Virus record (IMG/VR): IMGVR_UViG_3300037170_000294
Coordinates: 1-37,725 of that record
DNA: 37,725 bases
Strand: one strand, 5' to 3'
DNA from: a virus
The number at the start of each line of letters is the position of its first letter. Position 1 is the stretch's first letter. The notes below the pieces were generated by a model that was given only the letters and a program-made list of their open reading frames with translations, did no database searches and was not told the origin of the DNA. The position numbers and the translations under genes were made by a program. Shown piece by piece: positions 1-37,725 of the stretch.

Positions 1-1
1 A

Positions 2-1765
2 GTGCGTGGAAACCAAAAAAACGATGGATGGTATACTGATTTGTGGACTGTTTCTCCATCAACAGAATATATATTTGATCTTTGGTTTAATGGGCCTGTT
101 AATGAAGTTATCGGTCTTGTAATTCAAGAATCTTCAGGTTCCCAACCTTCAGAAAATGTTACTCTTACAGATGCTGAATGGGATCATTTTCAATTTACAT
201 TTACAACAGACTCAAATACTAATGCAGTTCGATTAGCAACTACCAATCCTAATTGGGATAATTTTACATATTATTCTGACGATATATCATTATATCAAGG
301 AAGAAGTATCCAATTAGAAACCATTGAAACCAACATAACTCTTTTAGATTTTGCTAATGAATCTATTCTTGTTCTTTTAGAAAGTTTAGAAAATGTTATA
401 ACTCTTGTGGATTTTGCTAATACCCCTCGCTTGGTTACTTTAGAAATTTTACAAGCAACTACAAGTTTTACTGGACTTGGAATTCCTACTTATTTAAATA
501 CTTTAGAATCGTCTATCAGCTTAGAAGATATTACTTTTACAACATCTTTCCCTACTATTGTTAATTTAGATGTTTTTTCTTCTACTTCATTATTAAATAA
601 TTTTACAGTTTATACAGTAAGAAATGTAATTATTTCTCTTAATGCTCTTAATCCACTTATTAATTTAAATGATGTAGTTATAATAGCTGAAAGAATATTA
701 TGGGGTAAATTGACTGACAATTTAGCTGAACCTTTATCATCTGATTGTTCGCTTGTTTACGATATTTTTAGAGAAAATGTTGACCAAAACCAGACCATAC
801 AAAACGCAAATATTGAATTAGGAACTTCAGCATATCCACAAATAGCACAAATATTTCAACCATCGCAATCAGATTTAACTGGAATAGGAATTTGGGCAAT
901 GGGAACAGTAGGTACACCAACCGGAATTATAACAGCAAGTATCTACGAAATGAATTATGATTCTCGTATAAGTCTTTTACAACAATGGGAAATTCCAAAT
1001 GGATTTTGGGGAGATAATATAGAAACCCTAATTCCTTTTGATTTAACATTGTTAGATACTACAACTTCTTATGCTTTTGCTTTATCAATTGATACAGTAG
1101 ATGATGATAACTATTATATTTTAGGCACTTCTTTGAAAAAAGGAGGTAATTTAAAATATCAAACAGGTCAGGGGAATTGGAATAATTATGGAGGCGATTT
1201 ATGGTTTAATTCTTATTATCCTATCAATGTTTATACAAATCAAACTCCTCCTATTGATTTGAGTGCAATTCCTTATACTGCAATTAAATTCAGAGCAAAA
1301 TTGAGCTCAAAAGGTATACAAGAAAATTCTAATATTTTAGTTTCTGAAGGTTTTAAACAGAATGTAACAGAACAAGGGCAACTAATTAGTGTAGGAGCTT
1401 TTGATTTTGATTGGGATGGTAGTGAAAAAATTTATCTTGCTTCTTCATACCCTTCAAAACCTAGTTCTAATTTAATTTGGGCTGATGATGAATTAATAAT
1501 AACTACAAGTAAAGGAAGTATTTCTGTAACATGTGGTAGTAAAGATTATAAAAAAGGGATGGTTTATCCTTTTGTTTATTTTGCACCTGCTCCTGACATT
1601 AGTTCTCTTTTAGAAGAAGGAGCTAATCATGTGGAAGTTTTTGTTCAAGATATTTACGGTGGTTATATTGGATGTAGTGAATTGCATATAATATTTACAG
1701 AATCAAACTCGGATTCTCCAGAAATTAATAATTGGGCAATCACTAAAGAGGATGTGTATACATGA
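2..1765 (+). CDS. Tail fibre / adhesion protein, 5' end outside window
   Basis: The frame is open from base 2, so the gene very likely begins to the left of the window; the first in-frame GTG is not a convincing start. The 587 visible residues are beta-rich and Asn/Thr/Ser-rich. Residues 100-230 hold degenerate repeats of about 20-40 residues built on 'LxTLExxxxLxDF', comparable to the C-terminal repeats of the fibre gene at 10271. The region around residues 55-100 resembles a carbohydrate-binding jelly-roll ('YYSDDISLYQG'). The gene ends by overlapping the next short ORF (ATGA). It belongs to the + strand virion operon. A role in host attachment is inferred from composition, repeats and neighbours; I do not recognise a named family. 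Confidence 0.6.
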   Translation: MRGNQKNDGWYTDLWTVSPSTEYIFDLWFNGPVNEVIGLVIQESSGSQPSENVTLTDAEWDHFQFTFTTDSNTNAVRLATTNPNWDNFTYYSDDISLYQGRSIQLETIETNITLLDFANESILVLLESLENVITLVDFANTPRLVTLEILQATTSFTGLGIPTYLNTLESSISLEDITFTTSFPTIVNLDVFSSTSLLNNFTVYTVRNVIISLNALNPLINLNDVVIIAERILWGKLTDNLAEPLSSDCSLVYDIFRENVDQNQTIQNANIELGTSAYPQIAQIFQPSQSDLTGIGIWAMGTVGTPTGIITASIYEMNYDSRISLLQQWEIPNGFWGDNIETLIPFDLTLLDTTTSYAFALSIDTVDDDNYYILGTSLKKGGNLKYQTGQGNWNNYGGDLWFNSYYPINVYTNQTPPIDLSAIPYTAIKFRAKLSSKGIQENSNILVSEGFKQNVTEQGQLISVGAFDFDWDGSEKIYLASSYPSKPSSNLIWADDELIITTSKGSISVTCGSKDYKKGMVYPFVYFAPAPDISSLLEEGANHVEVFVQDIYGGYIGCSELHIIFTESNSDSPEINNWAITKEDVYT

Positions 1766-1869
1766 TAATGAAAGGAAAAATTGGAAAAGTTTTAGTTCAA
1801 TATTTAGATAAAAATGGAAAAATAATTAAAGAGGCAGAAAATGACAGAAACACAGATAATAATAGATGA
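1762..1869 (+). CDS. Small hypothetical protein (35 aa), coupled to fibre gene
   Basis: The ATG overlaps the stop of the preceding fibre gene (ATGA), with GAGG about 9 bases upstream, and the ORF runs 35 codons into the start of the next gene. The product is Lys-rich (starts MIMKGKIGKVLVQYLDKNG). It may be a real coupled mini-protein or only a translational bridge between its neighbours. No family is recognised. Confidence 0.35.
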   Translation: MIMKGKIGKVLVQYLDKNGKIIKEAENDRNTDNNR

Positions 1870-2245
1870 TGGAAAAAACAATTTACTTAATACTGGTTTT
1901 ACTGGAACTGGTTCTTCATTAGCTAATTCTTTTTCACTTATGGCCGCAGGGAAAAGTACTAATAGTTATGACTCTGATAGTCATGGACTTGGTGCAGAAT
2001 GTACGAGTGCTGATGGAAATTACTTTAGAGCTCCTATAAGTATTACTCCTTATCCTACACTAAATCGAATCGATATAGAAGGAATTTTTGATACAACAAA
2101 TATAACAAACACAACTACAATTACTGAGATTGGAATCGTTGACAATCAAGATCCGGGAACATTTTATTGTCTTTGCCAATTACCTCCAATGACAAAAAAT
2201 AGTTCAAATCAATTAAGAATTGTTGTTACTGTATTAGTTGATTAA
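1841..2245 (+). CDS. Small virion-associated protein (134 aa)
   Basis: A 134-residue protein with no signal peptide or membrane segment. It is rich in Thr/Asn/Gly, with predicted beta strands such as 'RIDIEGIFDT' and 'QLRIVVTVLVD' at the C-terminus. The layout, a Gly/Asn/Ser-rich first half followed by a compact beta domain, resembles the second half of the protein at 6625-7299, which suggests both are tail or baseplate decoration proteins. The next gene follows after 12 bases and has its own ribosome site (AAAGGAG). Function is inferred from context only. Confidence 0.55.
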   Translation: MTETQIIIDDGKNNLLNTGFTGTGSSLANSFSLMAAGKSTNSYDSDSHGLGAECTSADGNYFRAPISITPYPTLNRIDIEGIFDTTNITNTTTITEIGIVDNQDPGTFYCLCQLPPMTKNSSNQLRIVVTVLVD

Positions 2246-2257
2246 AGGAGATAAAAA

Positions 2258-5200
2258 ATGCCAGAATACTACCAAAAAACAAAAATAGATTACGGAACTC
2301 CAGCAACCAGTAACGAAATGAATCAAATACAAAGAATGATCGATATGGCTCTCGATCAAATACAGGTCGATGAATTTAGTAATGCATTCGTGTTAGATCC
2401 TTCTCAAAATGCTTTTATTCTTACTCCCGCAGAAAATGTTATTGATCAAAAAAATCAGAATGGGAACAGTTGGAGAGATATTACAGATATTTATCTTAGA
2501 GAAACCATTTCTCTAATGAAATCGTCTATCTATAATTTCTATGTTATGTTACAAAATACTTCCACTTCTGCAATTCCAATCACATTTCAATTACGTCAAT
2601 TAGATTTTACGAATGATGCTGGAAGTATTATTTCAAGCGTTACATTGCAGATTCCTGTTGATGCTGGAAGTCAATACACCATTCCATTTCGAGTTGATCA
2701 CCTTCCCGCAGGTAATTATTACGTTGTTGTAAAAAGAACCAATACAGAAGGAATTATGATAAAATATGATACCTCTGGTAGTTATAATGGCAGTTTATGT
2801 GAATCAATTGATGATAATGAATATGATGAAATCGGAGCCGATTTATGGTTTAGAGAAGAATATGGAACTACAAGAACATTCGATTTACAAGGGTCTATCG
2901 CAGTAATGAATGGAGAAAAGACACAGAATTTAGACACTCATATAACTTTAAATTCTGGTTCGGCTTATGGTGATAGAGTAGATATGGTATGTCTTGCAAA
3001 AGATGGAACTTTAAATATAATCTCTAGTAATGTTTCAAATAAACCATCTCTCTCAGGACAAGATATTCCCTTTGGATATTTACCGCTTGGATTAGTTTAT
3101 GTTTCAGCCAATACTACAGATGCAAGATTAATGACTTTAAATCAAGATGATACTCTTGGTGTGTATAGATTAAGAACTCATAATGAAAGATTAAGACGAT
3201 TGGAAAAACGAATAAATTATGATGAAGAATATGAAAGTATTCAAAGAATAAAATATAATTCATTGCCTTGTTCATTTAAAGATGAAGTTAATTCTTATAA
3301 TATTGATGAATGTGCAAATGGTCAATATATTTTAGCTGATACCGCTACAGAAACTCGTTTATGGACATTACATGATGATAGTAATTTAAATCTTACCGCA
3401 AGTGCATCAATGGATCATTCTGACCATGTGGATGGGATTGCTCAATTGATTTTAGTTATAACACCCGGAACACCTGGAACACCTGGAACACCGTCTCAAA
3501 CAATTATTATACCAGGAACTCCGGGGACGCCCGGGACTCCGGGGACACCCGGAACACCTGGAACACCTGGAACACCTGGAACTCCGTCTACAACAGAAAT
3601 TATTCCGGGGACAGCAGGAACAGCAGGAAGTGATACTTTAACATGGCTTGGAGGTATTGACCGTAATCCAGCAAATTTAGCTTTACCAGCTATGGGCGGA
3701 GACCATATTGTTGTAAACGCAAATAGTACAGATGCTTCTTTTTATCCGGGACTTTATTTTTATTGCTGGAATTCAGGCCCATTAACAAGGGGACAATTAG
3801 ATATTGAATTCTTCAGAAATGTCGATTATGTTTATTATGTCCTTTTCAGGGTTGATAGTGGAACTTCAATCCCAACAGATGATGCTTATAATCAATTTCC
3901 GCTTGTTGAAGTTTCTCAACAATATCAAATTGCAGGAAATTCTGCATGGGATCAAAATTATTCTAATTATGCCGGATCGAATATTCAATATCAACAAGGA
4001 GCTTCAGCTCCTGCGCCTATGTGTGAATTTAGTGGAAGCTCTAATATAACACCAGGGATGTATCTTATGTTACTCGCAATGGTTCCATTAGATAGTACCA
4101 AGCCAGCCGAATGTTGGACTAACACATGGGATATTAGTACAGTAAATCCTGATTCATCGGCAAAATATGCACCATATGCTAATTATGGTGTTTATTCTGG
4201 TTGGTATCCAATGGATACGATTGTTGTAGACCCACCAAATGCCAGTCGTTTAGGTGTAATTGAAAATAAGCGTTCAAGTTATGTTATGTCTGGTACATTA
4301 CTTTCTGAAATAGTTATGCCAGGAACAGCAGGAACACCGTCTCAAACAATTGTTATACCAGGAACGCCAGGTACACCTGGAACGCCAGGTACACCGGGAA
4401 CGCCAGGTACACCGGGAACACCCGGAACTCCTTCAGTAACAGAAATTATTCCGGGCACAGCAGGAACACCGGGGACACCAGCAGTATCAAATTATCAAAC
4501 TCCAGGAACTCTTCAATCAACCGCTTGGATTACAACTGACGGAATCGCAACAGCAATTGTTAATATGAATTTAACTTTACCAGATAATACAAGTTATCAA
4601 TTTTATGTTTCTAATAATGGAGGAGCAAATTTCTATCAAATGAAAAGTAGAATCTTTGAATTTACAGATCCAACTGGAACTTCGTTTGTGTGGAAATTAG
4701 TTTTCCAAACGAATGATACTACTAAAACTCCGAAGTTGGAATATGAAGAAAGTGATGGATATGCTCTACGAGTTGAACTTGGATTAACTGGAGGAAATAT
4801 TACTGATGGTTGTTTAGTTACTCCTGTTTTTGATGGAGACGAAATTATTCAACAATTAAATAGTTTACCTTCAACTGATTTAGAATTTAGTAATTGGCAA
4901 TGGGCTAGAGTATTTGCTACAGCTCCATTAAATGCCGCAGATAGTATAACCGCAGGAGTTAGATTATTAGTTGATATTGAAGCGTCAGATGATGGAACAA
5001 ATTGGGTAAAGAAAATTTCAGGTCTCTATTTAGAAGACTTCTATCATGGCTCTATTGATTATTCAAATTATACAGGAAGCTTTGATCCAGATGAATACAA
5101 TTACAATTTTGATAGTGACATAAATACTCAAGCTGATACTATTTTATTAGATGACTTCACAACCGCAGGAATAAGTGGAGAATTTGATCAAGTAACAGTA

Positions 5201-5821
5201 AGTACCACTACTCTTACAGCTTCCGCAGAAATAAGTCCTCAAATAATAGCAGTAAACCAATTAGCTGTGGCTGCTGATTTTTCACCTGCTGGAGCTACTG
5301 ATTCTGCTGGTTTACTAATATATAAACCTGAAATTGGTTTAGAAGTATCACCTCCTTTCAGTATTGATATATCATCTTATAGCCAGCTTAGTTTCTTTGT
5401 CGCTTCGGATACTGCAATAGAAGAGGGAGATTTAAGCTTTGTAATATTGAATACTACAGCGACCGGATATATAGACACCCAATCAGCAATAATCGAAGCT
5501 CATCCATTACCCGCAGTTGTAGGAGATAGTAAGTTAATACAAGTTATTATTGACCTAGAAAGTCCAATTTCCGAATTGAGAAATGTAGCCGCTTTTGGAA
5601 TTGTAATGAATCCAGAAGCCAAAAATACAAATCCAGATGCAGGTCCAGTTGATGATTTAGGTGCTTTCAATTATTATATCGGACAATTAGAAGGTCTGAC
5701 CACAAAACAATATCCACTTCAAGAAAGGTATTTAAGATTTAGAATCTGTATGCATAGGGATTATCCAAGTTTGCAATCACCAAGCGTTCGATTAGTGGGT
5801 GTGGTACCGGTGATAACATGA
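2258..5821 (+). CDS. Large tail/adhesin protein with collagen-like Gly-Thr-Pro blocks
   Basis: This 1187-residue protein starts at an ATG preceded by AAAGGAG. The N-terminal 300 residues ('TPATSNEMNQIQRM') look like the virion-anchoring part of a tail appendage, ending in a charged helix near residues 305-330. Two almost pure Gly-Thr-Pro stretches (about residues 402-456 and 687-748) flank a beta-rich domain of about 230 residues; both blocks share the same borders ('SQTI', then 'TEIIPGTAG'). The C-terminal 400 residues form further beta domains. Gly-X-Y repeats are typical of collagen-like phage fibres, where they trimerise the shaft. A trimeric shaft with two globular heads is inferred. It overlaps the following small gene (ATGA). 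Confidence 0.65.
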   Translation: MPEYYQKTKIDYGTPATSNEMNQIQRMIDMALDQIQVDEFSNAFVLDPSQNAFILTPAENVIDQKNQNGNSWRDITDIYLRETISLMKSSIYNFYVMLQNTSTSAIPITFQLRQLDFTNDAGSIISSVTLQIPVDAGSQYTIPFRVDHLPAGNYYVVVKRTNTEGIMIKYDTSGSYNGSLCESIDDNEYDEIGADLWFREEYGTTRTFDLQGSIAVMNGEKTQNLDTHITLNSGSAYGDRVDMVCLAKDGTLNIISSNVSNKPSLSGQDIPFGYLPLGLVYVSANTTDARLMTLNQDDTLGVYRLRTHNERLRRLEKRINYDEEYESIQRIKYNSLPCSFKDEVNSYNIDECANGQYILADTATETRLWTLHDDSNLNLTASASMDHSDHVDGIAQLILVITPGTPGTPGTPSQTIIIPGTPGTPGTPGTPGTPGTPGTPGTPSTTEIIPGTAGTAGSDTLTWLGGIDRNPANLALPAMGGDHIVVNANSTDASFYPGLYFYCWNSGPLTRGQLDIEFFRNVDYVYYVLFRVDSGTSIPTDDAYNQFPLVEVSQQYQIAGNSAWDQNYSNYAGSNIQYQQGASAPAPMCEFSGSSNITPGMYLMLLAMVPLDSTKPAECWTNTWDISTVNPDSSAKYAPYANYGVYSGWYPMDTIVVDPPNASRLGVIENKRSSYVMSGTLLSEIVMPGTAGTPSQTIVIPGTPGTPGTPGTPGTPGTPGTPGTPSVTEIIPGTAGTPGTPAVSNYQTPGTLQSTAWITTDGIATAIVNMNLTLPDNTSYQFYVSNNGGANFYQMKSRIFEFTDPTGTSFVWKLVFQTNDTTKTPKLEYEESDGYALRVELGLTGGNITDGCLVTPVFDGDEIIQQLNSLPSTDLEFSNWQWARVFATAPLNAADSITAGVRLLVDIEASDDGTNWVKKISGLYLEDFYHGSIDYSNYTGSFDPDEYNYNFDSDINTQADTILLDDFTTAGISGEFDQVTVSTTTLTASAEISPQIIAVNQLAVAADFSPAGATDSAGLLIYKPEIGLEVSPPFSIDISSYSQLSFFVASDTAIEEGDLSFVILNTTATGYIDTQSAIIEAHPLPAVVGDSKLIQVIIDLESPISELRNVAAFGIVMNPEAKNTNPDAGPVDDLGAFNYYIGQLEGLTTKQYPLQERYLRFRICMHRDYPSLQSPSVRLVGVVPVIT
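3461..3630 (+). repeat. First (GlyThrPro)n-encoding tandem repeat
   Basis: A run of 9-base units of the form GGAACACCT/GGGACACCC encodes Gly-Thr-Pro triplets, interrupted by a short 'SQTIII' spacer. Synonymous third positions vary between units, so the peptide rather than the DNA is conserved. Confidence 0.85.
4315..4490 (+). repeat. Second (GlyThrPro)n-encoding tandem repeat
   Basis: Second copy of the collagen-like block, with the same flanking peptides as the first (SQTIVIPG before, TEIIPGTAG after). Its codons are biased to GGAACGCCA/GGTACACC rather than the GGGACTCC type of the first block, so it is an old duplication or has been homogenised separately. Confidence 0.85.
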
Positions 5822-5988
5822 AGAAAATAAAAGGTAGAATCGAAGCCATCCAGCGAAGAGGCGAGATGGCTCAAGTGCAAGAACGAAAACATTTTTATAA
5901 AGAAAATTTACAATTGAAGAAAGAGAATGAAGATTATAAAAAACAAATTAATGAAATTCACAAAATGTTAAAGGAAAATATAAAATGA
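5818..5988 (+). CDS. Small coiled-coil protein (56 aa)
   Basis: A short ORF whose ATG overlaps the stop of the preceding large gene (ATGA) and whose stop overlaps the ATG of the next one (ATGA). This places it firmly in the operon. The product is highly charged, with heptad-like Leu/Ile spacing in the second half ('ENLQLKKENEDYKKQINEIH'), indicating a coiled coil. No transmembrane segment is present. It could be a fibre chaperone or a connector; function unknown. Confidence 0.6.
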   Translation: MKKIKGRIEAIQRRGEMAQVQERKHFYKENLQLKKENEDYKKQINEIHKMLKENIK

Positions 5989-6329
5989 AAATTATACACC
6001 CAAAAGAACTCATAAAAGAAGAGGAGTCTTGGTTAGCCAAGATTCTTGATAAGATCGGAGATTATTTAGCACTTAAATTTGCAGCTAGTTTATTTGGGTT
6101 AGCTTTCAGTATAACTGTTGGTATAATGGCATTTTATGGAGCAAATGGCCCTTACTATTATACAATGGCCTTAATGAATGCTTTAGGATTTATTTTAACA
6201 TTTGCGATCTTAAGACAGACCATGAAAGCGGATATCAAAAGAGATGCTGCTAATGAGGCTAATTATCAAAACATGAAGCATTTAATGGCTGGAATTGACA
6301 TAATAAAAGAAAAAATGGAGATAAAATAA
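5985..6329 (+). CDS. Small two-pass membrane protein, holin-like
   Basis: A 114-residue protein with two predicted membrane helices (about residues 33-50 and 57-76: 'FAASLFGLAFSITVGIMAF' and 'YYTMALMNALGFILTFAIL'), an amphipathic N-terminus and a charged C-terminal helix. Size and topology fit a holin or another virus membrane protein, but no holin family is recognisable. Its position between virion genes, overlapping both neighbours by 1-4 bases, supports co-translation. Holin is one possibility; a membrane-interacting tail protein is another. Confidence 0.5.
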   Translation: MKIIHPKELIKEEESWLAKILDKIGDYLALKFAASLFGLAFSITVGIMAFYGANGPYYYTMALMNALGFILTFAILRQTMKADIKRDAANEANYQNMKHLMAGIDIIKEKMEIK

Positions 6330-6628
6330 TGTTTCAAAGAGCAAGACCTGATGTAGTACTAGATGTCGATACTATTGATGAAATGACAAATGGTAGTTAT
6401 AAAACTACTATTGCTCATTTTAAAAGAAAATTAGAATTAATAAAAGAACAAGGTGTAGAAGTAGAAGATATAGATCAAGCAATTAGAAAAGCTGTTGAAC
6501 CTCATTATCAATTACTTTTGCTTTATCGTGTACCTGCTGAAATAGCTGAGCAATGTATTCAAGAATTAATTGTAGAAGAAAGCGAAAAATTCATGATACC
6601 GGTTAGACCAGAGGAGGTATCACAATGA
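6329..6628 (+). CDS. Hypothetical protein (99 aa), virion operon
   Basis: Starts at the A of the previous stop (TAATG) and overlaps the next gene by ATGA. The product is mostly helical and charged ('IDQAIRKAVEPHYQLLLLYR', 'IAEQCIQELIVEESEKF'), without membrane segments or cysteine clusters. Co-translation with the genes at 5985 and 6625 suggests a shared assembly role. No family recognised. Confidence 0.55.
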   Translation: MFQRARPDVVLDVDTIDEMTNGSYKTTIAHFKRKLELIKEQGVEVEDIDQAIRKAVEPHYQLLLLYRVPAEIAEQCIQELIVEESEKFMIPVRPEEVSQ

Positions 6629-7299
6629 ACGACAGAATAAGAGAAGAATTGATAGAAACTTTCCTTAAACATGGAATAGATTTAGAAATAGCCCAAAAGA
6701 TGGCTGATGACCCTGGGATTAGAAAAATAGTAAAAGCGAAAGACAGTGGAAAAGGATGGGAATCTAAATTCGAAATTGTACGTTACGATAATCAAAAAGA
6801 TTATGATGCTAAACGTATCTATTCAGAAGAAGAATCTCTTGAAAAATTCGGAACTTTACAACGGACTATCATAGAAGCACCCGGAAATCTATTATTAAAC
6901 GGTGGTATTACCAATTTCTTAAATTTAGGAACTGTTACGGGTTCACCTACTGGTTACAGTGCAGCTCAAGCGACTATTGGAATAGGAAACAGCTCAACTG
7001 CGGAAGTGGCTACCCAAACAAACCTGCAAGCAACACCGCAAAATACCAGTAATACATGGTTCCAGCTTGTTGATTCAACCTACCCACAGGTAAGCGGTCA
7101 GACTGCAACTTTCCAAGCAACTATTGCTGGAGCAAACGCTAATATGACATGGGCTGAATTCTGTATAACTACTGGTGGAATAGCAGCCGGGCAAGCAACC
7201 AACTCTAGTGTTATAACATTATGCAGAAAAGTCAGCGCGCAAGGAATTAAAACATCCGGGCAAATTTGGACTATTATATACACTGTAACGCTCTCCTAA
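6625..7299 (+). CDS. Virion protein with N-terminal helical and C-terminal beta domain
   Basis: A 224-residue protein. Residues 1-75 are charged and helical. Residues 90-224 are Gly/Thr/Ala-rich and beta-forming, with phrases typical of tail-tip and baseplate decoration domains ('LLLNGGITNFLNLGTVTG', 'MTWAEFCITTGG'). The second half resembles the product at 1841-2245 in layout. It overlaps the upstream gene by 4 bases. A tail or baseplate role is inferred from composition and context. Confidence 0.55.
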   Translation: MNDRIREELIETFLKHGIDLEIAQKMADDPGIRKIVKAKDSGKGWESKFEIVRYDNQKDYDAKRIYSEEESLEKFGTLQRTIIEAPGNLLLNGGITNFLNLGTVTGSPTGYSAAQATIGIGNSSTAEVATQTNLQATPQNTSNTWFQLVDSTYPQVSGQTATFQATIAGANANMTWAEFCITTGGIAAGQATNSSVITLCRKVSAQGIKTSGQIWTIIYTVTLS

Positions 7300-7310
7300 A
7301 GGTGATTAAG

Positions 7311-7634
7311 ATGAGTACTTGTCAGGATATAGTCAACGCCGTTAATGCATTAAATTTAACAATAGTACAATATTATCCTTCAAGTGGAATAGCACAATTA
7401 ACAGAAACAGGATTAACAGGTACTGCTTTAGCGGTGGATAATACTGGTGGAACTGCCGATATTTCTCTTGCTGTAACATTAACTACAGGAACAGTGAATT
7501 CTATTATTATACCTGCTGGTGCATGGATTGGTGGACTTAATTTTGTTGGGGTAACTGGTTTTGTAGCTACTCCTGCGAGTGGTTATATAAATACATCTAG
7601 TAGTGGAAATTATGGGGTGATTCTTTATGCTTAA
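7311..7634 (+). CDS. Small virion protein (107 aa)
   Basis: I take the ATG at 7311, which follows AAGGTG; a longer in-frame ORF upstream lies inside the previous gene and is unlikely to be used. The product is Thr/Gly/Ala/Val-rich and beta-forming ('LTETGLTGTALAVDNTGG'), with no charged core, like a fibre tip or capsid decoration domain. Followed by an inverted repeat and the G8/beta-helix fibre gene. Confidence 0.5.
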   Translation: MSTCQDIVNAVNALNLTIVQYYPSSGIAQLTETGLTGTALAVDNTGGTADISLAVTLTTGTVNSIIIPAGAWIGGLNFVGVTGFVATPASGYINTSSSGNYGVILYA

Positions 7635-7642
7635 AAAATTCA

Positions 7643-7670
7643 ACTTCGTTATTCGGAAGTTTAACGAAGT
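7643..7670. repeat. Inverted repeat ACTTCGTTA/TAACGAAGT upstream of beta-helix fibre gene
   Basis: Nine-base arms separated by 10 bases, in the short space between two virion genes. The arms match those of the inverted repeat at 9491-9520 on the other side of the fibre gene. The 3' arm ends just before the ribosome site of the fibre gene (CGAGGA). No T-run follows, so a simple terminator is unlikely. Confidence 0.7.
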
Positions 7671-7688
7671 ACACCGAGGATAAAAATT

Positions 7689-9485
7689 ATGGCAACAAGA
7701 ACCGCAACTGTGTCTGGTAACTGGAATTCAACTGCAACATGGGGAGGTGCTGCTGTTCCAGTCGATGGAGATACGGTAATTATCAATTCAGGAATAACTG
7801 TTACAATCGTTGATAATACTCAGGCAAGTTTTACTAACGGGTTAGCAGCATTAACAGTAACTGGAACATTATTATTCAGTCCAAGTGTTAATACATCTTT
7901 AAAGATGAATGGCAATATTACAGGTACTGGTACAATAACAATAGGAACAGTAGGAAGTCCAATACAAAGACCAGCAGCAGGAACATCAGCACGATGTCAA
8001 ATAATATTCAAAACAACAACAAATACGATGACAATTGGTTCATTTTCAGCAGTAGGATGGACACCTAGTTTAGAATATACCACATTATCGGCAGGTGCAG
8101 TTTTAAATGCCACTACAATAATTTTAACCGATGATTTAGGACTTCAACAAGGTGATCAAATAATAATTGGCAGTGGTAATACATTCGGTGTTAATTGGAG
8201 TGAAACTACTGGAATGGTATATACGGTTTCATCTTATAATGCAACCACTAAAACCATTACTTTAAGTTCTGGACTTCAAACAGCTAGATTAAAAGGGGAT
8301 TATGTATCAATAGCATCAAGACCAATATTGATCAACCAGTTAGGTGCATCTCCCGGATATTATCCACTAATCAAATCTGTAATGAATAATGTCAATTTAA
8401 CAGGTGTTGCAATAGTACCGGAATTAACATTTAATGCAGGTTATGCTAGTTCATCAGGATGGACACTTAATCATTGCAGTTTCTTAGGTGGTATAGATGT
8501 AGGTGATGCAGTTGAAAACTTAATCTTAAGTACATTCAATTACTGTATGTTCCAATCAATCCCAGCAGGTATAAGTTCATTATTAACATTTAATAATTGT
8601 AGTTTTTTCTGTTCGGATATTACTTACCCATCACAATATGGTGGAACAATGGTTAATTCTACTTTTAATAATTGTATAGGGGAAAATCTTAATGATTTAG
8701 CTACCATTTACAATGTTGGAGGATTAACAAACACTTTTAATAATTGTACTTTCAAAGCATTAGCTAGTATAACGTGGGGGGGTGGAAATTTTCATAATTG
8801 CCAATTATCTGGTGAAGATAGTATGGGTAATCCAACAGTTTTATACGGAAATGGTATGTATGAATTTAAAATGGTAAACACTGTTTTAAATGTCACGGGT
8901 AGCAATCCATTTTTTGAAGCAGCTTATGGTAAACTTTATAATTGTTTATTTAATTTAAGCAGTGGGAGTGTAGCATTAAGTTCAGCTATAATTGACCGTC
9001 CTAATTGGGCTGTTGTTGAAAGTTTTGACCATCAACAACTCACGGGTAATTATGCTGCATGGATGACTGGCGGTATGATTACAACTCAATTAAACGGTAG
9101 TACACCTCAAATTAATAAACTAGTTTTTAATCCAACATCAACAACTGCACCCGTATTTGGAGATTTCAAGTTCACAGTACCGGCGAATAAACTTATTAAA
9201 CCGTTTAATGTTCCGGTAACTTTGAGTGCTTTGGGGATGACTATGCAGTTGCAGATTATTGATCCGGCAAATGATCCGTTGATAGATTCAAGTGCTACGC
9301 CTTTGGTTACTGTAAACGCTGCGAATGTTACGACAGCACAGAATTTAAGTATAAATTATAAATCAACGGTTGCCAAGGAACTTATATTAAGGGTTTTATG
9401 TCAGGCGGCGAGTGGTACGGTTAATGTTGATGTTACACAAATTATGCAAAGCATGGCGAAACCACCGATGATTGTGAAAAGGTAA
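7689..9485 (+). CDS. Tail fibre with G8-like start and parallel beta-helix
   Basis: A 598-residue protein. The first 60 residues ('GNWNSTATWGGAAVPVDGDT') match the pattern of G8-type and other beta-solenoid extracellular domains. Residues 230-420 contain repeated 'FNNC' units (FNYCMF, FNNCSF, FNNCIG, FNNCTF) at intervals of about 20-35 residues, the signature of a right-handed parallel beta-helix with a stacked Asn/Cys ladder. The C-terminal 120 residues form another beta domain. Parallel beta-helices are common in phage receptor-binding or glycan-depolymerising spikes; no catalytic residues can be assigned. The gene is flanked by matching inverted repeats and followed by a GIY-YIG gene. Confidence 0.65.
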   Translation: MATRTATVSGNWNSTATWGGAAVPVDGDTVIINSGITVTIVDNTQASFTNGLAALTVTGTLLFSPSVNTSLKMNGNITGTGTITIGTVGSPIQRPAAGTSARCQIIFKTTTNTMTIGSFSAVGWTPSLEYTTLSAGAVLNATTIILTDDLGLQQGDQIIIGSGNTFGVNWSETTGMVYTVSSYNATTKTITLSSGLQTARLKGDYVSIASRPILINQLGASPGYYPLIKSVMNNVNLTGVAIVPELTFNAGYASSSGWTLNHCSFLGGIDVGDAVENLILSTFNYCMFQSIPAGISSLLTFNNCSFFCSDITYPSQYGGTMVNSTFNNCIGENLNDLATIYNVGGLTNTFNNCTFKALASITWGGGNFHNCQLSGEDSMGNPTVLYGNGMYEFKMVNTVLNVTGSNPFFEAAYGKLYNCLFNLSSGSVALSSAIIDRPNWAVVESFDHQQLTGNYAAWMTGGMITTQLNGSTPQINKLVFNPTSTTAPVFGDFKFTVPANKLIKPFNVPVTLSALGMTMQLQIIDPANDPLIDSSATPLVTVNAANVTTAQNLSINYKSTVAKELILRVLCQAASGTVNVDVTQIMQSMAKPPMIVKR

Positions 9486-9490
9486 AATTC

Positions 9491-9520
9491 TACTTCGTTA
9501 TAGTACAAGATAACGAAGTA
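9491..9520. repeat. Inverted repeat TACTTCGTTAT/ATAACGAAGTA downstream of beta-helix fibre gene
   Basis: Eleven-base perfect arms with an 8-base loop starting 5 bases after the fibre stop codon. The nine-base core is the same as in the repeat at 7643-7670, so the fibre gene sits between two related dyads. Confidence 0.75.
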
Positions 9521-9549
9521 ATAAGCATTTAAAAAGAAAAGGTAATAAT

Positions 9550-9594
9550 ATGGTTAGTAGTGTAATATCGTATGCAAGAGCAGGAAACGTTTAA
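9550..9594 (+). pseudogene. Possible 14-codon remnant of a fibre gene start
   Basis: ATG at 9550, preceded by AAAAGG, opens a 14-codon frame (MVSSVISYARAGNV, then TAA) that stops just before the ribosome site of the GIY-YIG gene. The peptide aligns loosely with the N-terminus of the fibre gene on the other side (PVTYSRTGSAY). This suggests it is the beginning of a paralogous fibre gene left after insertion of the endonuclease or a deletion. A chance ORF cannot be excluded at this length. Confidence 0.35.
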
Positions 9595-9605
9595 GGAGTT
9601 TGAAA

Positions 9606-10271
9606 ATGGGAATTATTTATTGTGCAACCAATACCATCAATGGGAAACGATATATAGGTTTGACAATTAAAGGGTTATCAATACGGAAATTAGCCCATTA
9701 CAGTGATGCAAGGAATAATGTAGATAAATCCTATTTTCATCGAGCTATTCGTAAGTGTGGTGAAAATGGATTTTCATGGAAAATTATTGATGAACATAAT
9801 GATCTGAAAACCTTAAAAATGTTAGAAAGGTTACATATTGCACGCTATGAATCAATGGATCGTGACATTGGATATAATAGTACAGAAGGTGGAGATGGAC
9901 TTTTCGGGTTTAAACACTCACCTGAATCTAAATTAAAAATAGGTTTGGCTAGTAAAGATAGGAAACATACCGATGAAACTAAAAAACTTATTTCCCAACA
10001 TTCAAAAGGAAAGAATAATCCTATTTACGGTCAAAAACGTCCTAAAGAATTAAGGAGAACTGTATCACAAAAACAACATGGTAAAGGAATATTTGGATTT
10101 ACAGGAGTTACTTATAAAAACAAACATCTTGAACCACATTGTAGAGTATGGAACTCAAAAATTGGGTATAATAAAAACCGGAAATCTCTTGGAATGTATA
10201 ACGATCCAGTTTCTGCTGAACTAGTTTATATGCTTGTTTGGAATGAAATTTACAATGGGGGAAAAGACTGA
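9606..10271 (+). CDS. GIY-YIG homing endonuclease with NUMOD3 and AP2-like domain
   Basis: The start is the ATG at 9606, seven bases after AAGGAG; an in-frame TTG two codons upstream is not needed. Residues 1-85 form the GIY-YIG nuclease fold: 'GIIYCATNTINGKRYIGLT' supplies the two halves of the motif, with a conserved Arg in 'IRKCGENGF' and Glu in the metal-binding helix. Residues 105-160 carry NUMOD3-like DNA-binding motifs ('HSPESKLKIGLA', 'HTDETKKLIS'). The C-terminal 60 residues resemble the AP2 domain seen in homing endonucleases ('GFTGVTYKN', 'SLGMYNDPVSAELVY'). Such enzymes cut DNA lacking their own gene and spread by repair. It ends by TGATG overlap with the next fibre gene. A second family member lies at 31751-32614. 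Confidence 0.88.
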   Translation: MGIIYCATNTINGKRYIGLTIKGLSIRKLAHYSDARNNVDKSYFHRAIRKCGENGFSWKIIDEHNDLKTLKMLERLHIARYESMDRDIGYNSTEGGDGLFGFKHSPESKLKIGLASKDRKHTDETKKLISQHSKGKNNPIYGQKRPKELRRTVSQKQHGKGIFGFTGVTYKNKHLEPHCRVWNSKIGYNKNRKSLGMYNDPVSAELVYMLVWNEIYNGGKD

Positions 10272-13200
10272 TGCCTGTTACTTATTCTAGGACTGGTAGT
10301 GCATACGACAGTTATGGTAATTCCATTTCAGCAAATACGCCCCAGTTTAGTAAGTTAATGCCTACAGGTACGGTTACTAACCTTTTAACTAATTCCCAGA
10401 GTGATGGTGGTGATACCAGTAATCCTGAGCTCTTACCTTTGAATGTGCAGACTGGAACAGATACACTTGGTACAACTGCTGGATTTAACGCTTATAATAC
10501 TTCAACTACATCATCATCAACAGAACAGGCACATAGTGGAACGAAGAGTTCAAAAGTTGTAACACAAGGAGTTAGCACCTATGAAGGTGTATATCTTATT
10601 GGAGAAACTACATCTCCTGCAACTAATTATATTACGGGTGTTTGGGTAAAAGCACCATTAAATGCTAATATGCGGATGTTTTTTGCAGGGAATCCTTCAG
10701 GTGGTACATGGGCAGGATTATATTTCACAGGTACTGGTAACTGGCAATATGTGGAATTAATGGGACAACACGCAACAGATACATCTGTAAGTGTATACAT
10801 TTGTACAGTTACTACTGCTCAAGCAATCACCTTTTATGTGGATGATTGCCGGTTAGCCACGAATGTTACGACTGGATTTACTTCAAGTGCCAGTGCAACA
10901 CTCTCTGTTTCACCTTACACTCCATATCAAGGACTTAGAAGTTTAAAGGTTGTAACACCGGGTAATGCAGTTAATGAAGGTGCATATCTATCATCTACTA
11001 CAACAGTAGTCGGAACGGTTTACATTGGCGAAGTAATGGTTAATGCTCCATTGAATGCTTCAATGGTGCTTAAAATAAATGGTGTTAGTAACACATTCAC
11101 CGGAACAGGTACATGGCAACAGGTAACTTATTCTTTTACTGCTAATTCAACAAGCACACCAATTTATGTTTACACTAACACAAAACAAGCCATAACCTTC
11201 TATATTGATTCAGTACAACTTGAAACAGGCAGTACAGCCCATAACTGGGCATATGGGGGTAGTAGCTACGATTTAGGTTACAGTTTACAAAGTGGCTTAT
11301 TAGTGGAAGAAGCGACTACCAACCTATTAACAGCGAATCAATCTACAGGTACGGATTCAGGAGGAAATACTACTGGTTTTACTGGAGTACAAACAGCTAA
11401 TGGTTATACTGGAGCTGAAACTTTATCATCATCAACCGATTACGCACAACAAGGTTCAAAATCACTTAAATGTATAACAGATGGTGCATATAATCATGAA
11501 GGAATATATGTTAATATTTCAGGACTTACAAGTTCAGTAAGTTATACATGGAGTGGATGGGTAATATTCCCGGTAGGAATACCTTTTTATTTGGGTTCTT
11601 CGGCTACTGGAACTTCTTATTACTATACTGGAACTGGAAATTGGCAATATGTATCTGCAACCTTCACATCAACGAGTACATCCCATACATTCAGTTGTGC
11701 GACTGTATATAAAAGTGCAATCACTTTCTACGTCGATATGCTCCAGTTAGAGCAGAAAGCGTACCCTACCAGTTGGACGCTCGGAGGAACAACCCGTAAC
11801 GCTGTAACCTGCACCATTCCGAGTAATGTTTTGAATTTAAGTGCTGGAACGATTGAAAAACAGTTCTATATAACTAATTCCATGCTTAAAGCACCGTCAG
11901 GCACAATATTTGACTTATCAACACACTCTAACGGCGGAAACGATTTAATCAGTCTTTATTACAAAGTAGGAACAGGTTTAGTCTTCCAAACAAGCGATAA
12001 TAGTGGAAATTCAAGCACAGCAACATATTCAACAGCATTAACAGCAGGAAATCATAAGTTGGCTGCAAGATGGGATTCAACAAGCATAATACTAACTGTA
12101 GATGGAAGTACAGGCACACAAATCACAACCAGCACCCCATATCTTCCAACGGTTGCGGGAACTTATTATATTGGGAATAATAACTCTTCTAATTATTATG
12201 ATTCATTATTAAGTTACGAAACTATCTCCAACACTAAAAGAACCGACAGCGACATCAGCAACCGAGCAACCAACGGATACACTGTCGATAATCATGTAAC
12301 GTTCAGTGCAGGATTAACCAGTGATTTATCTGATATTTTACAGGTAATATTATCCGATGGCAACCAAGCATGGACTGATAATCCACAAGTGAGTGTTAAA
12401 CCAACCGTAACAGATTCAAATAAAGCATTTGTAGATAGTATATCGGTTGGAAGTAAATTTACAATATCAGATAGTGATAAAAGTTGGTTAGATTCATTAT
12501 TAGTAAAAAATAAATTAACAATAGCAGATAATGACTTATCATGGCTTGATACACTCTTAGTTAAATCAAAAGTCTCAATATCAAACGCTAATTCATTATG
12601 GAATGAAATAATCTCAATAGCAAGTAAATTAAAGATAACAGACAGTGATTTAGCATGGTCTGATATTTTAACAATCAAAAATAAATTTTCTATACCAGAT
12701 AACGACTTAAATTGGGTTGATTTAATTACTCTTAAAATCTTATCTGCTATATCAGATTCCAATTTCCTATGGCAAGATAACCTACTTATCAAAGTAGCCT
12801 TCATGCTCGCCGACGGAAATTGTTGCTTAGACACAGTTGAAAATATCTCAATCGCTTCCTCACTCACTATCCCCGATGCCGGCGAAATGTCAGAGACGCT
12901 TTCTGTTTTAATCCAGTTCATAATTAATCAAAGTGGCACAGTCGAAGATATAGTAGATATTTTAAACAAATTTACCCTATTTGATATAGGGCAAGCGACT
13001 GATTTACCGGTAGTTCAGGGCAAAATTTCCTTACAAGACAGTGGAACAGATATTGAAAATGTGTTGATGAAATCAACACTATCTTTAAATGACCTTGGAT
13101 TCTTAAGAGATATTGTTAATCTTAACAATTTATTCACACTTTACGATTCAGGGATAATAAAAGAAAAATTACTATTTTTAATAGGTCTTCTAATTGAAGA

Positions 13201-13525
13201 CGATGCTACAGATAGCGAAGCTATCTCCTTATTAAGTTCGTTGTTAATAAAAGATTTCGGTTACAGCGTTGATAACGCTGTAGTAAATACAACTTTGACT
13301 ATTAATGATATTGGAGTAACTATTGAGCAAGCAATTGTTCAAGTTGGTGTATTGTTAGTTGATGAGGGTTACGGCCTTGATGAGATTGTTAAGATTTTCT
13401 TAACTGAATATTACGATTTAATTGTTACATTAGAAAAAGAATATGATGTTATTGTTAATGTAGAAGATATTTTTGATGCTATTATAACATATTCCAAGCA
13501 AGCAAATGCGAAGGTGATTAAATGA
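10271..13525 (+). CDS. Tail fibre with repeated carbohydrate-binding and LamG-like domains
   Basis: A 1084-residue protein. Three similar jelly-roll modules (about residues 60-200, 200-330 and 350-505) repeat the pattern 'GTGNWQYV... AITFYVD', as in CBM4/9-type carbohydrate-binding domains. Residues 515-660 look like a LamG/concanavalin-type domain ('AARWDSTSIILTVDGSTG', 'YYIGNNNS'). Residues 680-900 hold about ten repeats of 21 residues ('ISDSDKSWLDSLLVKNKL' type), then longer versions up to residue 1040. The repeats resemble those in the fibre gene at the left edge. The domain set indicates binding to cell-surface polysaccharide. The start overlaps the GIY-YIG stop (TGATG) and the end overlaps the BppU-like gene (ATGA). 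Confidence 0.75.
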   Translation: MPVTYSRTGSAYDSYGNSISANTPQFSKLMPTGTVTNLLTNSQSDGGDTSNPELLPLNVQTGTDTLGTTAGFNAYNTSTTSSSTEQAHSGTKSSKVVTQGVSTYEGVYLIGETTSPATNYITGVWVKAPLNANMRMFFAGNPSGGTWAGLYFTGTGNWQYVELMGQHATDTSVSVYICTVTTAQAITFYVDDCRLATNVTTGFTSSASATLSVSPYTPYQGLRSLKVVTPGNAVNEGAYLSSTTTVVGTVYIGEVMVNAPLNASMVLKINGVSNTFTGTGTWQQVTYSFTANSTSTPIYVYTNTKQAITFYIDSVQLETGSTAHNWAYGGSSYDLGYSLQSGLLVEEATTNLLTANQSTGTDSGGNTTGFTGVQTANGYTGAETLSSSTDYAQQGSKSLKCITDGAYNHEGIYVNISGLTSSVSYTWSGWVIFPVGIPFYLGSSATGTSYYYTGTGNWQYVSATFTSTSTSHTFSCATVYKSAITFYVDMLQLEQKAYPTSWTLGGTTRNAVTCTIPSNVLNLSAGTIEKQFYITNSMLKAPSGTIFDLSTHSNGGNDLISLYYKVGTGLVFQTSDNSGNSSTATYSTALTAGNHKLAARWDSTSIILTVDGSTGTQITTSTPYLPTVAGTYYIGNNNSSNYYDSLLSYETISNTKRTDSDISNRATNGYTVDNHVTFSAGLTSDLSDILQVILSDGNQAWTDNPQVSVKPTVTDSNKAFVDSISVGSKFTISDSDKSWLDSLLVKNKLTIADNDLSWLDTLLVKSKVSISNANSLWNEIISIASKLKITDSDLAWSDILTIKNKFSIPDNDLNWVDLITLKILSAISDSNFLWQDNLLIKVAFMLADGNCCLDTVENISIASSLTIPDAGEMSETLSVLIQFIINQSGTVEDIVDILNKFTLFDIGQATDLPVVQGKISLQDSGTDIENVLMKSTLSLNDLGFLRDIVNLNNLFTLYDSGIIKEKLLFLIGLLIEDDATDSEAISLLSSLLIKDFGYSVDNAVVNTTLTINDIGVTIEQAIVQVGVLLVDEGYGLDEIVKIFLTEYYDLIVTLEKEYDVIVNVEDIFDAIITYSKQANAKVIK

Positions 13526-13830
13526 CTGTTAAAGAAGGCAGTTATGGATATAGGCGTATTTTTAATTTTAAAGATCAATGTGGAAATCCTATCGATTTAA
13601 GTGGGATGGATACAGTTACTCTTTTTATTCGAGTTAATACAGGTGAAGTGATTGAAAGAACGTGTACTATAATTGATGCGTTAAATGGGCAAGTTGTCTA
13701 TATGACAGAAGAAGGAGATTTTGATTCAAATGGTTTTGCTTTTTATGAAGTAGAAACGAGCGGAATCGGAACATGTTATATTTCTGAGAATGAAATAAAA
13801 GAGAAAGTTAAAAAAAGAATAGGTTATTAG
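13522..13830 (+). CDS. BppU-like N-terminal baseplate/tail protein
   Basis: A 102-residue Ig-like beta domain. The order 'FKDQCGNPIDLSGMDTVTLF' then 'IDALNGQVVYMTEEGDF' then 'GFAFYEVE' matches the N-terminal domain of baseplate upper proteins (BppU family), in which a polynucleotide-like 'nodal' Ig fold links appendages to the baseplate. It begins inside the stop of the long fibre gene, consistent with a fibre-attachment role. Function rests on a motif-level match. Confidence 0.6.
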   Translation: MTVKEGSYGYRRIFNFKDQCGNPIDLSGMDTVTLFIRVNTGEVIERTCTIIDALNGQVVYMTEEGDFDSNGFAFYEVETSGIGTCYISENEIKEKVKKRIGY

Positions 13831-13843
13831 GACGGTGGGGGAA

Positions 13844-14599
13844 ATGGGACATGAAGATACTAAGATAATTATAAGTCATACTAATAAATTTACGGAGATT
13901 GATTTAAGATTAAACAACATTGAAAGTGAGATGGAAGATGGTTCAAATGAGTTTAAAAAACTTAATAAATCACAAGGTAGAATAGAAAAGGAACTTGGTA
14001 TTAAAGCAATAACCAATAGTCATGATAAAGAATTACTTGAAACTAAAATTGATCGGGTAGAACGAAGAGCTGAAGAAATTGATCAGGCCGCTTTAAAAAG
14101 AGCTGAAAATTTCACAAAAGTTGATACTACTTTTGCTGGAAAAATTGATGAGATGAAAGTTAATCAAGGAGTCATGCAAAAAAGTCTTTCTGGATTAGAA
14201 GGACAATTTAGTCATCTCCAACGTACTATTGGAGAAAAAGTATATGCTAACGGTTTTACGAAAGAAAAGTTAGAAACTCTCGATAAGCAAGATGAAACCA
14301 TGATAGAAATTCTTATTAATACTCGTGAATTAGTTCTTACAGATATGGCAAATCGGCAAGGGAAAAAAGAAGGGAAAGAAGAAGCTGAGAAAGAGGTTGA
14401 AAAGAAAATATCAATTCAAGAAAGGATTCGAGACCATAGATGGCGTTGGTATGAATTTGCAGCTTTAATTGTTATAGCTCTAGTCACTGTTTATACAAGT
14501 GCTGCATCATGGAACGCATGGCATGCTCCCTCTTATTTAGATCCTATCGGAAAACTTTTGGGCATGAAACTTACAGCTATGGTGATCAATCATGGATGA
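13844..14599 (+). CDS. Coiled-coil protein with C-terminal membrane helix
   Basis: I prefer the ATG at 13844, directly after a G-rich ribosome site (GGTGGGGG), over the in-frame GTG at 13835. The roughly 250-residue product is almost entirely charged coiled coil to residue 200. One membrane helix follows near the C-terminus ('FAALIVIALVTVYTSAASW'), then a short tail. This architecture recurs in small membrane-anchored virus proteins placed next to lysis or tail genes. It overlaps the next membrane protein by 8 bases. Function not recognised. Confidence 0.6.
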   Translation: MGHEDTKIIISHTNKFTEIDLRLNNIESEMEDGSNEFKKLNKSQGRIEKELGIKAITNSHDKELLETKIDRVERRAEEIDQAALKRAENFTKVDTTFAGKIDEMKVNQGVMQKSLSGLEGQFSHLQRTIGEKVYANGFTKEKLETLDKQDETMIEILINTRELVLTDMANRQGKKEGKEEAEKEVEKKISIQERIRDHRWRWYEFAALIVIALVTVYTSAASWNAWHAPSYLDPIGKLLGMKLTAMVINHG

Positions 14600-14837
14600 T
14601 ATGACTTGGCAGAAACTCTGGGAATTGAGAGAAGAAATGTATAAAGCCGATAAAGATTCTTGTAACCGTTTAACTGCTTTAGAATCAGCGGACACAACCG
14701 AAGATCGAGTACACAGCGATTACAGTGAAGAAAGACAATATGGTATAAGTACTCTTATAGCAGTTATAGGTTTAACTGCTACTTTCACATCTGTTATAAT
14801 AACTATTCTTTATTATACGAAAATTATAGGTCATTAA
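14592..14837 (+). CDS. Small single-pass membrane protein (81 aa)
   Basis: A charged N-terminal half (about 48 residues) precedes one membrane helix ('ISTLIAVIGLTATFTSVIIT') and a short basic tail. It overlaps the coiled-coil membrane protein upstream and is separated from the transporter gene by one base, so all three are probably translated together. It could be a holin-like or anchoring subunit; no family recognised. Confidence 0.6.
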   Translation: MDDMTWQKLWELREEMYKADKDSCNRLTALESADTTEDRVHSDYSEERQYGISTLIAVIGLTATFTSVIITILYYTKIIGH

Positions 14838-14838
14838 A

Positions 14839-15693
14839 ATGGATCGAGAAGAAGTTGGTACCCGCGCATCGATACTTGGGATTATAGTTAATATTGCATT
14901 AGCAGTATTGAATTTAACTATTGGAATAATAGGAAACTCCAGTGCTTTAATAGCAAGTGGTGGAGATAATATTTCTGATGTATTAGCGTCAGCTATAACA
15001 ATGATTTTTTTCAAGATAGGATTAAAAGCTGCAAATGAAGACTACCCTTACGGTTTTGGAAGAATTGAAAATTTAGCTGGTCTTATTATAGCCGGATTCC
15101 TGGCGGTTGTCGGCTATGAAATATTATTGGAATCTTGGGCAAAATTATCCGCCATGCTTTTTTTACACCAATATTCCTCACCCGATCTATATACTGCGGT
15201 TATGGCATTAATAGCATTTGGAGTTAATTTCTTTATTGCGACATATCTTTTGCGAACTGGAAAAAAAATCAACAGCTCAGCTATTATAGCAATAGGCAAG
15301 CATAAATTCGTGGACATTTTTTCATCACTTGCAGTTTTTTTTGGTATACTTATAAGTATCTTTGGTTTTCCCATTGCTGACCCAATCTTAGGTATTGTAG
15401 TTTGTGTATTGATATTTAAGACATCAATAGAAATTGGCTTTGACAATTCAAAGAATATACTAGGTCATGTACCTGAAGGACTTTATGATTATATTTATAA
15501 GCGGGCAAATAGAATAGAGGGCGTAGAAAAAGTTCAAGAATTAAAAATCAATGTTGCGGGTGCATATACATATTTAGAAATAGAAATTATTGCGAAAGAT
15601 GACTCTTATGATCTTGAGCAAAAAATAGAAAAAGAGTTATTAAAAATAGAATATGTAAAAGGGTGTAGTGTTCAAGCTATACCTCAAGAATGA
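14839..15693 (+). CDS. CDF-family divalent metal cation transporter
   Basis: This 284-residue protein has the cation diffusion facilitator layout: six membrane helices in the first 200 residues and a cytoplasmic ferredoxin-like domain from about 205. The metal-site residues of the FieF/YiiP type are present. Helix 2 gives Asp43 and Asp47 ('SGGDNISDVLAS'), helix 5 gives His155 and Asp159 ('KHKFVDIFSS'), and the loop motif 'YPYGFGRIENLAG' follows helix 2. Known members exchange Zn2+, Fe2+, Mn2+ or similar for protons across the cytoplasmic membrane. It is the last gene of the virion operon, one base after a small membrane protein, and faces the - strand operon. A virus-borne copy is unusual; whether it exports metal during infection is not visible. 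Confidence 0.88.
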   Translation: MDREEVGTRASILGIIVNIALAVLNLTIGIIGNSSALIASGGDNISDVLASAITMIFFKIGLKAANEDYPYGFGRIENLAGLIIAGFLAVVGYEILLESWAKLSAMLFLHQYSSPDLYTAVMALIAFGVNFFIATYLLRTGKKINSSAIIAIGKHKFVDIFSSLAVFFGILISIFGFPIADPILGIVVCVLIFKTSIEIGFDNSKNILGHVPEGLYDYIYKRANRIEGVEKVQELKINVAGAYTYLEIEIIAKDDSYDLEQKIEKELLKIEYVKGCSVQAIPQE

Positions 15694-15953
15694 TTTTTTC
15701 TAGTCATGGCATGTTTTATTTTTTCCCCTCTTAAAACAAAGGATTCAAGTTCTTGTTGTGATTCACTGTTGAGTTGGTAATCTTTTAGAGGACAATCATT
15801 TGGAGGGTAGAAAGCTTCTTCTTGATCTCCTACTGATTTAATTAACCCTTCTCTTTGTGGATGAGTGCAAAAATAATCCCAATCTATTTTTTTAGAAGGT
15901 TGTTCTTTACAAAAACAACAATCGATACAATATTCTATTAAAATTATTTTCAT
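15684..15953 (-). CDS. Small cysteine-rich protein (89 aa)
   Basis: The start is the ATG at 15953, one base after the stop of the preceding small gene; an upstream in-frame extension overlaps that gene and is rejected. The product begins MKIILIEYCIDCCFC and has further Cys at 'FCTHPQREG' and 'NDCPL', so a metal-binding fold is likely. The 3' end overlaps the convergent transporter gene by 10 bases. Function unknown; last gene of the Pth2 operon. Confidence 0.6.
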   Translation of the reverse strand: MKIILIEYCIDCCFCKEQPSKKIDWDYFCTHPQREGLIKSVGDQEEAFYPPNDCPLKDYQLNSESQQELESFVLRGEKIKHAMTRKNHS

Positions 15954-15954
15954 T

Positions 15955-16113
15955 TTATTTCTCTCTTTTATTTGTATTTCTTGCCCACTGTGCTTCACAC
16001 ACAGCGATTTTTTGTTTTTGTGACTTGAAAGTTTTGTCATTTGCGATCGCATGCATACAACGTGTAACAAAACCTGATTGTGTTTCACCATTTTGTGGTG
16101 CGGGTAATGGCAT
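15955..16113 (-). CDS. Small conserved phage-type protein (52 aa), 'RCM...AVC..W' family
   Basis: ATG at 16113 follows directly on the stop of the gene upstream (TAGATG), with AAGGAGGTGG 5 bases ahead, so the start is well supported. The peptide (MPLPAPQNGETQSGFVTRCM, then 'QKIAVCEAQW') matches a widespread type of tiny phage protein with an N-terminal LPxPxxGE, a central RCM and a C-terminal AVCxxxW. In phage genomes it often sits near portal and capsid protease genes. The biochemical role is unknown. The next gene upstream encodes a diverged copy. Confidence 0.65.
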   Translation of the reverse strand: MPLPAPQNGETQSGFVTRCMHAIANDKTFKSQKQKIAVCEAQWARNTNKREK

Positions 16114-16269
16114 CTAACCACCTCCTTGTACCCTACTCCAAATTCCCCTACATATGCTCTCCCTTATTCTAAAATCCGGGTAATTTATAACCATATTTTC
16201 ATCGTTCATACATCTTAAGTGGAAAATTTTATCATTTTCGTTATTTTTTGGAACTGGAAGATCAGTCAT
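16114..16269 (-). CDS. Second 'RCM...IC..W' small protein (51 aa), paralogue
   Basis: ATG at 16269 overlaps the upstream stop (TAATG), and the TAG stop abuts the next ATG. The product (MTDLPVPKNNENDKIFHLRC, then 'YPDFRIRESICRGIW') shares LPVP, RCM, a YPD-type loop and Cys-x3-Trp with the next gene, so the two are tandem paralogues. Its last codons (VQGGG) also supply the GGAGGTGG ribosome site for the following gene. Confidence 0.6.
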   Translation of the reverse strand: MTDLPVPKNNENDKIFHLRCMNDENMVINYPDFRIRESICRGIWSRVQGGG

Positions 16270-16643
16270 TAATAATCCCTTTCTCCCATTTTTACTAACA
16301 CAATTTCTCTTTCTAGCAACTCATAAATGCTTGGACTTGAATCTTCTTCATACTCTGTTTCTAATTCATAAATTTCTTCGCAGATTTTTGTTAAAACTAT
16401 ATCTATAAAATGTTCTAAAGTATTGTCATAATTCTTAAGGTCTGCACTAAAAATCCAAATATGTTCTTCTTCATCATCAAGAATTGCACTAATAAAAAAT
16501 GCCCTCTCATCTTTTCCGAATTCACTTATTTCTGGAATAGTAGATTTTCTCCATTCGTTATCAAAATAAAGAATTCTAAAAAGTTCATTTTCATATTCTT
16601 CTTTAACTTTACATCTACAATGTAATGTAGTATACATTCCCAT
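16269..16643 (-). CDS. Hypothetical acidic protein (124 aa)
   Basis: A 124-residue acidic protein beginning MGMYTTLHCRCKVKEEYENE, with alternating strands and helices and no membrane segment. The opening resembles small phage proteins of unknown role that start 'MGMYT'. It lies directly downstream of Pth2 (ATG one base after the Pth2 stop) in a tight operon. No function can be assigned. Confidence 0.55.
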   Translation of the reverse strand: MGMYTTLHCRCKVKEEYENELFRILYFDNEWRKSTIPEISEFGKDERAFFISAILDDEEEHIWIFSADLKNYDNTLEHFIDIVLTKICEEIYELETEYEEDSSPSIYELLEREIVLVKMGERDY

Positions 16644-17096
16644 TTAATCACCTTGTCGTTTTTCTTCTATCCATTTCATAACATCTTGAGTTTGTTCCCC
16701 GTCTATATTATAGCGTTCTAAAAACTCTTCATTAGGTTTAAAAAGTTTATAATCTTTTGTATACTCATCTATTTTATCTGATTCCCCTAATATTCCCATA
16801 GATGTAATAGTAGGTTCTCCAAATTCCGTTACTCCTAAATCAGTTACAAGATAATGTGCTATCCCTGTATTATCAAGCTTATATTCAAGATTTACTAATT
16901 CGTAAGAATCAGGAACCGCTAAAATTATAGTCTTAATACATTGTTCGTTCCACTTGTCAATTATTTCATCACTAGCCCGCATCATTGCTTTACTGGTTGC
17001 ATGTGTAACTTGAACTGCAAACTTACCAGGACTCATTGGCAAATCTTCTCTAATTAATATTACTAATTTTACTTCTGTTTCTAATTTTCCACTCAT
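16644..17096 (-). CDS. pth2: Peptidyl-tRNA hydrolase, Pth2 type
   Basis: This 150-residue protein matches the archaeal/eukaryotic Pth2 fold, which cleaves the ester between peptide and tRNA to recycle tRNAs from stalled or dropped-off chains. Key blocks are visible: 'LVILIREDLPMSPGKFAVQV' with the conserved Lys25, 'THATSKAM' with His32, a Trp before the central strand ('DKWNEQCIKTIILAV'), and 'VTDLGVTEFGEPTITSMGI' with Asp86 and Thr90. A short C-terminal extension (about 35 residues) goes beyond the usual length of about 115-120. It overlaps the HD hydrolase gene by ATGA. With a tRNA array and CCA-adding enzyme in the same window, it fits a virus-encoded tRNA maintenance module. Confidence 0.85.
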   Translation of the reverse strand: MSGKLETEVKLVILIREDLPMSPGKFAVQVTHATSKAMMRASDEIIDKWNEQCIKTIILAVPDSYELVNLEYKLDNTGIAHYLVTDLGVTEFGEPTITSMGILGESDKIDEYTKDYKLFKPNEEFLERYNIDGEQTQDVMKWIEEKRQGD

Positions 17097-17704
17097 TTTA
17101 TCCCCTCAAAATTTAATTTTGGCCTACTTGAAATATAATCAGCTAAATAAACGATTTGCTGAGACAAATCCATATCTTTCGATATGAGAGTTTTTGTCTT
17201 TTTTACATAATCCACTGAAACATCTCCCATATGACTCTCTATTAACCTCATTATTTCATTGAAGCCTTCTTTCTCTATTCTCCCTCTAAGTTGATATTTG
17301 TTGTATCGAAGCCTCGGTAATAAAGAATGAATAGGAAAATAATCCATATCATATTTTTTTACCCCCCTCTTACAAGTATCATGAAGAAGAACAGCACATA
17401 AAATATAATCCCTAACAATTTCGGTTATTCCATAAGCCCTACAAAGTTGTTCTGCAAAGTATGTAGCAACTGCTGAATGTTTTACAGTCCCTCCTAACTC
17501 ACGAGCAAAAAGAGGATGTCGATTTTCTGATATCGCTGCGGGGATAATCCAAAAATATTCTGGAGCATTTTCTAAACATATTTGAGTAAAACCTTTAATT
17601 TTATTATTTTCTATTAATTCAATATAAGGTTTTAATAAATTCATTCCTTCTTTTTTCATAAATTTAATATATCCCGATGGATATTCATATTCCCCAAACT
17701 TCAT
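17093..17704 (-). CDS. HD-domain phosphohydrolase
   Basis: This 203-residue protein carries the full HD metal site: His76 ('TVKHSAVATYFA'), His108-Asp109 ('AVLLHDTCKRG'), His158 ('ESHMGDVS') and Asp189 ('VYLADYISSR'). HD proteins hydrolyse nucleotides, cyclic nucleotides or RNA ends. The layout here (helical N-terminus, 'LLHD' and 'LADY' blocks) is like the YqeK/tRNA-related HD group, but the substrate cannot be read from sequence. It is translationally coupled to Pth2 downstream. A role in nucleotide or RNA metabolism is inferred. Confidence 0.8.
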   Translation of the reverse strand: MKFGEYEYPSGYIKFMKKEGMNLLKPYIELIENNKIKGFTQICLENAPEYFWIIPAAISENRHPLFARELGGTVKHSAVATYFAEQLCRAYGITEIVRDYILCAVLLHDTCKRGVKKYDMDYFPIHSLLPRLRYNKYQLRGRIEKEGFNEIMRLIESHMGDVSVDYVKKTKTLISKDMDLSQQIVYLADYISSRPKLNFEGIK

Positions 17705-17742
17705 TTTATTTCCTCATGCCATTCTTTTATTACTTTTAATTT

Positions 17743-17952
17743 TCATTCTAACAAAACATATTGATTGGGTACGATTTTCGTATTATACACAGGAGTAGAA
17801 TATGCCCTTTTCGCGTCAAATGTATAGACTGGGAGATCTCCAAAATTCTTTTGTATCTCTGTTAATCTGGTAATTAATTCACTTATTTTTAATGTTCTAC
17901 CCTCTTCATTAAAACGAAAATAACGTCGAGGGTCATTTGCATCATTAACCAT
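17743..17952 (-). CDS. Small phage-type protein (69 aa), first gene of Pth2 operon
   Basis: The product contains 'KISELITRLTEIQKNFGDLP' followed by 'VYTFDAKRAY', a pattern common to tiny phage proteins of unknown role. It starts with the ATG at 17952, about 26 bases downstream of a TATA box, so it may be translated from a leaderless message that continues into the HD-Pth2 genes. Confidence 0.6.
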   Translation of the reverse strand: MVNDANDPRRYFRFNEEGRTLKISELITRLTEIQKNFGDLPVYTFDAKRAYSTPVYNTKIVPNQYVLLE

Positions 17953-17970
17953 AATCTTCTATTGAACAAA

Positions 17971-17984
17971 AGTTATATATATAA
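17971..17984 (-). promoter_or_regulatory. Archaeal TATA promoter for the HD-Pth2 operon
   Basis: GTTATATATATAAC, preceded on the - strand by the purine-rich AGAAA expected of a BRE. Its centre is about 26 bases from the ATG at 17952, the spacing expected for a leaderless archaeal transcript. The element lies in a perfect 20-base palindrome (AAAGTTATATATATAACTTT). Confidence 0.6.
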
Positions 17985-18015
17985 CTTTCTATTGATAAAC
18001 GTTTACCTTTAGGAT

Positions 18016-18049
18016 TAAAAAAAATATAAATTCCTATAAAGAATTTATA
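18016..18049 (-). terminator. Hairpin plus T-run terminator after papain-like peptidase gene
   Basis: On the - strand, a stem TATAAATTC/GAATTTATA with a 7-base loop is followed by eight T residues. The gene's stop codon lies inside the loop. It closes the wall-attack gene set before the Pth2 operon promoter. Confidence 0.55.
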
Positions 18050-19242
18050 ACCTCTTTAATTAATCCTTCTGCTTTTTGATTATTCGCGTAACTAGGGTTT
18101 CCAAGAAATTTGATCGCTTCTTCTAAAAGCTCGACCACCCCCTGATTAGGGGTTGTTCCCGTTACCGTTAGCGTATTATTTCCCACAGTTGGTGCATAAG
18201 TTGCATCGCCAGCGAAAGTTACTCCTATTGGATATGTACCAGCTTTTTGAGATATAGTGTAATTCAATGTTGCTTTCCCATTTTTATCTGTTGCTACAGC
18301 ACCAATTTCTTTTCCACTTATTGAAAAGATTACATTTTCTCCTCCGATATATTCATTGTTGTCTGTTTCTATTAAATCGGCGGTTAACTGAATTTGTGCG
18401 CCGGGAGCAGCAGTTACAGGATCTACAGCTAAATAGGTGGGGAGTGTGTTGGAAACAGGTTGTGGGGTTTGACCAGTGATTGCTTGTTCATCAGCTTCTA
18501 ACTGAGCGAAATTAAATCCTGCTGGTGTTACACCCTGAGCATTCAAAATCTCTTTGTCAAACGCTAACCATCCTTCATCAACGTATTTATTAAAGAAGGC
18601 AGGAGTCATAGGAATTAATCCGCCCCAAGTAGATACTATTAAATCACCTTTGGCAGTTACACCTACAATTTTCAATGTAGTTGTTTTAGCAGATGCTTCT
18701 ACTCCGCCGATTGCGTGACCACCTAGTATTCCACCATCATCTGGAACAACATCCCATACCTCTCCATTATTAAATTGATCTTCAGCACTTTGTGGAAGTT
18801 GTACGCCGACAAATACTCCACCGAAATAATATATAACCTCGTAAAACTCATTGATATTTGTATTGTCAAGCTGTAGAAATGAGCTGATTATTCCCTGATT
18901 CTTTAAATATTGGAGAAGTGTTGAAAACTCACAACCTTGATCAGTGCTAGGGTCTTTGGGGTTATAATCACAACCACCTTCATATAGATTTTCAGCATCT
19001 GTATCCGTAAATAATTTAGCAATACCACCCATTGAGGTAAAAACTTCCCTTAAATGGAGTGTACACGCGCAAGCACAATCGCCTAATTTGTCATTTAAGA
19101 ACATTTGAGATAGATTAACACCAGAAGCGTATCCTAAAGGGAAACCTGGAAGTGCTATCTTTTCAATAATTCTATAATCCTTATACTTTAATATGTTCGT
19201 CTTTTGCCTAAACCCTTTTTTCCCTTTTCTATATTTAACCAT
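18034..19242 (-). CDS. Papain-like (C1-type) cysteine peptidase with C-terminal Ig-like domain
   Basis: A 402-residue protein. Residues 30-230 look like a C1-type peptidase of the phage/archaeal branch: 'LNDKLGDCACACTLH' (candidate nucleophiles Cys56, Cys58 or Cys60), 'GGILGGHAIGG' with His176, and 'VSTWGG' in place of the papain NSWG. Residues 255-365 form an Ig-like domain ('VDPVTAAPGAQIQLTAD', ending 'NNTLTVTG') like those in methanogen surface adhesins. No signal peptide is seen. In this setting it could digest the peptide part of the cell wall during entry or lysis; processing of virion proteins is the alternative. It abuts a 36-codon ORF upstream. Confidence 0.7.
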   Translation of the reverse strand: MVKYRKGKKGFRQKTNILKYKDYRIIEKIALPGFPLGYASGVNLSQMFLNDKLGDCACACTLHLREVFTSMGGIAKLFTDTDAENLYEGGCDYNPKDPSTDQGCEFSTLLQYLKNQGIISSFLQLDNTNINEFYEVIYYFGGVFVGVQLPQSAEDQFNNGEVWDVVPDDGGILGGHAIGGVEASAKTTTLKIVGVTAKGDLIVSTWGGLIPMTPAFFNKYVDEGWLAFDKEILNAQGVTPAGFNFAQLEADEQAITGQTPQPVSNTLPTYLAVDPVTAAPGAQIQLTADLIETDNNEYIGGENVIFSISGKEIGAVATDKNGKATLNYTISQKAGTYPIGVTFAGDATYAPTVGNNTLTVTGTTPNQGVVELLEEAIKFLGNPSYANNQKAEGLIKEVINSL

Positions 19243-19353
19243 CTATAATTCTCCGTTTCTTTTTAAAATATTTATAAAATAATCTTGAGAATCTCTGTTG
19301 AGTTTTTCAAAATATTCTTTTCTAAAAATACTATATGGAACATTTAATTTCAT
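19243..19353 (-). CDS. Small hypothetical protein (36 aa) between wall-lytic genes
   Basis: ATG at 19353 lies 7 bases after the stop of the upstream gene, and its TAG is immediately followed by the ATG of the peptidase gene (TAGATG). The peptide is basic and aromatic-rich (MKLNVPYSIFRKEYFEKLNR). There is no obvious ribosome site, so translation would depend on coupling. It also ends with the GGAG (codons NGEL) that serves the downstream start. Confidence 0.45.
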   Translation of the reverse strand: MKLNVPYSIFRKEYFEKLNRDSQDYFINILKRNGEL

Positions 19354-19360
19354 AATGAAT

Positions 19361-20764
19361 TTAAGAATTTATATCTGTTTGATAATCTCCAACATGACAA
19401 GTACCTTCATTACAAATCAAAGTACCCATAGGTCTCTGCATTTCAGCCGCTCCCGCTAAATCGTAGAAATTTGGATTTGTGGAAGCTGTCCATGTTTGAA
19501 CTGCTATTGAATTATTAAAAGTAATCCAGTAATGGCCGTAAGTTCCATCTGAACAGGTTACCATGCCATCAATATCCCAAAAATCAACACCTATTCTGTA
19601 ACCCAAAGCTCTTAACACTGGGTTTCCAATACATTCTACCCAGTCCGCACAATTAATTCCACTACTCCATGCATAATTATTTACAGCATCTATAATTGAA
19701 TATTTACGATTATCATATTCAGCGTAAACACCTTCTTTAATAACAAGATTGTAAAGGTCTTCTTTGGTTTTGATTGTGACGTTAAATCTATTTTCAATGG
19801 TACTCAACACCCATAAATCAGATCCAACAGCTGGCGCTGGAGGTGTTGGCACTACATTAACCGCTATCTGATTAGGATACCTGTGATTTGCTTTGTAGAA
19901 AGCATCATATCTAGTAAGCATTCCTAGGTACGTGTGGAAGTTTATATAATTCCCAGTCTGTGAACTATTTATAAATACCTGCGTTGGATTTGGGTTTGAT
20001 TGAGATTTATGAGTTGTAATATAATTTTGTACCCATACAATCATTGCCTTAAAATTTGAAAGTGGTATTTCATCATAACTTGTTGATATATCTATATTGG
20101 TCACATTATTACCTCCATAAACATTTATAACTGCATTGCATAACATATCTGGATATTGTGGTGTTAATTCTGGGTGCGGACTGAAAAGAATCACATTACC
20201 TTTTTCATTTGGGGTATCCATCACAATAGCAGGATAACCATTATAATCTCCATTAATAAAGGTTGCTAAAACTACACCACTGGCAACTTGAAAAGCTGGA
20301 CCAGATTCATGATCTATTTGTAAAGTTCCGGTTCTCCCAAATATGGCATTTCCTTCATCTGTAAACTCAATATCCACCAAACCATCAACTGCATAAACAA
20401 TTGAAGTGATGCCGGGTGCTAAGTTAAAACCTAAATAAGTTGGACCACCCGTTACATTATGAGATACTGCGTAAGCACCGCTGCAAGTTGCTACAACTCC
20501 GCCACCGTTTTCTACAAAAGTTAATAAGTCTTTACCGTTTACGTTAGGGTTGTTAATGTATAGTGATTCAGCTCCATCCCCTCCAGGTAATATTATAACA
20601 TCGTATCCTTTCATGATTGCAGCGTTAAGAGTTACTGTTTTATCTACTTGGAAGGTATAACCATTATATGGTTTTGCGTTTTTAAGTATAGAAATAGTGT
20701 TGGGGAAACAGTTCTGTCCAACCCCAGTCCCACTGAATACTAGAATATTAATTGTTTCTGTCAT
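19361..20764 (-). CDS. Predicted pseudomurein-lytic enzyme: amidotransferase-like plus Pei-like domains
   Basis: A 467-residue protein in three parts. Residues 1-220 form a class I glutamine-amidotransferase-like fold of the BPL_N/ThuA type, with nucleophile elbow 'VVATCSGAYA' (Cys94) and 'LFSPHPELTP' (His197, Glu199), an intact Cys-His-Glu set. Residues 222-305 ('LSNFKAMIVWVQNYI', 'HRYPNQIAV') resemble a pseudomurein-binding repeat. Residues 315-467 resemble the transglutaminase-like peptidase domain of pseudomurein endoisopeptidases such as PeiW/PeiP: 'GINCADWVECIGNPVLRALG' (Cys372), 'GHYWITF' (His411); the acidic third residue is unclear. It would cut peptide or isopeptide links in methanogen cell walls. 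ATG follows AAAGGAGG, which is also the end of the upstream gene. Wall specificity is inferred. Confidence 0.65.
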   Translation of the reverse strand: MTETINILVFSGTGVGQNCFPNTISILKNAKPYNGYTFQVDKTVTLNAAIMKGYDVIILPGGDGAESLYINNPNVNGKDLLTFVENGGGVVATCSGAYAVSHNVTGGPTYLGFNLAPGITSIVYAVDGLVDIEFTDEGNAIFGRTGTLQIDHESGPAFQVASGVVLATFINGDYNGYPAIVMDTPNEKGNVILFSPHPELTPQYPDMLCNAVINVYGGNNVTNIDISTSYDEIPLSNFKAMIVWVQNYITTHKSQSNPNPTQVFINSSQTGNYINFHTYLGMLTRYDAFYKANHRYPNQIAVNVVPTPPAPAVGSDLWVLSTIENRFNVTIKTKEDLYNLVIKEGVYAEYDNRKYSIIDAVNNYAWSSGINCADWVECIGNPVLRALGYRIGVDFWDIDGMVTCSDGTYGHYWITFNNSIAVQTWTASTNPNFYDLAGAAEMQRPMGTLICNEGTCHVGDYQTDINS

Positions 20765-20771
20765 TTTAGTT

Positions 20772-21533
20772 TTAACCTCCTTTGGGAAATGTTAAATTCA
20801 CAGGACAATAATGATCCCACGGATCCCAAACCCAATAAACATATCCCGCAGTTTTACTACCCAAAATAATATTAACATCTTCTAAAATATCAGCAACCGG
20901 AAATGGAGTGATGGGAATACCAGCGGTGCTATCACAAGTAGCGACAGCAGGTAATATTTTATTAGCATTTCCAACTTCTGCAATATACTTATTTAAAGTA
21001 TTTTTAACCCATGTATGGTCTTTTGGTGGGTTATCGTTCTCTGCAGGTCTTCGATAAAGTTCTGGGATTATAAAATCAAAAAAGGGTACTAATGCCGCTG
21101 CACTAACCCCACTACCACCTTCGTAAAAGGGTGCTGAACTTTTGGCTTTAGGATTCGCTTCATGGATTGTATTTGTGAAATCTTCTGCAAATGTTTTTAA
21201 TTGAGCTGCCTTCCAATTACTATTTACTACAAAGTCATCAGTGCTGAAACCTACAATTCCTAGTTCAGAAATTAATTCTGAAACATATTTTAAGAAAGTA
21301 GAAACACTTGAAGGAGTGAAATAACTTAAAACAGCATAACAAGGAGTTAATCTTAATTTAGTAGTTTCCATGTTCTTTAAATAAGCTTCTAATAGTATTT
21401 TAACTTCCGCATATGTTAAACCGTTTACGGTCATAGTTACATCAGTACATCCTAATGATTCCATATTTTCAAAAAAAGAAGCTGTAAGATACTCAGTTGG
21501 AGAAAAAGCAAATGAATATATACTATGGATCAT
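20772..21533 (-). CDS. Glycoside-hydrolase-like TIM-barrel protein
   Basis: A 253-residue protein without signal peptide, showing barrel-like strand endings rich in acidic and aromatic residues: 'GFSTDDFVV', 'FFDFIIPELYRRP', 'ILPAVATCD' and 'GYVYWVWDPWD'. The pattern matches GH-like barrels in archaeal and phage cell-wall enzymes, where an Asp/Glu pair at strand ends is catalytic; Asp-Asp at about residues 97-98 and Glu in 'IIPELY' are the best candidates. It sits between two predicted wall-active genes. The last codons (Lys-Gly-Gly-stop) read AAAGGAGGTTAA and also provide the ribosome site of the downstream enzyme. An attack on the glycan strands is inferred. Confidence 0.55.
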   Translation of the reverse strand: MIHSIYSFAFSPTEYLTASFFENMESLGCTDVTMTVNGLTYAEVKILLEAYLKNMETTKLRLTPCYAVLSYFTPSSVSTFLKYVSELISELGIVGFSTDDFVVNSNWKAAQLKTFAEDFTNTIHEANPKAKSSAPFYEGGSGVSAAALVPFFDFIIPELYRRPAENDNPPKDHTWVKNTLNKYIAEVGNANKILPAVATCDSTAGIPITPFPVADILEDVNIILGSKTAGYVYWVWDPWDHYCPVNLTFPKGG

Positions 21534-21537
21534 ATCC

Positions 21538-22251
21538 TTAAACTCCTGTAACTGGTTCAGTTGTTACGCTAGCCATACCATATTGTAGGAAATCATAGTT
21601 CAGTCCTTTATATACAACTAACCTGGTGAAATCCTCGAAAGATAGTATCTCACCTGGAAAACTAACCGTCTTAGGCAATCTTTTCATAAGTTCATAGTAT
21701 GCATTAACTCTATTTATACCATCCTGGACCTGATATACTGTTAGTGAACTAGCCACCAATGCCGCCTCATGAGCTATGAAAGTAACAATAGGAGTTATAT
21801 TTGCGAATGTTACACCTTCAATGTAGGAAACTCCCTGGGTCCGTACATATAAATCAGGATGTGCAATACCCGTAAATGTTTTATCATCATAATTGTCCTG
21901 TTTATCCCTAGCTAGCCACAATCTGTTAGTTATTAAGGGCATAGTTGAATGACTGAAGATATATACAAGAGCGTCTCTTCTGTTCCCTAATGTTCTCTTA
22001 TAACCTATATCTCCTTTTTCGTATATTATCCCCGGGTCCATACCACCATAAATATCTACAATCAAAGCATCATCAGGTGCTGTTTTAAAGACATCCCAAT
22101 GACTATCTGCTCCAACTGCCACTGTTTGAGCGTTTAATCCTTTCGCTTTTAAAGAAGTTAGTAATAAGTTTAAATGGTTCATATCAGTTGGATCTGTACT
22201 ATTTTTGTTGTAGATTATATCCGATGCTAAATAAATTGGTCTATTTGTCGT
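21538..22251 (-). CDS. Methanogen wall/adhesin-type protein, apparent ACG start
   Basis: The first ATG is at 22182, but the frame is open 23 codons further to an ACG at 22251, which has a consensus ribosome site (GAGGTGA) exactly 5 bases upstream. The extra residues read '(M)TTNRPIYLASDIIYNKN', the usual opening of a family of methanogen surface-associated proteins ('kPIYIASDxI'). This supports the longer 237-residue form. The body contains 'DALIVDIYGGMDPGIIYEKG' and 'FTGIAHPDLYVRTQG', also seen in that family, followed by a pseudomurein-binding-repeat-like stretch ('VNAYYELMKRLPKTV'). A cell-wall binding role is inferred. The next gene starts 4 bases after its stop. Confidence 0.6.
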   Translation of the reverse strand, partial: TTNRPIYLASDIIYNKNSTDPTDMNHLNLLLTSLKAKGLNAQTVAVGADSHWDVFKTAPDDALIVDIYGGMDPGIIYEKGDIGYKRTLGNRRDALVYIFSHSTMPLITNRLWLARDKQDNYDDKTFTGIAHPDLYVRTQGVSYIEGVTFANITPIVTFIAHEAALVASSLTVYQVQDGINRVNAYYELMKRLPKTVSFPGEILSFEDFTRLVVYKGLNYDFLQYGMASVTTEPVTGV

Positions 22252-22256
22252 TTAAT

Positions 22257-22263
22257 TCACCTC
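22257..22263 (-). promoter_or_regulatory. Ribosome binding site that points to the ACG start at 22251
   Basis: GAGGTGA on the - strand, 5 bases before ACG. No ATG, GTG or TTG lies within the usual spacing, and an in-frame TAA sits between the site and the ACG, so translation cannot begin further upstream in this frame. Confidence 0.6.
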
Positions 22264-22292
22264 TATTAAAAAAAATAAAAAAGATGTTTTGT

Positions 22293-22631
22293 CTATCCGT
22301 TAGATAAATGTTCTTCTTTCATTCCGGGGTCTGAACCGGTATCTTGGTTCATTACTTTCCAGTCTGCCATCTGCACGTAAAATGCACATGCGTTTGATGT
22401 GCTTAAAGCAGGGCCTACCCTTTCAGCTATTCCAGCTTGTGCTAGAACAGTTGGGCTTGTTCCTGTAGAAAGTAACCTTACTGCCACAGCTTCTGCGTTT
22501 CCACATACACCTTCAGTAATATCTTCTACATTATATAAACTGTAATTTAATTCAGTTGTAAGACTTTTGCATGAAAAACACATTTGTTCAGTTTCAGTGT
22601 CCTCAAAAACGTTTGTATTTGATGTATCCAT
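22293..22631 (-). CDS. Hypothetical protein (112 aa)
   Basis: The product starts MDTSNTNVFEDTETEQMCFS and includes one CxxC pair ('CFSCKSLTTE') and two further Cys. The middle is Ala/Gly/Ser-rich ('VLAQAGIAERVGPALSTSNA'). The start has a strong ribosome site (AAGGAGG). It is the first gene of the wall-attack unit and is preceded by a palindrome-rich leader. The Ala/Thr/Ser-rich core could be a small virion protein; no family recognised. Confidence 0.55.
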   Translation of the reverse strand: MDTSNTNVFEDTETEQMCFSCKSLTTELNYSLYNVEDITEGVCGNAEAVAVRLLSTGTSPTVLAQAGIAERVGPALSTSNACAFYVQMADWKVMNQDTGSDPGMKEEHLSNG

Positions 22632-22662
22632 AATTTTTTCCTCCTTAAAAATAGTATTGTTC

Positions 22663-22717
22663 GATCGCGATCAAATGATCGGAAAAATTCTTTTGACCAA
22701 AAGGTCATTAATTAATG
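22663..22717. promoter_or_regulatory. Cluster of palindromes upstream of the wall-attack unit
   Basis: Three perfect dyads lie within 55 bases: GATCGCGATC (22663-22672), TGACCAAAAGGTCA (22694-22707) and CATTAATTAATG (22706-22717). They sit between the CCA-adding enzyme gene and the first gene of the wall-attack unit, so operator or leader-structure roles are plausible. Confidence 0.4.
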
Positions 22718-22732
22718 TGATAGAATGTCTTA

Positions 22733-22741
22733 TTATTTAAA
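22733..22741 (-). promoter_or_regulatory. Possible TATA element for the wall-attack unit
   Basis: TTTAAATAA preceded by AAAG on the - strand. A start about 25 bases downstream would give a leader of about 80 bases carrying the palindromes and then the strong ribosome site of the gene starting at 22631. Confidence 0.35.
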
Positions 22742-22755
22742 CTTTTGCATTTGGA

Positions 22756-23952
22756 TCAATAAATTACACTAACATTGGAATAATTATCTTTTAGCAAAGA
22801 AGAGAGGTCCTGATATTTTCTTGGAATAAATGTCATCAATTTATCCTCTTCAACAAAAATATTTTCTTCACCATGTTTTTTTATAAAACCGTTTGAAGCC
22901 TCTTTTCCTGCAAAAATAGATGGCCCCTCTGATTTTTTAAATAGAGGAGGGATGTAACCGATTTCTTCCTCCACAATTATATAAATATCAAAACCAACAA
23001 TATGATAATTTATACTTAATATTGTGAAATCATGGTCTTCGATTAGTTGCTGAATACTTTTCATGTATTTACGAGCTTTAGAATGCAAGATCTCTTTATT
23101 ATTCGAGATAGAAAAAATTTTAATTAAATATCCTCCACTCTGGCAATCGTTAAATCGTTGCTTATAAAAATCTATCGAAAAATCTATAGGTTCCCCTATA
23201 TCAAATGCACTCAAACTGGGAATTTCGAGAAACTTTCTTGCCGCGATTACAAATTTAGAATATGATTCAATTCCAAGAGCTGCGGCCACATTCCGATTTT
23301 TATCAACTGGATCGGAAAAATGAATAACTCCTCCAATATCTCTATAATCTTTTATTTCACTTTCTAACACATTTATGAAAGAACCATATTCAATTACGAG
23401 AAGCTCACATAAATAGCCACTGAATCCTCGATGCTCTTCGTCGGCCCCATAAACTCCAGTAGCTTTTAAAAATTGTTTCAGTAATCTTACTTCCCTTTTT
23501 TGTTCTCCAAATAGATTCTTTATCACATAATGTGTGTGATGCGGACTACGATCTACGGCCGAGATTATATCTTCACCTTCCACAATATTGTAACAAGGTA
23601 CAACATCAACCTCAATATCTCCATATTTACTATGGATATAAGGATGAGAAGCATATTCTAAATTGACTTTTAATCCAAACTCTTCTAAAAAATTTTTTAA
23701 TTTTTCTACTATTTTTTTGAAACTTTCTTTTGGAGTATCTATTGGAAATTTCAAGAAGATATCTAAGTCACTATTACCACGAAGCGCAGTCCCTTTAGCC
23801 ACAGACCCATTAAGTTCTATTACTATTTCTTCACCAAAATATTCTTGCAAGCGATCACGGAGGTTTATAAATAGAAAAGAGAGTTCATCCTCCTCTTCAG
23901 TAGTCGGTGTTATTTTGCGAAGAACACTTTTACAAATTTTTTCGATTGTCAT
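22756..23952 (-). CDS. cca: CCA-adding enzyme (tRNA nucleotidyltransferase), archaeal class I
   Basis: This enzyme adds C-C-A to tRNA 3' ends. The ATG at 23952 begins MTIEKICKSVLRKITPT; longer frames run into tRNA-Val and are rejected. The nucleotidyltransferase core is complete: 'LNGSVAKGTALRGNSDLDIF' (Gly49-Ser50, Asp62 and Asp64), third carboxylate Asp116 in 'IEVDVVPCY', and 'DRSPHHTHYVI', the archaeal RTPxHT-like block. At about 398 residues it is slightly shorter than cellular archaeal enzymes (about 440). None of the tRNA genes here encodes CCA, so this gene would be needed to mature them if the host enzyme is limiting. A TATA box 26 bases upstream suggests a leaderless transcript, and the gene directly follows the tRNA array. 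Confidence 0.9.
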   Translation of the reverse strand: MTIEKICKSVLRKITPTTEEEDELSFLFINLRDRLQEYFGEEIVIELNGSVAKGTALRGNSDLDIFLKFPIDTPKESFKKIVEKLKNFLEEFGLKVNLEYASHPYIHSKYGDIEVDVVPCYNIVEGEDIISAVDRSPHHTHYVIKNLFGEQKREVRLLKQFLKATGVYGADEEHRGFSGYLCELLVIEYGSFINVLESEIKDYRDIGGVIHFSDPVDKNRNVAAALGIESYSKFVIAARKFLEIPSLSAFDIGEPIDFSIDFYKQRFNDCQSGGYLIKIFSISNNKEILHSKARKYMKSIQQLIEDHDFTILSINYHIVGFDIYIIVEEEIGYIPPLFKKSEGPSIFAGKEASNGFIKKHGEENIFVEEDKLMTFIPRKYQDLSSLLKDNYSNVSVIY

Positions 23953-23972
23953 AAAAAGAAGTAAGTTGAACA

Positions 23973-23982
23973 TTATATAAAT
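23973..23982 (-). promoter_or_regulatory. TATA promoter of the CCA-adding enzyme gene
   Basis: ATTTATATAA lies between the 3' end of tRNA-Val and the ATG at 23952, about 26 bases from that ATG. Spacing fits a leaderless archaeal message. Confidence 0.55.
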
Positions 23983-23987
23983 AGTTA

Positions 23988-24061
23988 TTGGCGTAGTCGG
24001 ATTCGAACCGACGGTCTTCTCGGTGTAAACGAGGTGCATTACCAGACTATGCTATACGCCA
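23988..24061 (-). tRNA. tRNA-Val (anticodon TAC)
   Basis: Perfect 7-bp acceptor stem (TGGCGTA/TACGCCA), D-loop with GG, anticodon loop TTTACAC, T-loop TTCGAAT, discriminator A. Pair 27:43 is a C-A mismatch. No encoded CCA. Confidence 0.9.
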
Positions 24062-24064
24062 TAA

Positions 24065-24137
24065 TGCGTGATAGGAGATTCGAACTCCTATTTCGACGTT
24101 GGAAGCGTCGGGTGTTAACCATTGTCACTAATCACGC
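24065..24137 (-). tRNA. tRNA-Gly (anticodon TCC)
   Basis: Acceptor GCGTGAT/ATCACGC, anticodon loop CTTCCAA on a CGACG/CGTCG stem, T-loop TTCGAAT, discriminator A. Its 5' end overlaps the 3' end of the small gene at 24128-24310 by 10 bases. Confidence 0.9.
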
Positions 24138-24310
24138 TTGTTAAATATTCTTTCAACTGGTGGGCAAACACAATAAGAATCCCAAGCGCCACCACATTCG
24201 GGGCATCTTCTTTCTTCTGACCACCCTACTTTACAGAAACATCCGGGAACTTCTTTTCTACAATATTCCCCATTTTTAAGTTTCTCTTCATCAACATCTG
24301 AATTTAACAT
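24128..24310 (-). CDS. Small zinc-ribbon-like protein (60 aa)
   Basis: Eight cysteines are arranged as 'YCRKEVPGCFCKVGW', 'RRCPECGGAW' and 'SYCVCPP', typical of a small zinc-binding domain. The ATG overlaps the stop region of the upstream gene by 7 bases, and its stop lies inside tRNA-Gly(TCC), so message and tRNA are probably cut from one transcript. Function unknown. Confidence 0.55.
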   Translation of the reverse strand: MLNSDVDEEKLKNGEYCRKEVPGCFCKVGWSEERRCPECGGAWDSYCVCPPVERIFNKRD

Positions 24311-24666
24311 TGTTCGACCCCATCACCATTTTCATTCCAATAATATTCTCCACTCTTTAGTATTTTTATTTGCTCCTCATGATATTTAATCCTTGCCTCG
24401 ACATCTACTTTACCCCATTCCTCATTAAAATTCTTGTCTATGTATTTGGAGTTCAAAAATTCACAATAATCGCCAGCAAGTAAAGGAGCAAGGTCTTTTG
24501 GGGTCTCTCCAAACCTATCACCTCCAATAAATACAGCCACAAGTTTTTCTCGATCTAAAACATTTTCTTCATTCTCATTAATCATATAAATAAACCAATG
24601 ATCGTAAGTCCAGATAGTATCCCCTTTTCTAAATGAAAATGGTTTATCACTCATTCTAAATCTCAT
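24304..24666 (-). CDS. Hypothetical protein (120 aa)
   Basis: An acidic, aromatic-rich protein ('RKGDTIWTYDHWFIYMINE', 'ARIKYHEEQIKILKSGEYYW'). Its beginning looks like a small SH3-like fold around 'FRKGDTIWTY'. It overlaps both neighbours (ATGA at its start). Probably co-transcribed with the flanking tRNAs. No family recognised. Confidence 0.5.
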   Translation of the reverse strand: MRFRMSDKPFSFRKGDTIWTYDHWFIYMINENEENVLDREKLVAVFIGGDRFGETPKDLAPLLAGDYCEFLNSKYIDKNFNEEWGKVDVEARIKYHEEQIKILKSGEYYWNENGDGVEQC

Positions 24667-24842
24667 TTTCTCTCTCTTTCTATTTTTTCGACTTTATATC
24701 TAACAGAATCTTCGCTTAATTTTTCAATATCTAATATATAATACCATTTGTCATTGGAAATAATTAAATCATGGAGTTCCCAATTTTCATCGTCAATTAA
24801 TTCGAGTAATTCATTTTCACCATCTATCAATATAGCAAACAT
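24663..24842 (-). CDS. Hypothetical protein (59 aa)
   Basis: I take the ATG at 24842 (MFAILIDGENELLELIDDEN); a longer in-frame start lies inside tRNA-Gly(GCC). The acidic product ends in a basic helix ('KVEKIERERK'). It starts 2 bases after the tRNA 3' end and couples to the next gene by ATGA. Confidence 0.5.
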   Translation of the reverse strand: MFAILIDGENELLELIDDENWELHDLIISNDKWYYILDIEKLSEDSVRYKVEKIERERK

Positions 24843-24843
24843 A

Positions 24844-24916
24844 TGCAACCTCTGGGACTTGAACCCAAATCTTCTCATTGGCAATGAGGAGTTTTAACCA
24901 GTTAAACTAAGGTCGC
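24844..24916 (-). tRNA. tRNA-Gly (anticodon GCC)
   Basis: Acceptor GCGACCT/AGGTTGC with one G-T pair, D-loop AACTGGTTA, anticodon loop TTGCCAA, T-loop TTCAAGT, discriminator A. A C-A mismatch at 27:43 repeats the oddity of tRNA-Val. Confidence 0.88.
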
Positions 24917-24920
24917 TAAG

Positions 24921-24992
24921 CTCCCTCGAGGGGATTCGAACCCCCATTCGTTCGATTAGAAGTCGAAAGCAATTCCATTATGCTACGAGGGA
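24921..24992 (-). tRNA. tRNA-Arg (anticodon TCT)
   Basis: Perfect acceptor TCCCTCG/CGAGGGA, anticodon stem TTCGA/TCGAA with loop CTTCTAA, T-loop TTCGAAT, discriminator G. Confidence 0.92.
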
Positions 24993-25001
24993 AAATTTAA
25001 A

Positions 25002-25090
25002 CGCGCCGACCAGGATTCGAACCTGGATGCCCTTTTTACGAGGCTCTCGGTCTCAAGCCGAGCCTATTAACCTGATTCTAGCACCGACGC
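25002..25090 (-). tRNA. tRNA-Ser (anticodon TGA)
   Basis: Long variable arm, acceptor GCGTCGG/TCGGCGC with two G-T pairs, anticodon loop CTTGAGA, T-loop TTCGAAT, discriminator G as usual for Ser. Confidence 0.9.
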
Positions 25091-25092
25091 AA

Positions 25093-25175
25093 CGCCGACT
25101 GCTGGATTCGGACCAGCGAGCTCCCGAAGAAGCATGGATTTCCAATCCATCACATTACCACTCTGTCAAGTCGGC
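25093..25175 (-). tRNA. tRNA-Ser (anticodon GGA), T-loop with C55
   Basis: Acceptor GCCGACT/AGTCGGC perfect, anticodon loop TTGGAAA, long variable arm, discriminator G. The T-loop is TCCGAAT, so position 55 is C; the D-loop keeps GG, allowing a G18:C55 pair. Confidence 0.9.
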
Positions 25176-25179
25176 AATA

Positions 25180-25410
25180 TTATTCTATTCCTTTACCATA
25201 GAACTCACAACCATAATGATATAATTTCCATGATAACCATATTTTAAATCTTATTAGTAAAGGACAATTATCTATAATGTCAAGACTATCATTATAATAT
25301 TTATCATCCACTACTATTCGGAAAGAAGATTCACATAAAATATACCCTATACCTTCAAACATTGCTCTTCCCAATTCACATTTTTCAAATAATTCTGATG
25401 TTGTTTTCAT
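25180..25410 (-). CDS. Hypothetical protein (76 aa) between tRNA-Ser genes
   Basis: ATG at 25410, three bases after the 3' end of tRNA-Ser(GCT), and stop 5 bases before tRNA-Ser(GGA). The product has a central hydrophobic helix and an aromatic C-terminus ('FKIWLSWKLYHYGCEFYGKG'). No family recognised. Confidence 0.5.
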   Translation of the reverse strand: MKTTSELFEKCELGRAMFEGIGYILCESSFRIVVDDKYYNDSLDIIDNCPLLIRFKIWLSWKLYHYGCEFYGKGIE

Positions 25411-25412
25411 AA

Positions 25413-25496
25413 CGCCGCGACTCGGATTCGGACCGAGGAGCCGCCGAAGCGACCAGGATTAGCAATCCTGCGCAATAACCTCTCTGCCACCGCGGC
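25413..25496 (-). tRNA. tRNA-Ser (anticodon GCT), T-loop with C55
   Basis: Acceptor GCCGCGG/TCGCGGC, anticodon stem CAGGA/TCCTG with loop TTGCTAA, long variable arm, discriminator G. T-loop TCCGAAT with C55, D-loop GG retained, as in tRNA-Ser(GGA). Confidence 0.9.
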
Positions 25497-25498
25497 AA

Positions 25499-25573
25499 TG
25501 GACACTACCGAATTTGAATCGGCGATCGTCGGGTTATGAGCCCGCAGCTTTAACCAAACTAAGCTAAGCGTCC
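25499..25573 (-). tRNA. tRNA with anticodon CAT (Met or Ile2)
   Basis: Acceptor GGACGCT/AGTGTCC, D-loop AGTTTGGTTA, anticodon loop CTCATAA, T-loop TTCAAAT, discriminator A. It lacks the A1:U72 pair of archaeal initiators. C34 may be modified to read AUA (Ile2) or left for Met; sequence alone does not settle this. Confidence 0.85.
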
Positions 25574-25578
25574 TAATA

Positions 25579-25654
25579 TTGAGGTAAAGGGAATTGAACC
25601 CTCGATCTTCCGTGTATCAGACGGATGCGTTAACCATAACTACGCCATACCTCA
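25579..25654 (-). tRNA. tRNA-Ile (anticodon GAT)
   Basis: Perfect acceptor TGAGGTA/TACCTCA, anticodon stem TCCGT/ACGGA with loop CTGATAC, D-loop with GG, T-loop TTCAATT, discriminator A. Confidence 0.92.
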
Positions 25655-25658
25655 TAAA

Positions 25659-25730
25659 AGAGCACAGCAGGAATCGAACCTGCTTCTACGGGGTTGCAAC
25701 CCGTCACCTAATCCGGTCGGCCATGTGCTC
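25659..25730 (-). tRNA. tRNA-Cys (anticodon GCA)
   Basis: Perfect acceptor GAGCACA/TGTGCTC, anticodon stem ACGGG/CCCGT with loop TTGCAAC, T-loop TTCGATT, discriminator T (U73 is the Cys identity base). Confidence 0.92.
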
Positions 25731-25731
25731 A

Positions 25732-25804
25732 TGGGCTTACCGGAACTCGAATCCGGATCGAAGATTTCGAAGACCTTCATGCTCTCCAATTACACCATAA
25801 GCCC
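25732..25804 (-). tRNA. tRNA-Arg (anticodon TCG)
   Basis: Perfect acceptor GGGCTTA/TAAGCCC, D-arm GTGT/GCAT with GG, anticodon loop CTTCGAA, T-loop TTCGAGT, discriminator A. Confidence 0.9.
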
Positions 25805-25806
25805 TA

Positions 25807-26301
25807 TTAATCACCTTTATTTTCTAACATAAATGTTGGCATAAATTCAAAATATTCATTCTTAGCATAACAACGTTCTCCATGAAATTCAGTAAAATGA
25901 CTATCTCCTTTTTTGAGAGTTAAATAGCACCCATAAGCAGGTGTTGCACTATATGCCATCTCCCAAAAATATTTAAAGTTATCATCATCTTCATACATTC
26001 GAATCGTTGGTTGCCAATTACCGTCTTGTAGGTATAATAATTGCCAAGGAGCATAAGCATTAAATCCAATCGTAAATTTATCTCCTTCATATAAGTCAAA
26101 CATTTCGGCAGCTTCATCCACCATTAAATTAAATGCTTTTCTATACGCTTCATAAGGATAAGGTTTAATCATTTTTTCCACCTTTATCATATCATAATCC
26201 TCAAAACTACAATCTGGGCAATAATTTCCATGTCTCCATATTATAGTATCTTCTCTAAATTCTTTACAACTTTCACATTGGATTTTAACCATTTTAATCA
26301 C
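25807..26301 (-). CDS. Hypothetical protein with N-terminal zinc ribbon (about 164 aa)
   Basis: Starts at a GTG overlapping the upstream stop (GTGA) or at the ATG three codons later. Residues 8-35 carry two CxxC pairs ('IQCESCKEFR', 'YCPDCSFED'), a zinc ribbon. The remainder is aromatic-rich and acidic ('NAYAPWQLLYLQDGNWQPT'). It lies directly upstream of tRNA-Arg(TCG). Possibly nucleic-acid binding; no family recognised. Confidence 0.55.
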   Translation of the reverse strand: MIKMVKIQCESCKEFREDTIIWRHGNYCPDCSFEDYDMIKVEKMIKPYPYEAYRKAFNLMVDEAAEMFDLYEGDKFTIGFNAYAPWQLLYLQDGNWQPTIRMYEDDDNFKYFWEMAYSATPAYGCYLTLKKGDSHFTEFHGERCYAKNEYFEFMPTFMLENKGD

Positions 26302-26609
26302 AACCAGAAATACGATTTTGGTGCTAATTTATCAAGCATGTCAGCCGTTCTAAATGGGGTCCAAGGGTTAAGACATGCAATTACTTCTCCGCACCAAGGA
26401 CAATGAGATATAGTTAAACCACCTTCAATTGGCTTAGTAAAATCATTATCTTCATGGTCAGGAATCTCCATTTCAATGCCACTACTTATAATGTGATGAT
26501 ACTTTAAACCAATATCCATATCGTTACAACATGGTCTAAGAACCTCATAAAGACAACCATAGATTTTATCTTCATCTTCAATTTTTCCTTTTAATAGATC
26601 TACTATCAT
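26298..26609 (-). CDS. Small protein with CxxC zinc motif (103 aa)
   Basis: I choose the ATG at 26609 (MIVDLLKGKIEDEDKIYGCL) because the longer frame runs inside the neighbouring gene and reads as unrelated residues. A C-terminal 'ISHCPWCGEVIACLNPW' motif and an earlier 'RPCCND' could bind zinc. It overlaps the 26578-26778 gene by 32 bases and the zinc-ribbon gene downstream by GTGA. Confidence 0.5.
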   Translation of the reverse strand: MIVDLLKGKIEDEDKIYGCLYEVLRPCCNDMDIGLKYHHIISSGIEMEIPDHEDNDFTKPIEGGLTISHCPWCGEVIACLNPWTPFRTADMLDKLAPKSYFWL

Positions 26610-26778
26610 AACCAACCATCTCTGCATAATGATATATATGTTTTTCGTTTGTAAAATTATTATTCTTCTCGACCAATATATATTGGTGGCAAGCTGCACA
26701 CACAACAGAATCTCTAAAATGACTTTCGATTATTGGAATATCCGGCAAATCTATTTTATATTTTGAAGGCAATTTCAT
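26578..26778 (-). CDS. Hypothetical protein (66 aa)
   Basis: ATG at 26778 follows the stop of the upstream gene directly (TGAATG). The product (MKLPSKYKIDLPDIPIIESH) contains 'SVVCAACHQYI' and a His/Tyr-rich helix, a possible half zinc site. Its 3' end overlaps the next gene by 32 bases. Unknown function. Confidence 0.45.
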   Translation of the reverse strand: MKLPSKYKIDLPDIPIIESHFRDSVVCAACHQYILVEKNNNFTNEKHIYHYAEMVGYDSRSIKRKN

Positions 26779-27096
26779 TCAATATATCTCCCATGTATTT
26801 CCTAATTTATCATACAACGTAATCCTTAATTCACCATCAGATGAATAGATTTGCTCAACACGAACACCAGATAATGACAAGTCACCATTAACTTTAAAAT
26901 CATATTCATCTAAATGAAAATCATTTACTTTTAATTCAATTTCATCAACATATATCTTTTGCACTTCATCTAAATTATTAAAATTTACCCTGAAATATCC
27001 AAAGTTAATAGATTCAATGTCACATGGCCTCAATTCAAATATTTTATTAGCCAAACAGTAAATAAAATTGTCTTTATGTATTTCCCAGTTACTCAT
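26779..27096 (-). CDS. Hypothetical protein (105 aa)
   Basis: A beta-rich acidic protein ('VNDFHLDEYDFKVNGDLSLS', 'GELRITLYDKLGNTWEIY') without cysteine clusters or membrane segments. It is coupled by ATGA to the zinc-knuckle gene upstream and by TGAATG to the gene downstream. No family recognised. Confidence 0.5.
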   Translation of the reverse strand: MSNWEIHKDNFIYCLANKIFELRPCDIESINFGYFRVNFNNLDEVQKIYVDEIELKVNDFHLDEYDFKVNGDLSLSGVRVEQIYSSDGELRITLYDKLGNTWEIY

Positions 27097-27257
27097 ATTT
27101 CACCTTTACCATTACAATTTTTACAAACTCTCATATGATAACTTCTACCGTTAAAATATCCACTATAATCCCAAGGGTCTAGCTCTGGTTTTATAACATA
27201 CTTTCTTGTTGGGATCCTAATAATCCCTTCGCCATTACAATTTTTACAGATTTTCAT
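27093..27257 (-). CDS. DnaJ-type zinc-knuckle mini-protein (54 aa)
   Basis: The ATG at 27257 gives MKICKNCNGEG; a longer frame overlaps tRNA-Phe and is rejected. Two CxxCxGxG knuckles ('CKNCNGEG' at the start, 'CKNCNGKGE' at the end) are arranged as in the zinc-binding domain of DnaJ, but without a J domain. Such stand-alone knuckles bind zinc and unfolded peptide or nucleic acid in various proteins. Role here unknown. Confidence 0.6.
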   Translation of the reverse strand: MKICKNCNGEGIIRIPTRKYVIKPELDPWDYSGYFNGRSYHMRVCKNCNGKGEI

Positions 27258-27281
27258 GATTATTTCATAATCATCACCTAA

Positions 27282-27353
27282 TGAGCCGAGGAGGACTTGA
27301 ACCACCGACTTGCCGTCTTCAGCGACAGACTTTCCCTGTTAAGCTATCGGCTC
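27282..27353 (-). tRNA. tRNA-Phe (anticodon GAA)
   Basis: Perfect acceptor GAGCCGA/TCGGCTC, D-arm GCTT/AAGT with GG, anticodon loop CTGAAGA, T-loop TTCAAGT with one T-T mismatch in the T-stem, discriminator A. Confidence 0.88.
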
Positions 27354-27362
27354 TATATTGAG

Positions 27363-27435
27363 GGCACAAGCGGAGAGATGAGCTCCGTCTGCGAGGATCA
27401 CAACCTCGAGTGCTAGCCGTTACACTACATGCGCC
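27363..27435 (-). tRNA. tRNA-His (anticodon GTG), encoded G-1
   Basis: Acceptor GCGCATG/CTTGTGC with an extra 5' G opposite discriminator C, the G-1:C73 hallmark of His. Anticodon stem CGAGG/CCTCG, loop TTGTGAT. The T-loop is the odd CTCATCT (C54, U58) while the D-loop keeps GG. One U-U mismatch at 6:67. Confidence 0.85.
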
Positions 27436-27445
27436 ATTATGATTG

Positions 27446-27548
27446 AGTGGCGGATGGATTTGAACCATCCCCTCATAATGCTCATATTCTTCTCCAACCT
27501 CTCCGAGGAAGTCATTGTTTTAATATAAGACTTACACTGAACCACAAA
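27446..27548 (-). other. tRNA-like element with good T-arm, isotype unresolved
   Basis: A 6-bp T-stem (GGATGG/CCATCC) with loop TTCAAAT and a partial acceptor match (GTGG/CCAC) lie in a 103-base slot between tRNA-Pro and tRNA-His. I cannot fold standard D and anticodon arms; the interior contains an AAGTC/GACTT stem with a 15-base loop. It may be a decayed tRNA, one with an intron, or a tRNA-like RNA. Confidence 0.3.
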
Positions 27549-27624
27549 TGGGATTGGCTGGATTCGAACCAGCGACCTAAGCGTTCCAAACGCCCAATCC
27601 TAAACCAGACTAGACCACAATCCC
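27549..27624 (-). tRNA. tRNA-Pro (anticodon TGG)
   Basis: Perfect acceptor GGGATTG/CAATCCC, D-loop AGTCTGGTTT, anticodon loop TTTGGAA, T-loop TTCGAAT, discriminator A. Confidence 0.9.
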
Positions 27625-27629
27625 TAAAT

Positions 27630-27714
27630 GCCCGAATTTTCATTCGGGCTACCGCCTCCAGGTTCCATTTCTTTTGATCGGGGAGAAAGGTCACCATTAA
27701 CGAAATAACCCCGA
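27630..27714 (-). ncRNA. Candidate structured RNA between tRNA-Trp and tRNA-Pro
   Basis: On the - strand, a 7-bp stem ATCGGGG/CCCCGAT (27-base loop) is followed by a linker and an 8-bp hairpin GCCCGAAT/ATTCGGGC closed by a GAAA tetraloop. GNRA loops are typical of stable structured RNA, and only the - strand (same strand as the tRNAs) has one. No tRNA arms fit. It could be a small RNA or a processing signal in the tRNA transcript. Confidence 0.35.
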
Positions 27715-27789
27715 TGGGTCTAGCCGAACTTGCATCGACACTTCAGGTTCTGGAGACCTGCTGGCTTCTAATTACCTTATCATAGACCC
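27715..27789 (-). tRNA. tRNA-Trp (anticodon CCA), A18/G55 elbow
   Basis: Perfect acceptor GGGTCTA/TAGACCC, anticodon stem CAGGT/ACCTG with loop CTCCAGA, discriminator A. The T-loop is TGCAAGT (G55) and the D-loop AATTAGAA (A18 G19). The link between acceptor and D-stem is about 4 bases longer than usual. Confidence 0.85.
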
Positions 27790-27792
27790 TAA

Positions 27793-27866
27793 TGGAATCT
27801 ACGGGATTTGCACCCGTAGCCTTCGCCTTGCAAAGGCGACGCTCTTCTAATTAGAGCTAAGACCCC
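27793..27866 (-). tRNA. tRNA-Ala (anticodon TGC), A18/G55 elbow
   Basis: Acceptor GGGGTCT/AGATTCC containing the G3:U70 identity pair of Ala, anticodon stem TCGCC/GGCGA with loop TTTGCAA, discriminator A. T-loop TGCAAAT (G55) and D-loop TAATTAGAA (A18 G19). Confidence 0.9.
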
Positions 27867-27876
27867 TCTTTGAATT

Positions 27877-27961
27877 TAACGGAGACGAGATTTGAACTCG
27901 CGATTGCACTAAGCACCGGTCTTAAGCCGGTAAGGTTAACCAGACTCCCTAACACTCCGTT
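27877..27961 (-). tRNA. tRNA-Leu (anticodon TAA)
   Basis: Perfect acceptor AACGGAG/CTCCGTT, long variable arm, anticodon stem with loop CTTAAGA, T-loop TTCAAAT, D-loop with GG, discriminator A. It is the only Leu tRNA that I can fold here. Confidence 0.88.
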
Positions 27962-27964
27962 AAG

Positions 27965-28036
27965 CGCCAACGACAGGGCTCGAACCTGCATCTTCAGATT
28001 AACAGTCTGACATACTACCAATTGTACTACAAAGGC
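27965..28036 (-). tRNA. tRNA-Asn (anticodon GTT)
   Basis: Anticodon stem TCAGA/TCTGA with loop CTGTTAA, D-loop AATTGGTA, T-loop TTCGAGC, discriminator G as in archaeal Asn. The acceptor GCCTTTG/CGTTGGC has two adjacent U-U mismatches. Confidence 0.85.
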
Positions 28037-28041
28037 AAATG

Positions 28042-28115
28042 AGCCTACGGTGGGATCTGCCCCCACAACAAACAGCTTACAAGGCTGCCACCAATTCTAA
28101 TATGGCCTCGCAGGC
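28042..28115 (-). tRNA. tRNA-Thr (anticodon TGT), unusual T-loop
   Basis: Acceptor GCCTGCG/CGTAGGC, anticodon stem GCAGC/GCTGT with loop CTTGTAA, discriminator U as in archaeal Thr. T-loop GGCAGAT (G54, G55, G58); D-loop TATTAGAAT carries A18 G19. Confidence 0.85.
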
Positions 28116-28127
28116 AAATTAAAGCCC

Positions 28128-28155
28128 CTCCTCACTGATAAAATTATTGGAGGAG
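28128..28155. repeat. Inverted repeat between tRNA-Tyr and tRNA-Thr
   Basis: CTCCTC and GAGGAG arms separated by 16 AT-rich bases, in a 44-base spacer of the tRNA array. Could be a processing stem. Confidence 0.4.
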
Positions 28156-28159
28156 CTAA

Positions 28160-28230
28160 TCCCCACGACCGGTGTCGAACCGGCAGAGGATGGGTCTACA
28201 GCCCATCTGGGAGGCCGCTCCCACGCAGGG
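28160..28230 (-). tRNA. tRNA-Tyr (anticodon GTA), compact D-arm
   Basis: Acceptor CCCTGCG/CGTGGGG with the C1:G72 pair that marks archaeal/eukaryotic Tyr, anticodon stem ATGGG/CCCAT with loop CTGTAGA, T-loop TTCGACA, discriminator A. The D-arm is a 6-bp stem TGGGAG/CTCCCA with only a CGGC tetraloop, far shorter than normal. Confidence 0.87.
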
Positions 28231-28233
28231 TAA

Positions 28234-28305
28234 TGCTATCTGAGGGAGTTGCACCCTCGTTAACGAAGTGAAAGTCCGTCGTCCTTGCTGCTAGACTAAG
28301 ATAGC
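28234..28305 (-). tRNA. tRNA-Glu (anticodon TTC), A18/G55 elbow
   Basis: Perfect acceptor GCTATCT/AGATAGC (G1:C72), anticodon loop CTTTCAC, discriminator A. T-loop TGCAACT (G55); D-loop AGCAGCAA lacks GG and aligns as A18 G19. Confidence 0.88.
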
Positions 28306-28313
28306 AAATAAAG

Positions 28314-28388
28314 TGAGTCGAGGGAGATTTGAACTCCCGATCTAGGGATTAAAAGTCCCTCGCCTTAATCAGACTAGGCCACCGACCC
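28314..28388 (-). tRNA. tRNA-Lys (anticodon TTT)
   Basis: Acceptor GGGTCGG/TCGACTC, anticodon stem AGGGA/TCCCT with loop CTTTTAA, T-loop TTCAAAT, discriminator A. The D-loop is AGTCTGATTA, so position 19 is A opposite C56, an uncompensated change. Confidence 0.9.
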
Positions 28389-28392
28389 AAAG

Positions 28393-28489
28393 TGTTCAGA
28401 GGAGGACTTGCACCTCCATCTTCCTTTAAATAAGTATATGTCTATACTAAGACTATTTAAAAGTGCTTTACTCGTTAAGCTATCCTCAC
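28393..28489 (-). tRNA. tRNA-like gene with expanded anticodon arm, isotype unresolved
   Basis: The D-arm (GCTT/AAGC, loop AACGAGTA) and T-arm (GGAGG/CCTCC, loop TGCAAGT) are clear. The acceptor (GTGAGGA/TCTGAAC) pairs only with a tandem G-A/A-G mismatch. In place of a 17-base anticodon arm is a 41-base hairpin: an 11-bp stem, a 5-base bulge TCTTA and a 5-bp stem GTATA/TATAC with loop GACA. It may hold an intron or be a non-decoding tRNA-like RNA. It shares the A18/G55 elbow. Confidence 0.45.
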
Positions 28490-28491
28490 AA

Positions 28492-28564
28492 CGGAGCCGC
28501 CGGGGTACGATCCCGAATCGATGCCGTGACAGGGCAACATGCTAGCCAATTACACCACAGCCCC
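28492..28564 (-). tRNA. tRNA-Asp (anticodon GTC), unusual T-loop
   Basis: Acceptor GGGGCTG/CGGCTCC, anticodon loop CTGTCAC, D-loop AATTGGCTA, discriminator G. T-loop ATCGTAC: the usual U54/A58 pair is reversed to A54/U58. Confidence 0.87.
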
Positions 28565-28566
28565 AA

Positions 28567-28638
28567 TTGCGACGGTCGGAATCAAACCGACTCTCTACAG
28601 GTCATGAGCCTGTCGAATATTCAATTTTCTACGCCGCA
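28567..28638 (-). tRNA. tRNA-Met (anticodon CAT), A19/U56 elbow
   Basis: Acceptor TGCGGCG/CGTCGCA, anticodon stem ACAGG/CCTGT with loop CTCATGA, discriminator A. D-loop ATTGAATA gives G18 A19 and T-loop TTTGATT gives U56, so the G19:C56 pair is replaced by A19:U56. Not an archaeal initiator (no A1:U72). Confidence 0.85.
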
Positions 28639-28640
28639 TA

Positions 28641-28712
28641 TACTGCCGGTGGGACTTGAACCCGACATTAGCTGGTCCAAAGCCAACCGTCCTTCCGTTG
28701 GACTACGGCAGT
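28641..28712 (-). tRNA. tRNA-Gln (anticodon TTG)
   Basis: Perfect acceptor ACTGCCG/CGGCAGT with A1:U72, the pair used by archaeal GatDE to recognise tRNA-Gln. Anticodon stem GTTGG/CCAGC with loop CTTTGGA, T-loop TTCAAGT (T-stem with two mismatches), D-loop with GG, discriminator A. First tRNA of the array in transcription order. Confidence 0.88.
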
Positions 28713-28762
28713 TCATATATTTCTTTTTGAACAATCACAGTAAACGTTTATTTCTTTTGGGT

Positions 28763-28779
28763 AAAAAAAATTAAAGAAA
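28763..28779 (-). terminator. T-run terminator after small membrane protein gene
   Basis: The stop codon at 28780 is followed on the - strand by TTTCTTTAATTTTTTTT, an archaeal-type oligo-T terminator, separating this gene from the tRNA array. Confidence 0.5.
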
Positions 28780-29007
28780 TTATTTCGTTAACATATTTTT
28801 AAGTACTTCGATTTCAGCTTTAAGTTCTCTTGTTTGACTATCCAAATTGGTTTCTACAACTTGTAAAACCTGAATCACAACAGAAACTATAAAGGCTGCC
28901 CCGGTAAGACTAACACCGGTAATCGGATAATTATTCAATGCCGAGTAAACTATACCTAAAATCGTTACGACTATTGCTAAAATTTTCGCTGCTTGTTTTT
29001 CATCCAT
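28780..29007 (-). CDS. Small two-pass membrane protein with C-terminal coiled coil
   Basis: A 75-residue protein with two hydrophobic helices ('ILAIVVTILGIVYSALNN', 'GVSLTGAAFIVSVVIQVLQV') and a charged C-terminal helix ('ELKAEIEVLKNM'). Size and topology are like holins, or the membrane protein at 5985-6329, but no family is certain. It has its own promoter (TATA at 29041) and terminator, so it is a single-gene unit next to the tRNA array. Confidence 0.6.
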   Translation of the reverse strand: MDEKQAAKILAIVVTILGIVYSALNNYPITGVSLTGAAFIVSVVIQVLQVVETNLDSQTRELKAEIEVLKNMLTK

Positions 29008-29040
29008 AATATCATCCTATAATTAAAAGAAGTCGATCAT

Positions 29041-29049
29041 TATATATAA
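29041..29049 (-). promoter_or_regulatory. TATA promoter of small membrane protein gene
   Basis: TTATATATA on the - strand, about 38 bases before the ATG at 29007. A start about 25 bases downstream leaves a short leader with an AGGATG ribosome site. Confidence 0.55.
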
Positions 29050-29085
29050 ACTTATCGTTTTTTCACCTTTATTAAAAGGTTACGG

Positions 29086-29574
29086 TTATGTCCAATTTTG
29101 ATAATCATTTTGAAATTTAATTACAAAATCTAAATTATCATCAAACCATTTTTTCATTGTACGGTTACTTTTTATTCTATTGCAATAATGACATATTATT
29201 TGAATATCATCAAATTTTTCTATTGTTTTTTGAGTTGGATCTTTAATATCTAAAGAGGGAGATCTGGGACTAACAACCCCATTTCCTGGTTCCATTTCAA
29301 TAGAACAAATTCCACAACCTTTTTTCATCGAAATATTATAAAAATCGATCAATTCGTCTAACCCTATTTTAATATTTACTCCTCTTTCTCTATGTTTACG
29401 GATTGTAGTGTCTGCCCAAATTCTATCTTTATTATCCTTTGACCAATCAGCCTTTCTTTCTCTCTGGCATTTTTTACAATAATTTTGAAGGCCACTTTTT
29501 TTCAATCTGTTTAAATTAAATTCACTTTCATCCTTCCATTCTTTACAACCAGAACATTGTTTCAAAGATATCAC
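29086..29574 (-). CDS. HNH endonuclease with N-terminal zinc ribbon
   Basis: The 162-residue product opens with a CxxC...CxxC zinc ribbon common in phage HNH enzymes ('CSGCKEWKDESEFN', 'NYCKKCQRERK'). A second Cys pair ('GCGICSIEM') and the HNH core 'SPSLDIKDPTQKTIEKFDD' leading to 'IICHYCNRIKSNRT' follow. The start may be GTG at 29574, adjacent to the previous stop, or TTG at 29565 behind AGGTGA. It lies downstream of nrdD and a Cys-rich mini gene. Probably a free-standing homing-type nuclease. Confidence 0.78.
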   Translation of the reverse strand: MISLKQCSGCKEWKDESEFNLNRLKKSGLQNYCKKCQRERKADWSKDNKDRIWADTTIRKHRERGVNIKIGLDELIDFYNISMKKGCGICSIEMEPGNGVVSPRSPSLDIKDPTQKTIEKFDDIQIICHYCNRIKSNRTMKKWFDDNLDFVIKFQNDYQNWT

Positions 29575-29730
29575 CTAATCACTAATACTCATTATATTTT
29601 TGAATTCACGATCACAGTTATAAAAATAACTACCATAATATTCACTACCAGGCTCATCTTCCGTACAAAGACTTCCGGCATCATAGCTCGGACATTTCCA
29701 ACATTGATCCAATGGATAACATTTAGTCAT
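29575..29730 (-). CDS. Cysteine-rich mini-protein after nrdD (51 aa)
   Basis: ATG at 29730 lies 2 bases after the nrdD stop, with AGGTG ahead, and its TAG abuts the HNH start. The peptide (MTKCYPLDQCWKCPSYDAGS, then 'LCTEDEPG' and 'YNCDRE') has five Cys, a likely metal-binding or redox fold. It is not NrdG, whose radical-SAM CxxxCxxC motif is absent. Confidence 0.55.
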   Translation of the reverse strand: MTKCYPLDQCWKCPSYDAGSLCTEDEPGSEYYGSYFYNCDREFKNIMSISD

Positions 29731-29732
29731 TT

Positions 29733-31754
29733 TCACACCTCATATCTATATCTATCTTGTTGTTCTCTTTGTTTGCTTGCATTCCAGCCTGAAATCTTCT
29801 GCATATAACCGGTAACTCTATCATATGATTCTATTTCTTTACTTCCACAAGCATAACATTCTGTTTGAATTCCAGCCATTCGAGTGTTACAACTAAAACA
29901 ATGAGTATAAGCAGAAGTATATGTGAAAAAACTACATTTACTATTCATTATTTTTTTAGTTAAACTCAAAAGACCTTCGGGACTTGAACGTTCTTCCCCT
30001 AACCACCCATGCATAATCGCACCTGCACCCGTATAAGGATGAAATTGTGATTCAATCTTTATTCTTTGAGGTAATAAAATATCCGAGCTAACAGGGACAT
30101 GACTGGAATTAGTATAATAAGCTGAATCTTTATCCCCATTTATAATAGCCTGTTTTGGGTAATATTTTAAATCAGAAAGAGCAAAATCTCTAGCCGCAGA
30201 TTCTGCTGGAGTTTGGAAAACACCCCAACGATAATTTGTTTCCTCCCTTAAATCTTTTACTCGATCATTCATTGCTTGTAAAATAATTTTTGTAGTAGAT
30301 TGTCCATCCTTAGAAATAACCCCATCCTCAATTCCCATTGCTAATAAAGTTTCATGCATTCCGACAAATCCAAAAGCAAGTGAAGTCGTATCAATTCTAT
30401 AATAAGTTTCTCCTTCCTTATTTTTTTGAAATAAAAATGGCAAAAGATTCTTTTTATTTAACAAGGCTTCAACCCTTTCTCTCCTTAACAAAAGATATTC
30501 CTCTACTATATTCATTATTTGTTCTAATTCTTCTAAAAATTCTGATAAATCACTTGTTTTGTATGCAAGCCGCGGAAGATTAATAGTCGAATATGCAAGA
30601 TTTCCTGTTCTTAATGTATCCTTTTCCCAGTCTCCAGTAAAATTAGACCCTAAAGAAGTACGACAACCCATAGTTGAGCTTGTAACCCCATTATAACCAG
30701 TTTCTTGATTGATAAAATAGGGGACTGAAAATTTTGAAGAAAGCTGATGTACTTTTAACCAATCTTCATCGAATTCTTTTTTAATATATTCATTTCTTAG
30801 ATTGTATAAAGAATTAGGAAAAATATGAGCCTTACCTAAAAAATCTCCTTCATTCATCACTTCAGTAAAAGCTCTTTGTAATTGCCTACTTTCTTCTTCA
30901 AATTCTTCATAAACTCCAACTCTCTTTCCATTAGGACCATAAGCATCATAATCTTTTAAAAAATTAGGGACACCCATTTCAATTCCAACAGAACCAAAAA
31001 TAGTTTGCGAACCACGATCTACATATGCATTATTCATATTATATATAAACATCTGCATTCCTTGTTTTATTTCATTATATTTTAAACCTCGGGCAAAAGG
31101 AGCTAAAAATACATTCATTAAAGGAAGGCCCTGCCCGCCACTTAAATTTTGTTGTTGAGATAATAAAACTTCTCCAAGTTGATTCACCAATGTCATTAAA
31201 TTTTTAGCAGGACCTGCTACCGAAGAATGTTTCCCTGTTCCATCAATTTTAAGTCCTTCTTTAATAAACCAACGAGCGTCTGCCTGCATACAATTTCCAG
31301 GCCTCGTAGCAAAATAATCTAAATCATGAAGTCGAATATCCCCTTTATTATGAGCTAATGCAATATCAGAAGGGAGTTTATTTAAGGCATATTGTTTTAA
31401 AGCAGAATCCGCAACAAATTTTTCAACAGTTCGAGGAGCTCTTAATAAATTTGCATTATCATTTACATGGTTATTAATTAAATAATCAATCTCAATTGTG
31501 GGAATTCCTACTCTTTCTGATTCTCGTGCCGCCTTGACATCTCCTCTCATATATAATTGGGCGTTCATCAAAACTCTTATTTGTGACGTAGTTGTTAATT
31601 GGTCTTTATTTTTCTTCACTTGTAGCTCAATTGACCTTGCAATCATCATTGCTTCTGGTTCTTGTATATCAGTTTCTTTTAATAAAGAATTGATAATTTT
31701 ACGTTTCTTAAAAACTTCACAATTATCATGGCTTGTTTGTACTTGTAGTATCAT
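29733..31754 (-). CDS. nrdD: Anaerobic (class III) ribonucleoside-triphosphate reductase
   Basis: This 673-residue glycyl-radical enzyme makes dNTPs from NTPs without oxygen. Residues 10-95 form an ATP-cone regulatory domain ('FKKRKIINSLLKET'). The barrel includes 'SSVAGPAKNLMTLVNQLGEV' and 'NQETGYNGVTSSTMGCRTSL'. The C-terminal zinc site is 'HCFSCNTRMAG' plus 'ECYACGS', and the radical loop 'DRVTGYMQKISGWN' places the radical on Gly649. All parts are present, so the enzyme should be functional given an activase; no nrdG is in the window. It overlaps a GIY-YIG gene upstream by 4 bases. It implies an anaerobic host and viral control of DNA precursor supply. Confidence 0.95.
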   Translation of the reverse strand: MILQVQTSHDNCEVFKKRKIINSLLKETDIQEPEAMMIARSIELQVKKNKDQLTTTSQIRVLMNAQLYMRGDVKAARESERVGIPTIEIDYLINNHVNDNANLLRAPRTVEKFVADSALKQYALNKLPSDIALAHNKGDIRLHDLDYFATRPGNCMQADARWFIKEGLKIDGTGKHSSVAGPAKNLMTLVNQLGEVLLSQQQNLSGGQGLPLMNVFLAPFARGLKYNEIKQGMQMFIYNMNNAYVDRGSQTIFGSVGIEMGVPNFLKDYDAYGPNGKRVGVYEEFEEESRQLQRAFTEVMNEGDFLGKAHIFPNSLYNLRNEYIKKEFDEDWLKVHQLSSKFSVPYFINQETGYNGVTSSTMGCRTSLGSNFTGDWEKDTLRTGNLAYSTINLPRLAYKTSDLSEFLEELEQIMNIVEEYLLLRRERVEALLNKKNLLPFLFQKNKEGETYYRIDTTSLAFGFVGMHETLLAMGIEDGVISKDGQSTTKIILQAMNDRVKDLREETNYRWGVFQTPAESAARDFALSDLKYYPKQAIINGDKDSAYYTNSSHVPVSSDILLPQRIKIESQFHPYTGAGAIMHGWLGEERSSPEGLLSLTKKIMNSKCSFFTYTSAYTHCFSCNTRMAGIQTECYACGSKEIESYDRVTGYMQKISGWNASKQREQQDRYRYEV

Positions 31755-32614
31755 TTAAGAACCTCTTTAAATTCTCTTTCTGTTATTTCAAAAATTATAG
31801 TACAACTTAACGGATCTAAATAAACTCCAAATTTTTTTCTTTTTTTGTTATAAGTGGGGAGAATCAATTGCCAAACCTTAGAAAAAGGATTTCGTTTTCC
31901 TTTAAGTATTTCTTTTTTACAATATAAAACAGCTCCAGGAAAACCAAAAAGCCCACTTCCTTTTTTGAATTCAAAATTTTTTCTTATCCGAGTTCCTGAA
32001 TTTTTTAACCGAGATAAAATTGGACCAGGACTATTACATCCTTCTATCTCGGCAATTTTAATTGTCGACATACCATTTTCATATAAGTCAATAATCCTTT
32101 GATCATTCAATTGTTGATAATTCGGATTTTTCTCCCCTTTTTTAGTCTCACTTAATTTTTTAAGAGTTTCACTAGAATGAATTCTCCCTTTTAGACTTTC
32201 TCCTATTTTTTTTCTATGTTCCTTAGATAAAGTTTTCCCTTCGTGAGCTTTGCTCAATTTTTTTTTGGTTAATTCAGAATGAGTAAAATTTAATCCTCCC
32301 GATTGCAAATTATATCCATTAGGAGCTACACTATTATATAACAAAATATATTCTTTTTCCATTAAATTTAAGTCTTCTATGTTATTAGAAGTATCAAGAA
32401 TAACCCAATCAAAGTTTTCACATCCATATTTACGAAGAGAATTGGCAAAGTATGTATCAATTTTTTCATACTTTGCTTTATTTTGGTGTTGAATTTGTCT
32501 CTTTTTTAACGTTTGAGTTGTTTGCCCTATATAACGCTTACCATTAATTTTATTAATTGCACAATAAATAATTCCATCAATATTTTTTTTATTTGGTTGT
32601 ACATTTATCATCAT
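31751..32614 (-). CDS. GIY-YIG homing endonuclease with NUMOD and AP2-like domains
   Basis: The 287-residue product starts at ATGATG (32614/32611). The nuclease domain holds 'GIIYCAINKINGKRYIGQTT' with the two GIY-YIG halves, the Arg-bearing 'NSLRKYGCENFDW', and Glu in 'LMEKEYI'. Then come NUMOD3 repeats ('HSELTKKKLSKAHEGK', 'LSKEHRKKIGESLKGR', 'HSSETLKKLSETKKGE'), an HTH segment and an AP2-like C-terminus ('GLFGFPGAVLY', 'KKFGVYLDPLSC'). It is a paralogue of the enzyme at 9606-10271. Its stop overlaps the nrdD start (ATGA). GIY-YIG elements are known in phage nrdD (I-TevII of T4), so the site choice fits. Confidence 0.88.
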   Translation of the reverse strand: MMINVQPNKKNIDGIIYCAINKINGKRYIGQTTQTLKKRQIQHQNKAKYEKIDTYFANSLRKYGCENFDWVILDTSNNIEDLNLMEKEYILLYNSVAPNGYNLQSGGLNFTHSELTKKKLSKAHEGKTLSKEHRKKIGESLKGRIHSSETLKKLSETKKGEKNPNYQQLNDQRIIDLYENGMSTIKIAEIEGCNSPGPILSRLKNSGTRIRKNFEFKKGSGLFGFPGAVLYCKKEILKGKRNPFSKVWQLILPTYNKKRKKFGVYLDPLSCTIIFEITEREFKEVLK

Positions 32615-32765
32615 TTATTTCCTCTTCCAAAAGTTTACATATTTGTTCTAATTTTTTATTTACTGTGGGGTCTAGTTCCCCAGTTACTTTTTCTCTCTCT
32701 TCCAACCGAGCAATGTCGATGAAAAGCCTAGCTATCGTTTCCATCCGGCTCAACATTCTTTTCAT
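32589..32765 (-). CDS. Small helical protein (58 aa)
   Basis: ATG at 32765 overlaps the stop of the HExxH gene upstream (ATGA), and the 3' end overlaps the GIY-YIG start by 26 bases. The product is helical (MKRMLSRMETIARLFIDIAR, then 'KKLEQICKLLEEEIN'). Overlaps on both sides argue that it is real; function unknown. Confidence 0.5.
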   Translation of the reverse strand: MKRMLSRMETIARLFIDIARLEEREKVTGELDPTVNKKLEQICKLLEEEINDDKCTTK

Positions 32766-33103
32766 TCGTGTTCCTCATATATTTTTTTCTCAATATTTTT
32801 TCTTAGTGCCCGTTCAATTTCTTGAAATTTTTTATGTTTATGACTATTTCCTTTATAATTAGGATACTCTTCATAAAAACGATGTTCAGCAATTTCATGA
32901 CAGATCAGATCAATTAAAGCATAACGGATAAGAGAAGGCTTATTGGCTTTAATTACCATAACAACTTTACCAGGTTCTATTTCTGATATTTTATTTGGAT
33001 GAATAATTGCAGTAGGAAAATCATGATGTTCATGTTCAATAATAATTTTATAATCATCTAAAATATCAAACCAATTTTTAAGTTTTTTTAATTGAGTTTG
33101 CAA
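32762..33103 (-). CDS. HExxH metalloprotease-like protein (SprT/minigluzincin type)
   Basis: The 113-residue product begins at a TTG (33103) 3 bases after the preceding stop, with AGGGTG 6 bases upstream; no in-frame ATG gives a full fold. The core 'LIDLICHEIAEHRFYEE' contains HExxH preceded by a hydrophobic helix, and a further His in 'NSHKHKKFQEIE' could complete a zinc site. The short length and layout suggest a SprT-like or minigluzincin protein. Whether it is an active peptidase is not visible. Confidence 0.6.
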   Translation of the reverse strand: MQTQLKKLKNWFDILDDYKIIIEHEHHDFPTAIIHPNKISEIEPGKVVMVIKANKPSLIRYALIDLICHEIAEHRFYEEYPNYKGNSHKHKKFQEIERALRKNIEKKIYEEHE

Positions 33104-33106
33104 TTT

Positions 33107-33259
33107 TTACACCCTATCAAAGCTAAAAAAGACATCTCCTTCCTTCCAATATTCAGGATTAAATACCACATTTGTCATTTCATTTGGATGTTCCATATCA
33201 TTGTAAGGCAATGAAACAGCCCATTCTTTTATTGCTATATCTAATTTATTTTGATACAT
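33107..33259 (-). CDS. Small hypothetical protein (50 aa)
   Basis: ATG at 33259 (MYQNKLDIAIKEWAVSLPYN) with stop 3 bases before the TTG of the HExxH gene. Its last codons (FDRV) include the AGGGTG that serves that start. It fills an otherwise empty space in a tight operon. Function unknown. Confidence 0.5.
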   Translation of the reverse strand: MYQNKLDIAIKEWAVSLPYNDMEHPNEMTNVVFNPEYWKEGDVFFSFDRV

Positions 33260-33276
33260 TATAAACACCCTTTATT

Positions 33277-33591
33277 TTATTCTTTATTCTCTTTGATTAA
33301 TTTTATTACTTCCTCTGGCTCTTGAGCTTGTACCTGATTTAAAGCCATATACTGACGCGCAGCTTCTTCTGCCGCTGCACTTTGCGCTGTAAACCACATC
33401 ACAGTTTCTAGTGCATCTCTTTCAGCTAAAATTTCTAATCTCGCTCTATCCATAAGAAACATATGTCTCATTACTTGTAAATGATCTTTTGTCAAGCTAG
33501 CGTCCCATGACTCTTCGTTGTTAAAAGTAATCAGCATTTGACGCGTATCTGTCCTTTTAAAGGTCCAAAATTCCACATCTTTAACACCCAC
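33277..33591 (-). CDS. Hypothetical helical protein (at least 104 aa), start uncertain
   Basis: Conventional start GTG at 33591 (MGVKDVEFWTFKRTDTRQ). The frame is open upstream for about 12 more codons ('IIIEDWVVSNFFKVYFV') to just behind an AGGAGG site, but no ATG, GTG or TTG is found there. The body has an amphipathic helix rich in Ala/Glu ('WFTAQSAAAEEAARQYMALN'). The beginning looks like a small beta domain that would be cut by the GTG start. Unknown function. Confidence 0.5.
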   Translation of the reverse strand: MGVKDVEFWTFKRTDTRQMLITFNNEESWDASLTKDHLQVMRHMFLMDRARLEILAERDALETVMWFTAQSAAAEEAARQYMALNQVQAQEPEEVIKLIKENKE

Positions 33592-33644
33592 GAAGTATAC
33601 CTTGAAAAAATTACTTACTACCCAGTCCTCGATTATAATCCCTC

Positions 33645-33884
33645 CTACCCTTCATTCCTGTCCCTATAAGCCGCTTCAGACATCTTTTTGCGCGTTTCCG
33701 CTGAAGCTTTATAACCTTTCTTCCGTCCTACAGAAGGTTTTTCTATCTCATGTTCATCAAATAGGAGGGAGATAGTAGTTATTGAATACCCGCAGATATC
33801 ACGCATATCTCGAAAGCTTTTGCCTTCAGCTACCCATTGTTCTAATTGTTCCTTATCTGGTTTCCATTTTTGCATCTCAATCAC
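33645..33884 (-). CDS. Small HTH protein with NUMOD3-like tail
   Basis: A 79-residue product starting at GTG 33884 (GTGA overlap) or ATG 33875. Residues 8-55 form a helix-turn-helix ('SFRDMRDICGYSITTISLLF'), followed by 'KASAETRKKMSEAAYR', which matches the NUMOD3 DNA-binding motif of homing endonucleases. No nuclease domain is present, so it may be a stand-alone regulator or the C-terminal piece of a decayed endonuclease. Confidence 0.55.
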   Translation of the reverse strand: MIEMQKWKPDKEQLEQWVAEGKSFRDMRDICGYSITTISLLFDEHEIEKPSVGRKKGYKASAETRKKMSEAAYRDRNEG

Positions 33885-34297
33885 TCAATTGTAATTTCTT
33901 TTATCTCAGAATAATCATAATTATTTATAAAATCAGTAACACTAGAATTAAATAAAACTACTTTTTCTTTCCTATTGAAATAAATTTTAACACATTTAGT
34001 GATCCAGAACCCATCAACCCTGATATTAAATGGATTTCGTGTGAAATTGATTATAATATTTCCATCTTCATTCTCTCTAACCATAACCCCAGATTGATTA
34101 AAATGTTCCAAAGCTTCGAAAAATTCATTCAGCACTGGATTATCAAATTCTAAAAATTCAACCTTATTTATTAATCTATTATTTCTATTATAATTCTCAA
34201 ATACTATTTTATTTCTTCTTAAAATAAAATTTTCAATCTTTTTAAAAAATTCTTTTATCAATTCAACACCCTCTTTTTGGTAAATAACATTGTCCAT
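33881..34297 (-). CDS. Hypothetical protein (138 aa)
   Basis: Lys/Asn/Phe-rich, alternating helices and strands ('FFEALEHFNQSGVMVREN', 'VDGFWITKCVKIYFNRKEK'), no membrane segment or metal motif. The ATG lies 35 bases inside the end of the HNH gene upstream, and it overlaps the HTH gene downstream. No family recognised. Confidence 0.5.
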   Translation of the reverse strand: MDNVIYQKEGVELIKEFFKKIENFILRRNKIVFENYNRNNRLINKVEFLEFDNPVLNEFFEALEHFNQSGVMVRENEDGNIIINFTRNPFNIRVDGFWITKCVKIYFNRKEKVVLFNSSVTDFINNYDYSEIKEITIE

Positions 34298-34829
34298 TAA
34301 ACCAAATCATGATGTAATTTGTTAAATATTCTTCCCAATAATCACGATTATTATTAAATTTTGCATTCCATTTTTTAGAAACTGCAATAAATAAATTAGG
34401 AGCACAATTGAACTGTTTTAACTCACAACAAGAATCTTTATCATAAGAAATATGATGAACATCTAATCTTCTACCATTCTCTTTTTCGGTAATTCCCGAT
34501 ATTCCACATCTCCTATTCCAAAAATCACGGCAGCGTTCTTTGAACTCCTCTGTCCAAAGTTCACAATAAGGTTCTTTAGAAATACCGCCTTTCCAAGATG
34601 GATGTTTTCTCCCTCTTACTCGATAATGAGGGGAAAAAGCTCTCTCGTTTGGATCAATACCTTTCTCTCTCAACCGAGAAACAATAACTGGTCTAGAAAC
34701 ATTACACATCTTAGATATTGATGTTGCACTCATCCCTTCATTATATAAAGTAATAAAATCAATATCAATCTTTTTTCTATTAATCCCCTTTTTATTATAA
34801 TCTCCATTCTTTTTTATTTTAATCTCCAT
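34263..34829 (-). CDS. HNH endonuclease part of a split HTH-HNH gene
   Basis: A 188-residue product with an N-terminal HTH ('DFITLYNEGMSATSISKMCN') and an HNH domain: 'FKERCRDFWNRRCGISG', then 'RLDVHHISYDKDSCCEL' and a final helix with Asn. Its first ten residues (MEIKIKKNGD) repeat the last residues of the preceding ORF, because a 22-base tandem duplication spans the junction. The HTH here would be the fourth repeat of the upstream three-HTH ORF, so both ORFs were probably one gene until the duplication shifted the frame. Likely a homing-type nuclease, now made as two polypeptides or inactive. Confidence 0.75.
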   Translation of the reverse strand: MEIKIKKNGDYNKKGINRKKIDIDFITLYNEGMSATSISKMCNVSRPVIVSRLREKGIDPNERAFSPHYRVRGRKHPSWKGGISKEPYCELWTEEFKERCRDFWNRRCGISGITEKENGRRLDVHHISYDKDSCCELKQFNCAPNLFIAVSKKWNAKFNNNRDYWEEYLTNYIMIWFNGQCYLPKRGC

Positions 34830-34844
34830 TCTTTTTTATTTTAA
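34801..34844. repeat. Perfect 22-base tandem duplication at a gene junction
   Basis: Two identical 22-base units (34801-34822 and 34823-34844). On the coding strand each reads TTAAAATAAAAAAGAATGGA followed by GA. Because 22 is not a multiple of three, the extra copy shifts the frame between the three-HTH ORF and the HTH-HNH ORF. Confidence 0.92.
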
Positions 34845-35274
34845 TATTGTGAGTGTGTAATATATTTAAAATAGTCGCACTATGGACATGATATTGTTTT
34901 GCTAATTCTCTACTACTTAATCCACTTTCATACTTATCACAGATTTCTTTCTCTTTATTAATTAACTTTCTTCCATTATTCTTAACATCTATTTTATTTT
35001 TATGTAGAACCTCAGATATCGTAGAAGAACTACAAAAATATTCACTTGAAAGAGAAACAGTAGTTTCTCCATTTAAATATTTTAAACAAATTTCTTCTTC
35101 TGGTAAAAATAATTTCTTCCCTCTTTGACGTGGTTGAATATTCCATTTTTCTAAAATCCGCCGAATTGTCCAAGACGAACATCTATATTCATCCCCTAAT
35201 TTTTCTATTGAAAATCCATTTTCATATTTCGAACAAATTCGTCTCTCTTGTTCATCTATAAAATTTCTAACCAT
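34819..35274 (-). CDS. Three tandem HTH repeats, N-terminal part of split HNH gene
   Basis: The 151-residue product consists of three repeats of about 47 residues, each with the pattern 'E..IC.KY..G.S...L...Y.CSS.TI..IL....I' followed by a basic linker ('PRQRGKK', 'KNNGRKL', 'KIKKNGD'). This is the resolvase/HTH_23-like array used for site recognition. The ORF stops within the 22-base duplication and its 3' end overlaps the HNH part by 11 bases. Removing one repeat unit would join the two into a protein of about 330 residues with four HTH and one HNH domain. Confidence 0.75.
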   Translation of the reverse strand: MVRNFIDEQERRICSKYENGFSIEKLGDEYRCSSWTIRRILEKWNIQPRQRGKKLFLPEEEICLKYLNGETTVSLSSEYFCSSSTISEVLHKNKIDVKNNGRKLINKEKEICDKYESGLSSRELAKQYHVHSATILNILHTHNIKIKKNGD

Positions 35275-35284
35275 TCTATTTCAC

Positions 35285-35911
35285 CTAATTAAAAACCTGT
35301 TTTATTCTATTCGCATGCTTCCGCCCTATCCCTACAACAGTCATTAAATCTTTTTCTGTTGCTTTACATAATTCTCCGAACGTAAATTGTTTTAAAAGTG
35401 CACGTGCACGTTTCTCTCCAAGCATATGAATTCCCAGAAGACAAGAAATTTTATCATCATTTTTTTTCTTATTTTTTCTTTTTATTGCTTTTTGTGGTCT
35501 CTTTCCCCCTATTTTTCGAAAAAAACTATCTACATATCTTGAAAATTGAGATTCATTCTCGCATTGGACAATGGGGATCCCATAATAACATAGAGAATCT
35601 GTCTCTCCTCCAATAAAGCGATGAATTGTCATTCTTTTATGATAGCGATTTCTTCGAACATTCTCATAATTTCCTACTTTTATTATAATTGCGTGTTCAA
35701 AGTTTTCTTTCATTCCTTCTGCTTGATTTAACAATCGACCATCATCAATACTTGAAGATAGATCGAGGTCCTTTTTTCTTTCCACACACGCATTTTTGTC
35801 AGTATCTATAACATCTCCATAATCAAGCCGTCTGACTATCAAATCAGGAAAATATTTACGAAGAGCATTTTGAACGCTCTTAGGTTCTCTGTCATCTACT
35901 ATAATAGACAT
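35285..35911 (-). CDS. ERCC4 (XPF/Mus81/Hef-type) structure-specific nuclease
   Basis: I use the ATG at 35911 (MSIIVDDREP), which overlaps the previous stop (TAATG). The ERCC4 catalytic motifs are present: 'IIVDDREPKS', 'RRLDYGDVI', 'CVERKKDLDLSSSIDDGRLL' (ERKxxxD) and the Arg/Gln-rich helix that follows. Residues 155-208 are a tandem helix-hairpin-helix ('GIHMLGEKRARALLKQF', 'VVGIGRKHANRIKQVF'). The helicase part of Hef is absent; length of 208 fits the short archaeal XPF/viral form. These enzymes cut branched DNA such as flaps and forks during replication or repair. Adjacent to a LAGLIDADG gene and near the primase. Confidence 0.88.
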   Translation of the reverse strand: MSIIVDDREPKSVQNALRKYFPDLIVRRLDYGDVIDTDKNACVERKKDLDLSSSIDDGRLLNQAEGMKENFEHAIIIKVGNYENVRRNRYHKRMTIHRFIGGETDSLCYYGIPIVQCENESQFSRYVDSFFRKIGGKRPQKAIKRKNKKKNDDKISCLLGIHMLGEKRARALLKQFTFGELCKATEKDLMTVVGIGRKHANRIKQVFN

Positions 35912-36729
35912 TATTTTATCCTCTGACTTAAATGTTTCTTGCAAATTGTTGTTGTTCCTAAATCTAATAGTTTACCAATTTCTTGATAATTTAATCCTTT
36001 TCCTATTAAATTATCAATTATATTTTTCAATTTATTATCTTCTTTTTCTTCGAAATACTTTGCTTTATTCATAATATCTTCAATTCGTTTTTGTTTACGA
36101 ACTAAACAAGGGATCATTTTGTTTGGATATAATTTATCATAAAGTTCTTTCATATCTTTATAATGGGAATAGCTTTTAACAAAAATATAAGTAAAACCCC
36201 CCTTAGAATTAGGTTCTTTTTTATAAACATAATTTCCATTATAACCTAAAATTTTACTAACATTAATACAAATATTCTCTGTTCCAATTACTCTAAATAA
36301 AAAACTTGGTCTTTTCTCTTTTCTCCTTTCTTGAATATTGCCATCACTATCTAAAATTCCACGGATAGCATGAAATTCAAATTGTTTATCGATTTTTAAC
36401 CACTTTGCAGTATATTTTTTACAGCCTTTAATCATTCCATAATTTTCCAAATCTTTAACCATTTCTTTTGAATTCAAATCAAGATGAACAATGTTTGAAT
36501 GAGTTTGATTATGTCTTAAAAAAGAATAATTCCCATCGATTTCATCGATTAATCTTTTTAAAATATATTCATCTTCATCATCAAGATTTATTTGAATTCT
36601 ATATCCTTCTTTCGTCAAATGCCCATCACCTAAAATAAAAAAGGCAAAATAAACTTTTTCAGGGGTATTTAATTCTTTGAACCAGGAACGATTAAAATTA
36701 TTATGAGTCATACCAATACCCTCGGCCAT
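35911..36729 (-). CDS. LAGLIDADG homing endonuclease with C-terminal HTH
   Basis: The 272-residue product starts at ATG 36729 or ATG 36711. Two LAGLIDADG-type helices are visible, 'YFAFFILGDGHLTKEG' and 'HAIRGILDSDGNIQ', each ending in the catalytic acidic residue. A C-terminal HTH ('LNYQEIGKLLDLGTTTICKK') follows. No intein splice motifs are present, so it is free-standing. It is coupled to the ERCC4 nuclease gene (TAATG), suggesting insertion into the replication operon. Confidence 0.82.
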   Translation of the reverse strand: MAEGIGMTHNNFNRSWFKELNTPEKVYFAFFILGDGHLTKEGYRIQINLDDEDEYILKRLIDEIDGNYSFLRHNQTHSNIVHLDLNSKEMVKDLENYGMIKGCKKYTAKWLKIDKQFEFHAIRGILDSDGNIQERRKEKRPSFLFRVIGTENICINVSKILGYNGNYVYKKEPNSKGGFTYIFVKSYSHYKDMKELYDKLYPNKMIPCLVRKQKRIEDIMNKAKYFEEKEDNKLKNIIDNLIGKGLNYQEIGKLLDLGTTTICKKHLSQRIK

Positions 36730-36763
36730 TTATCTTTTTATAACCAAAATCTTCAGACTTCAT
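36701..36763 (-). CDS. Possible leaderless mini ORF (20 aa) ahead of LAGLIDADG gene
   Basis: ATG at 36763 (MKSEDFGYKKINGRGYWYDS) lies about 26 bases from the TATA element at 36784-36794, the spacing of a leaderless message. It overlaps the start of the LAGLIDADG gene. Could be a leader peptide or the cut-off start of a former gene; weak evidence. Confidence 0.25.
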   Translation of the reverse strand: MKSEDFGYKKINGRGYWYDS

Positions 36764-36783
36764 AGCAGAAGAAATATTCTTAG

Positions 36784-36794
36784 TTAATATATAA
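36784..36794 (-). promoter_or_regulatory. TATA element upstream of LAGLIDADG/ERCC4 unit
   Basis: TTATATATTAA on the - strand between the small DNA-binding-like gene and the LAGLIDADG gene. A start near 36763 would give a transcript reading the mini ORF, the homing nuclease and the ERCC4 nuclease. Confidence 0.45.
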
Positions 36795-36806
36795 CTTAAT
36801 ACACCG

Positions 36807-37088
36807 CTACAAATTATTGCCATTAGAACCTTCCAAATCTTTTTTAAAGAAACTAAACAATTTTTTGTGATTTAATCGATATTTGTATACCCCTTTATTT
36901 GTTTTTGTTCTTTTAAATAAATTATCTTTCATATAGTGACTCAAAGTTGAAGGATTAATTGAAAAACTTCTATTGATTAATTTTTTTTCAAAGAGGTGAG
37001 AACATATTTCTTTTGAAGTAGCCTCTTTACTAATATTAGTTAAGTAAAAAATACAATATTCCGTAATGTTTTTTTTATTTTTCTTCAT
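36807..37088 (-). CDS. Small winged-helix-like protein (93 aa)
   Basis: A very basic protein with a winged-helix arrangement: 'ITEYCIFYLTNISKEATSKE' (helix 1 to 2), 'INPSTLSHYMKDNLFKRTKT' (recognition helix) and 'NKGVYKYRL' (wing). It could be a DNA-binding regulator of the replication genes. It follows the primase gene by 34 bases. The regulator role is inferred from fold pattern and charge. Confidence 0.55.
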   Translation of the reverse strand: MKKNKKNITEYCIFYLTNISKEATSKEICSHLFEKKLINRSFSINPSTLSHYMKDNLFKRTKTNKGVYKYRLNHKKLFSFFKKDLEGSNGNNL

Positions 37089-37122
37089 AATTTTAGGTTC
37101 ACTATCAATAATTACATCCTCC

Positions 37123-37725
37123 TTATTCTAAATAAATAGTTGGTCCATCACAATTTTCGCAGCACAGACCATCCGCTCTTATTTTTTCGCAACTGGGCCA
37201 GAAAAAGTCCCGTTGATAAAGATATTCTACTTGATTTTCATTGATACAGTGGTCATATTCGCTCTCATCACGTCCCTTCTTAAAATTATTAGAAAGGTAT
37301 TTTTCAAGTATTTTTTTTGTATTTCCAACAGAATAATTTAATTCCTTAAGAGCTAAAATAGTTATAAATCTCCCTTCAAATCCTGCATATTCAGCTTCCA
37401 AACAAGCCTTAGCACACTCAGGTAAACGCTCTTGCAAGCGTTTCTCATCTAAATCTTTATTTCTACATATTTCTCGGGGTTGAAATACATCTGAGTTACA
37501 ATCAAATTCAGTAAGATCAAGAACCTCTTTCTCTTTTGTGTGATAGTTCTTAAATCTCTGTTTCCCCGCCAACTTCTCTATTTCCTCGCGTTCCAATGAT
37601 TCTATATCATTATAGCTCAAAGGAATACAAAATAACCCACTCTTCATATTTAAAGAATTGGGGAGACGTGCGATCCTTAAAATATCCTTAGTAGCGGGGT
37701 CAGGATTTACTTTTGCTTCTTGACT
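37123..37725 (-). CDS. Archaeal PrimPol-like primase, C-terminal part, truncated by window edge
   Basis: The frame is open to the last base of the window (26 further codons before the first ATG at 37647), so the N-terminus is missing. The edge segment 'DILRIARLPNSLNMKSGLFC' matches the RxPxSLHxKTG block at the end of archaeo-eukaryotic primase catalytic domains. After a linker, residues resembling the PriL-like C-terminal domain follow: 'LPECAKACLEAEYAGFEGRF', a helical stretch, 'FFWPSCEKIRADGLCCENC', with four Cys suited to an iron-sulfur cluster. Such proteins start DNA synthesis in archaeal plasmids and viruses. The catalytic Asp residues lie outside the window. Confidence 0.7.
   Translation of the reverse strand, partial: SQEAKVNPDPATKDILRIARLPNSLNMKSGLFCIPLSYNDIESLEREEIEKLAGKQRFKNYHTKEKEVLDLTEFDCNSDVFQPREICRNKDLDEKRLQERLPECAKACLEAEYAGFEGRFITILALKELNYSVGNTKKILEKYLSNNFKKGRDESEYDHCINENQVEYLYQRDFFWPSCEKIRADGLCCENCDGPTIYLE

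Follow-up and report, generated by a model that had tools for sequence, protein, structure and literature searches.

A single 467-residue viral protein joins a BPL_N domain to a pseudomurein-binding repeat (PMBR) and a C-terminal peptidase C71 (Pei) domain, and we regard it as a new domain architecture inside the already known Pei kind of lysin. The window, a 37,725-base virus DNA record from IMG/VR, carries the fusion gene on its minus strand (Table 1). The lysin reading of the protein is well supported, and its lysin half is ordinary. The best explanation, to which we give a probability of roughly 0.4, is a Pei-type wall lysin whose BPL_N domain is a second Cys hydrolase acting on wall peptides.

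The gene starts with ATG and runs through 467 codons as one open reading frame with zero internal stops, so the coordinates 19361-20764 assigned by an earlier note on this DNA are correct. A strong ribosome-binding site, AAAGGAGGT, lies a few bases ahead of the ATG, and the third-codon-position GC is alike in the three parts of the gene (0.23, 0.25, and 0.24), both of which make it unlike an assembly chimera. The fusion is known from a single copy in a single IMG/VR record, as an assembly or annotation artefact would be, but the uninterrupted frame, the one strong ribosome-binding site, the even codon composition, and the short linker leading into a degenerate PMBR make this origin very improbable. 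A PADLOC search assigns the fusion protein to no defence system.

Table 1 Features of the fusion gene, its protein domains, and the two upstream genes
Feature	Position	Strand	Basis
Fusion protein BPL_N + PMBR + peptidase C71 (Pei), 467 aa	19361..20764	-	ORF, Pfam, PHROG 37889
Peptidase C71 (Pei) domain, residues 330-459	19388..19777	-	PF12386; PeiP 8z4f match
Asp435 codon, third triad member	19460..19462	-	Invariant alignment column (PeiP, PeiW, viral Pei proteins)
His411 codon (YGHY)	19532..19534	-	Kept in 7/7 aligned C71/C71-like proteins
Cys372 codon (GINCAD), putative C71 nucleophile	19649..19651	-	Homology; kept in 7/7 aligned C71/C71-like proteins
PMBR, residues 272-302	19859..19951	-	PF09373 and custom PMBR model
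Degenerate pseudomurein-binding-like repeat, residues 232-264	19973..20071	-	Aligns with PeiP repeat; alone not significant
BPL_N domain (class I glutamine-amidotransferase-like), residues 5-218	20111..20752	-	PF09825; Parabacteroides alignment
His197-Pro198-Glu199 codons	20168..20176	-	HPE-x-TP kept in Parabacteroides protein; PF09825 stretch 198-224
Cys94 codon, candidate nucleophile in ATCSGAY	20483..20485	-	Aligns with GICAGAY of Parabacteroides protein
Ribosome-binding site AAAGGAGGT	20775..20783	-	Read 5' of the fusion gene's ATG
253-aa protein, upstream of fusion gene	20772..21533	-	Glycosidase-like by eye
PMBR protein, 237-aa open frame, upstream of fusion gene	21538..22251	-	PF09373

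The C71 domain and its binding repeats

A Pfam search of the fusion protein matches PF12386 at 40.3 bits (E 3.5e-10), above the curated cut-off of 22. PHROG 37889 (pseudomurein endoisopeptidase) matches residues 230-459 with an E value of 2.6e-19, and the PDB search retrieves the solved structures of PeiP (8z4f, E 1.8e-19) and PeiW (8jx4, E 3.7e-5). Across 50,697 phage records, the sole matches are psiM2 and psiM100, both confined to the C-terminal half of the fusion protein. Specifically, Cys372, His411, and Asp435 align with the conserved Cys, His, and Asp of PeiW and PeiP, and GINC-x-D, YGHY, and the Asp are also retained when viral relatives are aligned together with these two. The Pfam and PHROG matches, the PeiP structure, and the aligned triad bear out the Pei-like wall peptidase proposed earlier. 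The description of this end as transglutaminase-like with Cys372 and His411 also holds by the C71 match and alignment, but it had left Asp435, the third triad residue, unnamed. PeiW and PeiP have a Cys-His-Asp triad in common with transglutaminases and cleave Ala-epsilon-Lys bonds (PMC4592898). Homology shows the C-terminal domain as a predicted Pei-type Cys-His-Asp isopeptidase, which is very probably the main cutter of the protein. We take the host range to be pseudomurein-walled methanogens (Methanobacteriales or relatives), and the virus is probably tailed.

Ahead of this domain, PF09373 matches with an E value of 1.3e-4 and 22.3 bits, just below the cut-off of 24.9; the same PMBR gives E 1.4e-4 in the genome search and 16 bits with the custom PMBR model. 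The pseudomurein-binding-like segment noted earlier is thus present as one clear PMBR, with at most one more, degenerate, versus the four that PeiW and PeiP each carry (PMC4592898). Overall, the protein resembles PeiW (psiM100) and PeiP (psiM2) in its C-terminal C71 domain with the aligned Cys, His, and Asp, in the predicted PMBR ahead of it, and in belonging to a methanogen virus. It differs in sharing only ~26% identity over the common part, in four additional residues before the Cys404-x-Asp406 stretch, and in an N-terminal BPL_N domain where PeiW and PeiP have most of their PMBRs.

The N-terminal BPL_N domain

The Pfam family PF09825 matches residues 5-203 at 43.6 bits (E 2.3e-11), above its curated cut-off of 24.2. 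The model is matched in two collinear stretches, positions 1-99, with Cys94, and positions 198-224, with His197/Glu199; the latter stretch falls on residues 177-203, including the His-Pro-Glu. A tblastn search of plasmids finds one bacterial protein, the BPL-N protein of Parabacteroides distasonis, which shares 28% identity across residues 2-202 (E 1e-5 in the plasmid tblastn and 3e-12 pairwise). In this alignment, limited to two sequences, both the x-C-x-G elbow (ATC94SG) and H197-P-E199 characteristic of class I amidotransferase-like proteins are kept. Since the PF09825 stretches and the Parabacteroides protein retain the motifs, the Cys-His-Glu set reflects family conservation rather than chance. 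Weaker matches of the domain include DJ-1/PfpI deglycases and the PdxT and PurQ glutaminases; for its C-terminal part alone the best PDB match is PurQ, with HPE placed on PHPE at a non-significant E value of 0.73. The mean pLDDT of the AlphaFold models is 37.9 for the full length, with a four-sequence input, and 30.7 for BPL_N alone, values too low for judging how near Cys94 lies to His197 and Glu199.

The earlier note had called this domain BPL_N/ThuA-like with Cys94-His197-Glu199. The BPL_N assignment stands above the cut-off and the residues are present, but ThuA membership is rejected, with no match of the ThuA Pfam family at E <= 1. A sequence check finds Cys94, His197, Glu199, Cys372, and His411 all at the positions given there, and the HMM search proposed for both domains places BPL_N and C71 each above the Pfam gathering score.

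Within PF09825, the viral copy shares the Cys and His-x-Glu motifs and the overall length with class III biotin-protein ligases and stand-alone bacterial proteins, but it lacks the ligase domain and is attached to a wall peptidase; Pfam finds no synthase domain in the fusion protein. The N-terminus is hydrophobic in the Parabacteroides copy, whereas no signal peptide is seen in the fusion protein sequence. An intracellular, pre-lysis role, in which BPL_N would work on soluble substrates (for instance as a glutaminase, deamidase, or deglycase) and owe its fusion to expression alone, draws on this missing signal peptide and on the weak deglycase and glutaminase relatives. We consider it unlikely: the joined PMBR and wall peptidase point to the wall, and the missing signal peptide is uninformative because PeiW and PeiP likewise begin directly with their binding repeats.

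Rarity of the fusion and its genomic surroundings

BPL_N was not found in the 50,697 phage records, in PHROGs, or in the IMG/VR viral scans, nor in eight other records that carry C71-like proteins. Viral scans with P0001, BPL_N, and two neighbour genes as queries gave no matches, and neither did genome-contig scans with the C71 query. The pairing of BPL_N with C71 is therefore found nowhere else in the data searched; cellular methanogen genomes lie outside that scope, and the fusion may occur there.

A pattern combining NC-x-D with YGHY recovered further viral C71 proteins. One, in L028, has four PMBRs. Another from IMG/VR (L012:8849-9775 and L014:1846-2772) has PG_binding_1 between a PMBR and C71 and so combines murein with pseudomurein modules in a single chain. 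This architecture resembles the fusion protein in joining a Pei-type domain to a further module beyond the PMBR, and differs in that PG_binding_1 is an established peptidoglycan-binding domain rather than an enzyme-like fold. A C71-like/transglutaminase-like domain also ends a longer, PMBR-less protein that is tail-protein-like by eye (L025:7222-8331). The remaining pattern hits were discarded, either as out of frame (L015, L016, L018, L021-L024, and L026) or as short unrelated frames (L017, L020, and L029). Such varied architectures, among them the PG_binding_1 chain, indicate that the viral C71 family is modular. Gut archaeal viruses commonly carry PeiW-like genes (n = 150; PMC9800368).

The 253-aa protein encoded upstream of the fusion gene has no significant match in Pfam, NCBIfam, or the PDB; its sequence looks, by eye, like that of a TIM-barrel glycosidase, which makes it a candidate pseudomurein glycan cutter. 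The second upstream protein matches PF09373 at 25.5 bits in the search with the neighbours, above the cut-off. Its coding stretch apparently starts ahead of the first ATG (22182), and GAGGTG lies just 5' of an ACG codon; the gene likely starts at this ACG, which suggests a non-standard or mutated start. Downstream, a 402-aa protein (18034-19242, minus strand) matches phrog_19005 in its N-terminal part, which by eye resembles papain and carries Cys and His motifs, and also contains an Ig-like Big_3_5 domain. The fusion gene and its neighbours could form a wall-degradation cluster. Searches run without a positive control found no neighbour genes common to other Pei viruses.

Elsewhere on the minus strand, 23988-28712 holds 24 tRNA genes, which cover 19 amino acids but not Thr. 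Together with the adjoining CCA-adding enzyme (22756-24039) and the peptidyl-tRNA hydrolase Pth2 (16644-17096), they make up a translation kit unusually full for a virus. At 29733-32614 (minus strand), a GIY-YIG/NUMOD3 homing endonuclease gene directly precedes that of an anaerobic ribonucleotide reductase, NrdD. On the plus strand, a tail-region G8-domain protein (7689-9485) shares 41% identity over 218 aa with one in the Pei-carrying virus L028, and a cation efflux (CDF) transporter gene (14839-15693), odd for a virus, closes the plus-strand genes.

Possible roles of BPL_N in wall lysis

During lysis, the C71 domain would cut Ala-epsilon-Lys isopeptide bonds while the PMBR helps keep it on the wall. 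BPL_N, occupying the place of the extra binding repeats of PeiW and PeiP, may, with less certainty, act on wall peptides via a gamma-glutamyl thioester intermediate. Its bonds might be gamma-Glu bonds or gamma-amides, the gamma-glutamyl target being our guess, and the two heads would then attack different bonds of a single substrate. Counted in support of such a two-headed lysin are the C71 and BPL_N matches, both over the Pfam cut-off in a single ORF, the conserved catalytic residues of each domain, the neighbour gene that also encodes a PMBR, and the modularity of the family, as seen in the PG_binding_1 of a viral C71 protein.

Known enzymes offer partial precedents. Gamma-glutamyl hydrolase (C26) cuts gamma-Glu bonds with a Cys, and LD-carboxypeptidase (S66), a wall enzyme with a Ser nucleophile, cuts wall peptide; both have class I amidotransferase-like folds related to that of BPL_N. 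A wall-active enzyme of this fold would thus not be wholly new, in view of LD-carboxypeptidase, and we know of no C26 or S66 enzyme fused to a lysin. Pfam gives no match of the fusion protein to either family. The main pseudomurein cross-link is thought to be gamma-Glu-epsilon-Lys (PMC4592898), which would offer a gamma-glutamyl hydrolase a bond to cut. The more specific proposal, that one lysin holds two Cys centres and that BPL_N is the first known class I amidotransferase-like archaeal-wall cutter, probably at gamma-glutamyl bonds that Pei spares, we regard as possible but less likely than not.

An intact triad is not proof of activity, as the yeast biotin-protein ligase illustrates: it has the same domain and the triad C89, H215, and E217, reported to be well placed in its AlphaFold model, yet in an in vitro assay it did not turn glutamine into glutamate (PMC12582158). 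BPL_N could instead be a non-catalytic accessory that substitutes for missing repeats, attaches to the wall or to a partner, or holds C71 in position, leaving C71 alone to cut; this is quite possible, if short of an even chance. Besides the silent yeast triad, the yeast N-terminal domain adjoins the catalytic site in the AlphaFold model (PMC12582158), which would fit such a role. BPL_N may also serve binding because one clear PMBR is present here versus four in PeiW and PeiP; PMC3124540 puts the need for optimal binding at three, so an extra binding element would be useful. Against this, the viral copy, though divergent, retains the complete Cys-His-Glu set together with the CSGAY elbow. Additionally, the yeast assay used free glutamine only, and amidotransferases often require a partner substrate, whose absence the authors suggest as the reason for the lack of activity (PMC12582158). 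We lean slightly towards the predicted second Cys hydrolase over the accessory role.

If the two-headed lysin is real, a second cutting activity in one viral protein would widen the pseudomurein-opening toolkit, in which Pei enzymes are, to our knowledge, the sole well-characterised members. Interest in these enzymes comes from methane control and from methanogen genetics. A second activity would, in addition, provide the first setting in which to test the function of an intact-triad BPL_N domain, whose role is likewise in question for eukaryotic biotin-protein ligases, and the significance of the fusion would rise sharply if Cys94 proves to matter.
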